A DNA stretch of 54,502 nt, taken from positions 1-54,502 of the forward strand of contig NZ_JABKCA010000031.1 of the NCBI RefSeq assembly GCF_013166655.1, read 5' to 3'. Positions 1 through 54,502 of this stretch are shown here, piece after piece. Under the pieces are notes generated by a model that did not search any database, was not told the DNA's origin, and saw nothing but the letters and a program-made list of their open reading frames with translations. Origin of the DNA: Lentimicrobium sp. L6 (GTDB lineage Bacteria > Bacteroidota > Bacteroidia > Bacteroidales > UBA12170). The first letter of the stretch is position 1, and each line of letters begins with the position of its first letter. Made by a program: the position numbers and the translations under genes.

Positions 1-2
1 TT

Positions 3-353
3 GGAATCGGAACAGAAAATGCTGGCACTCATAAATTAGCAGTAAACGGCTCCATAAATGCCAAAGAAATTCTAGTAACCGAAACAGTACCAAGTTCTGA
101 TTATGTATTTGAGGAAGATTACCCATTGATGCCATTAACAGAGCTAGAAAACTACGTAAACACCAAAAAGCATTTGCCAGAAGTAATGAGCGCCAATGAG
201 TTTGCCGAAAACGGATACAACCTTGGAGAAATGGATGATGTCTTATTAAGGAAGGTGGAGGAATTGACTCTTTATATTATCCAACAGCAAAAGGATATTG
301 CTCAACAGCAGAAGGAGATAGATAGTTTAAAAGAAAAGCTTGAAAACCAATAA
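3..353 (+). CDS. C-terminal part of a tail-fibre-like / surface protein (5' end outside window)
   Basis: The frame is open from the window edge, so only the last 116 residues are visible and the true start lies upstream. The fragment reads as a short beta-type segment (GIGTENAGTHKLAVNGSI), then a linker with SSDYVFEEDYPLMPLTELE and KHLPEV, then a Gln/Lys/Glu-rich coiled coil of about 35 residues at the end. This tail is common at the C terminus of Bacteroidota proteins annotated as tail-fibre-domain or hypothetical proteins, where it probably trimerises the chain. It is not by itself evidence of a prophage; no other phage genes are near. An internal TTG/ATG near 126-131 could be mistaken for a start but lies in the middle of the conserved region. 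Confidence 0.75.
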   Translation, partial: GIGTENAGTHKLAVNGSINAKEILVTETVPSSDYVFEEDYPLMPLTELENYVNTKKHLPEVMSANEFAENGYNLGEMDDVLLRKVEELTLYIIQQQKDIAQQQKEIDSLKEKLENQ

Positions 354-366
354 AAAGAAAAACGAT

Positions 367-825
367 ATGAAAAATATAATATTTGTGCTTGCCGCACTTT
401 TGATTGGACTTAGCTCTTGTAAAAAAGAAGAGGAAGTGGAACCACAAGTTAATAAGGATGATTTGCTTTGTAGGACATGGCAATTAGATAAAGAAATTAA
501 AAATGGAGTAGAAAACGAAACTATGTTTGATACCGACTATAAGTTTAATAAAGATGGTACAGCCACTGCCATAGTGTATTTTGCTCAACCATATACTTTT
601 AATATTGAATGGCGATGGATAGATAATAAGGAGAATATAGAGATTTATGTTATCAATTCGAAATCTCATATTCTAAAACAATTTGAAAACTTTTCCTTTC
701 CATATTTCAAATTAGTGAAGTTAGGATGGGATAAGGTGGAGATAAAAAAGCTTACTGCTCAGGAACTAGTATTTGAACAATTAATTGGAGAAGACCTCTA
801 CAGGATGGAATTCTCAGAAAAATAA
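367..825 (+). CDS. Small lipoprotein, lipocalin-like
   Basis: Encodes about 152 residues starting MKNIIFVLAALLIGLSSC, a clear lipoprotein signal with the lipobox Cys at residue 18. An upstream in-frame ATG at 340 lies inside the preceding gene and would add nine charged residues before the signal peptide, so 367 is preferred. After an acidic linker the body begins with a DLLCRTWQLDKE-type segment and a Trp-rich strand pattern (IEWRWIDNKENIEIY), as in Bacteroidota lipocalin-like lipoproteins. It is a diverged paralogue of the lipoprotein at 4330-4734 (ELLCQTWNID). No catalytic motif is visible and the role is unknown. It is followed six bases later by another lipoprotein gene. Confidence 0.8.
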   Translation: MKNIIFVLAALLIGLSSCKKEEEVEPQVNKDDLLCRTWQLDKEIKNGVENETMFDTDYKFNKDGTATAIVYFAQPYTFNIEWRWIDNKENIEIYVINSKSHILKQFENFSFPYFKLVKLGWDKVEIKKLTAQELVFEQLIGEDLYRMEFSEK

Positions 826-831
826 AACATA

Positions 832-1308
832 ATGAATAAATTGTATTTTAAACTTTTGATGTATTCTTTGGCATTATTAATACTTTCAATGTATTCATGC
901 GATAAAGAGGAGAACTTAATAGAATTAATCAAAGGAAGTTATAATATTAAGTATGCTAGTGTTGGTGGTGAGGATTTGACAGGATATTTAATTAATGACT
1001 CTGTGAGTTTAACAAATTTAGTTGTTGGTCAAGATGGAGGTAGTTACTTGTTTTACATGTATTTCCAATCTTATGATCGTCACTTTGTTTATTCATCGAG
1101 GTATTCATTTTTAAATGATGAAAAGTTATCAATAACAAACACAACTTCAGAAAGTGGTATGCCTATGATTATTTACGAAAACATTGCTTTTCTTCCTTTT
1201 TCTAAGCAAGAAAAAATTGTTTTTAACCTTGAAAAACTAACTGAAAATCAATTGGTTTTAAATACTTTTTATTCTGGCAAAACATATAGATATGAATTTG
1301 AAGAATAA
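832..1308 (+). CDS. Hypothetical lipoprotein
   Basis: A 158-residue protein with a lipoprotein signal peptide (MNKLYFKLLMYSLALLIL then SMYSC, lipobox Cys at about residue 23) followed by acidic DKEEN. The rest is predicted beta-rich, with alternating hydrophobic residues and Tyr/Phe/Ser-rich strands, similar in size and layout to the preceding lipocalin-like lipoprotein but without a recognisable family motif. Its 3' end overlaps the start of the next gene by 17 bases in another frame, indicating translational coupling. Function unknown. Confidence 0.75.
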   Translation: MNKLYFKLLMYSLALLILSMYSCDKEENLIELIKGSYNIKYASVGGEDLTGYLINDSVSLTNLVVGQDGGSYLFYMYFQSYDRHFVYSSRYSFLNDEKLSITNTTSESGMPMIIYENIAFLPFSKQEKIVFNLEKLTENQLVLNTFYSGKTYRYEFEE

Positions 1309-3523
1309 ACTTATTATATTTTTTACTCTAGTTTTTTCAATGCAATCTTTTACTCAAAATAATTTTAATACCTCTATGGCTTCTGAATTGCATGAGAAAT
1401 ATTGGTTCTATAGAGAGCGATTAAAATATTTTGTCTTACCTGGTGAAGGTCCTGGTAACAGTGTTGTATTTGGTTCAAGAAACCATTGGGAAAGTGAAAA
1501 AGTTAGTGTTGGAGACCAAACAATTAAATTAGGTTGGTATTTATCTGTACTTGCGACAGAATATAAGCTATTAGGGAATCAGTCTTTAGAAAGGGATCAG
1601 ACTTTGACAGAATTGTATTATGCAATAAAAGCTTTTGAAAGATTGGACTTATGCGAAACATATGATCCATGGTTTAAAAATGTGGCTTATAAAGATGGTT
1701 TTTTTATGAGGTGTGATATTCAGTTGGTTAACGGAGAAGCAGAACCTGATTATAATCATTTAAACTTTGGTATGAATCAAGAAGACGATTTTAAAAGTAG
1801 GCCACCTGGTTTGCCTGCATATATTAGTGATGTTCATTTTGATGGAAATACTTCTCAACATAAGAAGGCTGAAGCAATGAGTCAAGATCAAGCTGCTGTA
1901 ATGATTATGGGATTTGGTATGGTAATCAAGTGTATGCCTTGGGGCGATATTACTTTTAATAACACATTGACAGGTGAAGAGAACTTTCCATATAATTTTG
2001 TACAGAATGCCATAACAAATGTGAATAATATTGGTGACTATATTGGCAATGTTGATTTAAGCAATGGTCCTGCGTATTTTAGTTTTGATGATATGGATGA
2101 AGAAGAGGGGATATATTGGGAGATATTATTTAATAGAATTCTTCCAAACCCATTGCCAGCTGTTGATGTGGCGAGTTATTGGACTATTTTTGATCCTAAT
2201 CAAGAATTAGTAAACAGAGGCCCATGGGTATATTTTTTTAGATGGGGTTTCAGTGAAGCGATTAGGAAGTTAACGGGTCATACTATTCCAACCTCATTTC
2301 TAAATGATTGCACGAATGGTGACGGTAGTGAGCTATGGTGGGGATTTTCAATGTTTGCTCCAGCTGGTAATCACTACAACAGAGTGAATGCTTCTACATT
2401 AGCAGCTATTGCAAATTCATGGGATCAAGCATTTACTAATACAGATGGAAGAATTAATGACCTGCTAAATAATGAAAATCATCAATATTTGTATTTATTA
2501 GCCTATATCCTGTTTCAGGGTCCAGATGATGATGCAAATACTGAATATATAAATGATGGAACTGGGTTGTCAGGAAGTTTTAATGGAGAAGAAAATTCGG
2601 AAGCTGTTATACATGAAATGTTAGAAACAGCTCCTTGGTGTGGGCCTTATCAATTTAAGCCTGAGGGAGGAGATGATTATATCCATTTTGATTTCTGTGA
2701 TTGTGAAATATATAGAAGGGCTGGGAATGGATGGGCTTCTGGTAATAGGTTTAGAAGTTATGTATCAGAACAGTATGGTGAGGATTGGATTGAGCAAGGT
2801 AGGGGTAGCTCACCTGGTTTAGACTATATGCTTTTATATAATCTATTCCATTACTATCTCAATTGGTGGTATGGTTGGGATTATGGATATATTCCATATA
2901 GAAATATGTTAAACTCTGTTTCTTCACAAGATTATCCATATCAGGAAGATGGAGTCACATATGGAAATGTTAATAACCCGGCAAATCTCCGAGCCTTTCA
3001 TTCATTTACGGATAATGGAGTTGTGAGTTCAAATGGTGATTTAAACCTGGTGGCAGGGGAGATGATTAAGTTAACTCCTGGTTTTCATGTTGTTCCGGGT
3101 GGGCGTTTCTCAGCTAAAATAGAAGAATTCGATTGTTGGGATAAGGCTCAAAATAGCAAATCAACCCAGTTTGCCGATAATAATTATATTCAATATGAAT
3201 GGGAAGACCTACCGGATAACTCAAGTTTTACTTCATCAAATGAGGAGGCTAAAAATATTGACAAAAGCAGTATCGTTGATAGTGAAAATGTTTTTGTAGT
3301 TATCCCTAATCCAGCTAATAATCAATTGCATTTTGAGTTTAGTAATCGTTCAGGTTTATCCTATCAGATCACAATTAGAGATGCATATGGTAAAACAGCC
3401 CAAATAGAACCCAATTATCATTCAGGAACTACTATAGATATCTCTGCCCTAAGCAATGGACTATATATTGCAGAGGTAGTAATAGATAATCAAGTTTATC
3501 AGGAAAAGTTTGTAGTGTTATAA
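1292..3523 (+). CDS. Large secreted protein with 3-coathanger-type and T9SS sorting domains
   Basis: A 743-residue exported protein. Residues 1-21 are a signal peptide ending near SFTQ. The large middle (about 30-560) is rich in Trp, Tyr and Asn and contains helical segments such as IKLGWYLSVLATEYKLLG and LYYAIKAFERLD, suggestive of an alpha/alpha-toroid carbohydrate-active fold, but I recognise no catalytic motif and do not assign a function. Around residues 570-610, the segment with GEMIKLTPGFHVVPGG matches the 3-coathanger stack module common in Bacteroidota secreted proteins. The last ~75 residues (VVIPNPANNQLHFEF to the C terminus) form a type A T9SS sorting domain, so it is predicted to be surface-attached or released. 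A strong terminator follows at 3543. Confidence 0.85.
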   Translation: MNLKNKLIIFFTLVFSMQSFTQNNFNTSMASELHEKYWFYRERLKYFVLPGEGPGNSVVFGSRNHWESEKVSVGDQTIKLGWYLSVLATEYKLLGNQSLERDQTLTELYYAIKAFERLDLCETYDPWFKNVAYKDGFFMRCDIQLVNGEAEPDYNHLNFGMNQEDDFKSRPPGLPAYISDVHFDGNTSQHKKAEAMSQDQAAVMIMGFGMVIKCMPWGDITFNNTLTGEENFPYNFVQNAITNVNNIGDYIGNVDLSNGPAYFSFDDMDEEEGIYWEILFNRILPNPLPAVDVASYWTIFDPNQELVNRGPWVYFFRWGFSEAIRKLTGHTIPTSFLNDCTNGDGSELWWGFSMFAPAGNHYNRVNASTLAAIANSWDQAFTNTDGRINDLLNNENHQYLYLLAYILFQGPDDDANTEYINDGTGLSGSFNGEENSEAVIHEMLETAPWCGPYQFKPEGGDDYIHFDFCDCEIYRRAGNGWASGNRFRSYVSEQYGEDWIEQGRGSSPGLDYMLLYNLFHYYLNWWYGWDYGYIPYRNMLNSVSSQDYPYQEDGVTYGNVNNPANLRAFHSFTDNGVVSSNGDLNLVAGEMIKLTPGFHVVPGGRFSAKIEEFDCWDKAQNSKSTQFADNNYIQYEWEDLPDNSSFTSSNEEAKNIDKSSIVDSENVFVVIPNPANNQLHFEFSNRSGLSYQITIRDAYGKTAQIEPNYHSGTTIDISALSNGLYIAEVVIDNQVYQEKFVVL

Positions 3524-3542
3524 TCAATAAATAATCATTTAT

Positions 3543-3574
3543 AAAAACCGTTTCATTTGTTCGAAACGGTTTTT
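3543..3574 (+). terminator. Intrinsic terminator after the secreted protein gene
   Basis: A perfect 12-bp inverted repeat (AAAAACCGTTTC / GAAACGGTTTTT) separated by 8 bases, with a run of T on the descending arm. It lies 20 bases past the stop codon of the 743-aa secreted protein and ends the lipoprotein/secreted-protein operon. The A-rich left arm means it may also work on the opposite strand. Confidence 0.9.
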
Positions 3575-3649
3575 ATTATATAGAAGCATTTGATAATAAT
3601 GGCATAGCATTTCGAGAAAAATTTATTGTAAAGCACTAAAAACTAAAAT

Positions 3650-4252
3650 ATGAAAAAAGCGTTTTTTTATCTCTCATTAATTCTATTGGTTTTAATAATC
3701 AGTTCTTGTAATGACTGTAAGGAACCTGATTGTCCTAAATTAACAGCTGAAGAGTCATCTTGGTTTCCATATAATGAATATGACTCCTTGCTTTTTAAAC
3801 ATACTGCATCTGATTCAATAATACTTGTCCGATTAAGTAATTACGGTAATAGTTCAAACCTTTATACTCCAACAAATGGAGATGAATGCAATAAGTACTG
3901 TCGAGCGAGCATGGGCATATATTCGCGTTATTATATTGACCAAATAGAAATATTTAGTGGTGATTTTGTTATTAGTAGAGTAAAAGAAGGTTTCTATGTT
4001 GTTATTTCTCCTTCAACTAGTATTGATGTAAGTCGTCCTGAAGCGAATAGTTACTTCGATTTGAGGTATGCCATAAAATTAGACAGCATAAACATTAATG
4101 GTAACTTGCTTGAAGATGTCTATCATTATACCTGCAAACCACAGCAAGAGGAGTTGGCAGAGACTTATGTAAAAAAAGGCATGGGCTTGGTAAAAATAGT
4201 TTTAAGAGATGGACAGGAATTTGAGTTAGTGGAGCATATAAAAGCGGATTAA
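3650..4252 (+). CDS. Hypothetical Cys-containing lipoprotein
   Basis: A 200-residue lipoprotein: MKKAFFYLSLILLVLII then SSC, lipobox Cys at about residue 20, followed by NDCKEPDCPK so two more Cys sit close to the lipid anchor. Further Cys occur at GDECNKYC and in YTCKPQQ, so disulfides are likely. The body is mixed beta with no motif I recognise. It stands alone between two terminator-like regions. Function unknown. Confidence 0.75.
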   Translation: MKKAFFYLSLILLVLIISSCNDCKEPDCPKLTAEESSWFPYNEYDSLLFKHTASDSIILVRLSNYGNSSNLYTPTNGDECNKYCRASMGIYSRYYIDQIEIFSGDFVISRVKEGFYVVISPSTSIDVSRPEANSYFDLRYAIKLDSININGNLLEDVYHYTCKPQQEELAETYVKKGMGLVKIVLRDGQEFELVEHIKAD

Positions 4253-4329
4253 ATAATTAATAGTCAGGGCGCGAATGAATTATATTTTGTGAAATATTCG
4301 CAACCTGACTTCATTTTATCAAAAACAAA

Positions 4330-4734
4330 ATGAAAAAATCAATTTTAACATTATTCATTTTTGCAGTGCTTTTTTCGGCCTGTAAAAAAGACGAGGAAGA
4401 AGAGCCAACACCTCCTACAAAAGAAGAATTACTATGCCAAACATGGAATATTGACACCTATTACTTAAATGGCCATGGCTATGCCTATCTCACCTGGCAA
4501 TATGTATGGAAATTTAAAACCGATGGTAGCATAGAGTGGCGTAAAATAGAAAATGGTGAGCTTTACAAAACCACCACTTGGGCTTGGGCAGAAAACCAAA
4601 CAGCATTGGATATCACGGTACCCGATTGGAATGACAAAACAGCCCGCACCACAATTAAAAAGCTAACAGAAACCGAAATGATACTAGAACCCGGGGAAAC
4701 TGATATTGTTTTGGAAATGACTTTTTCCAGGTAG
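4330..4734 (+). CDS. Small lipoprotein, lipocalin-like
   Basis: A 134-residue lipoprotein with signal MKKSILTLFIFAVLFSAC (lipobox Cys 18) and an acidic linker KKDEEEEPTPP. The mature part has the pattern ELLCQTWNIDTYYLNG, VWKFKTDGSIEWRK and a final LEMTFSR, all typical of the lipocalin-like beta-barrel lipoproteins of Bacteroidota. It is related to the gene at 367-825. The last seven codons (LEMTFSR) are repeated about 1.1 kb downstream at 5819-5842 as a relic, so this 3' end was once duplicated. No ligand can be inferred. Confidence 0.8.
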   Translation: MKKSILTLFIFAVLFSACKKDEEEEPTPPTKEELLCQTWNIDTYYLNGHGYAYLTWQYVWKFKTDGSIEWRKIENGELYKTTTWAWAENQTALDITVPDWNDKTARTTIKKLTETEMILEPGETDIVLEMTFSR

Positions 4735-4737
4735 ATT

Positions 4738-4822
4738 ATCTCGTTTGGAAAGTTCTGCTGAGGGTAGCCTTAGTATGTTTTCTGAGTGGATATAATACTC
4801 AAAACAATTTGTTACTATCGTG
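4738..4822 (+). repeat. Direct repeat copy 1 left of the toxin-antitoxin genes
   Basis: About 85 bases that align with 5554-5638 at roughly 75-80% by eye. Shared blocks include GGAAAGTTCTGCTGAG, TAGCCT, AGTATGTTTTC, GAGTG and CTCAAAAC. It starts immediately after the stop codon of the lipocalin-like lipoprotein. In copy 2 the core is an imperfect palindrome; in this copy the outer arm has decayed. Confidence 0.7.
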
Positions 4823-4849
4823 GTTAGTAAAAATATAACACACAAAAAG

Positions 4850-4880
4850 TTTACATAAGACGAAACATTGTGTATCTTTG
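4850..4880 (+). promoter_or_regulatory. Bacteroidota-type promoter of the higBA pair
   Basis: A -33-like TTTA (4850-4853) is separated by 19 bases from TATCTTTG (4873-4880), matching the Bacteroidota TTTG-N19-TAnnTTTG promoter with one deviation. Transcription should start near 4886, about 20 bases before the ATG at 4906, which argues against the alternative GTG start at 4870 that lies inside this promoter. Confidence 0.65.
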
Positions 4881-4905
4881 TAGTCTATTTTTCTTTCAAG
4901 ACAAT

Positions 4906-5247
4906 ATGGTAAAACGATTTGAAACAAAATTACTAGAGGAAGCTTTTGAATTTATTAAATCGCAAAATCTTAAAACCAGAAACAAGATATTACAGAATAT
5001 AAGAAGAGCAGAACAACAATCTGATCCAAAATTCTTTAAGAAACTTACTGACGAGATTTGGGAGTTTAGAACCTTGTATTCTGGGGTTCAATATCGGCTT
5101 CTAGCATTTTGGGATAAAGATGATAAAACGGAAACGCTAGTTTTTGCAACTCATGGAATTGTAAAGAAAAAGAGCAAAGTCGAAAAAAAGGAAATTGATA
5201 AGGCAAATAAAATTAGAAGCGAATATTTTAAAAATACGGAGAGATGA
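4906..5247 (+). CDS. higB: HigB/RelE-superfamily toxin (phage Gp49-like)
   Basis: About 113 residues from the ATG at 4906; a GTG at 4870 would add 12 residues but falls in the promoter. The sequence fits the HigB/Gp49-like family of ribosome-dependent mRNA interferases: an N-terminal helix (FETKLLEEAFEFIKS), central KKLTDEIWEFRTLY with YRLLAFWD strands, and the late motif LVFATHGIVKKKSKV followed by a Lys-rich C-terminal helix. In this family the basic and His/Lys residues near the C terminus act in RNA cleavage. It comes first, toxin before antitoxin, as in hig loci, and its stop overlaps the antitoxin start in an ATGA. The module is flanked by direct repeats, which suggests mobility. Confidence 0.88.
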   Translation: MVKRFETKLLEEAFEFIKSQNLKTRNKILQNIRRAEQQSDPKFFKKLTDEIWEFRTLYSGVQYRLLAFWDKDDKTETLVFATHGIVKKKSKVEKKEIDKANKIRSEYFKNTER

Positions 5248-5531
5248 AAAGTTACACTTTAGACCAGGCAGAAGACCTTTTAATTGGGAAAAAGGGGACT
5301 GTAGAACGAGATGAATATGAATTTGAGTTAAAGCTTGAATTGATTGGGGATATGATTAAAATTGCCAGAAAGAAAAGGAATCTAACTCAAGAGCAATTAG
5401 GAGAATTAGTAGGAGTAAAAAAAGCACAAATCTCCAGGCTTGAAAATAGTACAGGAAATGTAACTCTTGAAACAGTAATGAGAGTTTTTAATGCTTTAGG
5501 AGCAAAACTGAATTTGAACCTTCAGATATAG
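5244..5531 (+). CDS. higA: HigA-type antitoxin, XRE-family HTH protein
   Basis: A 95-residue protein with a Cro/C1-type helix-turn-helix at about residues 34-90 (IKIARKKRNLTQEQLGELVG, then KKAQISRLENSTGNVTLETV). The N-terminal ~30 acidic residues probably wrap the toxin. It overlaps the toxin gene by 4 bases (ATGA), so the two are coupled and expected to be co-repressed at the promoter at 4850-4880. Partner order and sizes match higBA systems. No terminator is visible directly after it. Confidence 0.88.
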   Translation: MKSYTLDQAEDLLIGKKGTVERDEYEFELKLELIGDMIKIARKKRNLTQEQLGELVGVKKAQISRLENSTGNVTLETVMRVFNALGAKLNLNLQI

Positions 5532-5553
5532 AGATTCACCTTTATTAGTAAAC

Positions 5554-5638
5554 TAGCTCGCTCGGAAAGTTCTGCTGAGCCTAGCCTCAGTATGTTTTCC
5601 GAGTGTGTAAGTTTCTCAAAACTATTTTGTTATCTTTG
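5554..5638 (+). repeat. Direct repeat copy 2 right of the toxin-antitoxin genes
   Basis: Second copy of the ~85-base repeat. The core is an imperfect palindrome: CTCGGAAA (5560-5567) pairs with TTTCCGAG further right, and inside it CTGAG pairs with CTCAG around CCTAGC. The right end carries TATCTTTG, a -7-like promoter element not followed by a gene. Copy 1 and copy 2 bracket higBA exactly. Confidence 0.7.
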
Positions 5639-5818
5639 TTTAGCTCAGCTAGAAATCCGATAACTATCGGATGCTGAATGGCCTATTGTATTGGATATAA
5701 TAATGGAAATACTTGAATTAAAAACATATGCTTAAGATACAGAAATACAGTATTGTAGGGCGCATGGAAAGCGTTTCTGCGCTAGCGGGTACTGGAGCCC
5801 GGCGACTCTGATCATCAG

Positions 5819-5842
5819 CTTGAAATGACTTTTTCGAGGTAA
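5819..5842 (+). pseudogene. Relic of a lipocalin-like lipoprotein 3' end
   Basis: Eight codons reading LEMTFSR and stop, the same seven residues that end the lipoprotein at 4330-4734, with nucleotide differences only at third positions and in the stop. The sequence just before it does not encode the rest of the protein. I infer a truncated duplicate; because it is short, chance or convergent similarity cannot be excluded. Confidence 0.4.
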
Positions 5843-5861
5843 ATGAAAACCAAATAACAAG

Positions 5862-5898
5862 ATAAAAGCCGTTTCAAATGAATTGAAACGGCTTTTAT
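5862..5898. terminator. Bidirectional terminator
   Basis: A perfect 16-bp stem (ATAAAAGCCGTTTCAA / TTGAAACGGCTTTTAT) with a 5-base loop. It lies between the relic on the plus strand and the stop codon of the minus-strand TPR gene at 5916, with A/T-rich arms on both sides, so it can end transcription from either direction. Confidence 0.9.
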
Positions 5899-5915
5899 TA
5901 TATTTTAATCTGCGA

Positions 5916-6878
5916 TTAATTACACTTCAAAACTTCTTTAACTTGAAATTCGGCAGCTTTAACATTTGGGCCACCAGTAACTTTTTTATAAGAAGTACAT
6001 GCATTGGCAGCATCGCCTTTTCCTTCGTAAGCTTTACCAAGCTCAAAATTAACGCTGTTTCCATCTACACCTTCTGTAGCTAGAGCTTGAGTGGCAGCTT
6101 TAATGGCATCGTCAAATTTACTTTGCTTGTTATAGGCTAAAGCTAACATATAATAAGTGTTTGCAGAGCCTGTACCATAAGTGTTGGCTTTGTTTAAATA
6201 ATCAATAGCTTGCTGTGTATGCTCAATTTGTAATTCTTTAGCAGCATTGGCTTCTAACATGTTTTGAGCTGCTGACTTGGCTTTATTTACTGTTTTTTCA
6301 GCTTTAGGATTTCCAGCTCCATTTTTAACTGCATTATCGAAACTTTCAACTGCAGCATCAATATCGTCTTTTTCTTTATAAGCAAGTCCCATACCGTAAT
6401 AAGCATTTACACAATCGGCTTTAGATCCTAAAGCTTTTTCGAAAATCACTAAAGACTCGTCGTACTTTTTGTCACCAACTAGGGATAAACCTTGACTGGC
6501 ATATACCTTAGGGATAAAGTTTTTAGCTTTTCCAGCTGTTTTTGTATCTTTAGATACTGCAGCAGCTTCAATGGCTTTATTGAACTCAGCAACAGAAGCG
6601 TCAAATTTCTTTTTCTTATAAAGAATTTGGGCATTATAATAATATGCTTTTGTTAGCTGTTTTTCTACATTAGCTTGCAGATCAGCAGCGTCAGCACCAA
6701 TCATATTACATTCGTCTAAACTTGATTCGTAAAATCCAACAGCACCAGCAAAATTCTTAGCTTTAATGGCTTCGTTACCATTATTAAAAGCTTCTCCTGC
6801 AGCGTTCATATCTTGAGCATAATTAAAGCTCACCAATCCAACAAATAATAAAATCAGTACTTTTTTTAGGTTTTTCAT
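5916..6878 (-). CDS. Exported TPR-repeat protein
   Basis: A 320-residue protein with a cleavable signal peptide (MKNLKKVLILLFVGLVSFNYAQ). The mature protein is built of tetratricopeptide-like helix pairs across about residues 25-310; recognisable TPR signatures include NAYYGMGLAYKEKDDIDAAVESFDNAV and TYYMLALAYNKQSKFDDAIKAA. TPR proteins act as scaffolds, and in Bacteroidota similar periplasmic ones accompany envelope or gliding/T9SS machinery, but no partner is encoded next to it. It is transcribed alone, with a TATATTTG -7 element just upstream and a strong terminator downstream. Confidence 0.85.
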   Translation of the reverse strand: MKNLKKVLILLFVGLVSFNYAQDMNAAGEAFNNGNEAIKAKNFAGAVGFYESSLDECNMIGADAADLQANVEKQLTKAYYYNAQILYKKKKFDASVAEFNKAIEAAAVSKDTKTAGKAKNFIPKVYASQGLSLVGDKKYDESLVIFEKALGSKADCVNAYYGMGLAYKEKDDIDAAVESFDNAVKNGAGNPKAEKTVNKAKSAAQNMLEANAAKELQIEHTQQAIDYLNKANTYGTGSANTYYMLALAYNKQSKFDDAIKAATQALATEGVDGNSVNFELGKAYEGKGDAANACTSYKKVTGGPNVKAAEFQVKEVLKCN

Positions 6879-6921
6879 AGTTTTCTCTTCTATTTTATTT
6901 CAATTTCATTTTAATGAGTGG

Positions 6922-6929
6922 CAAATATA
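6922..6929 (-). promoter_or_regulatory. -7 promoter element of the TPR gene
   Basis: On the minus strand this reads TATATTTG, a perfect TAnnTTTG element, 43 bases upstream of the TPR protein start. No clear TTTG -33 element is seen at the expected distance. Confidence 0.45.
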
Positions 6930-7148
6930 AAAAAATACAGGAAAAATCGGGTCCACTTAACATTTTTTGGTATTCAATGAAAAAGTCATGCCAAAAGTAA
7001 AATCACTTTAGTAGTCTAAATATCAGTATGAAATACGCTGGTTATTTTTGGTGCTAATAGTGGAGATGGTTAATGTTTTCTGTTGTTGTTTTATAGTAAA
7101 TGGATTCTCTTTAAAAACAAAATATTATCTTTATCAAAAATTAAAACT

Positions 7149-7517
7149 ATGCATGGAAAAAGATTTTTAATAGCAACAGCCATAGGTGCGTTGGCAGGTG
7201 CGTTTTGCGCTTATGGAACAAAAATGTCTTCAGATGCTGGAGAATTAGGCTTTGTAGCTACTACTGGCATTATCGGCTCTGTATTTTATAACAGATTGCT
7301 CATTGGTATGTTTATTGGTTTTATGGGGAACTGTAGACCACATCCTGTAATTAGAGGTGCTATTGCTGGTATCATTGTTAGTATGGGATTAGGTATCACT
7401 CCTTTGTTAGATGGTAAGCCCATGGGTGCTGTTATTCTAGTGGGTGCAGGAATGGTGATTGGAATTATTATAGATGTAGTTGCCACATGGCTGAGCAAGG
7501 AAAAAGCTGTAAAATAA
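7149..7517 (+). CDS. Small multi-spanning membrane protein
   Basis: About 122 residues from the ATG at 7149; an in-frame TTG at 7083 would add 22 residues of non-membrane character and is less likely. Four hydrophobic Gly/Ala/Ile-rich stretches are visible: ATAIGALAGAFCAYGT, IGMFIGFMGN, GAIAGIIVSMGLGI and GAVILVGAGMVIGIIIDVVA. The Gly-zipper-like spacing suggests tight helix packing. No family recognised and no operon partner. It ends convergently with the next gene. Confidence 0.7.
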   Translation: MHGKRFLIATAIGALAGAFCAYGTKMSSDAGELGFVATTGIIGSVFYNRLLIGMFIGFMGNCRPHPVIRGAIAGIIVSMGLGITPLLDGKPMGAVILVGAGMVIGIIIDVVATWLSKEKAVK

Positions 7518-7526
7518 TTATTTTTA

Positions 7527-7568
7527 AAGCTTCCAACTTCGAGCTTCGCGCTTCAAGCTTCAAGCTTC
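7527..7568 (+). repeat. Six-unit heptamer tandem repeat
   Basis: Six consecutive 7-base units in exact register: AAGCTTC, CAACTTC, GAGCTTC, GCGCTTC, AAGCTTC, AAGCTTC. The array lies in the 35-base gap between two convergent genes and runs into the last codons of the minus-strand gene, whose C terminus (KLEA and stop) it encodes. Confidence 0.8.
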
Positions 7569-8590
7569 CCAACAGATTTAAAAAAAAGCTTCCTCATATT
7601 GGAGGCTTTTTCCATATCTATTATCCATGCTTTTCGCTCAATGCTTAGACAATTAATTGGTGAAACACCTTGTTTTAGTTCTAGTTTCTCATATTGCTCA
7701 ATGGCCAATTCTATGATACTCGTAAATACGGCCAATACTTGTTTAAACTTTTTGAAATACCTAGGAGAGGAGCTTACTTTAAAAGCCAAGCCTAAAATTT
7801 GTTCTTCTTTCTCCTCTAAAACAAATCGGAGATCAATTATTTTTTGCGATTGATTCACATAGGTTCTAATTCCTTCTTTTTGATCATCATATAGGTCAAA
7901 CACATCATCCATCAATTGTCCAAAGCTACCCAATTGATAACCTAGTGATGAGAAATCCTTTGCACTAGACTCCTGCAAAAACAGGGTGTACATAAGACCA
8001 GAAAAACCACCTTTCCTATCGCTAATATCCAAAAGCTGTTCTTGGTTTAAGGATTGGTCTTTTTGATTTTTGCTTTCTAATTGAGCCAAGAATAAATCGT
8101 CAGCCGCTTGTAAGAAAGCCTTTTGATTTATGTCAGACTTTAAAATATTATTTAAGAAATGGACAGATAGTTTTTCAGAAGGAGATAAAGCACTGTTTTT
8201 ATCTGGGTGATGAAGTAGTGTTCTGATGTGGTCTAAATCGGTTTTGTTTTCAAAGAAATCATCAAAAATGGGAGCGCAGGAACTTAGATTGGCAAAAAGC
8301 CTTCTTTCTTCTTTGCTCATCTTTCTCCCCAAAATACTCGTGAGCAATTCACCAAAAAAATGATTGGCATGCATATATTGCTTGGTTCTATTGTAATAAC
8401 TGGAATGATAGAAATAGTTCTTTTTCAACTCCTCAGGAAAATCTAAATCCTTTGAATATTCTATCTTTAAATACAAATACAACTTCAAGTATATAATTGA
8501 AGCATTGCTATAAAGACTAATGGCTTTGGTATAGGAGCTTATTTTTGTCAAAGGAATAATTTTGGTGATAAAGATAGATATTATTCCCAT
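7553..8590 (-). CDS. Class I isoprenoid biosynthesis-like enzyme (putative)
   Basis: A 345-residue all-helical, apparently soluble protein. Two Asp-rich motifs resemble the metal-diphosphate motifs of trans-prenyl-transferase/terpene-synthase folds: FDDFFENK at about 110-117 and LMDDVFDLYDD at about 230-240, each inside a helix. Bacteroidota proteins of this size and pattern are usually labelled class 1 isoprenoid biosynthesis enzyme. The substrate is unknown. A good ribosome site (AGGAAG) precedes the chosen ATG. The extreme 3' end overlaps the heptamer repeat. The N-terminal ~45 residues are moderately hydrophobic. A pure structural homologue without activity is possible. Confidence 0.6.
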   Translation of the reverse strand: MGIISIFITKIIPLTKISSYTKAISLYSNASIIYLKLYLYLKIEYSKDLDFPEELKKNYFYHSSYYNRTKQYMHANHFFGELLTSILGRKMSKEERRLFANLSSCAPIFDDFFENKTDLDHIRTLLHHPDKNSALSPSEKLSVHFLNNILKSDINQKAFLQAADDLFLAQLESKNQKDQSLNQEQLLDISDRKGGFSGLMYTLFLQESSAKDFSSLGYQLGSFGQLMDDVFDLYDDQKEGIRTYVNQSQKIIDLRFVLEEKEEQILGLAFKVSSSPRYFKKFKQVLAVFTSIIELAIEQYEKLELKQGVSPINCLSIERKAWIIDMEKASNMRKLFFKSVGKLEA

Positions 8591-8660
8591 TAGATAATTC
8601 TTCCTGAAAAGCGGATTGGGAATTACCTAGAAAAATTTTCCTTAATTCTTTCCTTTTTAT

Positions 8661-8668
8661 TATATTTG
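8661..8668 (+). promoter_or_regulatory. -7 promoter element of the antiporter gene
   Basis: TATATTTG matches TAnnTTTG, 22 bases upstream of the ATG at 8691; a TTTC at 8637-8640 is 20 bases further upstream and could serve as a weak -33 element. Confidence 0.5.
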
Positions 8669-8690
8669 TTTCGCCTTATTAAAATATGCT

Positions 8691-9830
8691 ATGGATATTA
8701 TTCTACAAGTAATTTACGTCATTATCAGTTGTTTAGTCATTTGGCGTGCAAGTGACGGTTTTGAAGCAGCTGCTAGTTATTTAGGTCGTCATTTGTCGGA
8801 GGGGGTAAAAGGAGCCACTATTAATGCCATTGCTAGCTCTATGCCCGAATTGCTCACCACTTTTTTCTTTTTGTTTTATCTGGGAGATGAAAATGGTTTT
8901 AGTGGAGGAATAGGAACTACTGCCGGGAGTGCTATATTCAATGGTATGATTATACCTGCTGCTGTTATCTTTGTGGTTATCTTCTCAGGTGTTGCTAAAA
9001 ACATTGTGGTGATGCGTAAAGTTTTATTGAGAGATGGAATAGCATTGATTTTAGCAGAGATTATTTTAATAACCATGATTAGTGGTGATACTTTGCATTG
9101 GGGGCACGGTTTGATATTGATGGTAGTATATGTGATATATGCAGCCTATACTTTAGGCACCATGAAGAAAAAGGACAGAGATGCTGTTGAAGAATATCAT
9201 TTGGAGGTAGATAGAATGCCTGCTATTCGAAGCTTTTTTACTTTTAATCTAAAGTCTCTAGTGTTAAGTGATAGGAAAATTAATAAATCCAATGCTTGGT
9301 TTTTATTAGTTTTGTCTACTACTATTATTGCTGCAGCTTGTTTGTTATTGGTTTTTTCCATTGAACAAATGGGTCATACTATGGGAATTCCCATTATGTT
9401 TCTGGCTATTGTTTTGGCTTCTGCTGCTTCTAGTGTTCCCGATACAATTTTATCCATGCGTGATGCTAAAAAAGGGAATTACGACGATGCTGTAAGTAAT
9501 GCTTTGGGAAGTAATATTTTCGATATTAGCTTTGCACTGGGTTTACCATTGTTCCTTTATACTGTTATTTATAGTCCTATTCATATGTCCCATGAAATTA
9601 TCTTGCAAAGTGGTGAACTGAGGATGTTTTTGTTGATTCTAACGGTGATAGCTTTTGTTATCTATCTCTCTGGGAAAAAACTTGGTATTGGGAAAGCTAT
9701 AGCTTTAATAAGTATTTATGTGGTATTCCTACTTTATATTGTTGGACGTAGCGAAGGAGTGGAAATCACCAATCAAATTGCAGATTTCTTGTTAAAAATA
9801 GTAGACCTCATTTCCATTAAATGGTTTTAA
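8691..9830 (+). CDS. CaCA-family sodium/calcium exchanger-like membrane protein
   Basis: A 379-residue integral membrane protein with about ten predicted spans and two inverted alpha-repeats typical of the Ca2+/cation antiporter superfamily: repeat 1 around residues 40-60 (GATINAIASSMPELLTT) and repeat 2 around 240-285 (LASAASSVPDTILSM followed by VSNALGSNIFDISFALG). The Glu and Asp next to Pro in these repeats are the expected cation-binding residues; the second repeat has Asp (VPD) where many members have Glu. A hydrophilic loop at ~155-190 separates the halves. It probably exports Ca2+ or another cation in exchange for Na+ or H+. Transcribed alone. Confidence 0.88.
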   Translation: MDIILQVIYVIISCLVIWRASDGFEAAASYLGRHLSEGVKGATINAIASSMPELLTTFFFLFYLGDENGFSGGIGTTAGSAIFNGMIIPAAVIFVVIFSGVAKNIVVMRKVLLRDGIALILAEIILITMISGDTLHWGHGLILMVVYVIYAAYTLGTMKKKDRDAVEEYHLEVDRMPAIRSFFTFNLKSLVLSDRKINKSNAWFLLVLSTTIIAAACLLLVFSIEQMGHTMGIPIMFLAIVLASAASSVPDTILSMRDAKKGNYDDAVSNALGSNIFDISFALGLPLFLYTVIYSPIHMSHEIILQSGELRMFLLILTVIAFVIYLSGKKLGIGKAIALISIYVVFLLYIVGRSEGVEITNQIADFLLKIVDLISIKWF

Positions 9831-9900
9831 GTTTCGGTGGTTCATTACCAGATTGAAATCTTTCCTATCTTAGCTTTTTATTAGAAACAAAAATATAGCT

Positions 9901-10647
9901 ATGAAGAAAACTGCTACACTTTTATTATTATCATTATTTGCATCTATTGGATTATTTGCACAAACCTATGGTGAACTCACCGTCACGGCTACTACCAGTA
10001 ATGCCGGAGGAAATTACAACCCACGAAATGTTGTGGCCATTTGGGTAGAAAATGACAATGGGGAGTTTGTAAAAACCCTGATGGCTTATGCTCAAAACAG
10101 AAAGACTCACCTCAATACTTGGCAAGCCTCCACAGGTGCTGCCGGAAGTGAATATAATACCACAGATGCCATTACTGGCGCTACTCGAAATAGTCATGCC
10201 ACTCGTAGTTGTACTTGGAATGGCCTAGACTTTAATGGTGATTTAATGCCTGATGGAACTTATCATGTTTGGATGGAATTGACTGATAAAAACAATACTG
10301 GAAATTATTCGTCTTTTACTTTTACCAAAGGAATTGACCCAGATACACAAACCCCAGCAGATGTTCCAAGTTTTGCAGGTATCAGTATCCATTGGCAACC
10401 AAGTGGTACAGGTATTGCTGTAACTGATAAAGAAAATCTTTATAGCATCACTAATAATCCTGGGAATGGTATTTATACTATCAAAGGAGCTCAATTTGAT
10501 GAAATATTAATCACAACTATGGCAGGAAAATTAGTCTACCAAGGTCAAAATGCCAATATCGATTTAAGCAAAGAGAATAAAGGGATGTATTTATTGACCA
10601 TCAAGAATGATCGTCAAAAAACGGTAAAGAAATTAATTAAGAATTAA
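9901..10647 (+). CDS. Secreted DUF2271-like protein with T9SS sorting domain
   Basis: A 248-residue exported protein: signal peptide to about residue 20 (FASIGLFAQ), a domain of about 140 residues resembling DUF2271 (VVAIWVENDNGEFVKTL, then RKTHLNTWQ and GTYHVWMELTDKN), and a type A T9SS sorting domain at about 180-248. DUF2271 proteins are often encoded beside flavin- or haem-linked redox proteins, but none is adjacent here apart from the truncated globin on the opposite strand. The 3' end overlaps the globin gene by 11 bases, convergently. The function of DUF2271 is not known. Confidence 0.75.
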   Translation: MKKTATLLLLSLFASIGLFAQTYGELTVTATTSNAGGNYNPRNVVAIWVENDNGEFVKTLMAYAQNRKTHLNTWQASTGAAGSEYNTTDAITGATRNSHATRSCTWNGLDFNGDLMPDGTYHVWMELTDKNNTGNYSSFTFTKGIDPDTQTPADVPSFAGISIHWQPSGTGIAVTDKENLYSITNNPGNGIYTIKGAQFDEILITTMAGKLVYQGQNANIDLSKENKGMYLLTIKNDRQKTVKKLIKN

Positions 10648-11074
10648 TCATCCACAAACTAAACCTTTCGAGGTAATCCCAAAAAGATTGTAATAAATGA
10701 GCTGGCACATCTGTCAGCTCATTTAATGCTATCTGATAGCATTGTAGCCAAACTATTCTGGCATTCATATCAATAGTAAAAGGCAAATGTCTTTTGCGCA
10801 TCATGGGCTCACCACGACTTTCCTTATAATATTCCGGACCTCCCATTAATTGAATAAAGAAGTCGGCAGAATGCTTTTTGGCAGCTGCTATTGCTCTTTC
10901 ATGGGTTGGGAATATTTCTTTAATAGAACTCTCCACTAAGAGGTCGTAATGTCGGCTCACTAATGCTCTAAACTTCTCTTCGCCAAGATATTTCAAAAAC
11001 TCAGGATTTGGTAAAGTCACTCGTGGTGGATTGCCATCGAAATCGGTATTAATATTGAAGTGTGTTGTGTTCAT
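10637..11074 (-). CDS. Truncated haemoglobin
   Basis: A 145-residue single-domain 2-over-2 globin. Visible features are the proximal F8 His at residue 96 (MMRKRHLPF), the G8 Trp at 109 (ARIVWLQCY), a B10-like Tyr at 43 (SRHYDLL) and the GGPEYY segment typical of truncated globins. Trp G8 points to group II or III rather than group I. Such proteins bind O2, NO or related ligands and often serve nitrosative-stress detoxification. The gene converges on and overlaps the DUF2271 gene by 11 bases. The N-terminal 20 residues are an extension before helix A. Confidence 0.85.
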   Translation of the reverse strand: MNTTHFNINTDFDGNPPRVTLPNPEFLKYLGEEKFRALVSRHYDLLVESSIKEIFPTHERAIAAAKKHSADFFIQLMGGPEYYKESRGEPMMRKRHLPFTIDMNARIVWLQCYQIALNELTDVPAHLLQSFWDYLERFSLWMINS

Positions 11075-11162
11075 GCTACAAAATTACTGTATACTGGTTC
11101 AAAGCTTGGATATTATGAAATATTTATGAGTTCTATTCTTATGACAAAGGTTTCAATAAGTG

Positions 11163-11170
11163 TATTTTTG
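11163..11170 (+). promoter_or_regulatory. -7 promoter element of the DUF255 gene
   Basis: TATTTTTG (TAnnTTTG type) 28 bases upstream of the ATG at 11198. The -33 region is not convincing. Confidence 0.4.
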
Positions 11171-11197
11171 CTTTACAAATAAAAAAAATAATATCCC

Positions 11198-13213
11198 ATG
11201 TCAGATCAGCATAAGCACAGCAATAAACTCGTTAACGAAACCAGTCCATATTTACTTCAACATGCCCATAATCCAGTAAACTGGTATCCCTGGGGAGAGG
11301 AAGCTTTGGCCTTGGCTAAGGCAGAAAACAAACTTATTTTGGTGAGTATTGGGTATTCTGCTTGCCATTGGTGTCATGTAATGGAAAGAGAAAGCTTCGA
11401 AAATGTAGAGATAGCACAGTTGATGAATGAAAATTTTGTGTGTATCAAGGTGGATAGGGAGGAACGACCCGATGTGGACCAAGTTTATATGAATGCGGTA
11501 CATTTGATGAAAGGACAAGGGGGCTGGCCTCTCAATTGTTTTGCCATGCCCGATGGAAGACCTGTTTTTGGTGGAACTTATTTCCCTCCAAGCCAATGGC
11601 GTCAAACTCTTAAGTCGTTGCATAATTCTTATAAAGAGAATCCACAGAAGTTCGAAGACTATGCCAATCATTTATTGAACGGAATTGCCCAATCGGAAGT
11701 GATTCATGTGAAAAGTGATCATGACTTATTTGAGGAGGCTGATTTACATGAAATATACAAAAATACTGCTGCTACCTTTGACCATAAAGAAGGAGGTTTT
11801 GGTGGAGCTCCAAAATTCCCATTACCCATAGGACTCGAATTTGTATTAGCTTATGGTCAATACTACAAAAATACAGAGGCATTAGATTTTCTTCACCTTA
11901 CTCTTGACAAAATGGCCATGGGTGGAATTTACGATCAAATTGGAGGAGGATTTGCTCGATACTCAGTAGATAATATATGGCTGGCACCTCATTTCGAGAA
12001 AATGCTTTATGATAATGGGCAATTGATAAGTTTATATGCTAGAGCTTTTAAATTAGCACCCAAAGCACTTTACGAAAAAACCATTCGCCAGAGTTTGCAA
12101 TATATTTCTAGAGAAATGAGCCAAGAAGAGGGTGGATTCTATTCTGCTTTAGATGCCGATAGCGAAGGAGTGGAAGGTAAATTCTATGTATGGACTAAAT
12201 TAGAAATAGACCAAGTTCTTGGAAATAGTGCTGAAGTCTTCTGTGCAGCCTACGATATTAGTGAACAAGGTAACTGGGAAGGTCATAATATTCCCATGAG
12301 AATTGAGACTTATGAAAAACTAGCTCATCAATTTAATTTGGAGGAGTCTGAATTACAAGAAATTCTAACTAGGTCGATTGAGAAGTTATTAGAAGTACGA
12401 GCAGAACGAGTGAGGCCGGGATTAGACGATAAAATCCTCACTTCATGGAATGCTATTATGTTACAAGGTTTGATAGATGCCTATGTATCCTTATATGAAA
12501 CAAGTTATTTGATTATGGCTGAGAGGAATGCTAATTTTATTTGGGATAAACTGAGTGACAAGAAAGGTAAATTATACAGGACCTATAAAAATGGAGTGGC
12601 AAAAATTGATGCTTTTCTCGATGATTATTCTTTGCTCATCAAGGCTTATGTGAGTTTATACCAAGTGACTTTCAAAAAAGAATACCTAGATAGAAGCCAG
12701 TTATTGCTCAATAATTGTTATCATGAATTTCTTCATGCTGATTCTCAAATGTTCTTTTATACAGAGGAGGATAATAATTTAGTGGCGCGAAAAATGGAAA
12801 CGACAGATAATGTGATTCCTGCTGCCAATAGCATCATGGCTCAAAACCTCATGGATTTAGGTTTGATATTATCCGATCAAAGATATATCAGTCATGCACA
12901 GGTGATGCTTCAGAATGTGCAGTCGAGCTTGAAAAAAGGACAAGTTTATTATGCCAATTGGGATTTATTACTCATGCGTTTTCTTAGTCCAGCCAAAGAA
13001 GTGGTGATGATGGGAGAGAAGAGTCAGGAATGGATTATTGAAATCCAAAAATCCTATAGTTTTAATACTGTGTTTGCAGGTAGTAAAAAGGATGCTTATT
13101 TGCCTCTTATGGAAGGAAGATATCAAAAAGGCACATCTTTGATTTATGTTTGTGAGAATAAGTCTTGTAAATTACCAGTTTCTAGTGTTGAAGAAGCACT
13201 AGCATTAATGTAA
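11198..13213 (+). CDS. Thioredoxin-domain DUF255 protein (YyaL/SSP411 family)
   Basis: A 671-residue cytosolic protein. The first ~160 residues form the DUF255 thioredoxin-like domain with the hallmark [14 protein letters not shown] (CHWCH at 56-60) and [10 protein letters not shown]; the rest forms an alpha/alpha-toroid like N-acylglucosamine epimerases (for example [15 protein letters not shown] and [11 protein letters not shown]). Length and motif order match the widespread family that includes B. subtilis YyaL and mammalian spermatogenesis-associated protein 20. The biochemical role is not established. It has its own -7 element and is followed after 29 bases by a methyltransferase gene. 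Confidence 0.92.
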
Positions 13214-13242
13214 AACTTCATTTGTTTAAGAATATTAGAATT

Positions 13243-13812
13243 ATGGCTGATTATGATAAATACTACGTGACTGAGAATTTGTTTGGTGAACCCTATGTTG
13301 AATTAATAAAGTTTTTTAAAGATTATCCAGTCAAAGGTAAGTTGATTGATATAGGTTGTGGTCAAGGTAGAGATGCCATTGCATTAGCAAAACTAGGATA
13401 CGAGGTTACAGGTCTTGATCAATCAAAGCTTGGAATTGATCAAATGAACAAAATATCTGAAAGAGAAAAATTGAAATTAGTAGGCATAGTAGATGATATC
13501 TACCAATTTGATCAGTTCCAAGATTTCAATATTATTCTGTTTGATTCCATGTTTCATTTTGAAAAAAGAGATAGAAAGCGTGAAACAGATCTGATTATTA
13601 AAGCGGCTTTAAAAATTGAAAAAGGAGGGGTCTTATGTATTTGTATTCAGGATACATGTTCTAAAGTTAAGATTCTAAAAGAGACTATTCAGAATTCAAA
13701 TATAGATTTTGAAATATTAAAGGATTCATCATTAATCTATAAATATGAAGATAAGGCATCGGGGCATAAATCAGAGACAAAATACCTGATGTATATTATT
13801 AGAAAAGTCTAA
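13243..13812 (+). CDS. Class I SAM-dependent methyltransferase
   Basis: About 189 residues from the ATG at 13243; an in-frame TTG at 13222 gives a poorer start. Motif I is clear (GKLIDIGCGQGRDAIALAK), followed by the acidic end of strand 2 (VTGLDQS) and a later DSMFHF segment. This Rossmann methyltransferase resembles TehB/UbiE-type small-molecule methyltransferases, but the substrate cannot be read from sequence. The gene is probably cotranscribed with the DUF255 gene. Confidence 0.85.
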   Translation: MADYDKYYVTENLFGEPYVELIKFFKDYPVKGKLIDIGCGQGRDAIALAKLGYEVTGLDQSKLGIDQMNKISEREKLKLVGIVDDIYQFDQFQDFNIILFDSMFHFEKRDRKRETDLIIKAALKIEKGGVLCICIQDTCSKVKILKETIQNSNIDFEILKDSSLIYKYEDKASGHKSETKYLMYIIRKV

Positions 13813-13857
13813 TGAATCTCATTAAGCTTGGTGTTTTTTCAGTAAAAAGGAATGAGC

Positions 13858-14361
13858 CTATTTTTTCAAGCCTTCCGCATAGAAAGTCAAAGGAAGTAAA
13901 CTACCAATACCTTCTAAAACCTGAATACGAGTATGGGGACTTCCGAGAATGATTCTCAATTTTGTACGATAAAGATTTTCGTATTCTGCCATGACTTGTC
14001 TACAGGATCCACAAGGACTCCCAGGGTCTTCTAAATGCACCACATCAGATTTTACGCCTACGGCAATCGCTTTCATTGGTACTCCAGGATAGTGCGCCGA
14101 AGCATAATACATGGCTACTCTCTCTGCACACAGACCACTTGGATAGGCCGCATTTTCTTGATTATTTCCACTAACAATTTCACCATTTTCTAATAGAACA
14201 GCAGCTCCAACATTAAACCTACTATAGGGAGCGTATGCGGTATCACAGGCTTCCCATGCTTTTTTAAGTAATTCTTGATCTTGCTGGTTTAGTTCTGAGA
14301 TATTTTCGAACTCTTCGATTTTTATATGTAGATCTATTGTTTTCATCTGTTGGTTTTTCAT
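13858..14361 (-). CDS. cdd: Cytidine deaminase
   Basis: A 167-residue homotetrameric-type cytidine deaminase that converts (deoxy)cytidine to (deoxy)uridine in pyrimidine salvage. The zinc-binding and catalytic signatures are present: CAE at residues 78-80 (SGLCAERVAMYY) and PCGSC at 116-120. Substrate-binding APYSRFNVGAA lies at 44-54. There are two possible starts (residues 1 and 6); the first is used here. Family length is about 130-165 aa, so this is complete. It stands alone between convergent and codirectional neighbours. Confidence 0.95.
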   Translation of the reverse strand: MKNQQMKTIDLHIKIEEFENISELNQQDQELLKKAWEACDTAYAPYSRFNVGAAVLLENGEIVSGNNQENAAYPSGLCAERVAMYYASAHYPGVPMKAIAVGVKSDVVHLEDPGSPCGSCRQVMAEYENLYRTKLRIILGSPHTRIQVLEGIGSLLPLTFYAEGLKK

Positions 14362-14443
14362 TCCTGAGCTTTGATAAGCCCTAGGAAAATTGAATTTACA
14401 AAGTAACGAAAGAATTTTTTAATTCTTCAAGTTTTTTTAAGGC

Positions 14444-17400
14444 CTATCTTTTGATGAGTTTGATAGTGTTAATGCGGTTTCCATTCACTAGTCTCATGAT
14501 GTATAAACCATCAGAGTTTTCATGTAAATCAACTTCTGAGATTCCAACTTCTAATACTTCTTCTTTTATGATATGGCCTTTTAAATCAATGATTTGCATA
14601 TGGGTTCGTTCTGAGAGTTCTATTTTGAAGTATCTAGAGCTTGGGTTTGGATAAGCGAAAATTGAAGAGGTCTCTGTATTCTCAATGCCATCAATAAATT
14701 CGAAAACTGCTTTAATATTGCGATTTGACCAAGCAGAGAAGTTATAATTATCATTTTCACTCACCAACTCACCATCCTCTTTCCAACCTACAAATGTGTA
14801 GTTGGTATTTGGCGTGGCACTAAGGGTGATGGAGCTACCATAATCATACGAACCAGCTCCTAATATAATTCCACCATATGCAGGAACTGCTAATGCTTCT
14901 ATGTTGAATTGTTGAACCTTGAAATGTGCCTTTAAGTTTCTGTCTGAGGTAACAGTGAAACTGAATTCTGGGTCTATAGATACCACATCACCATCCTCTG
15001 TCCATTTTAAAAAGTAATAAGTAGAAGAAGAGTTGGCAATAACAGTGGCTGTTTCTCCGTAAATAAAATTTCCGTCTCCTTCAACTTCACCACCATCATC
15101 GGTATTAGCTGAGGTAGAAATATGATATTCTGCAATGATGAAATTGGCTTGTAAAATCATGCTGTTGTTCACTGAAAATGTGTATGTAGCTTGATCACTA
15201 ATTACAATGCCATTATAGGTCCAGTTAAAGAATTCCCAGCCCGTATGGGGTGAGGCCAAGACAGTAGTTTCATCGCCAATATTAGCAAACCCACCACCGC
15301 TAGCAATACCTGCAATTGATGAACTCACAGTTGTTGAGATTTCAAAATCGTAAACACCAAAATGAGCTTCTAGATTTCTGTTTTGTTCCACAGGAAAAAC
15401 AAGGTGAGGATTACTTGATATCGATGTGCCGTTTTCTTGCCAACTGATAAAATAGTATCCTGGATTTGGAATGGCATACATGTGACAAGATTGTTCCGGA
15501 GTAAAGTTTCCATCTCCTTCAATTATGGCTGAACCATCTGGAATAGCATCGGCGGTAATGGTATAATAATCTTCAGAGAAATTGGCTACAAGATTTCTGT
15601 TCTTTGTAATTTCAAATTCATAAATGGCATTTGATGAAACAACTAAGCCATTTTCTGACCAATTTACAAATTCGTAATCGTTTATTCCTGAGGCTGTCAT
15701 GCTTACAATATCACCATAGTTATATTCTCCAGCACCAATTATATTTCCTCCTCCAGTAATGTTAGCCTCAGCAGTTACGGTAAACGAATTGCTCTGGAAA
15801 TAAGCTATTAATTCGGTATTTTGACCGACATAAAAAGTATAATTGGTATTGGTGGATACCTGCACTCCATTTACTCTCCATTCCATGAAAATATATTCTG
15901 GATGTGCAATTGCTGATACCGATACTGACTCTCCATATTGATAGATTCCTCCACCTTCTACATTTCCTCCGATACTAGGATTGGAAATAAGGTTAACTGT
16001 AAAGTCCTTTAAAGCATAATTAGCTTGTAGTATTAAGTCTTCTTCAACAACAAAGCTATAGGTTTCGTCAGAAGTAATTTCGGAGCCATTTTTTGTCCAA
16101 TTTATAAACTGATATCCTTCGTTTGCTTCAGTATGAATGGTGCAGGCTTCTCCTAGTAAATAACTTCCGTTCCCTTGGGTGTTCCCAGCTGTGCTGGGTG
16201 AAGAAAATGTTTCAATTTGAAAGTATTGATAAGGAGTGATATGAACTAGAAAGGCCACATTCCAAATTCCTTCATCACCTTCTAATTTCAAATTAAAGAT
16301 AACATCTTTTTCTGGGCAGTCCTGAGCAATTTCAAAGTTGAAATCATTAGATGACCAAGCTTGTGATCCTTCAGAGATGTTGCCAAATTCTTCAAAATCA
16401 TCGGTTATGGTAATGTGAGGATCGTTGGTAAAAAGTTGCCCAGAAACAGAGTGAACTGGACCATTTCCAATGTTACTAATATTAATAGGTAGTTCTATGG
16501 TTTCTCCAGGTTGGGCAACACCATTGTTGTCACCTGAACTTCCGCCTTCATTATCGTCATTTATTTCAAAGGAATCAAATGTTAATTGTGGAATGCCTGC
16601 ACCAGCTATAGGTAAAAAGAATGTGCTGGTCCAGCTTCCTTCATCAGCAGAAATACTTAATGTAAACATGACTGTTTTGTCTTCACAATCATTGGCAATT
16701 TCAAAATTATAAGCATAGTTGGATAATCCATATTCACCTACATTTAAATTGGGATAAGATTCGTTGGCATCTGTAATATTAATATCGGAATCTTCGCAAT
16801 TTAATACTGCAGAGATGTTATGAGCACTGGCATCGCCCATATTCTCAATTTCTATTTGTAATTCAATATTTTCTCCAGCAGAAGGAATACCATCACCATT
16901 ACCATTGGAGCTACCATTGTCATCATCATCAATAATATGGTCGTTAAATCCTATTGTAGGAAAGCCTTCTGTTGTATGAATGTGTACTATAAAGGTATCG
17001 GACCAATTACCTTCGTCAGATAGAATGTTTAAGTGAAATATGACATCCTTTTCAGGAGTTCCATAACCCACAGTAAAGTCAAAATCTAAATTGGACCAAT
17101 CCACTTCACCTACTGAAACAGTGCCGAAACTTTCTGTATCATCGGTAATGCTGATATCAGAATCGGAACAAGAAATAATTGCGGTTACGTTGTGAGCTAT
17201 GGCAGTACCAGTATTGATTAGGGCTAATGGAATTTCTATGTTTTCACCAGGTTCGGCTTTATGGTCGCCATCTCCAGAGCTGGAGCCTTCATCGTCATCA
17301 TCAATATTGAAACTTGAAAATTCTAGTTCAGGATTACCAGCTATGCTCACATGAATAGTGAAATTGGAAACCCAAACCCCTTCGTTGGAGCTGATGCTTA

Positions 17401-18910
17401 AGGTAAAAAGGACATCTTTATCTGGGCAATTTGGTTGTACATAAAAGTCAAATTCATTATTGGACCAATCGGAATCACCAGCATCAATGCTGCCAAAATT
17501 TTCGTTGGCATCCGTAATATCGATATGAGGATCGTTTGTGCTTAAAACTGCACTTACATTATGGGCATTTGCTTCCCCATTGTTTTGGATGAGAATAGGG
17601 AGTTCTATATGTTCTCCTGGTTCCACAAATCCATTAATATTCCCATTGTTATTTGAGTTGTCATCGTCAATTGTTAGTTCTTCGAAAGCCAATTGGGGCA
17701 TTCCTTGTTCAGAAATGTGTAGCACAAAACTATCAAACCATATTCCCTGATTGGATTCAATGGTCATATTAAAAACCACATCTTTATCAGGACAGTTGGA
17801 ATTCACTTCGATATCAAAGTCATTATTGCACCAAGCAACTGCTCCAGCAGCAATATCTGCATAGTATTCAAAATGATCAGTAATTACAATATGAGGGTCT
17901 GATGTAGAGATTGAAACAGAAATATCTGTGGCGTTTAGGACTCCTGCATTATGAATTTGTATGGGAATTTCAATGGCCTCACCAGCTTCTGCAACTCCAT
18001 CTCCATCACCGTCACTAGAACCAGAACTGTCATCGTCAATATTATGATTGGCATATTCTAAAATTGGGGAACCTGGATGAATAATGGAAATAGTAAAACT
18101 TGAGTTCCAGCTACCTTCTTCAGAAGTAATTTGTAGAGTGAATTCTACATCTTTATCGGGACAATTAGGTGAGATATTAAAATTGTATTCGTAATTAGAC
18201 CAAGATTCGTCATTTGTAATTATATCTCCAAATGATTCAGAAAGATCAGTGATTTCAATATCAGGATCGGTACAGGTAAGAATTGCCGATACATTATTGG
18301 CTGTTGCTTCGCCTGTGTTTTTTATACTTATTGGTAATTCAATAGATTCTCCAGATTCTGCAATTCCATCTCCATCTCCGTCGCTACTGCCGTTGTCATC
18401 GTCATCAATTTGGTGATTGAAATAAGAAAGCTGAGCCTGACCAGCTTCGCTCACATGAATGATAAAAGTACTCACCCAATAGCCTTCATCTGATGTAATG
18501 CTTAATATAAATTCAATATCTTTTTCTGGGCAAGAGGCAGATACCTCAAAATCGTAATCATTATTACTCCAATCAATTTCATCAACAGAAATGGTTCCAA
18601 AGGATTCTTGATTGTCTGTAATATCTATCATGGGATCGGAGCAGGAAAGAATGGCACTCACATTATGTGCTGTTAAGGTTCCGGTATTAACAATTGCTAA
18701 GGGGAACTCAACTGTTTCTCCTGCTTCAACTAAACCATCTCCATCACCTTCGCTTGCACCACTCGTATCATCATCAACCAGGTGAGAAGAATAGACAAGC
18801 TCTGCTGAGTTGACTCCTCTATTTCCTTGTGCCATAGTTTGGTAAGGAATAGATGCAAGCCAAATGCAAGCCAAAAAAATGACGCTTAAATTTGAAGACT
18901 TTAGTCTCAT
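14444..18910 (-). CDS. Giant secreted repeat protein: 7 Ca-binding-like CARDB-type + 7 InlB-B-type repeats, T9SS
   Basis: A 1488-residue exported protein. Residues 1-28 are a signal peptide (IPYQTMAQ). Next come seven tandem repeats of ~115 residues, each opening with an acidic DxDxDG-like loop (for example IDDDDNGSSDGDGDG) and then a CARDB-like beta sandwich (AGE-IELPI-IxNTG). These are followed by seven ~73-residue InlB B-repeat/Listeria-Bacteroides-type repeats with a GxGxYxxGE...F-NW--NG core, and a type A T9SS sorting domain in the last ~75 residues. The acidic loops resemble Ca2+ sites. It likely acts as a rigid surface stalk or adhesin. No enzymatic domain is visible. Confidence 0.9.
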   Translation of the reverse strand: MRLKSSNLSVIFLACIWLASIPYQTMAQGNRGVNSAELVYSSHLVDDDTSGASEGDGDGLVEAGETVEFPLAIVNTGTLTAHNVSAILSCSDPMIDITDNQESFGTISVDEIDWSNNDYDFEVSASCPEKDIEFILSITSDEGYWVSTFIIHVSEAGQAQLSYFNHQIDDDDNGSSDGDGDGIAESGESIELPISIKNTGEATANNVSAILTCTDPDIEITDLSESFGDIITNDESWSNYEYNFNISPNCPDKDVEFTLQITSEEGSWNSSFTISIIHPGSPILEYANHNIDDDSSGSSDGDGDGVAEAGEAIEIPIQIHNAGVLNATDISVSISTSDPHIVITDHFEYYADIAAGAVAWCNNDFDIEVNSNCPDKDVVFNMTIESNQGIWFDSFVLHISEQGMPQLAFEELTIDDDNSNNNGNINGFVEPGEHIELPILIQNNGEANAHNVSAVLSTNDPHIDITDANENFGSIDAGDSDWSNNEFDFYVQPNCPDKDVLFTLSISSNEGVWVSNFTIHVSIAGNPELEFSSFNIDDDDEGSSSGDGDHKAEPGENIEIPLALINTGTAIAHNVTAIISCSDSDISITDDTESFGTVSVGEVDWSNLDFDFTVGYGTPEKDVIFHLNILSDEGNWSDTFIVHIHTTEGFPTIGFNDHIIDDDDNGSSNGNGDGIPSAGENIELQIEIENMGDASAHNISAVLNCEDSDINITDANESYPNLNVGEYGLSNYAYNFEIANDCEDKTVMFTLSISADEGSWTSTFFLPIAGAGIPQLTFDSFEINDDNEGGSSGDNNGVAQPGETIELPINISNIGNGPVHSVSGQLFTNDPHITITDDFEEFGNISEGSQAWSSNDFNFEIAQDCPEKDVIFNLKLEGDEGIWNVAFLVHITPYQYFQIETFSSPSTAGNTQGNGSYLLGEACTIHTEANEGYQFINWTKNGSEITSDETYSFVVEEDLILQANYALKDFTVNLISNPSIGGNVEGGGIYQYGESVSVSAIAHPEYIFMEWRVNGVQVSTNTNYTFYVGQNTELIAYFQSNSFTVTAEANITGGGNIIGAGEYNYGDIVSMTASGINDYEFVNWSENGLVVSSNAIYEFEITKNRNLVANFSEDYYTITADAIPDGSAIIEGDGNFTPEQSCHMYAIPNPGYYFISWQENGTSISSNPHLVFPVEQNRNLEAHFGVYDFEISTTVSSSIAGIASGGGFANIGDETTVLASPHTGWEFFNWTYNGIVISDQATYTFSVNNSMILQANFIIAEYHISTSANTDDGGEVEGDGNFIYGETATVIANSSSTYYFLKWTEDGDVVSIDPEFSFTVTSDRNLKAHFKVQQFNIEALAVPAYGGIILGAGSYDYGSSITLSATPNTNYTFVGWKEDGELVSENDNYNFSAWSNRNIKAVFEFIDGIENTETSSIFAYPNPSSRYFKIELSERTHMQIIDLKGHIIKEEVLEVGISEVDLHENSDGLYIMRLVNGNRINTIKLIKR

Positions 18911-19027
18911 GAATACAACATTTACAACACAATTTGAAATTCAAAGTCTACCTTAAATTGAATTCCGACTAAAGTTTTCAGCTTTAGCTAGTTCGTTATA
19001 CTCAGGATATAAGGAAAAGTTACAGTT

Positions 19028-19897
19028 TTATTGGATGTTTATTTTCTGGCTAGCAGTTCTTTTGCCATCAAATAAGCGAAGGAAATATATGCCTTTTTGT
19101 AATTGAGAAACGTTAATCTCGATCTCTTGACTGTTTAGAGTGTTTTTTCGTTGATTTAAGATCATTCTCCCTGAAAGGTCGAGTATCTGATAGTTAATTT
19201 CTGAATCAAAATCGGAAATTTCAACTTTTATAAATTCATCAGCAGGGTTAGGATAAATAAATAAAGAGCTTAGTGCATTTTCTGGCTTAAAAATACCATT
19301 GGCTTGTTGTGTGGTACTTGGGTATATTGTGCTGTCTGCAACTAATATAGTATCAATGATATCTGTAGCGTGAATAATAGGCCAGATGTCTTGAATAATA
19401 ATGTTAGTATGAAGTATTTCAATACTGTTAATGGTGTCGTCAGCCATAATCGTATCAATATAGGTTATACTATCAAGACTCATTAAAATAACTGTTGGAA
19501 AAGATTGTATTTCGAAAGCATTTGTGATGTCATTTCCATTACCTCCTATTCCAGGAACAACGCCATGTTGAATAGATAAGGAGTCGATATACTTTTTACA
19601 GGCTGCAGAGTCATTTCCCATATTTATGGAAATAAAATGAATGTCATGCTCATTATTTCCAAAATACTGATAAGCTGAATCTACCATTGGAGAAATTTCC
19701 TGACAAAATTGGCTTTCTGTAAAGAAGAACTCTAAGGCCACATATTTATTGGGATATTCATTCCAAAATTCTACCAGATTAAAAGTATCCTTCTCCATGG
19801 TAATGGCAGTGAAATCTGGGGAATATTGAGCATTTGATTGTCCAATAGACATCATATAAAGCGTGGCAAAAAATGCTAATAGTAAACTTTTCTTCAT
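19028..19897 (-). CDS. Secreted thioredoxin-fold protein with T9SS sorting domain, degenerate active site
   Basis: A 289-residue exported protein: signal peptide to about residue 23, a thioredoxin/TlpA-like domain at about 25-170 (LEFFFTESQFCQEISPMVD, then FEIQSFPTVILM with the cis-Pro motif), a short linker, and a T9SS sorting domain (LFIYPNPADEFIKVEI) at about 210-289. The usual CxxC is replaced by SQFC, leaving one Cys, so classical disulfide reduction is unlikely. It is clearly related to the protein at 21711-22490, which keeps CGPC. Confidence 0.85.
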   Translation of the reverse strand: MKKSLLLAFFATLYMMSIGQSNAQYSPDFTAITMEKDTFNLVEFWNEYPNKYVALEFFFTESQFCQEISPMVDSAYQYFGNNEHDIHFISINMGNDSAACKKYIDSLSIQHGVVPGIGGNGNDITNAFEIQSFPTVILMSLDSITYIDTIMADDTINSIEILHTNIIIQDIWPIIHATDIIDTILVADSTIYPSTTQQANGIFKPENALSSLFIYPNPADEFIKVEISDFDSEINYQILDLSGRMILNQRKNTLNSQEIEINVSQLQKGIYFLRLFDGKRTASQKINIQ

Positions 19898-20055
19898 ATC
19901 ATTATTTTTTCAGGCGGTAAAGATAATAGTTTGCACCAAACCAGCCTATTTAAAATGATGGGGAAATCTTAAAAAAGCTTATGGTAAAGAATGCACTGTG
20001 AATATTGAGGTAATCCTCTTGTGAAACTCAAGAAAAGATTTAAATATTTTAAGCT

Positions 20056-20790
20056 TTATTTATTGAAAATGGTTTTAATCTGGTCCAGAAACGCGAGATC
20101 GTTTTCAATAGCTGTTCCAATAACAACCAAGTCGGCACCAGCATCGATTTTCTCTTGAATGGCTTCAGCACTTCTTATGCCGCCACCCACCATTAATGGT
20201 AAATCAGTGATGGCTCTCACTTTGCAAATCATTTCTTTTGAAACGCTATTTTTTGCTCCACTACCAGCATCTAGATAAATCATTTTCATACCTATCATTT
20301 CTCCTGCCTTAGCAGTAAGTGCAGCAATATCTGGTTTATTGGCGGGAACAGGTAAGGTGTTAGAAATATATTGAGCTGTGGTCATGCTTCCACCATCCAC
20401 TAATATATAACCCGTGGAAATAGGTTCAATATTTGCGTGAAGAATATATGGAACAGATTCTACCTGTTTTCCTATTAATAGTTCGGCATTTCTACCAGAA
20501 ATAAGAGAAAGAAAGAGTAAGGCATCAGCTTTGGGATTAATTTGCATTACACCACCTGGGAAAATAATCAATGGAATATTGCAGACTTCTTTAAAGGCTA
20601 GAAGGCACTCGTCCAGCAAATCTTTACTTAATAAGCTCCCACCAATTAAAAAATAATCGATAGGGTAAGAAGACAACTTGCTAGCTAAAGGAAGGAAATC
20701 TGACACTTTATGTTTGTCAGGATCCACCAATACAGCTAATTGCTTTTTTCCTTGCTCTGATTTTTCTTTAATGCGGGAATAAATATCCAT
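20056..20790 (-). CDS. (Hepta/geranylgeranyl)prenylglyceryl phosphate synthase, GGGPS/PcrB family
   Basis: A 244-residue TIM-barrel enzyme expected to join sn-glycerol-1-phosphate to a polyprenyl diphosphate, giving an ether lipid precursor. Family markers include LAVLVDPDKH at 17-27, YFLIGGSLLS, GYILVDGGSMT, YLDAGSGA and the phosphate-binding VGGGIRSAEAI with GADLVVIGTAIE near the end. Bacterial members include Firmicutes PcrB and the Bacteroidota group II enzymes, so this is not evidence of archaeal DNA. Its neighbours are unrelated. Chain length specificity cannot be read from sequence. Confidence 0.9.
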   Translation of the reverse strand: MDIYSRIKEKSEQGKKQLAVLVDPDKHKVSDFLPLASKLSSYPIDYFLIGGSLLSKDLLDECLLAFKEVCNIPLIIFPGGVMQINPKADALLFLSLISGRNAELLIGKQVESVPYILHANIEPISTGYILVDGGSMTTAQYISNTLPVPANKPDIAALTAKAGEMIGMKMIYLDAGSGAKNSVSKEMICKVRAITDLPLMVGGGIRSAEAIQEKIDAGADLVVIGTAIENDLAFLDQIKTIFNK

Positions 20791-20970
20791 TATTCAATTT
20801 TGGCCTTCAAAATTATTAATTATGGCGGATTTATCATAAATAATATGGTTATTTCTCAAAAAAGACTTCAATCTTTGATGTTTCGACCTTTAAATGCTTG
20901 TTTTTTTATGAATCTGCTTCTTTCTGTAACATATGCCACCGCTATTCAAATTTAGATGGAGATATTTCCC

Positions 20971-20978
20971 TATTTTTG
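20971..20978 (+). promoter_or_regulatory. -7 promoter element of the pyrophosphatase gene
   Basis: TATTTTTG (TAnnTTTG type) 47 bases upstream of the ATG at 21026. Confidence 0.45.
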
Positions 20979-21025
20979 CAACACAATACCTAAATATACG
21001 TAACAAATAAAAAAATATACAATAA

Positions 21026-21700
21026 ATGGCTAATTCATTAATGGATCCTATTGGGAAACTAATGGGCTTAAGATATAAATCCCACCCATGGCATGGTGTG
21101 GATGTTGGTACAGGTGCTCCAGAAGTAATGACTTGTTATATCGAAATGGTTCCTACCGATACGGTAAAGTATGAGGTAGATAAGGAATCAGGATATTTGA
21201 AGCTAGATCGACCTGCAAAATATTCTAATACAGTACCTGCTCTTTATGGTTTTATTCCTCAAACCTATTCTGCCGAGAATGTGGCGGAGTATTGTAAGAA
21301 AATGACGGATAGAAAAGGAATTGTTGGGGATGGTGACCCAATTGATGTTTGTGTTTTAACAGAGAAAGAAATCACTCACGGTGATATTCTCGTTAGAGCA
21401 CGACCTATAGGTGGTTTTAGAATGATAGATGGTGACGAAGCTGATGACAAGATTATAGCAGTTTTGGATGGTGATGTGGTTTATGGAAATATGAAAGATA
21501 TTCATGATGCACCTGCTTTAATTATTGAAAGACTAAAGCACTATTTCCTAACTTATAAAGATATGCCAGGGCAAAATGAACTGAATGTAGAGATAACTCA
21601 TACATATGGTGCCGAAGAAGCTCAAGAAGTGATTAAAAGGTCGCTAAAAGATTATCAAAATAAATTTGAAACTCTTCAGACTATTTTATCAGGATATTAA
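21026..21700 (+). CDS. ppa: Inorganic pyrophosphatase, family I
   Basis: A 224-residue soluble family I pyrophosphatase hydrolysing PPi to two phosphates and so driving biosynthetic reactions. The signature is GDGDPIDVCVL at 101-111, where D102, D104 and D107 coordinate metal. Other conserved pieces are YEVDKESGYLKLDR (Lys/Glu active site), PALYGFIPQTY and IAVLDGD. It is slightly longer than E. coli Ppa because of an N-terminal extension and a C-terminal helix, both usual in Bacteroidota. It converges with the following minus-strand gene only 10 bases away. Confidence 0.95.
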   Translation: MANSLMDPIGKLMGLRYKSHPWHGVDVGTGAPEVMTCYIEMVPTDTVKYEVDKESGYLKLDRPAKYSNTVPALYGFIPQTYSAENVAEYCKKMTDRKGIVGDGDPIDVCVLTEKEITHGDILVRARPIGGFRMIDGDEADDKIIAVLDGDVVYGNMKDIHDAPALIIERLKHYFLTYKDMPGQNELNVEITHTYGAEEAQEVIKRSLKDYQNKFETLQTILSGY

Positions 21701-21710
21701 AATTTGAATA

Positions 21711-22490
21711 TTATTTCTTGATGAATGTTCTGGAATATCTTTCTCCAGATTTGTATTCTACAGAAATAAGATAAACCCCATTTTGAAAGTCATTCACATG
21801 GATAGTTATATCTGATGTGGATGATTTTCCATTTATAGTGAGTACCTCTTTTCCAGTGATAGCGTATATCCTAATGTTTTCAATGATTTGATTGGATTGA
21901 GATTGTATTTGAATATTATCGGTACTTGGGTTTGGAAATACATTAAAGGCCGTTTGGTTTGTAAGCTCATTTGTGGAACTAGAAATTAAACCATGTGATT
22001 CTAATAACTCAATGAGTTCTTTGGCTGAGGAGGGCTCCGGAATAGCTTGTTCTATAATACTATGATCTGGAGCTATCAGTATTAAACTTGGATAATATGG
22101 AATTTGATAAGCCTCATATGCATCACCACCACCACCATCTAATCCTGAAACCAAAGGGTAATGAGTGGCATAATCCTCCTCAAAGCCCATCACCATATCA
22201 GTAGGGAAGAACTGGTCGATGGCCATGACATATAACCCATGTTCGTTTTGGCCGAAATAATGATACACTGAATCTATCATAGGAGCCATAGTTTGACAAG
22301 GTCCACAAGTCACACTAAAGAAATCAATAAGTACATATTGTTGATCTTCATCCAATATAGTAAAGAGTTGTTGGATTCCGGCATGAATATCTTTGGTTTT
22401 AAAATCTACAGCTTCGGTTAAAGGCGTTTGCGCTTGTAGGCCTAGGCTGAGTATTAAACTAAATAGGATAATATAGATTGATTTTTTCAT
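21711..22490 (-). CDS. Secreted thioredoxin-like protein with CGPC and T9SS sorting domain
   Basis: A 259-residue exported protein: signal peptide to about residue 20 (LSLGLQAQ), thioredoxin domain with FFSVTCGPCQTMAPMID (intact CGPC at ~62-65) and YQIPYYPSLILIAP containing the cis-Pro, followed by a T9SS sorting domain (FNVFPNPSTDNIQI) to the C terminus. It is probably a surface or extracellular thiol-disulfide protein. The region CTASVYHYFGQNEHG-like spacing (DSVYHYFGQNEHG) is shared with the paralogue at 19028-19897. Confidence 0.85.
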   Translation of the reverse strand: MKKSIYIILFSLILSLGLQAQTPLTEAVDFKTKDIHAGIQQLFTILDEDQQYVLIDFFSVTCGPCQTMAPMIDSVYHYFGQNEHGLYVMAIDQFFPTDMVMGFEEDYATHYPLVSGLDGGGGDAYEAYQIPYYPSLILIAPDHSIIEQAIPEPSSAKELIELLESHGLISSSTNELTNQTAFNVFPNPSTDNIQIQSQSNQIIENIRIYAITGKEVLTINGKSSTSDITIHVNDFQNGVYLISVEYKSGERYSRTFIKK

Positions 22491-22519
22491 GATTCAGAAT
22501 GATATAGTATTGTGTCTTG

Positions 22520-22527
22520 CAAAAATA
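22520..22527 (-). promoter_or_regulatory. -7 promoter element of the secreted thioredoxin gene
   Basis: On the minus strand this reads TATTTTTG, 30 bases upstream of the ATG at 22490. No clear -33 element. Confidence 0.4.
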
Positions 22528-22658
22528 GGCAAATTCCTTGCTTGCATTTGTTAAAAGATTTTAAAGGGTAGGCCTTCTGTTTCTTTTATGAACTTTCGCA
22601 TCTTGTTGGAGTATAGGGGGTAAATTTTTTTTTCTGTCCGCGACAATTTGCGTTTAAA

Positions 22659-22695
22659 CCTTGACCGTAGTGTCAAGGCTTCCTTTTTTTTATGC
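22659..22695 (+). terminator. Orphan terminator-like hairpin
   Basis: Perfect 7-bp stem CCTTGAC/GTCAAGG with a 6-base loop, then CTTCC and eight T. It could end a short unannotated plus-strand transcript or readthrough antisense to the neighbouring minus-strand gene. Confidence 0.55.
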
Positions 22696-22812
22696 AATTG
22701 CCATTTGTGGTCATCCATATCTGTCTTGGTTTACCTTGCCATTCCTGCATGGGTGGCAAATTAATAATTCTCCTATTTGTAAATCCAATTTCATCCCCAT
22801 CCTCAAAATTCT

Positions 22813-22820
22813 TATTTTTG
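22813..22820 (+). promoter_or_regulatory. -7 promoter element of the PKD-domain protein gene
   Basis: TATTTTTG (TAnnTTTG type), 19 bases upstream of the ATG at 22840. The -33 region is weak. Confidence 0.45.
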
Positions 22821-22839
22821 CGCAAATAGCTGATTTCTC

Positions 22840-24297
22840 ATGAGAAGATTTTTTGTTTCCCTATTAATGTTTATGGTGATTTTGTCTTATAGTCAGGTGA
22901 CTATGGAGAATGTACTAGTAGAGATAGGTACGGCCACATGGAGTTCTGCTTGTGCAAATGAGGCTCAGATTATTGAGCAAATGAAAGCTGATGGCTATCA
23001 GATTAGTGTCATCAACTATCACTTAAACGACCCCTTCTCTAATATATATGCCAATCAGAGAGCTGGTTTTTATCAGATTCAGAATATTCCATATCCTATA
23101 ATAGGTGGTCAAGCCATAGCAGCCGGAGCATACGAAGATTACGTTAGTGCCTTCCATCAATCAAATAATACACCATCTTCATTTACAATAACCGCAACAG
23201 GTGAGTTTTTTGAGGATACTCTGGTTTTAGAATTAGGTATATTTAAAGTAGCAGCTATTGAAAGTGACACCATTAGTTTGATTTTGGCACTTACCGAATC
23301 CGAAATAAACTATGAGTGGCAAGGCAGTTATATTTTGAATCATGTGGAAAGAATCATGTCGCCCAATGCTCAAGGTATATCTTTGGATTTTTCAGAATCA
23401 AATTACCTTGAAATAGAAGCACAATTTTTATTAGAGGGGGAGTGGAATCCTGAAAATATGGAATTGGTAAGTTTTATTCAAAATGACACCACCAAGCAAA
23501 TTTTGCAATGCCATTCTGAAAATGTTACCGCATTTGCTCCTTTACCTGTTCATGCTTTTTTTCAGGTAGAAGATACTATGATTTGTCGTAAAGATATCAT
23601 CACATTCGAGAACTACAGTACGGGTGATGTTGTGAATACCCATTGGTATTTTGAAGATGGAAATCCTGAGGAGTCGAATGATATTAATCCTGCGGTTAAA
23701 TATGAAGAATCGGGTGTTTATCAAGTAAAATTGGTGGTGAGTAATTCGGTAAGTTCCGATACTTTGCTCCTTGAGGATTATATTCACGTTCAGGAATTAC
23801 CAGAACTTTCATTTGCTTTATTACCTGAGTTTTGTCACAATCATGTGGCTTATCCTCTAATCGAAGGACAACCTGAGGAGGGCCAATATTTTGGACTTTT
23901 TGTTGATACCGGTTATTTTCATCCTGAAGCAGCTGGAATAGGAAATCATTTTGTCTATTTCACCTATCAAGATCCAGTAACCCTATGTTCTGATACTTTG
24001 GGGCAAGAAGCTTTTGTTGATTTATGTGAATCAGTTGAAGATTTTGAACAAGAAGATTTTCAGATGTTCATTACTAATGATGATCAACAAGTCAGGGTGT
24101 CTTTCCCTTTTTGCAAAAATGTGATAGTGAGCGGTTTTAGTGTTTTTGATTTGAAAGGAGCAATGATTTATCAATTGGCTAAGGAACCTAAAAATGAGGA
24201 AATCATTCAATTTCCCATCCCTTCATACAACCCCTGTTTGATTTTTCGTGTCCATACAGCCAAAGGAATTCAAGTATTTAAATATAGTTTAAAGTAA
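22840..24297 (+). CDS. Exported thioredoxin-fold/PKD-domain protein
   Basis: A 485-residue exported protein. After the signal peptide (to about residue 20) comes an Omp28-like thioredoxin-fold segment (VLVEIGTATWSSACANEAQ), in which the usual WCGYC-type site has become WSSAC with one Cys. A PKD domain lies at about 245-310 (NYSTGDVVNTHWYFEDGNPEES, then YQVKLVVSNS). The last ~80 residues are compatible with a divergent sorting domain (VIVSGFSVFDLKGAM), but the canonical PNP motif is absent. It is a third member of the local set of secreted thioredoxin-fold proteins. Confidence 0.75.
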   Translation: MRRFFVSLLMFMVILSYSQVTMENVLVEIGTATWSSACANEAQIIEQMKADGYQISVINYHLNDPFSNIYANQRAGFYQIQNIPYPIIGGQAIAAGAYEDYVSAFHQSNNTPSSFTITATGEFFEDTLVLELGIFKVAAIESDTISLILALTESEINYEWQGSYILNHVERIMSPNAQGISLDFSESNYLEIEAQFLLEGEWNPENMELVSFIQNDTTKQILQCHSENVTAFAPLPVHAFFQVEDTMICRKDIITFENYSTGDVVNTHWYFEDGNPEESNDINPAVKYEESGVYQVKLVVSNSVSSDTLLLEDYIHVQELPELSFALLPEFCHNHVAYPLIEGQPEEGQYFGLFVDTGYFHPEAAGIGNHFVYFTYQDPVTLCSDTLGQEAFVDLCESVEDFEQEDFQMFITNDDQQVRVSFPFCKNVIVSGFSVFDLKGAMIYQLAKEPKNEEIIQFPIPSYNPCLIFRVHTAKGIQVFKYSLK

Positions 24298-24395
24298 AGC
24301 TGATAAATTTAATAATTAACAGCTTCATACTTAAATTATTAGTATACTTGCGCTATCTTTTGAAATATTTTTACAAACTCAAATAAAATTCAATC

Positions 24396-27300
24396 ATGAA
24401 GAAATTTTTACTAATTGCTATGGCTGTAATGATGGGCTTTGCCTCATTTGCAGACGGTAGCTTTTCTGTGAATTATTCACAGAGCTCTGATAGTGAAAGA
24501 CAATTGTCGTTTACACTAGGCGAGTACAGTATTGAAAACACAGTAATTAATGGTCAAAACTATTCTAAAATTATTTTTGACCATAGTGTAGTTACTCGAG
24601 AAAAAGGATGGGCTGAACTACCATTTTTAAATAGTTCTGTTCAAATCTCGAATCAAAAGAACGTAAGTATTGATGTCGCTAATAGTGAATATGTAGATAT
24701 CACATTAGATTATCCTTTGGTACCTTCAAGAGGAACCATCTACAGAAATCAAGATCCTAACACTATTCCTTATGAGATAGATCCAGCTTCTGTAAATGAT
24801 TCTTGGTATCCAAAATCAATTGCAAGTGCAGATGAACCTTTCATTTTGAGAGATGTTCGTGGTACTAATGTTAAGGTATATCCTTTTCAATATAATGCCG
24901 CAAATAATACACTAAGAGTTTATACTGAAATCACAGTAAATGTTAATGATAACAATAGCCGTGCTATCAATCCTAAAACTCGTACTTCAGTTATGGTTCT
25001 TCAAGAAATGGATGCCATGTATAATAGTATGTTTGTAAACTATGCAGACTATACTCGTGAAGCACTTCCTATCGGAAACTTTGGTGATATCTTGGTCATT
25101 ACTACTGAAAGAGATGAGGATGCTTTACAGCCATTTATCGATTGGAAAATGGAAAAAGGATTCAATGTTTATAAAGAAGTTGTTGCTACTGGAACAAATG
25201 TAAAGTCATTGATTCAAGAGTCTTACGATAATAATCCTGATATCATGTATGTTCAACTTTCAGGTGATTGGGCTGATATCAAAAGTGATTTAGGTGGTGG
25301 TGCCAATGCACCTATGGATCCTATGATGGGTTGTGTGGAAGGAACTGATTGGTATCCTGAAATTGCAATAGGTCGTTTCTCTGGTTCTTCTCCTGCTCAT
25401 ATTACTATTCAAGTTGATAAAGCTATTAACTATGAGAAAAATCCTGAAGTAGGTGGTGAATGGTATACTCATGCTTTATCATTAGGAAGTAATGATGGTA
25501 GTGGTGGTGATGATGGTGAAAAAGACTGGGCTCATACAAATGTTATCTATGATAATAAATTAGAGCCTTTTTCATATACTACACATACCACAGCTTACGA
25601 TCCAGGAGCCAATTCTGGTATGGTAGCTAATGCTGTAAACGATGGTATTAGTATTGCTAACTATTGTGGTCATGGTTCTGAAAATTCTTGGGTAACTTCT
25701 GGTTTTAGTAATTCTCATATTGCTTCCTTAACTAATGAAAACAGGTTACCTATTCTTTTCTCAGTAGCTTGTGTTAATGGTGCTTTCCATTCTGGTGAGT
25801 GTTTTGCTGAAGCTTGGTTGAAAAAAGAAAATGGTGGTGCTGTAATGGCATTAATGGCTACCATTAACCAGCCATGGAACCCTCCAATGAGAGGACAAGA
25901 TTATTTCAACGATATTTTAACTGGTGGATATGATTATGCTACAAATCCTGGTAATGGTACAAGTACCGAAGAAGGAAGAACTTTCTTGGGAAGTATTGTT
26001 GTTAATGGATTGAACTTGATGTATGCTGAGGCATCTCAAGGAGAGGATCTTGAAACTGTTCAAACATGGACTACTTTTGGTGACTGTGCATTACAGCCTA
26101 GAACTATGGCTCCTGCTGAGTTGAGTTTAAGTAGCGAAACTATTATTAGTGGTATTGCTTTTTCAACAACAGTAACTAGTGATGGAACTCCAATGCCAGG
26201 TGCAATGGTTGCTATCTCTCAAGCTGCTGATGGTCTTTATTATAGTGCTATTGCTGATGAAAATGGTGAGGTAACTATTGAGCATGAATTACTTCCTGGT
26301 GATGCCAAACTAGTAGTTACTGCTATGAATACCCAAACTATTTATGAAACTGTTCAGATTATTTCTCCTGAAGGACCTTATATGGTTATCGAAGGTTTTG
26401 AAGTAAATACTGATGATGGTTTAGTCATGTATGATTCTGAAATTTCTATGGATGTTGCATTTAAAAACTTAGGTGCTGATCCTGCAACTGCAGTTACAGT
26501 TACCATTACTTCTGAAAATGATGATTATTGTACTTTATTATCAGCTGCTACCATTACTCTAGGTGATGTTGATGCTGATGAGATGATCACTATGGAAGAT
26601 GCATTCAGCTTTGCTATCGCTGATAATGCTCCTGACCAATATATGGAAACCTTAACTTTCGAAATCAATGGTACTGCTAAAGATATGTGGGAAGATAATG
26701 TAAGTTTCAAAATTAATGCTCCTGCTTTAAATATTGTATTTGCTGAGATTGACGATGCAGCTGGTGACGGAAACGGTCGTTTAGATGCTGGTGAAACTGC
26801 TATCCTTAAATTCAATGCTAATAACAATGGCCATGCAGGTTCTCCTGAAGCCAATATGACCATTGCTACTTCTAGTCCTTATATCACTATCAATACAAGT
26901 GCTGCTACTTTAGGTGCTTTAGATGCTGCTGGAACTGCCATGGCTGAATTCGAAATTACTGTTGCTGATGACGCTCCTCTTGGAGAATTAGCTAATTTCT
27001 CAACTGATTTAAGTGCAGGAAATTATTCAACTAGTAATTCTATCATGCTTCCTCTAGGTTTGGTAATTGAAGATTGGGAAACTGGTGATTTCACTCAGTA
27101 TGAATGGACTTTCTCTGGAAATGCGGATTGGACTATTATTGAAGGTTCTGATGTTTACGAAGGAACATATTCTGCAAAATCAGGAACTATTTCCCATAAC
27201 CAAAGTTCAAGTTTAGAAATTGAAGTTTCTGCTGCGAGTGAAAGTTTGGTAAGTTTCTATAGTAAGGTAAGCTCTGAAGGAAATTATGACTTCTTAAAGT

Positions 27301-27989
27301 TCTTCATTGATAATACTGAGATGGATTCTTGGTCTGGTACAGAAGCATGGGGAATGCATGAGTATACTTGTCCTGCTGGAGAACATACCTTAAAATGGTC
27401 TTATTCTAAAGATGGTTCTGCATCAAGTGGTAGTGACTGTGCCTGGGTTGACTATATCGTTCTTCCTGGTGCTAGCTCTTCTTCTCCTTTATTCGCCGAT
27501 TTTGCTGCTGACCAGCAAGATGTTTGTGATGGTGAGATGGTAGAGTTCTCTTCTAATTCTGTTGGAGCTGTAACTACTTATAGCTGGACTTTCGAAGGTG
27601 GAGAGCCTGCAACATCAACTGATGAAAACCCAACTGTAGTTTATGCTACTGCTGGAGTATATAATGTAAGCTTAACTATTGGTGATGGTACTAATGAAAA
27701 TACTATGACAAAAGAAGCCTATATCACCACACATAACTGTACTGGTTTAGGTGATGTACAAGCTTTCAATATGGAAGTATATCCAAATCCTAATAATGGT
27801 CAGTTTACTATTAAATTGAACCAATCAGCGAAAGTTGAAATTATCAGCGCTGTTGGACATACCGTTTATTCAAACCAATTGATTGGTAAAGAAATGATTG
27901 ATTTATCAAGTCAAGCGGAAGGGGTTTACTTTGTAAAAGTAGAAACTGAAACAGAAAGTAAAGTAGAAAAAGTGGTTGTTAGAAAATAA
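24396..27989 (+). CDS. Gingipain-like secreted cysteine peptidase, family C25, with PKD and T9SS domains
   Basis: A 1197-residue exported protease. Signal peptide to about residue 19; propeptide-like region to about 220; C25 catalytic domain about 225-590 with the catalytic His at 426 (YCGHGSENSW) and Cys at 459 (SVACVNGAFHSGECFAEAW). The 33-residue spacing equals that of P. gingivalis RgpB. Downstream are beta-sandwich modules, a jelly-roll-like segment (EDWETGDFTQYEW, ~890-1030), a PKD domain (~1035-1120, YSWTFEGGEPATS) and a T9SS sorting domain (MEVYPNPNNGQFTIKL). It is predicted to be exported and processed at the surface. P1 specificity is unknown. A terminator follows. Confidence 0.92.
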   Translation: MKKFLLIAMAVMMGFASFADGSFSVNYSQSSDSERQLSFTLGEYSIENTVINGQNYSKIIFDHSVVTREKGWAELPFLNSSVQISNQKNVSIDVANSEYVDITLDYPLVPSRGTIYRNQDPNTIPYEIDPASVNDSWYPKSIASADEPFILRDVRGTNVKVYPFQYNAANNTLRVYTEITVNVNDNNSRAINPKTRTSVMVLQEMDAMYNSMFVNYADYTREALPIGNFGDILVITTERDEDALQPFIDWKMEKGFNVYKEVVATGTNVKSLIQESYDNNPDIMYVQLSGDWADIKSDLGGGANAPMDPMMGCVEGTDWYPEIAIGRFSGSSPAHITIQVDKAINYEKNPEVGGEWYTHALSLGSNDGSGGDDGEKDWAHTNVIYDNKLEPFSYTTHTTAYDPGANSGMVANAVNDGISIANYCGHGSENSWVTSGFSNSHIASLTNENRLPILFSVACVNGAFHSGECFAEAWLKKENGGAVMALMATINQPWNPPMRGQDYFNDILTGGYDYATNPGNGTSTEEGRTFLGSIVVNGLNLMYAEASQGEDLETVQTWTTFGDCALQPRTMAPAELSLSSETIISGIAFSTTVTSDGTPMPGAMVAISQAADGLYYSAIADENGEVTIEHELLPGDAKLVVTAMNTQTIYETVQIISPEGPYMVIEGFEVNTDDGLVMYDSEISMDVAFKNLGADPATAVTVTITSENDDYCTLLSAATITLGDVDADEMITMEDAFSFAIADNAPDQYMETLTFEINGTAKDMWEDNVSFKINAPALNIVFAEIDDAAGDGNGRLDAGETAILKFNANNNGHAGSPEANMTIATSSPYITINTSAATLGALDAAGTAMAEFEITVADDAPLGELANFSTDLSAGNYSTSNSIMLPLGLVIEDWETGDFTQYEWTFSGNADWTIIEGSDVYEGTYSAKSGTISHNQSSSLEIEVSAASESLVSFYSKVSSEGNYDFLKFFIDNTEMDSWSGTEAWGMHEYTCPAGEHTLKWSYSKDGSASSGSDCAWVDYIVLPGASSSSPLFADFAADQQDVCDGEMVEFSSNSVGAVTTYSWTFEGGEPATSTDENPTVVYATAGVYNVSLTIGDGTNENTMTKEAYITTHNCTGLGDVQAFNMEVYPNPNNGQFTIKLNQSAKVEIISAVGHTVYSNQLIGKEMIDLSSQAEGVYFVKVETETESKVEKVVVRK

Positions 27990-28009
27990 TAACTGTTTAT
28001 GATATTTTT

Positions 28010-28040
28010 AAAACCTCGGCTTTTGGTCGAGGTTTTTTTT
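28010..28040 (+). terminator. Terminator after the C25 peptidase gene
   Basis: AAAACCTCG (28010-28018) pairs with CGAGGTTTT (28028-28036), loop 9, continuing into eight T in total. It is 20 bases after the stop codon. Confidence 0.9.
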
Positions 28041-28410
28041 GTGCTTTTTTTGAGGAGCTTATCTTGGGTGTTTAGTTTCATTCCCAAATAGCTGCAATGG
28101 ATTTGTAATCCGTTGCCAACTTCTTTTATCTATCATATTGTAGAAAGCTTAAATTAAGAAAGCGGAAAACATTTCCGCTTGAGCTGGAAGATTAAATAAT
28201 GAGCTGGAAATATTTACCTAAAACAAAAAAGCGACAGAAAACCTGTCGCTCAAAATAATATCAATAGAAATATCTTATTTCTCCGTTAGAAAATGTCAAA
28301 CTCTTCGTTACTTTCGTTTTAAAACAGTCATTTACGAAAGTAAATTCCTTGGCTTTTAAAACTTCAAAAGCCTCTATTTTGCCTTTTTCTAATCAGAGAT
28401 TTTCGCTTTC
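28041..28410. other. Gene-free interval with three hairpins and an open-frame relic
   Basis: 370 bases without a supported gene. It contains hairpin 28094-28116 (GCAATGGATT / AATCCGTTGC, loop TGT), hairpin 28160-28180 (AAGCGGAAA / TTTCCGCTT, loop ACA) and the minus-strand terminator 28221-28250. On the minus strand 28261-28392 is an open frame of 43 codons with no start codon (contains FTFVNDCFKTKV and SNGEIRYFY) just past the molybdopterin operon; it may be a gene remnant. Confidence 0.5.
28221..28250 (-). terminator. Terminator of the molybdopterin operon
   Basis: AGCGACAG (28230-28237) pairs with CTGTCGCT (28243-28250), loop of 5. Read on the minus strand the hairpin is followed by TTTTTTGTTT, the form of an intrinsic terminator for the operon ending at 28411. 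Confidence 0.8.
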
Positions 28411-29346
28411 TTATCCATGTAAGTCCAAAGTGTGAATCATATAGATAGAATGCATTAGTGTTTTTTGAATTTCTTCTAAATACTCTTTTACAGCTCTTGG
28501 GCTACCAGGTAAACAATAAACTAAGCTTTGGTCGATAACACCTGCAACAGAGCGACTGGTTAAGGCAGAAGGATGAATCTCGCCATATTTCATGCGAATT
28601 AAATCCATGATACCAGGAATCTCTTTATCAAGCATAGGTAGCACGACATCTGGAGTTAGATCCTTTGGTCCAATTCCAGTACCGCCAGTGGTGACAATGA
28701 TGTCGCATTTATCTTCAACCATTTTTTGAAGGGTAGCGGTAAGTATTTCAGCATTATCAGGTATCAGTTGATAATCGAATTCTATAGGACGTTTTTTCTC
28801 TTCAAAGAAAGAAGTCATTAGTTTTTGGATTTCTACGCCACTTACATCTTTATAAAGTCCTTGAGAAGCACGATCGCTTAGAGTAATCACACCAACTCTG
28901 ATTACTTTTTGTTTATATTTAAAAGTATCTCCGGCTTTTAAATCGCCATATTTCAGAACTCTTACAAAAATACCTTCCTTAGGCATCACGCAATTACCTA
29001 CTTCTTGAAAAATCTGGCAATTACTACCATGGCATTTTTTACCAATTTGAGTGACTTCCAACTCTACATTCTCGCCTACAAAGCGATCCAATGGTAAGGT
29101 TTCGTAAAGTACTAGTCCTTCTGTAGTGATGTTTTCAGCAAATTCACCGTATTCTATTGTTCTTCCAGCTTCCTTGGAAAATTTATCGAAGCTTTCGGTT
29201 CCTAATAAGCTCACCATACGATTCCATTTTCCAGAATGGGCGTCGTTTTTAACTCCAACATCGCAAAGCTGTATTTGATCAACGGCTTTTTTTACGGTTC
29301 CTTTTTTCTCAGAAACATTTACAGATATGACTTTGAATTTTTGCAT
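28411..29346 (-). CDS. MOSC domain - MogA/MoaB fusion protein, molybdenum cofactor biosynthesis
   Basis: A 311-residue two-domain protein. Residues ~1-145 are a MOSC domain (KNDAHSGKWNRMVSLLG, EFAENITTEG, then KKCHGSNCQIFQEVGNC), a family linked to Moco sulfur or metal handling. Residues ~150-305 are MogA/MoaB (VGVITLSDRASQGLYKD, IIVTTGGTGIGPKDLTPD, LPGSPRAVKEY), which adenylylates molybdopterin before Mo insertion. The TTGGTG-PKDLTPD loop is the MPT-binding signature. It is the last gene of the operon, one base after moaC. The fused pair may channel late Moco steps towards the molybdoenzyme at 45970-48219. Confidence 0.9.
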   Translation of the reverse strand: MQKFKVISVNVSEKKGTVKKAVDQIQLCDVGVKNDAHSGKWNRMVSLLGTESFDKFSKEAGRTIEYGEFAENITTEGLVLYETLPLDRFVGENVELEVTQIGKKCHGSNCQIFQEVGNCVMPKEGIFVRVLKYGDLKAGDTFKYKQKVIRVGVITLSDRASQGLYKDVSGVEIQKLMTSFFEEKKRPIEFDYQLIPDNAEILTATLQKMVEDKCDIIVTTGGTGIGPKDLTPDVVLPMLDKEIPGIMDLIRMKYGEIHPSALTSRSVAGVIDQSLVYCLPGSPRAVKEYLEEIQKTLMHSIYMIHTLDLHG

Positions 29347-29347
29347 C

Positions 29348-29797
29348 TTAGTTTTCTTTGGTTTTTTCGATTAATTGTACAGCGTCTAATACCATGTTTT
29401 TGTCTACGGCTTTACACATGTCATAGATGGTAAGTAATGCCACCGAAGCAGCTGTTAAAGCTTCCATTTCTACGCCAGTTTGTCCTTGGCATTGTACCAT
29501 GGTAAATACTTCTACTCCATGTTCTCGTAAATGGCATTTTACTTCTATTTTTGAGAGCAATAGATTGTGACAAAGTGGGATGAGATAAGGAGTTTGTTTC
29601 GCCGCTTGTATACCGGCCAATTCGGCTACTGTTATCACATCGCCCTTTTTCATTTCATTTTGGCTTATGAGTTCTACTGTGGCCTCCTCTAGTTTTATAA
29701 ACCCTCTAGCTTTGGCTCTACGTTTTTGTATAGGTTTATTCCCAACATCTACCATGCTGGCTTTTCCTTCATCGTTGATATGACTTAAAGCTTCCAT
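29348..29797 (-). CDS. moaC: Cyclic pyranopterin monophosphate synthase
   Basis: A 149-residue MoaC that converts 3',8-cyclo-GTP (the MoaA product) into cyclic pyranopterin monophosphate. Signatures: MVDVGNKPIQKRRAKARG, IPLCHNLLLSKIEV and GVEMEALTAASVALLTIYD with MCKAVDK. All conserved residues expected of the family are present and the length is normal. The start overlaps the stop of moaA by one base (29797), so they are coupled. Confidence 0.95.
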   Translation of the reverse strand: MEALSHINDEGKASMVDVGNKPIQKRRAKARGFIKLEEATVELISQNEMKKGDVITVAELAGIQAAKQTPYLIPLCHNLLLSKIEVKCHLREHGVEVFTMVQCQGQTGVEMEALTAASVALLTIYDMCKAVDKNMVLDAVQLIEKTKEN

Positions 29798-30597
29798 TAT
29801 CCTCCAATATTATAAAATGAACCTACTTTATTACTGTGGCCACTTTTTGGTTTTAAACCAACAGCCATGTTATAAGCATTTTCTATACCTAATTCTTTAA
29901 CATTATATCCACTAGAACTAAATAAGCAAGGCATAATATCGCCTTTAGCTGTTAATCTTAGTCTATTGCAGATACTGCATTTTCCTCCTTCACCACCTTC
30001 TACAACGGAGAATTCTCCTTTCTCAAGAGACATTTCTTGAATGAAACGTAATTGTAATCCTTCTTTGTTACAGAAAGATTTCAAATCTTCTTTGTCAACG
30101 GTGGTGGTAGTTGGAGTAACTACACAGTTTATTTTCACAGGCTCCAAACCTGCTTCTTTTGCAGCTTGAATTCCTGCTAATACTTCTTCTAGTTGACCCA
30201 CTCTAGATAGCTTTTTAAATTTCTCAGCATCTAAACTATCCAAACTAATATTAACCCTATGAAGTCCGGCTTTTTTTAATTCTTGTGCAAATTCTGGAAG
30301 TAAGATTCCATTGGTGGTCATAGCGATATCTTCAATACCATCAATAGCTGCTATTTCTTTCACCAGACTCACAATACCTTTTCTTACTAAGGGTTCACCA
30401 CCTGTAAGTCTAATCTTTTTAATGCCTAAACTGGCTCCAACTCTGGCCACTTCAGCAATCTCTTCTAGACTGAGTATTTTTTGATGTGGAATCCAATCGA
30501 TACCCTCCTCCGGCATACAATAAGTACATCGAAGATTACAACGGTCGGTCACCGAAATCCTTAGGTAGGTGATAGGTCGTTTATAGGAATCTAACAT
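29797..30597 (-). CDS. moaA: GTP 3',8-cyclase, unusually short form
   Basis: A 266-residue radical-SAM enzyme, first step of Moco synthesis. The N-terminal cluster motif CNLRCTYC (19-26) and SAM-binding RLTGGEPLVRKG and MTTNGILL are intact; the C-terminal cluster motif KCSICNRLRLTAKGDIMPC and the terminal GG needed for activity are present too. About 50-60 residues are missing compared with typical 320-330-aa MoaA: the segment between RFIQEM and GGKCSICNRL is only about 17 residues. Both Arg of CNRLRLT that bind GTP remain. It overlaps moeA by 17 bases. Probably functional but compact; the reading frame is intact, so this is not a frameshift. Confidence 0.88.
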   Translation of the reverse strand: MLDSYKRPITYLRISVTDRCNLRCTYCMPEEGIDWIPHQKILSLEEIAEVARVGASLGIKKIRLTGGEPLVRKGIVSLVKEIAAIDGIEDIAMTTNGILLPEFAQELKKAGLHRVNISLDSLDAEKFKKLSRVGQLEEVLAGIQAAKEAGLEPVKINCVVTPTTTTVDKEDLKSFCNKEGLQLRFIQEMSLEKGEFSVVEGGEGGKCSICNRLRLTAKGDIMPCLFSSSGYNVKELGIENAYNMAVGLKPKSGHSNKVGSFYNIGG

Positions 30598-31768
30598 CGA
30601 CTTTATCTCCTTTTTTTAGTTGTTTTTTTCCAATAGGGAAGCATGCTAAAGCCTCCGCATTCTCGTAAGCATTAATATGAGCCGAACCATGATATTCCAA
30701 AGGATGCACTTCCATGTTTTCATCTACAACAACAGGTAAGAACAAATCTCTTTCACATACTTTCCTATCCATATCATTAGAGATAGGAAGTTGGAAGATT
30801 CTTGTGGCTTGACTTTTCCCCATTAATTTATTGATTAAGGGCTTGGTCAATAATTCAAATTGAATGGAGGAGGATACCGGATTACCAGATAGTCCAAATA
30901 AGAACTTATTGCCAAGCTTACCATAAAGCATAGGTTTGCCGGGCTGGATAGCTAGTTTTTCGAGTAGTATTTCTGCTTTAAGCTCTCGTAGAACCTCTTC
31001 AGAATAATCGAAGTCACCAAAGGAGGCCCCACCAGTAAAAACGATGATATCATGATCTGGAATTAATGATTTTATCTTCTCCAATATGGCTTCAGGACTA
31101 TCCTCAACTACGCCTATATTATTTGTTTCTGCTCCTAATCTGTGGCAAAGTGCTTGTATTTGATAGGAGTTGCTATTTCTTATTTGAGGAGGAGTGATGG
31201 ATTCTGATGGGTCCACTAATTCTGTTCCAGTGGCTAATATTCCAACCTTAACAGTTTTGTGAACAGGAACTTTTACCGCTCCCACATTGGCCATAATGCC
31301 AATATGTGCTGGATTAATGATGATACCTTTTTGAAGAACTACATCACCTTTCTTTTTATCTTCACCTTGGTATAAGATATTGCTTTTGCTCTTTTCTTTA
31401 AGGAATTTTATCTTTCCATTTTCTAAGGTTTCAGTTTGTTCAATCATGATTACAGTGTCTGCACCTTTTGGAACCATAGCTCCAGTCATAATGCGACTAC
31501 ATTGACCGCTTTGAACGACTTTCTGAGGAGCAATACCAGCAGGAATATGCTCAATCATCTCCAGCTCTTTAAACAAATCTTCCTGTTTCATGGCAAAACC
31601 ATCCATGGCAGATTTAGAAAAAGAAGGGACATCGGTATCTGTTTTGATATCAATTGCCAAATATCTATTTAGCGATTCGTGAATATTCACTTCTTCGGTT
31701 TCCACTGACTGCGCGTCTTGCAGAACAATTTCCAAAGCTTTACCTAATGGAGTCATCTTTTTTAACAT
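30581..31768 (-). CDS. moeA: Molybdopterin molybdenumtransferase
   Basis: A 395-residue MoeA, inserting molybdate into adenylylated molybdopterin. Signature segments are SFSKSAMDGFAM (52-63), MTGAMVPKGADTVIM, VGILATGTEL, VFTGGASFGDFDYSEEVL and FGLSGNPVSSS. The length matches the family. It is the first gene of the leftward operon moeA-moaA-moaC-MOSC/mogA and follows a structured leader resembling the Moco riboswitch. moaD, moaE and the MPT synthase sulfurylase are not in the window and must be elsewhere. Confidence 0.95.
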   Translation of the reverse strand: MLKKMTPLGKALEIVLQDAQSVETEEVNIHESLNRYLAIDIKTDTDVPSFSKSAMDGFAMKQEDLFKELEMIEHIPAGIAPQKVVQSGQCSRIMTGAMVPKGADTVIMIEQTETLENGKIKFLKEKSKSNILYQGEDKKKGDVVLQKGIIINPAHIGIMANVGAVKVPVHKTVKVGILATGTELVDPSESITPPQIRNSNSYQIQALCHRLGAETNNIGVVEDSPEAILEKIKSLIPDHDIIVFTGGASFGDFDYSEEVLRELKAEILLEKLAIQPGKPMLYGKLGNKFLFGLSGNPVSSSIQFELLTKPLINKLMGKSQATRIFQLPISNDMDRKVCERDLFLPVVVDENMEVHPLEYHGSAHINAYENAEALACFPIGKKQLKKGDKVDVRFL

Positions 31769-31832
31769 ACAAAGTATTTTATTAAGAGCATTATGTTGCT
31801 AAAAATATTCATCATCAAACTATAAAATATAC

Positions 31833-31875
31833 GGAAAGGACAATATCAGAAAATGACATTGTTTTACTCCTTTCC
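31833..31875 (-). promoter_or_regulatory. Candidate expression-platform hairpin of the moeA leader
   Basis: GGAAAGGA, part of which forms the 3' strand of the aptamer closing helix, is perfectly complementary to TCCTTTCC 27 bases downstream. Between them CAAUGUCA pairs with UGAUAUUG (one G-U) around loop UUUUC. This helix and the closing helix share GGA and cannot form together. A U-rich stretch follows on the minus strand. Confidence 0.5.
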
Positions 31876-31985
31876 AAAGTCAACCTGATAAAATCGTCAG
31901 GTATCGGGAGGCTGATGGTTTCCCAGGCAACCCATTGGTTTTCATCTCATATATCCAATGGATACTTAGAAAATCAACTCGGAGT
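31866..31985 (-). promoter_or_regulatory. Candidate molybdenum-cofactor (Moco) riboswitch aptamer
   Basis: On the minus strand, about 100 bases before moeA, a ~120-nt leader is closed by ACTCC (plus 31981-31985) pairing with GGAGT (plus 31866-31870). Inside are a 7-bp stem CCATTGG/CCAATGG, the conserved-looking GGGAAACC and GCCTCCCGA stretches, and a 6-bp hairpin ACCTGA/TCAGGT. Size, closing helix, CTCCGAG start and location before Moco genes fit my recollection of the Moco RNA motif; I could not run a covariance search. Confidence 0.65.
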
Positions 31986-32087
31986 TTAATGAGACACAAA
32001 AGTAAAAATAAAATCAATGGAATGGCAATTTATTAACATATCGCTTTTTGTTAACCATAGCACATGCAATTAATTGAAAAGAATAAT

Positions 32088-33380
32088 TTATTTCGTTAAT
32101 AAATTGGGTTTGAAAGTGAGCATAATACTAGCCCAATAGGGCGAAGTGCTCATACCTCTTGGTACGCCCTTTACATACTCTGTAGTTTCGGTTGCAAAAT
32201 AATAGCCGAAAAAGGCTTGAATATTAAAGGTCTTATCATATTTATAGGTGTAACTAAGATCAAGTTCAGCACCTAGATCCTTATTTAGGTATGAATAATC
32301 TCCTCCAACCATATATGTATAAGAAGCTGTTTCGAGCCAAAATTTATGGAAAGCTGCATATAAGAAATGTTGTTTATTAATAGACCATTTAATATTGGCG
32401 TTAAGGTCAATGAGTCCTCCATTCTTAGTGTTTCCAGGAATGACATAATAATTCATCTTACCATTATACTTAGAGCGTGCTCCATACATATTATCAAAAG
32501 CGGCATTGTTTTCTCCATCTCCGCTAATGTATTCGAAACCCGCTCCAAGTTCAATTGCATTGATTTTGTGTTTTCCCGAGATGGTTAACATATAGGAGCT
32601 TTTATTTTGATTCGAGCTTTTATTACCATATTGATAAAACACATTTGCTAAAACCTTGGTATTTTCTGTATGATAATCGAAATGCACAGCTGTAGTAGCC
32701 AAGGTATATAAAGTAGAAGTAGTATTTGGAGCTAAATAGTTAGCAATATATTCTGATAGGCTAATAGAGAATTTCTTGGAAGCATGGAATTTCATCCATA
32801 AGAAATTGAAATACTTGATTCGATATCCTAATGGTTCTTCAAATGGGCTATTGGGGTTGAAGCTTGTTTTGTCAAAGCTAAGCCAAGTGTTATTTATTGA
32901 AGAACCCAGGTGGAGCTGAAAATCATCTTTATCTAAGTGTAAAAGAAAAGCATCATAAGCCAATCCATATTGGTTCCAATTTCTCCATGATAATAATCTT
33001 CCATCGTCATAATTCCATATTTGTCGACCTGTTTTTAAGCCCCAATTCTTAGTAAATCTCCAATCGAACCAGGCTTCTGAAATTCCAAATCCTTTAGTGC
33101 TGGTTTGTATTCCAGTTTTAGTGGCTATATCGTTCTCTCCCCAGACTCTTACATCTTGTATGCTAAAATAGGAGACGAATTTTTCGTTTTTATAATTTAA
33201 ATTCAATCGGCTTCGTTGGGAGACAAATAATACGGCTTCAGAATTCTCTGTGGGAAGAGTCATGAGTCCATGATTCAATTCAGCTCTAGTTCTGAGTTCT
33301 GCATTGATGGTGAATTGAGCAAAAAGGGGAGTGCTGATTAACAATACGAACAGCACTAAGAAATTTAAATATCTATTCAT
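32088..33380 (-). CDS. Outer-membrane porin, alginate-export-like beta barrel
   Basis: A 430-residue exported beta-barrel protein. The signal peptide ends near residue 21 (STPLFAQ). The rest alternates amphipathic strands (for example RSRLNLNYKN, KFVSYFSIQDVRVWGE, WGLKTGRQIWNYDDGRLLSWR) like the alginate-export domain porin family, whose members carry diverse substrates. A C-terminal strand ends MLTFKPNLLTK. It sits between the Moco operon and the sulfur island and may admit an electron acceptor; this is inference. It has its own -7 element at 33401 after the upstream terminator. Confidence 0.8.
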   Translation of the reverse strand: MNRYLNFLVLFVLLISTPLFAQFTINAELRTRAELNHGLMTLPTENSEAVLFVSQRSRLNLNYKNEKFVSYFSIQDVRVWGENDIATKTGIQTSTKGFGISEAWFDWRFTKNWGLKTGRQIWNYDDGRLLSWRNWNQYGLAYDAFLLHLDKDDFQLHLGSSINNTWLSFDKTSFNPNSPFEEPLGYRIKYFNFLWMKFHASKKFSISLSEYIANYLAPNTTSTLYTLATTAVHFDYHTENTKVLANVFYQYGNKSSNQNKSSYMLTISGKHKINAIELGAGFEYISGDGENNAAFDNMYGARSKYNGKMNYYVIPGNTKNGGLIDLNANIKWSINKQHFLYAAFHKFWLETASYTYMVGGDYSYLNKDLGAELDLSYTYKYDKTFNIQAFFGYYFATETTEYVKGVPRGMSTSPYWASIMLTFKPNLLTK

Positions 33381-33400
33381 GATTTAGGTTTTGGTTGCCG

Positions 33401-33408
33401 CAAATATA
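33401..33408 (-). promoter_or_regulatory. -7 promoter element of the porin gene
   Basis: TATATTTG on the minus strand, 20 bases upstream of the porin ATG. It overlaps the T-run of the terminator for the upstream sulfurtransferase gene, so readthrough and initiation may be alternatives. Confidence 0.4.
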
Positions 33409-33438
33409 AAAAAAAGAGGAGCCGTTGGGACTCCTCTT
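33405..33438 (-). terminator. Terminator after the leftward sulfur operon
   Basis: On the minus strand AAGAGGAG pairs with CTCCTCTT (plus 33414-33421 and 33431-33438, loop of 9), followed by a long T-run. It lies 39 bases past the stop of the sulfurtransferase gene at 33478. Confidence 0.85.
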
Positions 33439-33477
33439 AAATATTCATCAAAAAAATTTAATGAATGAAGCAGATCT

Positions 33478-34344
33478 TTATTTCGTTATAGGGTTCGATG
33501 CAGTCTCTTTCCATTCGTTCATAGCACCATCATATACTTTTACATTAGGAAAACCTAAAATTGTTTTGGCAACTAAGTAAGGAAGTCCAGCTCTAACAGA
33601 AGTAGTACAGTAGAAAACAATAGTTTTGTCAGCAGTGATACCAGCAGACTTCATTAGAGATTCTAGAGTAGCTTTATCTTTTAATACACCTTGGTCAGTA
33701 ACTAAAGTTTCCCAATTTAAATTAATAGCGCCAGTGATATGACCAGGACTAGGATTTTTAGTAGAAGTGCCAGCAAATTCTTCACCATCTCTAACATCAA
33801 CAATAGTTACCTTGGCATCTTTAGCGTGAGCTTGTACCCAAGCCATATCCACAATAATATCAGTGTTTACATTAGCAGTAAAAGTTGTAGCTTTAGCTTT
33901 TGCGGGGGCTTTAGTTAAAGGTACTCTAGCTGTTCTCCAGGCATTCATGTCTTTCTCAAGAAGATTTACATTTTCAGCACCTAAATACTTTAGTATCCAA
34001 TATACTCGTCCAGCATATTTGTCTTTTGCACCATCATAAATAATGATAGTATTGGTATTTGAAATTCCTAAGTCACCAAAAATTTGAGCAAGCTCCTCAG
34101 GTGATTTAAGCATGCCTTCAGGTTTACCATCTTTGTATAGGCTTTTGTGGTCTACATGAATAGCATCTTTAATGTGAGAAACACCATAGTTCTTGCCCGT
34201 TTGTGCAGAAACTACAACCGTGTTTTTGTCTTTTATGGCTTTGCTGAAATCTTTAGCCGTGATGATATCACCTTGAGCAAATGAAAAGCTAGCTGCAAAT
34301 AAAAAGGCTATAACTAGCGTGAATGTTTTGATTGTATTTTTCAT
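33478..34344 (-). CDS. Exported two-domain thiosulfate/mercaptopyruvate sulfurtransferase (rhodanese)
   Basis: A 288-residue exported protein with signal peptide to about residue 24 (SFSFAQ). Two rhodanese domains follow. The N-terminal one (~25-145) has Asp104 at the catalytic position (IIYDGAKDKYAGR), the usual inactive domain of TST/MST enzymes. The C-terminal one (~165-285) has Cys246 in the loop FYCTTSVRAG, so it should carry a persulfide. It transfers sulfane sulfur between donors such as thiosulfate and acceptor thiols. Its close paralogue at 45028-45885 is in the divergent operon. It is the last gene of the leftward operon, 44 bases after the rhodanese lipoprotein. Confidence 0.92.
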   Translation of the reverse strand: MKNTIKTFTLVIAFLFAASFSFAQGDIITAKDFSKAIKDKNTVVVSAQTGKNYGVSHIKDAIHVDHKSLYKDGKPEGMLKSPEELAQIFGDLGISNTNTIIIYDGAKDKYAGRVYWILKYLGAENVNLLEKDMNAWRTARVPLTKAPAKAKATTFTANVNTDIIVDMAWVQAHAKDAKVTIVDVRDGEEFAGTSTKNPSPGHITGAINLNWETLVTDQGVLKDKATLESLMKSAGITADKTIVFYCTTSVRAGLPYLVAKTILGFPNVKVYDGAMNEWKETASNPITK

Positions 34345-34388
34345 AATATAGTTTTTTTAATATTTTTAATTTACTAATGAGCTATTGA

Positions 34389-34901
34389 TTAACAGCCACC
34401 AACTTCACCACCACCTTCGTGAACTTGGTCAAGGTTTTTCTCTTGTTCAAGAGGGTAAGTTAATTCCCATTTCTTGAATCCACCATCTAGTACCTTAACA
34501 TTTTTGAAACCTAATTTTTTCACTGCGTCTACGCTCATAATACTTCTATGGCCTTTTTTGCAAATGAGTATAATGGTTTCTTCTTTTAATGGAGGATATA
34601 AAAATTGATCTTCCCAAAACTGATCTTTTGCAATTTTAAATTCAATTAAACCACGAGGGATGTTAACAGATCCTGGGATAAAACCTGGATTGAATTCATT
34701 GGCTTCTCTTACATCAATGAGCAGAACCATTCCGGTATCTAGCCAAGTGTGAAGTTCTTCAACAGTAAGCAAATCCACTGAAGGAGTGAGCTCTACTATC
34801 ATTTCATCCACATTTTGATATACTTTAGTGTTATCACTGCAGGAAACCATCAAAACGATGCTTAATAATCCTAGCAGTTGAAATAAATATGACTTTTTCA
34901 T
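34389..34901 (-). CDS. Rhodanese-domain lipoprotein with C-terminal Gly-Gly-Cys
   Basis: A 170-residue lipoprotein: signal and lipobox VSC (Cys21), then a single rhodanese domain at about 45-150 (VLLIDVREANEFNPGFIPGSVNIP) with catalytic Cys114 in LICKKGHRS. The C terminus ends EGGGEVGGC, placing a free Cys170 at the very end of a Gly-rich tail. The two rhodaneses at 50881 and 51576 end in a similar acidic-Gly-Cys tail. It is anchored in the envelope beside the tetrathionate-reductase-like cytochrome and the cytochrome b, suggesting sulfur relay at the periplasmic face. The tail function is not known. Confidence 0.9.
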   Translation of the reverse strand: MKKSYLFQLLGLLSIVLMVSCSDNTKVYQNVDEMIVELTPSVDLLTVEELHTWLDTGMVLLIDVREANEFNPGFIPGSVNIPRGLIEFKIAKDQFWEDQFLYPPLKEETIILICKKGHRSIMSVDAVKKLGFKNVKVLDGGFKKWELTYPLEQEKNLDQVHEGGGEVGGC

Positions 34902-34931
34902 TATCTTGATTTTTTCTTATTATCTATTTCT

Positions 34932-36038
34932 TTATTTGTCCCACTGCATGGCAGCAGCATTTTTAGCATCTACATCTAGTATGAAGCCTTCTACACCATT
35001 GATTTTTCCATCTTTGGTACAAGGTGTCATGGTAATAGTGTGATAACCAACGCTTCCGTCTTGGCATTTTCTCATCACCAAGCCATGTTCTATGGTCTCG
35101 CCCTTCATTACTTTTGCAAAAGAATCCTCTAATTCTTTTAAGGCTTCTTTTGAACGGGAAAGGCTATAGTGTTTTCCAATAACATCAGATGGGCTATGGT
35201 ATTTATATAACTTCACCCAAGCTTTATTTACATCTTCAAAGTTCCCTCTAGCATTTATTTTAAAATAACCAGCTCCACTATTGGCAATCACATCGCGGAA
35301 TTGATGTTCTTTATTGATCCCCATTTTCTTTTCTGTGGCTTCAAGTGCATCATCTAAGAATTTACTACTGTCTTCTTTAGACATGAGTTGTTCTTTCGTC
35401 TTTTGAAGGTTGTGTTCCATAGAGCTAATGATAAGTTCTTTGGCTTCTTTCTCATCCATCTCTTCCCAACCTGTAAGCATGGCTTTCATACTACTCATTG
35501 GCTTATGACCAGTAGTAGTTAAATAGATGTGTGCTATAACAAAGATGATAAGGAAAAAGGCACCCATGGTATGAATGGCAGCAACTGTATCTAGAGATGC
35601 CAACTCAAAAGCCATATTGGGATAATTCAAATACATATAGGCAAATCCTGACAATACCATTACTGGGATTACCAAAATTTTCAGGCCTAAATAAATCATT
35701 CTCTGTAAAGGGTTGAATTTATTATAAACTAACTTGTTTGTGGGGTGTTCGGCTCCTTTAAAAATACCTGTGATATAGTATTGTGCTTGTTCTTTAAGCA
35801 TTTTTGTAGTTGGAATATATTGTCTCCATTCACCAGTGGTGAAGTGCCAGAATATGGCAAAAACAATAAGTACTAAGAAGGCCCATGCTGCATTATCGTG
35901 AAATAGAACAGCTTCTCTATATCCAAATAATTCATAATAGCCATGGATTTCAAAGCCTGTAATAGCAAGGAATAAAATGAGCAAGGCTTGAGTCCAGTGC
36001 CAGAACCTCTCAAATATTTTATATATATATACTTTCAT
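34932..36038 (-). CDS. Cytochrome b561-type quinol oxidase fused to a C-terminal PAS domain
   Basis: A 368-residue protein. Residues 1-200 form a four-helix Ni-Fe-hydrogenase/formate-dehydrogenase/thiosulfate-reductase type cytochrome b: helices around 14-32, 48-67, 115-138 and 150-175, with haem ligand candidates His14, His65, His156 and His170. A charged linker (200-250) leads to a PAS/PAC domain at ~250-365 (GAGYFKINARGNFEDVNKAW; RKCQDGSVGYHTITMTPC; GFILDVD). The cytochrome probably passes quinol electrons to the octahaem cytochrome encoded 30 bases upstream. A PAS sensor on a respiratory subunit is unusual and suggests redox or ligand sensing. Confidence 0.85.
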   Translation of the reverse strand: MKVYIYKIFERFWHWTQALLILFLAITGFEIHGYYELFGYREAVLFHDNAAWAFLVLIVFAIFWHFTTGEWRQYIPTTKMLKEQAQYYITGIFKGAEHPTNKLVYNKFNPLQRMIYLGLKILVIPVMVLSGFAYMYLNYPNMAFELASLDTVAAIHTMGAFFLIIFVIAHIYLTTTGHKPMSSMKAMLTGWEEMDEKEAKELIISSMEHNLQKTKEQLMSKEDSSKFLDDALEATEKKMGINKEHQFRDVIANSGAGYFKINARGNFEDVNKAWVKLYKYHSPSDVIGKHYSLSRSKEALKELEDSFAKVMKGETIEHGLVMRKCQDGSVGYHTITMTPCTKDGKINGVEGFILDVDAKNAAAMQWDK

Positions 36039-36068
36039 AATTTTTCTTTTTTCAAGTGAAGAACCGAC

Positions 36069-37670
36069 CTACTTCTCTTTGTGATTAGCATTACTACCTA
36101 AAACAACTCGGATTCCGCCATGAATAACCACACCTGCTAGTGTTAATAATAATAGAAGGATTCCCATATTATCAATTAGAGCAAATCGGTCTCTTCCAGG
36201 TAAATAGAAGTCGCGAAGATTTGCCAAGCGTCCTTTTTTACTACTAGTGTGACAATCGATACATTGTAAAGAATGACTAGCGGGAGAAACTTGATGGTTT
36301 AAAGGCCAATACATTTCGGTTTCAGCGAAATCATACTCTCCACTATATGGAAGGCCTAAATAGCCCATGCCCGCTATAATGGATTCGTTCCAATCGAAAT
36401 CTACCCAATAAGCACTGTCACCTTTTACTGGCGACCATAATTTAGGTTGAACTAAGGTCATGTTTACCTTATCGTAGGGCTGTTTACCTCTGTGCACTTT
36501 AACAGGCCAAATCTTTGAACTTCCAGTGGATTCAATATTGGCATTTTTATCGGTATAAGAACCAGCTAATGAATTCATTTGGATAGGAAAAGACCTGATG
36601 GTGTCAGTAATTAGCATATGATCTGCTAAACCATTAAACCAAAAATACTCGGGAATTACATGATCGTTATAAACGAAATTCCCCTTTATACTTAGGTAAT
36701 TATGATTTCCATCCGCATCATTCTCATGTGTGGGGTGGCCGTCTTCGTCTAATCGTCCAGCTGTACTCCAGTCCCAAATCATCTTTGTAGAATTGGCTTT
36801 GGCATATTCTGGAATATGACAGGTTTGACAAGCAACACGATAACCATGGTCGTTTAGAATTTTGTCTTGATGTGGTTTGTCAGTGTGACATTGGTCACAT
36901 GTGACCCTGTTTTTGTTTTCAGAAGAAAGAGCATAAAGTTTACCAGAAATGTAGTGATTCTCTGTTACGTGGCATTCTATGCAACTCATGTCTTCACCTT
37001 CAGTGGTCATGTGAACATCTACTTCTCTAGAGCAGTCGTTCATGGCTTTGTCTAGGTCACCATGTTTTACATTGTTTCCGCCTCCACCCCAGTAGTGGCA
37101 TATCCCACAGTTTGCTCTTTCTGGAGAGCCAACACTCTGAGATATTACATTTAAGTTCAAGCCTGCAATTGGATTTCCAGCCTTTCCTTTTTTATACATT
37201 CCACTTTGATCGTGACACACCAAGCAATCAATATTTTCTTTTTTTGAGAAATCGAAACTCTTGTCTTCCCATCCATATCCAATATGACAACGAGTACATG
37301 TTTTCTCGCTGGCATTTACTCCAATACAAAAATTGTTAAGAATGTTCGTTTTACCCACTGAAACTAAGCCTCTGCCGTGAAGTTTTTCTTTACGGTCCCA
37401 AGTCCAGTGGTTGTTGGCCATGATTTCTCCATGTCTTTCGGTGTGACAGCTTAAACAAGCCAAGGTCACATCTTGTGGACGTTCGAAATCTTGTCGTAGC
37501 TCTTTAAATTTGGTATGATCTACTACTTTTTTATCCAACCTGTCGGCTTTCTTAATGTAGTTGACCAATTTGATGTCTTTATCTTGCTCCTCATCGATAT
37601 TGGTTATGTAACCAAACACAATAATCTGCGGAACAATCAAAATTAAAATTACATAAAATATCCGCTTCAT
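36069..37670 (-). CDS. Octahaem c-type cytochrome, tetrathionate-reductase (Otr) family
   Basis: A 533-residue exported multihaem cytochrome. An uncleaved-type N-terminal signal/anchor is followed by eight CxxCH motifs: CLSCH, CTRCH, CLVCH, CGICH, CIECH, CDQCH, CQTCH and CIDCH. Flanking sequences such as NNHWTWDRKEKLHGRG and the late LPGRDRFALIDNMG region fit the octahaem tetrathionate reductase family. A C-terminal hydrophobic helix (IDNMGILLLLLTLAGVVIHGG) anchors it. The family reduces tetrathionate, and in Shewanella also nitrite and hydroxylamine, so the physiological acceptor is uncertain. Context (cytochrome b, rhodaneses) favours a sulfur compound. An FNR-type box and a consensus promoter precede it. 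Confidence 0.9.
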   Translation of the reverse strand: MKRIFYVILILIVPQIIVFGYITNIDEEQDKDIKLVNYIKKADRLDKKVVDHTKFKELRQDFERPQDVTLACLSCHTERHGEIMANNHWTWDRKEKLHGRGLVSVGKTNILNNFCIGVNASEKTCTRCHIGYGWEDKSFDFSKKENIDCLVCHDQSGMYKKGKAGNPIAGLNLNVISQSVGSPERANCGICHYWGGGGNNVKHGDLDKAMNDCSREVDVHMTTEGEDMSCIECHVTENHYISGKLYALSSENKNRVTCDQCHTDKPHQDKILNDHGYRVACQTCHIPEYAKANSTKMIWDWSTAGRLDEDGHPTHENDADGNHNYLSIKGNFVYNDHVIPEYFWFNGLADHMLITDTIRSFPIQMNSLAGSYTDKNANIESTGSSKIWPVKVHRGKQPYDKVNMTLVQPKLWSPVKGDSAYWVDFDWNESIIAGMGYLGLPYSGEYDFAETEMYWPLNHQVSPASHSLQCIDCHTSSKKGRLANLRDFYLPGRDRFALIDNMGILLLLLTLAGVVIHGGIRVVLGSNANHKEK

Positions 37671-37694
37671 ACTTTTTTGTTATAATATTCACAA

Positions 37695-37726
37695 CAAAAT
37701 TAGAGCTAGTGGACTTGATTGGCAAA
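37695..37726 (-). promoter_or_regulatory. Consensus promoter of the octahaem cytochrome operon
   Basis: On the minus strand TTTG (plus 37723-37726) and TAATTTTG (plus 37695-37702) are separated by 20 bases, a full match to the Bacteroidota TTTG-N19/20-TAnnTTTG promoter. Start would be near 37688, about 18 bases before the ATG. Confidence 0.75.
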
Positions 37727-37774
37727 AAATAGATAGCCAGATACATAGGTTTAAAATCAAGATTAAATCAAATA

Positions 37775-37796
37775 AAACTTGATATAAATCAAGTTT
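37775..37796. promoter_or_regulatory. FNR-type operator
   Basis: AAACTTGAT-ATAA-ATCAAGTTT, a perfect 9-4-9 palindrome whose core TTGAT-N4-ATCAA (37779-37792) is the FNR consensus. It is centred about 97 bases upstream of the predicted start of the octahaem cytochrome operon, a position compatible with activation. The local Crp/Fnr proteins are candidate binders. Confidence 0.8.
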
Positions 37797-37949
37797 AAAT
37801 TTGTTGTGGAGTTCCCATTAAAAATACAATGCGCAAAAGTATTGGTTTTGAGATGTTTTTCTTCCCTCTAATCTACAAACAGTCAATGTAATATGAGGCG
37901 TTTTTAGACTGGTTTTAAGAAAGGGAAATGGAGAGGATTTGAGGGAGAA

Positions 37950-40646
37950 TTAATGCGGAATCTTACAAACTGCTGGACGAGATTTTACAAGCTCCTCAAA
38001 ATTTTGTCTTAAACTAGCTTTTATTACTGTAGAATTTTCAGAATGACAAGAGAGACAAGCGCCTATTTTTAGAACTTTGTTTTGTTCTTCCTGATTCAAG
38101 GATCTAAAATCACTTCTGGTAGATTTTCCTCTCATTTCTTTTTGGTCTATAAAACTTGTCCAAGCATCTTCTGGTAAGCCATCATATTTAGAATTTGCAA
38201 AGCTTGGATTGAATACCCATTGGTTTTTTTGGAAATCTAATCTTAAATCTCCTCTACCAAATCCTAGAGCTAAAGAATTGAGGTGGCAAGACTTGCAATC
38301 TCTGCCTTTGGATTGTGTGGTGTGTGGGCTTACTGGAGCATATAATCTATGAAAAGCATGAGCGCCTTTTCTATTATAAAAACTGGCCGTATCAATGGTC
38401 ATAATCATTCCTGGTGCAGCAGATTCGTATATGAGCTTATTGCCATGCTCTCTCACTCCAATAACTGGCGCTTCATGGAAATACTTCCCAATAAACTCGT
38501 TCCACTCTCCTTGAATTTTCTTTCTGTCGAGTAAATCATAAGCCATTTCATCCTCTGAATCATAGGCATTATGACATCCTAAACATTGAGGAACCCAAGA
38601 GCTATGACAAAGAGAACAACTTACGTTTTTGTGAGCCTCGGCGGTACAGACTTCAGCTGGAGGATTTAGAGGATGTTGTTTTTCGGTGAATTTCCCTAAT
38701 AAATAGGCTTCATTTTCATTAAGTACTCTTGAGTTTAAAACGGCTACATTATCGTTCAGGGTTTTTATTATTCCTAGCTCTGAGTTTATATATTCCCTTA
38801 AATCGAATACGTTTTTCTCTTCTCTATTTAGATCTTCGTAATTGGTCGTTGAAGTAAAGGCCTTACTGTGACAATCTATACATTGTATTTTTACCGCTTG
38901 CTCCTGATGTGCATATTTTTTACCATCCCCCATTACTCCTTGATAAAGGTGGCAATCGATGCATTGTAGGCCCGCTTTATGATGAACATCAGCTTCTATC
39001 ATTTCGAATACCCTTTTATCATTTAGTAAACGAAGGCTATCTGTTTTTACATAATCCTTATGGGAAATTAATGTTTCATGCCATCCTTCGTAATTGGTAG
39101 AAATTCTTCCAGAGCGGCTATGGCAACCAAAACATTTTCCATTATCTACTTGTATATTGAGTTGAGGATGTTGATAATTGAGGATACTGTCTAAAGCTTT
39201 GCCATTTGAGAGTGCTTGATGAGAAGCCAATTGTGTATCTGAGTATTGGAGATGACAAGCTAAACAGCCTCCTCCTCTCGACTTTTCATGGATAGGGCCA
39301 GTTTCTGTTTTTTCTTTTCCCAAATGACAATTGGCACACAGGTTTCTAATGTGGGTTTCTGCAGGAGAATGGCCTATTTCTTCAATATGATATCGAGCAT
39401 CGAGATTGTTAGATTCATGAAACACAAATTTATCCACAGCCACCAATCCACTATTACTCGTCATCAGCGAATTGTTAATATGCTCTAATTCATTGGGATG
39501 ACATTCACTTGTTCCACAGGTTTGCTTAGCATTGGAAAGATTTCCGGGAAATAATACCATGCCTTGGTGTGCAATATCTTTATCGGTGCTTAGTTTGTTC
39601 CCTAAATGGCAAGAGGCACAGCCAATGGCTTGCACATCATGTGATATGACAAAGCCACTAACCTCACCATGACACCACATGCAAGATTCTTTACTTTGAA
39701 TGTCAGAATCGGGTCCATTAGGCTCCTCCATTCCCCTCCATATATTATAGGGCTCAAAATATTCAGTATCCTTATTGATTTGGTTTTCCCATTTCCAATT
39801 TTCTCCTCTAAAATAAAAACCGATAATGGTTAGGGATAAGTAGATGATAGATAGTGAGATGAAGAAAACAGTGGTGTATTTTTTAAATTTACTAGGAATT
39901 AATTTCAATATATAAAGCAGGAGTATGATTAGGCCAATAAAAAATAAAGACCAAGCCGGTTCCCCCATCCAATGCAATATCTCTTGTAAGCCAACAAAAT
40001 ACCATGGCCCTTTTAAAGTAGCATCTAATCCTTGATGCAGTGGTGCGTTGAAAAAAGAAGACAGTAAAGCTAAAAACATCAAAGAAATGACAAAAACTAA
40101 TCCTCTTGGCCAGATTTGCTTGGCATGTTCGAAAATGATGAATATGATGATGATGCTAAAGGTTGCCACGTGATGCATATAGGGAATCAACAGATTGGTA
40201 GTCTGATCACCCAATAAGAAATAGGCAATGCTATCTCCTATATATGGAATAGAAGAACTTAAGAAATGGAGGATTTCCCAAGCTTGTTTGCTATCGGCAT
40301 CACCTTTCAATAGGAAACCGGAAAGCATCACTAAGTAAATAATCAATATGCTTATCACAAGTCTAAACCATAGCCCATGTTTTATTTTGGATTCTGATTT
40401 TTGAATCAAATGATCAATGAAATGAAGGATAGTGAAGATTAAAAAGAGTTGACTACTCCAATAGTGTAGGTTTCTGAAAAATAATGCAAATGAATTTTGT
40501 ATACTAAAACTGATAATGGATTGATAAGGCTGATTCACATCATAAGGGATGATCAGGAAAACTCCTGAAAACAAACAAATCATCAGCATGGCAATAGACC
40601 ATTGTCCGAAGGAAAACCCAAGGAATCTCTTGATCAGCGAATTCAT
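37950..40646 (-). CDS. Cytochrome b (bc-complex type) fused to a ~12-haem cytochrome c
   Basis: An 898-residue fusion. Residues 1-280 are a bc1/b6f-type cytochrome b: about seven or eight helices, haem ligands His61/His75 and His159/His174, and a Qo-loop-like LKGPWYFVGLQEIL in which PEWY is GPWY (213-216). Residues ~300-898 are periplasmic with eleven CxxCH motifs (CMWCH, CASCH, CANCH, CLACH, CFGCH, CIDCH twice, CSLCH, CLGCH, CKSCH, CLSCH) plus one CX4CH (CGTSECH). It overlaps no gene but follows the Rieske gene by one base, so the two should form a quinol-oxidising complex with an unusual multihaem output. The terminal acceptor is unknown. Confidence 0.88.
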   Translation of the reverse strand: MNSLIKRFLGFSFGQWSIAMLMICLFSGVFLIIPYDVNQPYQSIISFSIQNSFALFFRNLHYWSSQLFLIFTILHFIDHLIQKSESKIKHGLWFRLVISILIIYLVMLSGFLLKGDADSKQAWEILHFLSSSIPYIGDSIAYFLLGDQTTNLLIPYMHHVATFSIIIIFIIFEHAKQIWPRGLVFVISLMFLALLSSFFNAPLHQGLDATLKGPWYFVGLQEILHWMGEPAWSLFFIGLIILLLYILKLIPSKFKKYTTVFFISLSIIYLSLTIIGFYFRGENWKWENQINKDTEYFEPYNIWRGMEEPNGPDSDIQSKESCMWCHGEVSGFVISHDVQAIGCASCHLGNKLSTDKDIAHQGMVLFPGNLSNAKQTCGTSECHPNELEHINNSLMTSNSGLVAVDKFVFHESNNLDARYHIEEIGHSPAETHIRNLCANCHLGKEKTETGPIHEKSRGGGCLACHLQYSDTQLASHQALSNGKALDSILNYQHPQLNIQVDNGKCFGCHSRSGRISTNYEGWHETLISHKDYVKTDSLRLLNDKRVFEMIEADVHHKAGLQCIDCHLYQGVMGDGKKYAHQEQAVKIQCIDCHSKAFTSTTNYEDLNREEKNVFDLREYINSELGIIKTLNDNVAVLNSRVLNENEAYLLGKFTEKQHPLNPPAEVCTAEAHKNVSCSLCHSSWVPQCLGCHNAYDSEDEMAYDLLDRKKIQGEWNEFIGKYFHEAPVIGVREHGNKLIYESAAPGMIMTIDTASFYNRKGAHAFHRLYAPVSPHTTQSKGRDCKSCHLNSLALGFGRGDLRLDFQKNQWVFNPSFANSKYDGLPEDAWTSFIDQKEMRGKSTRSDFRSLNQEEQNKVLKIGACLSCHSENSTVIKASLRQNFEELVKSRPAVCKIPH

Positions 40647-41036
40647 TTATGTGTTTTTATAGATGAGGTATTTCTTTTCATCTGCAAGATACTCATATTT
40701 CAGAGATTTGAGATTTTTGGTGGCAGGGCCATTTATAACATGGCCATTGACATCATATTCTGAACCATGACAAGGACATATTAATACTCCCTCTTTTATT
40801 TGATTGATATGACAACCTAGGTGGCTGCATTGTGCAGAGTAAAATGATACTTGCTCGTTTTCTATTCTTACAAATACCCCTTCAAGGAATTGCTTGTCTA
40901 TTAGTTTAGCCTCCTCAATAAATAATTGGTTTTTCGATTGAATATGTTTTTGCCTTTTTATGGAAAAGAAAGATAGCAATGCTGCAGGAAAGAGCATTGC
41001 TAAACTAAGTCTTTTAAAAAATAAGCGCCGATCCAT
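40647..41036 (-). CDS. Rieske [2Fe-2S] protein
   Basis: A 129-residue membrane-anchored iron-sulfur protein. An N-terminal helix (LSLAMLFPAALLSFF) preceded by basic MDRRLFFKRL resembles a short Tat-like anchor. The cluster motifs are CSHLGC (Cys70, His72, Cys75) and CPCHGS (Cys87, Cys89, His90): ligands Cys70, His72, Cys87, His90 and disulfide Cys75-Cys89, followed by GHVINGPATKNL. It is compact, as in menaquinol-oxidising complexes. The gene directly precedes the cytochrome b-multihaem fusion and is its expected partner. Confidence 0.93.
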   Translation of the reverse strand: MDRRLFFKRLSLAMLFPAALLSFFSIKRQKHIQSKNQLFIEEAKLIDKQFLEGVFVRIENEQVSFYSAQCSHLGCHINQIKEGVLICPCHGSEYDVNGHVINGPATKNLKSLKYEYLADEKKYLIYKNT

Positions 41037-41053
41037 ATGGAAATTATTAAATT

Positions 41054-41749
41054 CTAACCATAAAGGCTGATTTCTTTCAATTTATCAAAATTGAGGACAC
41101 TAATCATTTTGCCATCCACATCAATTAATTTTTCTTCTTTAAATTCTTTGAATATTCTGATCACACTTTCTGAAGAGAGGCCTGTTAAGTCAGCCAAATC
41201 GTTCCTGCTTATATTTAATTTGAATTTGCCTTTTTTAAAGACGTTTTCAGCCAAGCATAAAATGATATCTGCTACTCTTCCATGAGATTGTTTTCTAGAA
41301 ATACAGTAAAATCTACCATAAATTTGAGCTGTATTAGAATTTAATAAGTTGATGATTTGAGTGGCGAATTTTGCATTTTTTCTAACCAATTGTTTGAAAA
41401 TATCAACACTGATCAGTGTTGCTGTAGATTCCACATAGGTAGATACACTATATATAAAGGTGTCGTTTCCATCAAAAATAGAAGAGAGACTTACAAAATG
41501 ATTGTCTGGCACAATCTTAAGAATTAAGTCTTTTTGGTTTCCCTCTAAATATACTTTTACCAGACCCTCTTTTAAGAAAACAACATGAGAGGCAAAGGAG
41601 CCTTGTTTGGCTATAACCTCACCCTTTTTAAATTTAACATCTCTCTTGTTTGCTGACAATAAAGCGGCCTCCTCTTCGGTCAAAGAATCGAACCAATTAA
41701 AGTGTGAAGTGTTAACTATACAACTGGGAGCTGCTATGGTTTCTGTCAT
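41054..41749 (-). CDS. Crp/Fnr-family transcriptional regulator
   Basis: A 231-residue regulator: cyclic-nucleotide-binding fold at ~20-140 (VKFKKGEVIAKQGSFASHVVFLKEG), dimer helix at 140-165 and a winged HTH at ~165-220 (LNISRNDLADLTGLSSESVIRIFKEF). The recognition helix has E-S-V-I-R, keeping FNR-like Glu and final Arg and lacking the Arg before Glu typical of CRP, which agrees with TTGAT sites nearby. The Fnr [4Fe-4S] Cys set is absent (only scattered Cys), so the signal may be another redox ligand or NO via haem. It starts the leftward operon with Rieske and bc genes, and is a paralogue of 53525-54217. Confidence 0.88.
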   Translation of the reverse strand: MTETIAAPSCIVNTSHFNWFDSLTEEEAALLSANKRDVKFKKGEVIAKQGSFASHVVFLKEGLVKVYLEGNQKDLILKIVPDNHFVSLSSIFDGNDTFIYSVSTYVESTATLISVDIFKQLVRKNAKFATQIINLLNSNTAQIYGRFYCISRKQSHGRVADIILCLAENVFKKGKFKLNISRNDLADLTGLSSESVIRIFKEFKEEKLIDVDGKMISVLNFDKLKEISLYG

Positions 41750-41773
41750 AATTATAGGTTTATTTTAGACTAG

Positions 41774-41781
41774 CAAAAATA
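41774..41781 (-). promoter_or_regulatory. -7 promoter element of the leftward Crp/Fnr-Rieske-bc operon
   Basis: TATTTTTG on the minus strand, 25 bases upstream of the ATG at 41749. Start would be near 41767. The FNR-type box at 41822-41835 is then centred about 61 bases upstream, a classical class I activation distance. Confidence 0.45.
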
Positions 41782-41821
41782 ATAAAAAAAAGAACATATG
41801 TGATTTTCTGCATATAAAAAC

Positions 41822-41835
41822 TTGATATAAATCAG
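41822..41835. promoter_or_regulatory. FNR-type operator, imperfect
   Basis: TTGAT-ATAA-ATCAG, one mismatch from TTGAT-N4-ATCAA, embedded in AAAAACTTGAT...ATCAGTTTTT. It lies between the divergent Crp/Fnr operon and the rhodanese lipoprotein operon and could serve both. It shares the ATAA spacer with the box at 37779. Confidence 0.6.
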
Positions 41836-41912
41836 TTTTTTAGAATGGATATGCCTTGTTTTTTCATGTGGAATTACCATGTCAGTTTTTCTGTTACTAG
41901 GATAACAATAGA

Positions 41913-41920
41913 TAGATTTG
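41913..41920 (+). promoter_or_regulatory. -7 promoter element of the tetra-rhodanese gene
   Basis: TAGATTTG, a TAnnTTTG match, 26 bases upstream of the ATG at 41947; a T-rich tract around 41887-41891 at a spacing of about 21 could serve as the -33 element. Confidence 0.45.
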
Positions 41921-41946
41921 TAACATAAACAAAAAGAAAGTTACTT

Positions 41947-43809
41947 ATGAAAAATTTTATGAAGTTTTCCTTGTTAATAGGAATGATCGCGATTTTATTT
42001 TTAAGCGCATGTAAAAAGGACGAACCGACTCCGGTTCCGGCAACCAACAATTTTGAAATATTAAAGCAATATTTGGTAGATAATACTATGGATTTACCTG
42101 ATGTATTAGGTTCATGGATTACTACAGCCGAAGCTATATATCCAAATATGGCATCTTTACATATTATTGATATTAGAAGTGCAGAACATTATGCTGCTGG
42201 TCATATCCCTGGAGCTGTTAATTCAACTTTAGCTGGGATATTAAATGAAGCTGCTAATGCCAATGGTAAACCAATTATTGTGGCTTGTTATACTGGCCAA
42301 ACGGCAGGGCATGCTGTAATGGCTTTAAGATTAAGCGGATATGCTGATGCTAAAGTGTTAAAGTGGGGTATGAGTAGCTGGAATGCTCAAACTGCAGCAA
42401 GCTGGCAAGATAATACAGGATCTATTGCTGTAGGAAACGCAAGCTGGTCTTTCCCTGATGCTATCACACCAAACCAAACATTCTCTACTCCTAATCTAAT
42501 TACAAGCGCTGAAGATGGTGCTGGTATCTTAGCAGAAAGAGTTACTGCTTTACTAACAGGTGGTATGAATATGGCTAAAAACACTGATGTTTTAGCTGCT
42601 CCATCTGATTATTTTGTAAATAATTACTGGGCTTTGACAGATGTAGAACATTATGGTCATGTAGCTGGTGCTTATAGGGTTAATCCTTTGAGCTTAGCTG
42701 ATGGTGAATATTTAAATTTAGATCCTAATGCACCAGTCGTTACTTATTGCTGGACTGGACAAACTTCTTCTATGGTTACTGCTTATTTAAAAGTTTTAGG
42801 TTATGATAGTAGAAGTTTATTATTTGGTACCAATGGAATGATTTATAGTGAGCTCGAAAGTCATAAATATAGCGATGGTGAGATTATGGGATATGAATTA
42901 GAAACTTCTACTCCTGTTACTAATGGTTTCCCAGTTTTGAAGCAATATTTAATTGATAACTCAATGGATGTAACTGAAGTTTTAGCTGCAGGTTGGATTA
43001 CTTCTTCTACTGATGTTTATGATAAAATGACAGATGCTGATGCAACAAATGATTATTATGTAATTGACATTAGAAGTGATGTTCATTTTGGTGAAGGACA
43101 TATTGATGGCGCTGTAAATTCTACTTTGGCAGATGTTCTTACAACAGCAGAAAATGCAGGTGGAAAAACTATCGTTGTTGCTTGTTATACTGGACAGACT
43201 GCCGGACATGCTGCAATGGCGCTTCGTTTAAGTGGATATCCTGATGCTAAATTAATGAAATGGGGAATGAGTTCTTGGAATGCAGCTACTTCTGCTTCTT
43301 GGGCAAATAACACTGGTAATGCTGGTACTGAAAGTGAAAGTTGGACAGATGCTCCAGGTGCTATTACGGAGAATGTAAATTATGGTGATCCTTTAATTGA
43401 TACGGAATTAACTGATGGAGCTGCTATATTAGCAAATCAGGTTCAAGTATTATTAACTGGAATGAATAAAGTAACTAATACAGATGTTTTGGCCACACCA
43501 ACCAATTATTTTATTAATAATTTTTGGGATGCTACAGATGTAGAGCATTATGGTAATATTACTGGAGCACGTAGAGTAAAGCCTCTTACATTAGCAGGTG
43601 ATGAATATCAATTCTTAAATCCAAATGCAACAGTAGTATCTTATTGCTGGACAGGTCAAACATCTTCTATGTTAACTGCATATCTTAAGGTTTTGGGTTA
43701 CGATAGTAAGAGTTTATTGTTTGGAACTAATGGAATGATTTATGATAATTTAGAAACTCATAAATTCTCAAGCGAAGAAACCAAAGATTATCCTTTGGTA
43801 ACTAAATAA
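41947..43809 (+). CDS. Lipoprotein with four tandem rhodanese domains
   Basis: A 620-residue lipoprotein (FLSAC, lipobox Cys22) containing two copies of a ~295-residue unit, each made of two rhodanese-like domains. All four catalytic-position cysteines are present: Cys114 (VACYTGQTAGHA), Cys268 (TYCWTGQTSSMV), Cys413 (VACYTGQTAGHA) and Cys567 (SYCWTGQTSSML). The loop CxTGQT is shared by all four. A rhodanese with four active sites on one chain could load and pass several sulfane sulfurs. It opens the rightward sulfur operon and is followed by a hairpin at 43822, which probably lowers downstream expression. Confidence 0.9.
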   Translation: MKNFMKFSLLIGMIAILFLSACKKDEPTPVPATNNFEILKQYLVDNTMDLPDVLGSWITTAEAIYPNMASLHIIDIRSAEHYAAGHIPGAVNSTLAGILNEAANANGKPIIVACYTGQTAGHAVMALRLSGYADAKVLKWGMSSWNAQTAASWQDNTGSIAVGNASWSFPDAITPNQTFSTPNLITSAEDGAGILAERVTALLTGGMNMAKNTDVLAAPSDYFVNNYWALTDVEHYGHVAGAYRVNPLSLADGEYLNLDPNAPVVTYCWTGQTSSMVTAYLKVLGYDSRSLLFGTNGMIYSELESHKYSDGEIMGYELETSTPVTNGFPVLKQYLIDNSMDVTEVLAAGWITSSTDVYDKMTDADATNDYYVIDIRSDVHFGEGHIDGAVNSTLADVLTTAENAGGKTIVVACYTGQTAGHAAMALRLSGYPDAKLMKWGMSSWNAATSASWANNTGNAGTESESWTDAPGAITENVNYGDPLIDTELTDGAAILANQVQVLLTGMNKVTNTDVLATPTNYFINNFWDATDVEHYGNITGARRVKPLTLAGDEYQFLNPNATVVSYCWTGQTSSMLTAYLKVLGYDSKSLLFGTNGMIYDNLETHKFSSEETKDYPLVTK

Positions 43810-43821
43810 AGATTCAAAGTC

Positions 43822-43852
43822 GAAGGGAGAATAATTTTTCTCCCTTCTTTTT
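43822..43852 (+). terminator. Intra-operon terminator/attenuator
   Basis: GAAGGGAGAA (43822-43831) pairs with TTCTCCCTTC (43838-43847), loop of 6, then TTTTTA. It lies 12 bases past the tetra-rhodanese stop and 26 bases before the porin start. Confidence 0.8.
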
Positions 43853-43878
43853 AGATTCAAATCATAAAAAATAAGAAA

Positions 43879-44988
43879 ATGAAGAAATTTTATATCGCAA
43901 TATTAGCGTTAATACTTATGTTTCCCTCTTTGTCTTTTGCACAAGGATGTATGGGTTCTGATAGTGACGAAGGTGTTAAAGTTGTAGGTTATATCCAACC
44001 TCAATTCGAATACCAGTTTTTGGGAGATGATGTTAAGCCTATGCATGGGTTAGAATCAAATAATAGTTTCTATTTCAATCGAGCCCGAATTGGTGTTGTT
44101 GGAAATATTCCTTATGACTTCTCCTATTATGTAATGGCAGAATTAAGCCCAACATTAGGTGGTCCTTATCTTTTAGATGCATTTATTTCATATAAGAGAT
44201 TCGATCCGTATTTGATAGTTTCTGCGGGACAGTTTAAATCTCCTTTTGGATTGGAATTAACTACCCCTTGTCAGAGTTTACATACAGTAAACAGATCTAG
44301 AATTGTTAATGAATTGGCCAGTCCTTTCCGTGATTTGGGTATTATGTTTTTAGGTTCTACTGGAGAATTACTTCCAATAAAAGATTTAGTTCAATATCGT
44401 GTGGCCATCACAAATGGTACTGGTTTAAATAAGTTTGATACTGACAAATTCAAGGATATTACAGGAAGAATTATCATTACGCCTATTGAAGGACTTAGTA
44501 TTGGTGCTTCTTATAAGTTCGGAAAAGAATTGATAGCAGATACAACAGGTGTTGTGGTAGAAGATCCTATTCCAAACGAAAAATCGCGTTGGGGTGTAGA
44601 TCTTTCTTTTGAGAAATACAATGTATTGTTTCAAGCAGAATATATTGACGGAAGTGATAAAGGATCCTCTTGGGTAGGAGGTGGCTGTGGTGAAGAAGCT
44701 ACTCTTGTTGAAGGTGATTCTAAAAGAAATGGTTATATGGCTTTAGTTGGTTATATGACACCTTGGAATTTGCAGCCTATTGTAAAGTACGAAAGTTATG
44801 ATCCTAATACCGAAAAAGATTACGACAAACAGCAAGATGTTACCTTTGGTATCAATTACTTCTTTAACGAATGGACTCGTGTTCAACTAAATTATGTTTA
44901 TCGTTCTGAAGAAAGTGGAGATATTCCTGCAGATTATCATGAAGTAGATAACGATTTCTTCGTTATGCAAGTTCAGGTGAAATTCTAA
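43879..44988 (+). CDS. Outer-membrane porin, OprP/phosphate-selective porin O/P type
   Basis: A 369-residue exported beta-barrel with signal peptide to about residue 22 (LSFAQ). Markers of the family are the N-terminal VKVVGYIQPQFEYQF strand, FNRARIGVVGNIPYDFSYY, QFKSPFGLELTTPCQSL, RDLGIMFLGSTGELL and the C-terminal VDNDFFVMQVQVKF strand ending in Phe. OprP-like porins favour anions, which suits thiosulfate, tetrathionate or sulfite, but specificity cannot be read from sequence. The mature N terminus GCMGSD carries one free Cys. It lies between two rhodanese genes in the sulfur operon. Confidence 0.85.
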   Translation: MKKFYIAILALILMFPSLSFAQGCMGSDSDEGVKVVGYIQPQFEYQFLGDDVKPMHGLESNNSFYFNRARIGVVGNIPYDFSYYVMAELSPTLGGPYLLDAFISYKRFDPYLIVSAGQFKSPFGLELTTPCQSLHTVNRSRIVNELASPFRDLGIMFLGSTGELLPIKDLVQYRVAITNGTGLNKFDTDKFKDITGRIIITPIEGLSIGASYKFGKELIADTTGVVVEDPIPNEKSRWGVDLSFEKYNVLFQAEYIDGSDKGSSWVGGGCGEEATLVEGDSKRNGYMALVGYMTPWNLQPIVKYESYDPNTEKDYDKQQDVTFGINYFFNEWTRVQLNYVYRSEESGDIPADYHEVDNDFFVMQVQVKF

Positions 44989-45027
44989 ATTAATTTTATA
45001 AATAATAACCATCAAAAATTTTTAATA

Positions 45028-45885
45028 ATGAAGCAGATTTTTAAAAATATCACGATAGTTATTGCCTTCTTATTTGTACTTCCAACTGTATTTGCTCAGC
45101 TTGACATAATCAACGCTGCAGAATACAAGGCATTGGTAAAATCAGATAAAAACGTAGTAACAGTGCACGCAGGCAAAGCGAAGAATTATAATGCCAACCA
45201 TCTTAAAGGGTCTATCTTAATATCATATAAAGACACTGACCAAAAAGGTGATATCAAAGGATTAATGATGAGTCCTCAAGATTTAGCCAAGTTCTTTGGC
45301 GAATCTGGAATTAGTGAAACAAATACCATTGTTCTTTATGATAATGGTTCTCAAAAATACTCCACAAGAATGTATTGGTTGCTCAAGTATTTAGGAGCAC
45401 CAAATGTGAAAATCTTACACAAAGATAAAGATGAATGGCGTAAAGCTCGTCTTGTTTTAGTAAGTACTCCTACAAAAGGAAAAGCTACCACTTTTACACC
45501 AAGTGTTGATGCTAGTATTTTAGCATTAATGGCGGATGTTGAAGCTTCAAAAGATGATGCCAATATGGTATTAATAGATGTTAGAGCAGCTAATGAATTC
45601 GATGGAACTGAAGAAAAAAGCAATGGTCATATTCCAGGTGCTATCAATATTAATCATAAAGACTTCTTAACAGAAAGTGAAGCTTTCAAATCGGCTGATG
45701 AGTTAAAGGCTTTGGTTGAAAAAGCTGGAGCAACTTCAGATAAAACAATAATTCTTTATTGTACCACATCTATTCGCGGCGCGGTAGGTTATGTAGCTTT
45801 TAAAAATATTCTTGAATATCCAAATGTGAAGCTTTATGATGGAGCTGAGCAAGAATGGATCACAAAGCATAAGTTAGAAAAGTAG
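45028..45885 (+). CDS. Exported two-domain thiosulfate/mercaptopyruvate sulfurtransferase (rhodanese)
   Basis: A 285-residue exported protein with signal peptide to about residue 24 (VFAQ). N-terminal rhodanese domain ~25-145 has Asp105 at the catalytic position (LYDNGSQKYSTR); the C-terminal domain ~165-280 has Cys245 in ILYCTTSIRGA. It is a clear paralogue of the protein at 33478-34344 (same layout and CTTSxR loop), now in the divergent operon with PhsABC. Probably a periplasmic sulfurtransferase acting on thiosulfate-derived sulfur. Two hairpins lie between it and the next gene. Confidence 0.92.
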   Translation: MKQIFKNITIVIAFLFVLPTVFAQLDIINAAEYKALVKSDKNVVTVHAGKAKNYNANHLKGSILISYKDTDQKGDIKGLMMSPQDLAKFFGESGISETNTIVLYDNGSQKYSTRMYWLLKYLGAPNVKILHKDKDEWRKARLVLVSTPTKGKATTFTPSVDASILALMADVEASKDDANMVLIDVRAANEFDGTEEKSNGHIPGAININHKDFLTESEAFKSADELKALVEKAGATSDKTIILYCTTSIRGAVGYVAFKNILEYPNVKLYDGAEQEWITKHKLEK

Positions 45886-45894
45886 AATTTTCTC

Positions 45895-45954
45895 ATGAGT
45901 AGCTTGTGAAAACAAGCTGCTCATATTTACTTATTTGCCACTCTATCCGAGTGG
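45895..45954 (+). terminator. Double hairpin before the molybdoenzyme genes
   Basis: Two stem-loops in the 84-base gap: ATGAGTAGCTTGT/ACAAGCTGCTCAT (13 bp with one G-U, loop GAAA, 45895-45924) and CCACTC/GAGTGG (loop TATCC, 45938-45954) followed by TTTT. The second is right before the TTGGAGG ribosome site of the next gene. They may end or attenuate transcription, or protect the downstream mRNA. Confidence 0.55.
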
Positions 45955-45969
45955 TTTTGGAGGATTATT

Positions 45970-48219
45970 ATGGAAAAAAGTAGAAGAAATTTTATCAAAG
46001 TTTCAGCACTTGGTGTGGGCGGAGCTATGGCATTGGGTTCCTCATGGAATTTGGTGAATGCCTCAGTATTCGATAGCAGCAAAGGCGAAGAAGTTTTGAG
46101 CTCAGAAGGCAAAAAATTAAAGAGATACCCTACCTATTGTGAGGTGTGTTTCTGGAAGTGTGCTGGTTGGGTATATTTAGATGAAGAGGGTGGTATTGAA
46201 AAAATAATTGGTAACGAAAAAGACACTCATTGCGAAGGCCGTTTATGTCCAAGAGGCACAGGTGGGGTAGGAATGTTTAGCGATCCAGATCGTTTAAAGA
46301 CACCGCTCATTAGAGTTAAAAAAGAAGATGGAGACATTTTTCAAGAAGCATCTTGGGAAGAAGCATTAGATCTAATTGCTTCTAAGTTCTCTGGCATTAA
46401 AGAAAAATATGGAGCTCCTTCGGTAGCTTTATTAAAGCATGGCTCCCCTGGGAAACATTTTGAGCATTTATTTAAAGCCTTTGGTTCCGATACCATAGGT
46501 GAACCTGCTTATGCTCAATGTCGAGGACCAAGAGAAGAAGGATGGGCTGCCACATTTGGAGGATGGGTAGGTTCACCAGAACCAACAGATATTAGAGATA
46601 CAAAATGCTTGGTGCTTATAGGTTCACACATTGGTGAGAATATGCATAATAGTCAAGTGCAGGAAATGGCGCAAGCTATTGATAAAGGTTCTTGTATAAT
46701 TACTGTAGATCCTCGTATGTCTACCGCCGCTACTAAATCTAAATATTGGCTTCCAATTAAACCCTCCACCGATATTGCCTTATTATTGGCTTGGATGCAT
46801 GTTATTATATATGATGAATTATATGATGCTAAACATATAGAGCAAAATACACATGGTTTCGAGGAACTGAAAAAACACGTTCAAACCTTCACCCCAGAAT
46901 GGGCCTATGGACATACTACCATTAAACCTGATGTGATAAGAAAGACTGCTCATGAGATGGCAAATGCTGCTCCTGCAGTCATTGTTCATCCGGGTAGACA
47001 TGTGGCTTGGTATGGAGATGATACACAAAGAGGAAGAGCTATAGCCATCCTGAATGGTTTGTTGGGTTCTTGGGGAAAACGAGGAGGCTTTTATTTGAAA
47101 GAAAGCATCTCCGTACCCAAATATCCTCACCCAAAATACCCTCATCCAAAGTGGGATTGGAAAGATTTAGCCAAGGATTATCCTATGGCAAAAATGGGTT
47201 TAACTCAAGAAGTTATTAGAGCAAGTATTCCTAGTGAAGCAGGAGAGCATCAAGTTAAAGCTTGGCTTGTTGCGGGTACTAACCTTCCCAAGACTATTCC
47301 AAACAAGGCCATTCTTAAAAAAGCTATGGAAGCCGTTGAGTTTATTGCTGTGGTAGATACTATGCCGATGGATATAGTTCAGCATGCCGATGTGGTTTTA
47401 CCCGAATGTACTTATCTGGAAAGATACGATGGCATCAGATCGGCTGCCAACAGAACTCCCTCTATTGCCTTAAGAATGCCAGCTAGAAAACCGATGTATG
47501 ATTCTAAGCCTGCTTGGTGGATAGCCAAACAACTGGGTGAAAGAATGGGCTTGGGTGACTATTTCAATTATAATGATTATAGCGAAGTTATTGATTGGCA
47601 ATTACAACAAATGGGTTCTTCATTAGAAGAAATGCAACATAAGGGAGTGAAAAACTTCCCAAGAAAATCAGGTTCTCCTTATTATCAAGATGGGGAAACC
47701 ATAAAATTGAAAACCAATACTGGTAAAATAGAGCTTTATAGTACAGAATTAGCAGCTTTAGGTTTCGACCCTATGCCGGTATTTACTAAACATCCTGAAC
47801 CAGATCCAGGTTTTTATCGTTTGATTTATGGTAGAGCGCCTATGCATACCTTTAGTCGTACGAGTAATAATGCCAACTTATCCGATTTAATGGATACAAA
47901 CTCTTTATGGATGAATCCGAAGACAGCTAATGTTTGGGGATTTTCTGCTGGGCAGGAGGTATATTTAAAAAATCAAGATGGTATTATTTCAGAGTTTCCT
48001 ATTAAAATTCGTGTTACGGAGAGAATGCGATGGGATTCTGTTTATATGGTTCATGGTTTCGGACATAGTAACCGTAAACTCACCAGAGCCTTTGGCCATG
48101 GAATTAGTGATACCGATATGATAACCAATGTAAGTATCGATCCTATTATGGGAGGTACTGGAATGCGAGGCAATTTTGTCACATTTTTAACTGAAAAACC
48201 TGAGGAGGCTGAATCATGA
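45970..48219 (+). CDS. Molybdopterin oxidoreductase, thiosulfate/polysulfide reductase catalytic subunit
   Basis: A 749-residue Tat-exported enzyme of the DMSO-reductase family. SRRNFIKV at 4-11 is the twin-arginine signal. The [4Fe-4S] motif is CEVCFWKC (Cys57, 60, 64) with LCPRG (Cys93). Cys183 in AYAQCRGPREEGW is at the position of the Mo-coordinating Cys, as in PsrA/PhsA. The C-terminal domain includes FSRTSNNANLSDL, which fits MGD binding. With the following ferredoxin and NrfD genes it forms a PhsABC/PsrABC-type complex that could reduce thiosulfate, polysulfide or tetrathionate; the order A-B-C is canonical. Its cofactor needs the Moco operon at 28-32 kb. The name phsA or psrA is not assigned. 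Confidence 0.9.
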   Translation: MEKSRRNFIKVSALGVGGAMALGSSWNLVNASVFDSSKGEEVLSSEGKKLKRYPTYCEVCFWKCAGWVYLDEEGGIEKIIGNEKDTHCEGRLCPRGTGGVGMFSDPDRLKTPLIRVKKEDGDIFQEASWEEALDLIASKFSGIKEKYGAPSVALLKHGSPGKHFEHLFKAFGSDTIGEPAYAQCRGPREEGWAATFGGWVGSPEPTDIRDTKCLVLIGSHIGENMHNSQVQEMAQAIDKGSCIITVDPRMSTAATKSKYWLPIKPSTDIALLLAWMHVIIYDELYDAKHIEQNTHGFEELKKHVQTFTPEWAYGHTTIKPDVIRKTAHEMANAAPAVIVHPGRHVAWYGDDTQRGRAIAILNGLLGSWGKRGGFYLKESISVPKYPHPKYPHPKWDWKDLAKDYPMAKMGLTQEVIRASIPSEAGEHQVKAWLVAGTNLPKTIPNKAILKKAMEAVEFIAVVDTMPMDIVQHADVVLPECTYLERYDGIRSAANRTPSIALRMPARKPMYDSKPAWWIAKQLGERMGLGDYFNYNDYSEVIDWQLQQMGSSLEEMQHKGVKNFPRKSGSPYYQDGETIKLKTNTGKIELYSTELAALGFDPMPVFTKHPEPDPGFYRLIYGRAPMHTFSRTSNNANLSDLMDTNSLWMNPKTANVWGFSAGQEVYLKNQDGIISEFPIKIRVTERMRWDSVYMVHGFGHSNRKLTRAFGHGISDTDMITNVSIDPIMGGTGMRGNFVTFLTEKPEEAES

Positions 48220-48749
48220 GATACGGAATGGCGATTGACACATTAAAATGTGTAGGCTGTGCAGACTGTGTGGTAGCCTGTCAAACAGAGAATAAAGTAC
48301 CTATTGGGTATTGTAGAGATTGGATAACGGAAACTGTTGATGGGACTTATCCATTGGTAGAAGTAGAGTTGAGATCGGAGCGTTGTAATCATTGTGAAAA
48401 TTCACCCTGTGTGCGTTGTTGTCCAACTGGAGCAAGTCATATTATTGAAGGAGGGATTGTATTAGTTACTCCAGAAGCTTGTATTGGATGTTCGGCTTGT
48501 ATTGAGTCTTGTCCTTACGATGCTCGTTATACTCATCCTTCTGGTCATGTGGACAAGTGTACTTTCTGTCACCATAGAGTGGAGAAAGGATTAAATACCG
48601 CTTGTACCTCTGTTTGCCCGACTCACTGTATTTATTTTGGTGATTTGGATAATCCAAGAAGCGATGTTAGCCTGGCTTTGAAAAACAGGAAGTATAAGGC
48701 CTTGGCACCAGAAGCAGGTACCGGACCACAAATCTTTTATTTAATCTAA
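48216..48749 (+). CDS. 4Fe-4S ferredoxin subunit, PhsB/PsrB-like
   Basis: A 177-residue electron-transfer subunit. Sixteen Cys form four cluster motifs: CVGCADCVVAC, CNHCENSPCVRCC, CIGCSACIESC and CTFCHHRV...CTSVCPTHC. The third matches the classical CxxCxxCxxxC ferredoxin pattern. It relays electrons between the NrfD-type membrane subunit and the molybdoenzyme. Its ATG overlaps the catalytic subunit stop by 4 bases (ATGA), so translation is coupled. Confidence 0.93.
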   Translation: MRYGMAIDTLKCVGCADCVVACQTENKVPIGYCRDWITETVDGTYPLVEVELRSERCNHCENSPCVRCCPTGASHIIEGGIVLVTPEACIGCSACIESCPYDARYTHPSGHVDKCTFCHHRVEKGLNTACTSVCPTHCIYFGDLDNPRSDVSLALKNRKYKALAPEAGTGPQIFYLI

Positions 48750-48761
48750 AACCTATTGATT

Positions 48762-49703
48762 ATGAGAGAAGAATTATTTGTAAGTGGAAGAAACTTACCC
48801 AATATAGATCCTCATTTACATGCATGGCATTGGCCTATTCCAGTATATCTTTTTCTCGGTGGTCTGGCTGCCGGTTTGTTATTCTTTGCCAGTTATTATA
48901 CTATTCTTGGAAAAGAGAAAACAATGCCTACCGTTGTAAAATGGGCTCCTTTTATTGTTCCTATTGCCTTAGTTGTTGGTTTAATGGCACTTTTCTATGA
49001 CCTAACCAATAAGCTATATTTTTGGCGGCTTTATACCACGCTTCGATTGGAGTCTCCCATGTCGTGGGGTGCTTGGGTATTGATGTTGGTGACACCGTTA
49101 TCGATGGTTTGGGTAGCTACCTATATCAAAGAGTTGATTCCATCTTGGGATTGGAAGTTTCCAATCATAGAAAATACCATTGAGTGGTTTGCCAAGTACA
49201 GAAAAGTGATGGCTTGGATTTTATTACCTATGAGTATCATTTTAGGTATTTATACAGGAATTTTATTGTCTGCCTTTAATGCTCGTCCACTATGGAACAA
49301 TTCCATCTTAGGACCTCTATTTTTAGTCTCTGGATTATCCACTGCTGCGGCATTGATTATCTGGACCTCTAAAGATCATGCAGAAAGACTCCTCTTCAGT
49401 AAAATCGATTTGGTTTTAATTGGAATTGAGCTTTTCATTATTGTTCATATGATGATGGGATTTATGGCCGGACCGAGTGTACAACTGGAAGCTGCTGCTT
49501 TATTGTTTGGTGGTGCATATACTGTTGTTTTTTGGGTGTTTGTAGTTATCCTAGGATTATTATTCCCCGCAGCTTTAGAAATTGCCGAATTGATGGGTAA
49601 TAAAATACCTGTAGCCGTTCCTGCAATCATGGTGTTGATGGGAGGCTTGATATTTAGATTTGTGATGGTGGAAGCCGGACAGATAACCAGATATCTCTAT
49701 TAA
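48762..49703 (+). CDS. NrfD/PsrC-type membrane anchor and quinol oxidase
   Basis: About 313 residues from the ATG at 48762; the TTG six bases upstream is less likely. Eight to nine hydrophobic helices typical of the NrfD/PsrC family, with conserved-looking PHLHAWHWPIPVYLFLGGLAAG near the start and NARPLWNNSILGPLFLVSGLSTAAAL in the middle. It should bind and oxidise menaquinol and pass electrons to the 4Fe-4S subunit. It completes the A-B-C complex; the 13-base gap between stop and start is normal for cotranscription. Confidence 0.92.
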   Translation: MREELFVSGRNLPNIDPHLHAWHWPIPVYLFLGGLAAGLLFFASYYTILGKEKTMPTVVKWAPFIVPIALVVGLMALFYDLTNKLYFWRLYTTLRLESPMSWGAWVLMLVTPLSMVWVATYIKELIPSWDWKFPIIENTIEWFAKYRKVMAWILLPMSIILGIYTGILLSAFNARPLWNNSILGPLFLVSGLSTAAALIIWTSKDHAERLLFSKIDLVLIGIELFIIVHMMMGFMAGPSVQLEAAALLFGGAYTVVFWVFVVILGLLFPAALEIAELMGNKIPVAVPAIMVLMGGLIFRFVMVEAGQITRYLY

Positions 49704-49725
49704 TACTCATTTAAAATTTGTAATT

Positions 49726-50259
49726 ATGAATTTCTTATTAGAAGATAGAAAAACACGGATTTATTGGAATCCATATTTTGGTGGTTTCTTGTTGGGCCTC
49801 ATCGTTATATTTTCATTTTATGTAAGTGGACGAGGAATAGGAGCCAGCGGAGGAGTAAAAAGCGCTGTAGTGGCAACAGTGAATGCTGTAGCTCCTTCAC
49901 ATGCTGAGAATTCTGCCTATTTCAGTAAATTTTTAAAAGGAGATAAAAGCCCTTTAAATACTTGGTTGGTATTTCAAATGTTGGGTGTTATTGCTGGAGC
50001 TTTTTTCTCTGGTGCCGTTAATAACCGACTAAAGATTAGAATCCAACATTCACCTAAGATTACAGCCAAAACTAGGCTCTGGTTTGTGTTATTGGGAGGT
50101 TTCCTTTTTGGAGGAGGTTCTCAATTAGCAAGAGGCTGTACCAGCGGAGGTGCTTTGAGTGGCTTTGCGGCTAACTCTTTAGGTGGACTTATTATTATGA
50201 TAAGCATATTTGGCTCCGGCTATTTGTTTGCTTATTTCTTTAGAAAATTATGGATTTAA
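49726..50259 (+). CDS. YeeE/YedE (PmpA/TsuA-like) sulfur transporter, N-terminal half
   Basis: A 177-residue membrane protein with four to five helices and the family signature GGGSQLARGCTSGGALSG near residue 130-150, in which the Cys of RGCTSG is the conserved sulfur-relay Cys of TsuA/YeeE. TsuA is a single ~330-350-aa protein; here the family is split across two genes, as in the PmpA/PmpB arrangement. Expected substrate: thiosulfate or sulfur in persulfide form. It follows the NrfD gene by 22 bases, so it belongs to the same operon. Confidence 0.85.
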   Translation: MNFLLEDRKTRIYWNPYFGGFLLGLIVIFSFYVSGRGIGASGGVKSAVVATVNAVAPSHAENSAYFSKFLKGDKSPLNTWLVFQMLGVIAGAFFSGAVNNRLKIRIQHSPKITAKTRLWFVLLGGFLFGGGSQLARGCTSGGALSGFAANSLGGLIIMISIFGSGYLFAYFFRKLWI

Positions 50260-50278
50260 TCATCAAAAAAGAAAAATT

Positions 50279-50869
50279 ATGGGACCTTTAATTCCGAATG
50301 AAATAATATCGCCCGAATGGAATCATGTTTTTGCTGTGCTTATAGGTATTGCCTTTGGTATAGTGATGGAATCTAGTGGGTTTTCTTCCTCCCGAAAAAT
50401 CATGGGCTCTTTTTATGGTTATGATTTTACCATGATTAGAGTATTTATGACCGCAGCCATCACTTCATTGATAGGAGTATTATATATGGATTATTTTGGC
50501 TGGATTGATAGAACTGAGTTATTTGTTGTGCCAACCTATTTGGGTGCTACCATTACTGGTGGGGCATTGATGGGCTTGGGATTTCTTGCTGCAGGCTTTT
50601 GTCCAGGAACAAGTTTCTTGGCCGCAGCCATTGGTAAGGTTGATGGTATGGTATTTATTGGTGGTGCCTTTTTAGGCATCCTGTTTTTTGGTGAGATTTT
50701 TCCTCTCATCAGTGATTTCTATTATGCCAATTACTTAGGACATATCACAGTAGAAGAAAGCTTAGGGATAGCACCAGATTGGTTTGCTTTGATTTTTGCG
50801 GTCATTGCTGTTGTTGTTTTCTATGTGCTCAGTATCATCAGAAAAAGCGTTGAAAAAGTTAAATACTAA
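50279..50869 (+). CDS. YeeE/YedE (PmpB-like) sulfur transporter, C-terminal half
   Basis: About 196 residues from the ATG at 50279; an in-frame ATG at 50210 would overlap the previous gene by 50 bases and is not credible. Helical membrane protein with the second family signature LMGLGFLAAGFCPGTSFLAA (Cys of GFCPGT conserved) and SSGFSSSRKIMGSFYG near the start. It pairs with the preceding gene to make the full pore. The next gene starts 12 bases later. Confidence 0.85.
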   Translation: MGPLIPNEIISPEWNHVFAVLIGIAFGIVMESSGFSSSRKIMGSFYGYDFTMIRVFMTAAITSLIGVLYMDYFGWIDRTELFVVPTYLGATITGGALMGLGFLAAGFCPGTSFLAAAIGKVDGMVFIGGAFLGILFFGEIFPLISDFYYANYLGHITVEESLGIAPDWFALIFAVIAVVVFYVLSIIRKSVEKVKY

Positions 50870-50880
50870 AAAGAAAAGCG

Positions 50881-51543
50881 ATGTCAAAAAGATATATATT
50901 CATATCAGTCGTATTTATAGCAATGGCTTTGGTTTTGGTTTTGCTTCCAAAACAACAAAACAGAGATGCTTTTCGACCTGATTTATTATTATTAGAAATA
51001 AATAGTGGTGAAAGATTCCTCTCAGTTGATCATATCGCTGAAAGAATTATTCAAGGGGATCCTTCTATTTTATTAGTAGATGTGAGAAGCTCAGATTTAT
51101 ATGATGAATATCATATTCCTGGCGCTATCAATATTCCGCTAAACGAGGTGTTGAACGATTCCTTGAATGCGGCTCTTCTATTGCCATTTAAAGATATTGT
51201 TTTCTATAGTAATTCTACACTAAGTGCAGATCAAGCATGGATATTGTGTAGAAGAAACAAAATGGAAAGCCAATATGTAATGGAAGGTGGACTTAATACT
51301 TGGTTCGACCATATTATGACTCCAGAGCCTCCTCAAGAAGTAGAAGGAAATGATGCCATTGCCTTGTATGAATTTAGAAAAGGGGCAAGCGTATTCTTTG
51401 GAATGCCAGCTCCTGTAGTTCAATATACTGCTCCTGAAAATACAAATGCAAAACCTGCTGCTGTTAAGAAATCCAAACCTGCTAAACAAGTGATTGAGCT
51501 TAAAAAGGTGGAAGAGGAAGAAGAGGAAGAAGAAGGCTGCTAA
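50881..51543 (+). CDS. Membrane-anchored rhodanese-like protein, catalytic Cys replaced by Ser, C-terminal Gly-Cys
   Basis: A 220-residue protein with an uncleaved N-terminal anchor (RYIFISVVFIAMALVLVLL, residues 4-22) and a single rhodanese domain at ~45-145 (ILLVDVRSSDLYDEYHIPGAINIP). The active-site loop reads IVFYSNSTLSADQAW, with Ser110 where the persulfide Cys should be. A long linker ends in eight Glu and then Gly-Cys (Cys220). A second Cys is Cys123. The rhodanese fold without Cys cannot be a normal sulfurtransferase; the terminal Cys may take over. It sits in the operon after the YeeE/YedE pair. Confidence 0.88.
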   Translation: MSKRYIFISVVFIAMALVLVLLPKQQNRDAFRPDLLLLEINSGERFLSVDHIAERIIQGDPSILLVDVRSSDLYDEYHIPGAINIPLNEVLNDSLNAALLLPFKDIVFYSNSTLSADQAWILCRRNKMESQYVMEGGLNTWFDHIMTPEPPQEVEGNDAIALYEFRKGASVFFGMPAPVVQYTAPENTNAKPAAVKKSKPAKQVIELKKVEEEEEEEEGC

Positions 51544-51575
51544 AAGTCAATTGATAATTTTTAAACGATAAAAAG

Positions 51576-52214
51576 ATGAAAGAATTAAAAAGAACAAAGA
51601 GACTTTCTGTTAGCATCATAGGCTATTTAGCTATTATCCTCATTGGTTTAATGAGTTTAAATACTCCTGGCATTTATTTTAATGTATGTGAGGGTCATGT
51701 TATGGACGAGCTTGCTGAGATGAGTAATGAAGTTTTTCCTGATGAGGCTTTGGATTATATAGAAAACAATGAGCCAGGATATTTATTTATTGATGTGAGA
51801 GATGAGTATAAATACCTTCAAAGTCATTTAGATGATGCGATAAATATACCTATGAACCAACTTTTGGAGGACGACAACATTGAGGTTTTTCAAAAGGCAC
51901 AACAAGATAGTCTAATAGTGGTCTTCTATGGTGATAGTCAAATACAGGCTAATGGAGCTTGGATGCTCATGTATCAACTTGGATATACCAATGCAAAAAC
52001 AATGTTGGGAGGCTATGATTTAGTTGCATCTCCAGATTTTGATCCTGATCTTATGGAAGCTTATTTATTAGAGGAAGCTCAATATGATTTCTATATGATT
52101 ATGGAGGAAGCTCGTGATCAAGTAGAAAACCCTATGATACTTGAGGATAAGCCTACCATGCAGATTGTTCCGGTTCAGCGAGTAGAAAACGAAATTGATG
52201 AAGGAGGATGTTAA
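51576..52214 (+). CDS. Membrane-anchored rhodanese-like protein, catalytic Cys replaced by Gly, C-terminal Gly-Gly-Cys
   Basis: A 212-residue protein related to the previous one: anchor at ~11-27 (SVSIIGYLAIILIGLM), rhodanese domain ~60-150 (YLFIDVRDEYKYLQSHLDDAINIP), and the loop VVFYGDSQIQANGAW with Gly119 in place of the catalytic Cys. The last residues are ENEIDEGGC, with Cys212 terminal; Cys38 is near the membrane (YFNVCEGH). It is the last gene of the rightward operon, 32 bases after its paralogue, and is followed by the 52248-52333 terminator. Confidence 0.88.
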   Translation: MKELKRTKRLSVSIIGYLAIILIGLMSLNTPGIYFNVCEGHVMDELAEMSNEVFPDEALDYIENNEPGYLFIDVRDEYKYLQSHLDDAINIPMNQLLEDDNIEVFQKAQQDSLIVVFYGDSQIQANGAWMLMYQLGYTNAKTMLGGYDLVASPDFDPDLMEAYLLEEAQYDFYMIMEEARDQVENPMILEDKPTMQIVPVQRVENEIDEGGC

Positions 52215-52247
52215 ACGAAATATTTTGATAATTATTTAATACTGTTT

Positions 52248-52333
52248 GGGCTATCTACTTAATAGAATTTACTTCGTTATTTAAGCGCGATCATTCATAA
52301 GTTAGTAGAATGTTAAGTAGTAGCCCTTTTTTT
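52248..52333. terminator. Long-loop bidirectional terminator
   Basis: GGGCTATCTACTTAA (52248-52262) pairs with TTAAGTAGTAGCCC (52313-52326) with one bulge, around a 50-base loop, followed by seven T. It ends the sulfur operon and, read on the other strand, abuts the stop of the minus-strand small protein at 52332. The size of the loop suggests it may fold further. Confidence 0.7.
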
Positions 52334-52538
52334 AGTTCAAAGCCTTTCTGAAATATGTTATGGCCAATAAACCCATTGATAAACCAATGATTATCCAACT
52401 GATTATTCCAAAAGAATTTTCATAAAAACCACATCCAGCCTCACAGAGATTAGCAAAGATTCCAACTAAGGAAATCATGAAATAATCTACAAAAAGCACT
52501 ACCGAAACAACTAATAAAAACACGATTAACTTTTTCAT
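52332..52538 (-). CDS. Small two-helix membrane protein
   Basis: A 68-residue protein with two hydrophobic helices (LIVFLLVVSVVLFVDYFMISLVGIF and SFGIISWIIIGLSMGLLAITYF) joined by a loop NLCEAGCGFYEN with two Cys three residues apart. A strong GGAGGAG ribosome site sits just upstream, which supports translation. It is transcribed away from the Crp/Fnr genes at the edge of the sulfur island. No family recognised; a thiol-active membrane helper is possible. Confidence 0.6.
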   Translation of the reverse strand: MKKLIVFLLVVSVVLFVDYFMISLVGIFANLCEAGCGFYENSFGIISWIIIGLSMGLLAITYFRKALN

Positions 52539-52678
52539 TTCTCCTCCTATTTTATAAAGTGTTGTTCTTCACAACCTTCAATTAATTATATGGTAAAAAT
52601 ACAACCTTCAAACCCTATCAAACAATAGTATTCGTGTGAGACTAGTGGTTGTAAGGTGTGATAAACCCTATATGAAAA

Positions 52679-52694
52679 TGTGGAAAATCTCACA
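52679..52694. promoter_or_regulatory. CRP-type operator, weaker copy
   Basis: TGTGG-AAAATC-TCACA, one mismatch from the CRP-type TGTGA-N6-TCACA, about 60 bases upstream of the predicted start site of the following regulator gene. AAGGTGTGA half-sites at 52653 and 52720 lie either side. Confidence 0.5.
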
Positions 52695-52711
52695 TAAAAC
52701 AGCAATAATAT

Positions 52712-52744
52712 TTTGGTAATAAGGTGTGAAATGTAGTAGATTTG
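52712..52744 (+). promoter_or_regulatory. Consensus promoter of the Crp/Fnr gene at 52823
   Basis: TTTG (52712-52715), 21-base spacer, TAGATTTG (52737-52744): a full match to the Bacteroidota promoter consensus. Start would be near 52750, leaving a ~70-base leader that contains the perfect palindrome at 52785-52804. Confidence 0.7.
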
Positions 52745-52784
52745 TACTTATAATATTGTTAATCAAAACACAAACAGTATTTAT

Positions 52785-52804
52785 AATGTGAAATACATCA
52801 CATT
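52785..52804. promoter_or_regulatory. CRP-type operator, perfect palindrome
   Basis: AATGTGA-AATACA-TCACATT, a perfect 7-6-7 palindrome whose core TGTGA-N6-TCACA is the CRP consensus. It lies between the predicted start site and the ATG at 52823, where binding would repress, so autoregulation by the regulator encoded just downstream is likely. Confidence 0.8.
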
Positions 52805-52822
52805 GTGATAAAGACGCTATAA

Positions 52823-53509
52823 ATGGGAAATGCAAATTGTAAGAAGTGTGATAAAATCTCTTGTGCAGCACTAAACTTAAGTACAACTCAGTTGGAATTG
52901 CAAAATTCTACCTGCAATGAGTCTACTATAAAAGCGGGTGATGTGATTCTATCGGAAGGCTCACTAACCTCTCATATTATTTATCTACGATCAGGATTAG
53001 TTAAAGAATTTCAACGTGTTGAGAATTCGAAACATGAATATATCATGAACTTGATTAAAGAAAAAGCTTATTTGGGTTTACACTCTTTATTTGGAGATAA
53101 GTATAATCACTATTCATATACCGCCCTTACCGATGTAAGTGTGTGTTATATAGATAGAAACATATTTAAAACCCTCTTGCTTGAAAACGGGCAGTTTGGG
53201 TATAAAATATTAGAGGCTGTGAGTAGAGATAGTTTAAATACCTATCACCGCTTTGTAACTCAGCACCAGAAGAAAATATTTGGAAAGTTAGCCGATGCTT
53301 TGCTCTATTTCTCAAAGAATATTTATAACAGTGAGAGTTTTTATTTGCATTTAAACAGAAATGAAATTTCCTATCTAATAGGGACTAGTAGGGAGAGCGT
53401 ATCCAAACAACTTAGACAATTTGAGGAAGAGGGGCTAATCACCATGAAGGGACGAATTGTAAACATATTAAAACCACTTGAGCTCGAGCGCATCAGCAAA
53501 TTTGGATAA
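52823..53509 (+). CDS. Crp/Fnr-family regulator with N-terminal Cys cluster
   Basis: A 228-residue regulator. The N terminus NCKKCDKISC (Cys6, 9, 14) plus Cys31 can form an FNR-type [4Fe-4S] site. The sensor fold spans ~25-135 (IKAGDVILSEGSLTSHIIYLRSG) and the winged HTH ~165-225 (LHLNRNEISYLIGTSRESVSKQLRQF). The recognition helix has S-R-E-S-V-S-K, the Arg-Glu pair of CRP (SRETVGR) with Lys for the final Arg, which agrees with the perfect TGTGA-N6-TCACA palindrome in its own leader. It likely senses redox state or oxygen and represses itself. The next regulator starts 15 bases later, so they are cotranscribed. Confidence 0.87.
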   Translation: MGNANCKKCDKISCAALNLSTTQLELQNSTCNESTIKAGDVILSEGSLTSHIIYLRSGLVKEFQRVENSKHEYIMNLIKEKAYLGLHSLFGDKYNHYSYTALTDVSVCYIDRNIFKTLLLENGQFGYKILEAVSRDSLNTYHRFVTQHQKKIFGKLADALLYFSKNIYNSESFYLHLNRNEISYLIGTSRESVSKQLRQFEEEGLITMKGRIVNILKPLELERISKFG

Positions 53510-53524
53510 AGGAAGGGATTAATT

Positions 53525-54217
53525 ATGGCTAAACCAGTGTATACTAAAGAATGTTTAGAAGCATTCTGTGGAAATCTTTCAACTTGTGAACTCACTGTTG
53601 AGGATATTGAATTATTAAATCAGCATAGGGTTGAGGTAAAATATAATAAAGGGGAAAATGTTTGTAAACAAGGTTCTTTTGCTAATCATTTGATTTATAT
53701 CAAAGAAGGTTTGTCAAAATCCTATTTAGAAGAGGATAACAAGGTTCAGATCATATGTATTAATCCGGCAGACTGTCTTCTCGGAATTCAATCAATGACC
53801 ACTTCTAGTATTTTTCATTATTCTGTAGCAGCATTAGAAGATGTTTATGCTTGTTTGTTCGATATGGATGTAGTCAGAACCATTGCAAAGAGAAATCCGG
53901 GTTTTGGATATGCCTTATTGTCACAAGCTAATGAAGCACAGATACTTACCTATGATCGATTTTATAGCTTAACGATGAAGCAATTACATGGTAGAATGGC
54001 CGATATTATTCTTTGTTTAACCAATAGAGTATATAAAGCCGATCAATTTATTGTTAATCTTTCTAGGAAAGACTTAGCAGAACTCACTGCCATGTCGAAC
54101 GAGTCTGCAACCCGAATTCTTAAGGATTTTAAGGATGATAAAATCATAGATTTGGATGGGAAAGCCATCACAATTTTGGATAAAAAGAAACTAGTTCAGG
54201 TCAGTAGGTTTGGTTAA
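53525..54217 (+). CDS. Crp/Fnr-family transcriptional regulator
   Basis: A 230-residue regulator. N-terminal Cys10, Cys15, Cys21 (TKECLEAFCGNLSTC) and Cys47 could bind a cluster. The sensor fold has VKYNKGENVCKQGSFANHLIYIKEG, and the HTH LSRKDLAELTAMSNESATRILKDF has the recognition residues N-E-S-A-T-R, FNR-like (Glu and final Arg, no Arg before Glu). HGRMADIILCL and the C-terminal half are closely similar to the regulator at 41054-41749, so the two are paralogues probably recognising TTGAT-type sites. Signal unknown. Confidence 0.85.
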   Translation: MAKPVYTKECLEAFCGNLSTCELTVEDIELLNQHRVEVKYNKGENVCKQGSFANHLIYIKEGLSKSYLEEDNKVQIICINPADCLLGIQSMTTSSIFHYSVAALEDVYACLFDMDVVRTIAKRNPGFGYALLSQANEAQILTYDRFYSLTMKQLHGRMADIILCLTNRVYKADQFIVNLSRKDLAELTAMSNESATRILKDFKDDKIIDLDGKAITILDKKKLVQVSRFG

Positions 54218-54502
54218 AAAAACTCTACGTATAGATTCGTTCACTTGATTGGTTGCCGATTCTTGTAGAACCTAAAATAATTGCATCCTAATAATTATTA
54301 AAGATTTCTCGCTTCGCATCAAAATGACAGATGTTTTGACAAAGAAATAGGAAGAAGGGGTTTTAATATGAAACTTGTATTGGACATTATTGAACCTAAA
54401 TTTAGAAAAATCAGATTATTTCTTGTTTGGATTTGAGCTATTTTATATACTGAAGTTTCGCACCAAATCAGACTGCCTTATCAAGCTGAATTAGAATAGG
54501 TT
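54218..54502. other. Right edge, no supported gene
   Basis: 285 bases. A 22-codon frame from ATG 54368 to 54436 is too short to support. Around 54303-54330 is the stretch AGATTTCTCGCTTCGCATC followed by AAAATGACAG, of a type I know from intergenic repeats in Bacteroidota genomes, but only one copy lies in this window. No hairpin terminator is evident directly after the last regulator gene. Confidence 0.5.

Follow-up and report, generated by a model that had tools for sequence, protein, structure and literature searches.

Two adjacent genes in the window, that is, the whole stretch of 54,502 nucleotides from Lentimicrobium sp. L6 analyzed here, encode rhodanese-fold proteins (P1 and P2) with a cysteine at the very end of the chain, and they belong to a widespread and apparently undescribed bacterial family of such tail-cysteine proteins. 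With a probability of roughly 0.6, we take P1 and P2 to be periplasmic, membrane-tethered pseudo-rhodaneses that carry sulfur on the tail cysteine and serve a redox enzyme and a YeeE channel.

Tail-cysteine rhodaneses in the window

The sequence-only reading of the window had described two neighboring rhodaneses that lack the catalytic cysteine and end in Gly-Cys, together with a third one that keeps it and ends in the same way; all three were borne out, and the phenomenon proved to be larger than noted there. The open reading frames of P1 (RHD*-1; 50881..51543, + strand) and P2 (RHD*-2; 51576..52214, + strand) are present where that reading had placed them. P1, a member of the family, is 220 aa long and starts with a membrane helix, which is followed by the rhodanese domain and by a flexible tail with Cys220 as its last residue; its loop position is occupied by Ser110, its cysteines are residues 123 and 220, and its C-terminus reads EEEEEEEEGC. 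P2, a tandem copy of P1 with a length of 212 aa, has Gly119 replacing the loop cysteine, cysteines at residues 38 and 212, and the C-terminus IDEGGC. The third protein, P3 (34389..34901, − strand; 170 aa), is a lipoprotein-type rhodanese with a lipoprotein-type Cys21, the retained loop Cys114 and the terminal Cys170, which closes the ending GEVGGC. Its grouping with P1 and P2 holds as far as the tail cysteine is concerned, but P3 is otherwise a different case, having loop and tail cysteines together and adjoining an octaheme cytochrome gene. Orthologues of P3 were found in only one of 296 genomes of the phylum (itself) at 1e-18 and in three of 198 genomes of the class (itself included) at 1e-14; one of the two further class matches (L197/L218) carries the tail, and the other, with 32% identity, does not. 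The orthologue in L218 retains both the loop cysteine and the terminal cysteine.

In the Pfam scan, PF00581 (Rhodanese) was the sole family matched by P1, P2 and P3, with scores of 54, 52 and 76 bits, respectively, against a cut-off of 22.2, while the SoxY domain (PF13501) and the DsrC family were absent from all three. The rhodanese fold of P1 is further supported by its AlphaFold model and PDB matches. No curated NCBIfam family matched P1, P2 or P3 above its cut-off (P2, for example, scored 31.7 bits against PspE, with a cut-off of 102 bits), and a PHROGs search with P1 gave no match. A generic tail signal was also considered and rejected, as GGC-stop, a pattern that does not cover the tails of P1 and P2, has six matches in the window genome, of which only P3 ends an open reading frame longer than 22 aa.

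On the + strand ahead of P1 lie a tandem rhodanese with a signal-peptide-like start and a single cysteine, Cys245, in the loop of domain 2 (45028..45885), a PhsA/PsrA-like molybdopterin enzyme with a Tat-like leader (45970..48219; top NCBIfam PhsA at 445 bits, below the 694-bit cut-off), a PsrB-type iron-sulfur subunit, named by motif and position and with homologues in the same place (48216..48749), an NrfD/PsrC-type membrane subunit from the Pfam scan (48756..49703), YeeE1, which is PmpA-like and carries an RGCTSG cysteine (49726..50259), and a gene between YeeE1 and P1 (50279..50869). The YeeE1 and YeeE2 of the window match the C-terminal and N-terminal halves of the Pfam YeeE/YedE model, respectively. 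On the − strand, P3 adjoins a cytochrome b561-type membrane protein with a PAS domain (34932..36038) and an octaheme cytochrome with eight CxxCH motifs (36069..37670; PF11783, 'Cytochrome c bacterial'), which we presume to resemble octaheme tetrathionate reductase.

Several other genes of the window were also recorded. At 37950-41036, a Rieske gene adjoins that of a large cytochrome in which cytochrome b is joined to a domain containing 11 CxxCH motifs. Among the 67 loci, many of which have little upstream DNA, 13 have relatives of this cytochrome ahead of the rhodanese gene. A lipoprotein-type protein with four rhodanese domains (41947-43809) is located upstream of the Mo operon. Genes for the Mo cofactor (MoaB/MOSC-, MoaC-, MoaA- and MoeA-like by eye; 28411-31768) adjoin the sulfur cluster, and MobA-like genes, also called by eye, were seen close to the operon in relatives. 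Three Crp-like regulators flank the sulfur clusters (41054-41749, 52823-53509 and 53525-54217), the last called by Pfam and the other two by blast to the first.

Distribution of the family and conservation of the terminal cysteine

Seeds were obtained with the whole of P1, tail included, against 296 genomes of the window's phylum, 23 of which match at 1e-12 (the own genome included), and all later searches were made with tail-less profiles. Profile A1, built from the seed matches, gave strong matches (E 1.3e-32 or better) in 31 of the 395 genomes searched. Profile A2, scanned against a named genome collection, yielded 67 loci, which by the names of their records are mostly from Ignavibacteria/Melioribacter-type MAGs (a cultured carrier, Stygiobacter electus, is also named), with further loci from Gemmatimonadetes, Acidobacteria, Opitutaceae, Eisenbacteria, one Spirochaetae and two Woeseiaceae; in four of the 67 the gene runs off the contig, and these were left out of the counts, leaving 63 complete genes. 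The family is not confined to Bacteroidota, and the search range of anaerobic Bacteroidota proposed by the sequence-only reading was too narrow, as other phyla carry it as well. In a proteobacterial sample, two of 249 genomes match at 1e-16, one of them being the centre itself. The removal of near-copies with identical last 150 residues reduced 177 sequences to 145, and the family set consists of the 86 unique sequences (by last 150 residues) that score at least 100 bits.

The tail cysteine is invariant across the family, and the loop cysteine is lost. In the alignment, the terminal column is cysteine in 85 of the 86 members, and the sole exception is L077, where a frameshift or an assembly error has disrupted the gene and the distal open frame reads KKKKREGC. 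The loop column holds serine in 57 members, glycine in 14, alanine in 11 and cysteine in four (L031, L037, L121 and L162), so that the loop cysteine is absent from 82 of 86, and no column other than the terminal one has more than four cysteines. The tail-less scan agrees, with 62 of the 63 complete genes ending in cysteine and the remaining one in SCG; two family tails (GGCS and SCG) extend one residue past the cysteine. Among 306 neighboring open reading frames of at least 150 aa, called mechanically and some of them spurious, 11 end in cysteine and 10 of these belong to the family, leaving one in 296 outside it; the cysteine ending of family genes is not due to chance. The conservation of this residue in orthologues, on which the sequence-only reading had staked its claim, therefore stands.

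Among 104 genes ending in Gly-Cys, the cysteine codon is TGT in 58 and TGC in 46, and four glycine codons and three stop codons all occur; this mixture indicates that selection acts on the protein. A reading of the Cys-stop as selenocysteine was rejected, with TAA or TAG following the cysteine in 66 of the 104 genes.

The tail had been called acidic, which is right for the window proteins but not for the family, where 81 of 86 members have a tail charge of at least +2 and the extremes are strongly basic and strongly acidic, the surroundings of the cysteine varying from KKKKKE to EEEEEE. The distance from the FGG motif that closes the domain to the cysteine is 30 to 52 residues, with a median of 41. 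Electrostatic attraction between a basic tail and an acidic loop was rejected as a mode of docking, tail charge and loop charge being uncorrelated (r −0.16).

Natural fusions to YeeE2 carry the same tail. Some of the weaker matches of profile A1 are frames of about 395-400 aa that combine YeeE2 and the rhodanese in one chain, and the best 20 of this length that were not already in the set, chosen without knowledge of their ends, all carry the tail cysteine (20/20). Together with L041, L100, L122 and L153 they form a fusion-type set of 24, in which the open reading frame of L100 starts within the last YeeE2 helix. The tail cysteine is present in 24 of 24, as the last residue in 21 and one residue earlier in three (GGCG, GGCS and GGCS), and none of the 24 has a loop cysteine as read from the alignment. 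Of 20 control loci picked as generic-looking rhodaneses, 18 have no tail, and the two tail-bearing ones turned out to be family, L100 as the YeeE2-fusion fragment and L118 as an operon member. The valid tests are these 20 frames picked by length and these 20 loci picked as generic rhodaneses; the division of sequences below 100 bits into fusion or tandem types versus controls is not a test, because the GGC ending defined it.

Operon contexts

The operon around the family gene is conserved, the usual order being a PhsA/PsrA-like Mo enzyme, PsrB, NrfD, YeeE1, YeeE2 and the rhodanese. Co-occurrence with YeeE/YedE and PhsABC genes had been proposed as a check, and all five partner genes are present in 47 of the 48 loci with more than 5.5 kb of upstream sequence. 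The YeeE pair is found in 61 of the 63 loci with more than 1.3 kb upstream, with YeeE2 fused in four of them. The two exceptions are L160, where no gene of the window's operon was found next to the rhodanese, and L184, where PsrB and NrfD immediately precede the rhodanese on the contig.

A second type of operon accompanies the fusions and comprises an octaheme cytochrome, a cytochrome b561, YeeE1 and the YeeE2-rhodanese. It is complete in all seven regions considered (L200-L206) and occurs also in L122 and in L219, a genome from the phylum of Woeseiaceae whose protein ends SGGCA; the PF11783 scan covers the octaheme copy of the window only. There was no Mo enzyme among the genes found in the fusion operons. 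The adjacency of P3 to octaheme and b561 genes is repeated in L218. A third arrangement was seen in L207-L210, with a tandem rhodanese, YeeE1, YeeE2 and a rhodanese ending in RMGC, and neither a Mo complex nor an octaheme gene was found in 18 kb. In the genome G296 (99% complete; L212:7-5148), the Mo complex is followed directly by two tail rhodaneses, where the contig ends, and a YeeE family match was found nowhere in this genome by a search that was positive in G134 and in the window genome. G296 keeps the tail with the redox enzyme alone, suggesting that the redox enzyme rather than the channel is the indispensable partner there, while L207-L210, the reverse case, suggest that the channel is.

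The operon occurs once more in the window genome, in diverged form, on C67 (G000:C67; L046:7850-15223), and this copy is followed by a lipoprotein-type double rhodanese. The last 12 residues of this protein are identical to those of the P1-like single rhodanese two genes away, both ending KRKKKEVEGGCS, with 33 of 36 bases alike. Matching tails within one operon were also found in the tandem copies of G134 (11 of the 12 last residues and 31 of 36 bases in common) and in the tail rhodaneses of G296 (12 of 12 residues and 36 of 36 bases); the G296 tails are not counted as independent selection because their DNA is identical. Outside the tails, the rhodaneses of the same operon are only 26-29% identical in C67, G134 and G296. 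The matching tails could reflect either one partner shared within each operon or gene conversion; against such matching, the second rhodanese of C67, which lies between the two genes, has no such tail and ends EECPDLN.

P3 and the C67 double rhodanese fall among the catalytic rhodaneses in a tree with 77 domain rows, which include 25 of the 86 members of the family and 12 of the 24 fusions; one window domain was dropped because it had no match. An independent gain of the tail in these two is not claimed, because a single clade of tail-bearers was not rejected (p-AU 0.147) over the 109 columns available.

Structure and predicted membrane side

The AlphaFold model of P1 (pLDDT 80) consists of an N-terminal helix, the rhodanese domain and a tail of low confidence (residues 175-220, 51403..51540, + strand; block means 39-66) with cysteine as its last residue, and most of its PDB matches, which include YgaP, are rhodaneses. 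The family proteins are predicted to be membrane-tethered, either by the N-terminal helix or by fusion to YeeE2. From sequence features, the rhodanese domain is predicted to lie on the periplasmic side. The positive-inside count favors an N-in, C-out orientation in 47 of 70 proteins, is equal in 13 and speaks against it in 10. In the fusion model, the last YeeE2 helix (165-191) is followed by one extra helix (202-220) and then by the rhodanese, and the loop between the two helices is basic, which would make the fused rhodanese periplasmic if the end of YeeE2 is inside. Lipoprotein-type leaders were read from the sequences of P3 and of the second rhodanese of the C67 operon.

Proposed role and alternative explanations

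In the role that we propose, the rhodanese loop would no longer be the persulfide site and the domain would act as a tethered handle, the conserved thiol sitting at the very end of a flexible, charged extension. A donor, which may be thiosulfate, polysulfide or a catalytic rhodanese (the tandem rhodanese at 45028-45885 is a possible one), would load sulfane sulfur onto the tail cysteine, and the tail would offer it to the operon's redox enzyme, mostly the PhsA/PsrA-like Mo enzyme and, in the fusion loci, the octaheme cytochrome. Where the YeeE1-YeeE2 channel is present, sulfur might also be exchanged with this channel, which the rhodanese adjoins or to which it is fused. The sulfur-shuttle idea of the sequence-only reading is partly supported, by the conserved terminal cysteine, the loss of the loop cysteine and the operon, but its nearest precedent, DsrC, is replaced below. 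Several observations run counter to a carrier role: four of the 86 members keep the loop cysteine, P3 keeps both loop and tail cysteines, two family tails and three fusions run one residue past the cysteine, the second rhodanese of C67 is tail-less, tail charge varies widely and does not follow loop charge, operon genes were not found beside the protein of L160, L207-L210 show YeeE but neither redox enzyme in 18 kb, and the positive-inside count is equal or adverse in 23 of 70 proteins.

The best of the alternatives, though we regard it as unlikely, is that the terminal cysteine forms a covalent tether, either through a disulfide with a partner (PsrA, YeeE or another rhodanese copy) or through a modification, and so fixes the complex. 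An invariant cysteine at the extreme end of a flexible linker would be equally suitable for this, and tandem copies with matching tails could pair with one another. However, a membrane helix or the YeeE2 fusion already anchors the protein, and the tail remains constant though the redox partner switches from the Mo enzyme to the octaheme cytochrome.

Somewhat more doubtful still is a recognition or sorting signal that another protein reads or cleaves, with a cysteine devoid of sulfur chemistry. The tail is short, conserved, charged, C-terminal and alike within one operon, as such a signal might be, but its residue is always cysteine while the surroundings change, and the rhodanese loop cysteine was lost simultaneously. 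Searches with two patterns of the tail motif moreover located it at the end of no other sizeable gene in the carrier genomes. The pattern K-(K/R/E)-x-E-G-C-stop has 19 matches in 18 of the 28 carrier genomes, the other 10 having different tails or spellings outside the pattern; 16 of the 19 are ends of family genes (one being the broken gene), and the remaining three lie in frames of 10-15 codons, two of them without a stop there.

FdhD hands sulfur to the Mo cofactor, and a similar maturation factor for the neighboring enzyme would suit the presence of a Mo enzyme in 47 of 48 loci, yet this is improbable: Tat enzymes are matured inside, the predicted side of the family domain is the periplasm, the genes found in the fusion operons include an octaheme cytochrome but no Mo enzyme, and none is seen in the 18 kb covered for L207-L210. 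The pairing of one module with either a Mo enzyme or a multihaem enzyme suits a carrier better than cofactor maturation. The handling of selenium instead of sulfur is the least probable of all, since selD exceeds the cut-off in only four of the 28 carrier genomes, although YedE-type proteins are known in selenium metabolism and the window genome itself has two selD matches above the cut-off.

If the carrier reading is true, it explains how bound sulfane sulfur is handed over between the enzymes of sulfur respiration and a membrane channel in many, mostly uncultured bacteria (Ignavibacteria, other Bacteroidota, Acidobacteria and Gemmatimonadetes), and the half-size YeeE/YedE channels gain a defined partner. 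The annotation 'rhodanese, sulfurtransferase' may mislead on the mechanism for tail-cysteine genes.

Comparison with known systems

The sequence-only reading knew of no described family with this tail, and a literature search, made mainly in non-subscription full texts and hence no proof of novelty, likewise yielded no description of it; the tail is also absent from the passages considered of PMC13047784, PMC11582611, PMC10812762, PMC6067878, PMC11073785, PMC12998232, PMC4288042 and PMC9516567. P1 and P2 have the fold of rhodaneses but not their catalytic loop cysteine, which is present only in P3.

In DsrC/TusE, sulfur is carried on a cysteine close to the tip of a mobile arm at the C-terminus, and the protein is cytoplasmic with a fold other than that of rhodaneses. 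The arm cysteine is alike, but P1-P3 have no Pfam match to DsrC, and SoxY, which is periplasmic, is the nearer precedent. The arm of SoxY works with several enzymes, including the Mo enzyme SoxCD. According to PMC6067878, SoxY binds its sulfur substrate through the cysteine of a glycine-flanked C-terminal motif, the GGCGG arm. A C-terminal arm with a conserved cysteine is present in the family, and this cysteine may likewise bind sulfur. SoxY differs in belonging to another protein family and in ending GGCGG, as P1-P3 match PF00581 only. The presence of SoxYZ alongside the family was rejected: SoxY was above the cut-off in none of the 28 carrier genomes (one match lay below it), and as none of the 14 control genomes matched either, the sensitivity of this search is not demonstrated.

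Sud of Wolinella (PDB 1qxn, 'sulfide dehydrogenase') has a rhodanese fold that is matched by the family profile with an E of 7.8e-7. It is a periplasmic rhodanese that supplies polysulfide sulfur to Psr, a PsrABC-type complex, and uses its loop cysteine. The family shares the PsrABC-like operon but not the loop cysteine, and it further differs from Sud in being membrane-tethered with a cysteine tail. YgaP, found among the structure matches (2mrm and 5hbo), is likewise a rhodanese-fold protein of the inner membrane, but it keeps its loop cysteine (Cys63 according to the titles of the solved entries).

The YeeE-YeeD and PmpAB/YedE1E2 systems contain channels of the same family as YeeE1 and YeeE2 of the window. 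YedE1E2, made of half-size YeeE proteins, is an importer of zero-valent sulfur with two essential cysteines (PMC10812762), PmpA and PmpB correspond to the C-half and N-half of YeeE, respectively (PMC11582611), and YeeE has a dedicated sulfur-relay partner that may be fused to it (PMC11582611, PMC11073785). This partner, YeeD/TsuB, is a cytoplasmic TusA-like protein (PMC13047784, PMC11582611), whereas in the present family its place is taken by a rhodanese that is predicted to be periplasmic. We give even odds to the broader proposal that these proteins form, in genomes without a SoxY match above the cut-off, a further class of carrier beside SoxYZ and DsrC, in which a membrane-anchored rhodanese handle with a thiol at the tip of its tail would move sulfane sulfur between redox enzymes of the periplasm that can replace one another (Mo or octaheme) and, in loci that have it, YeeE, with P3 as a self-loading version.
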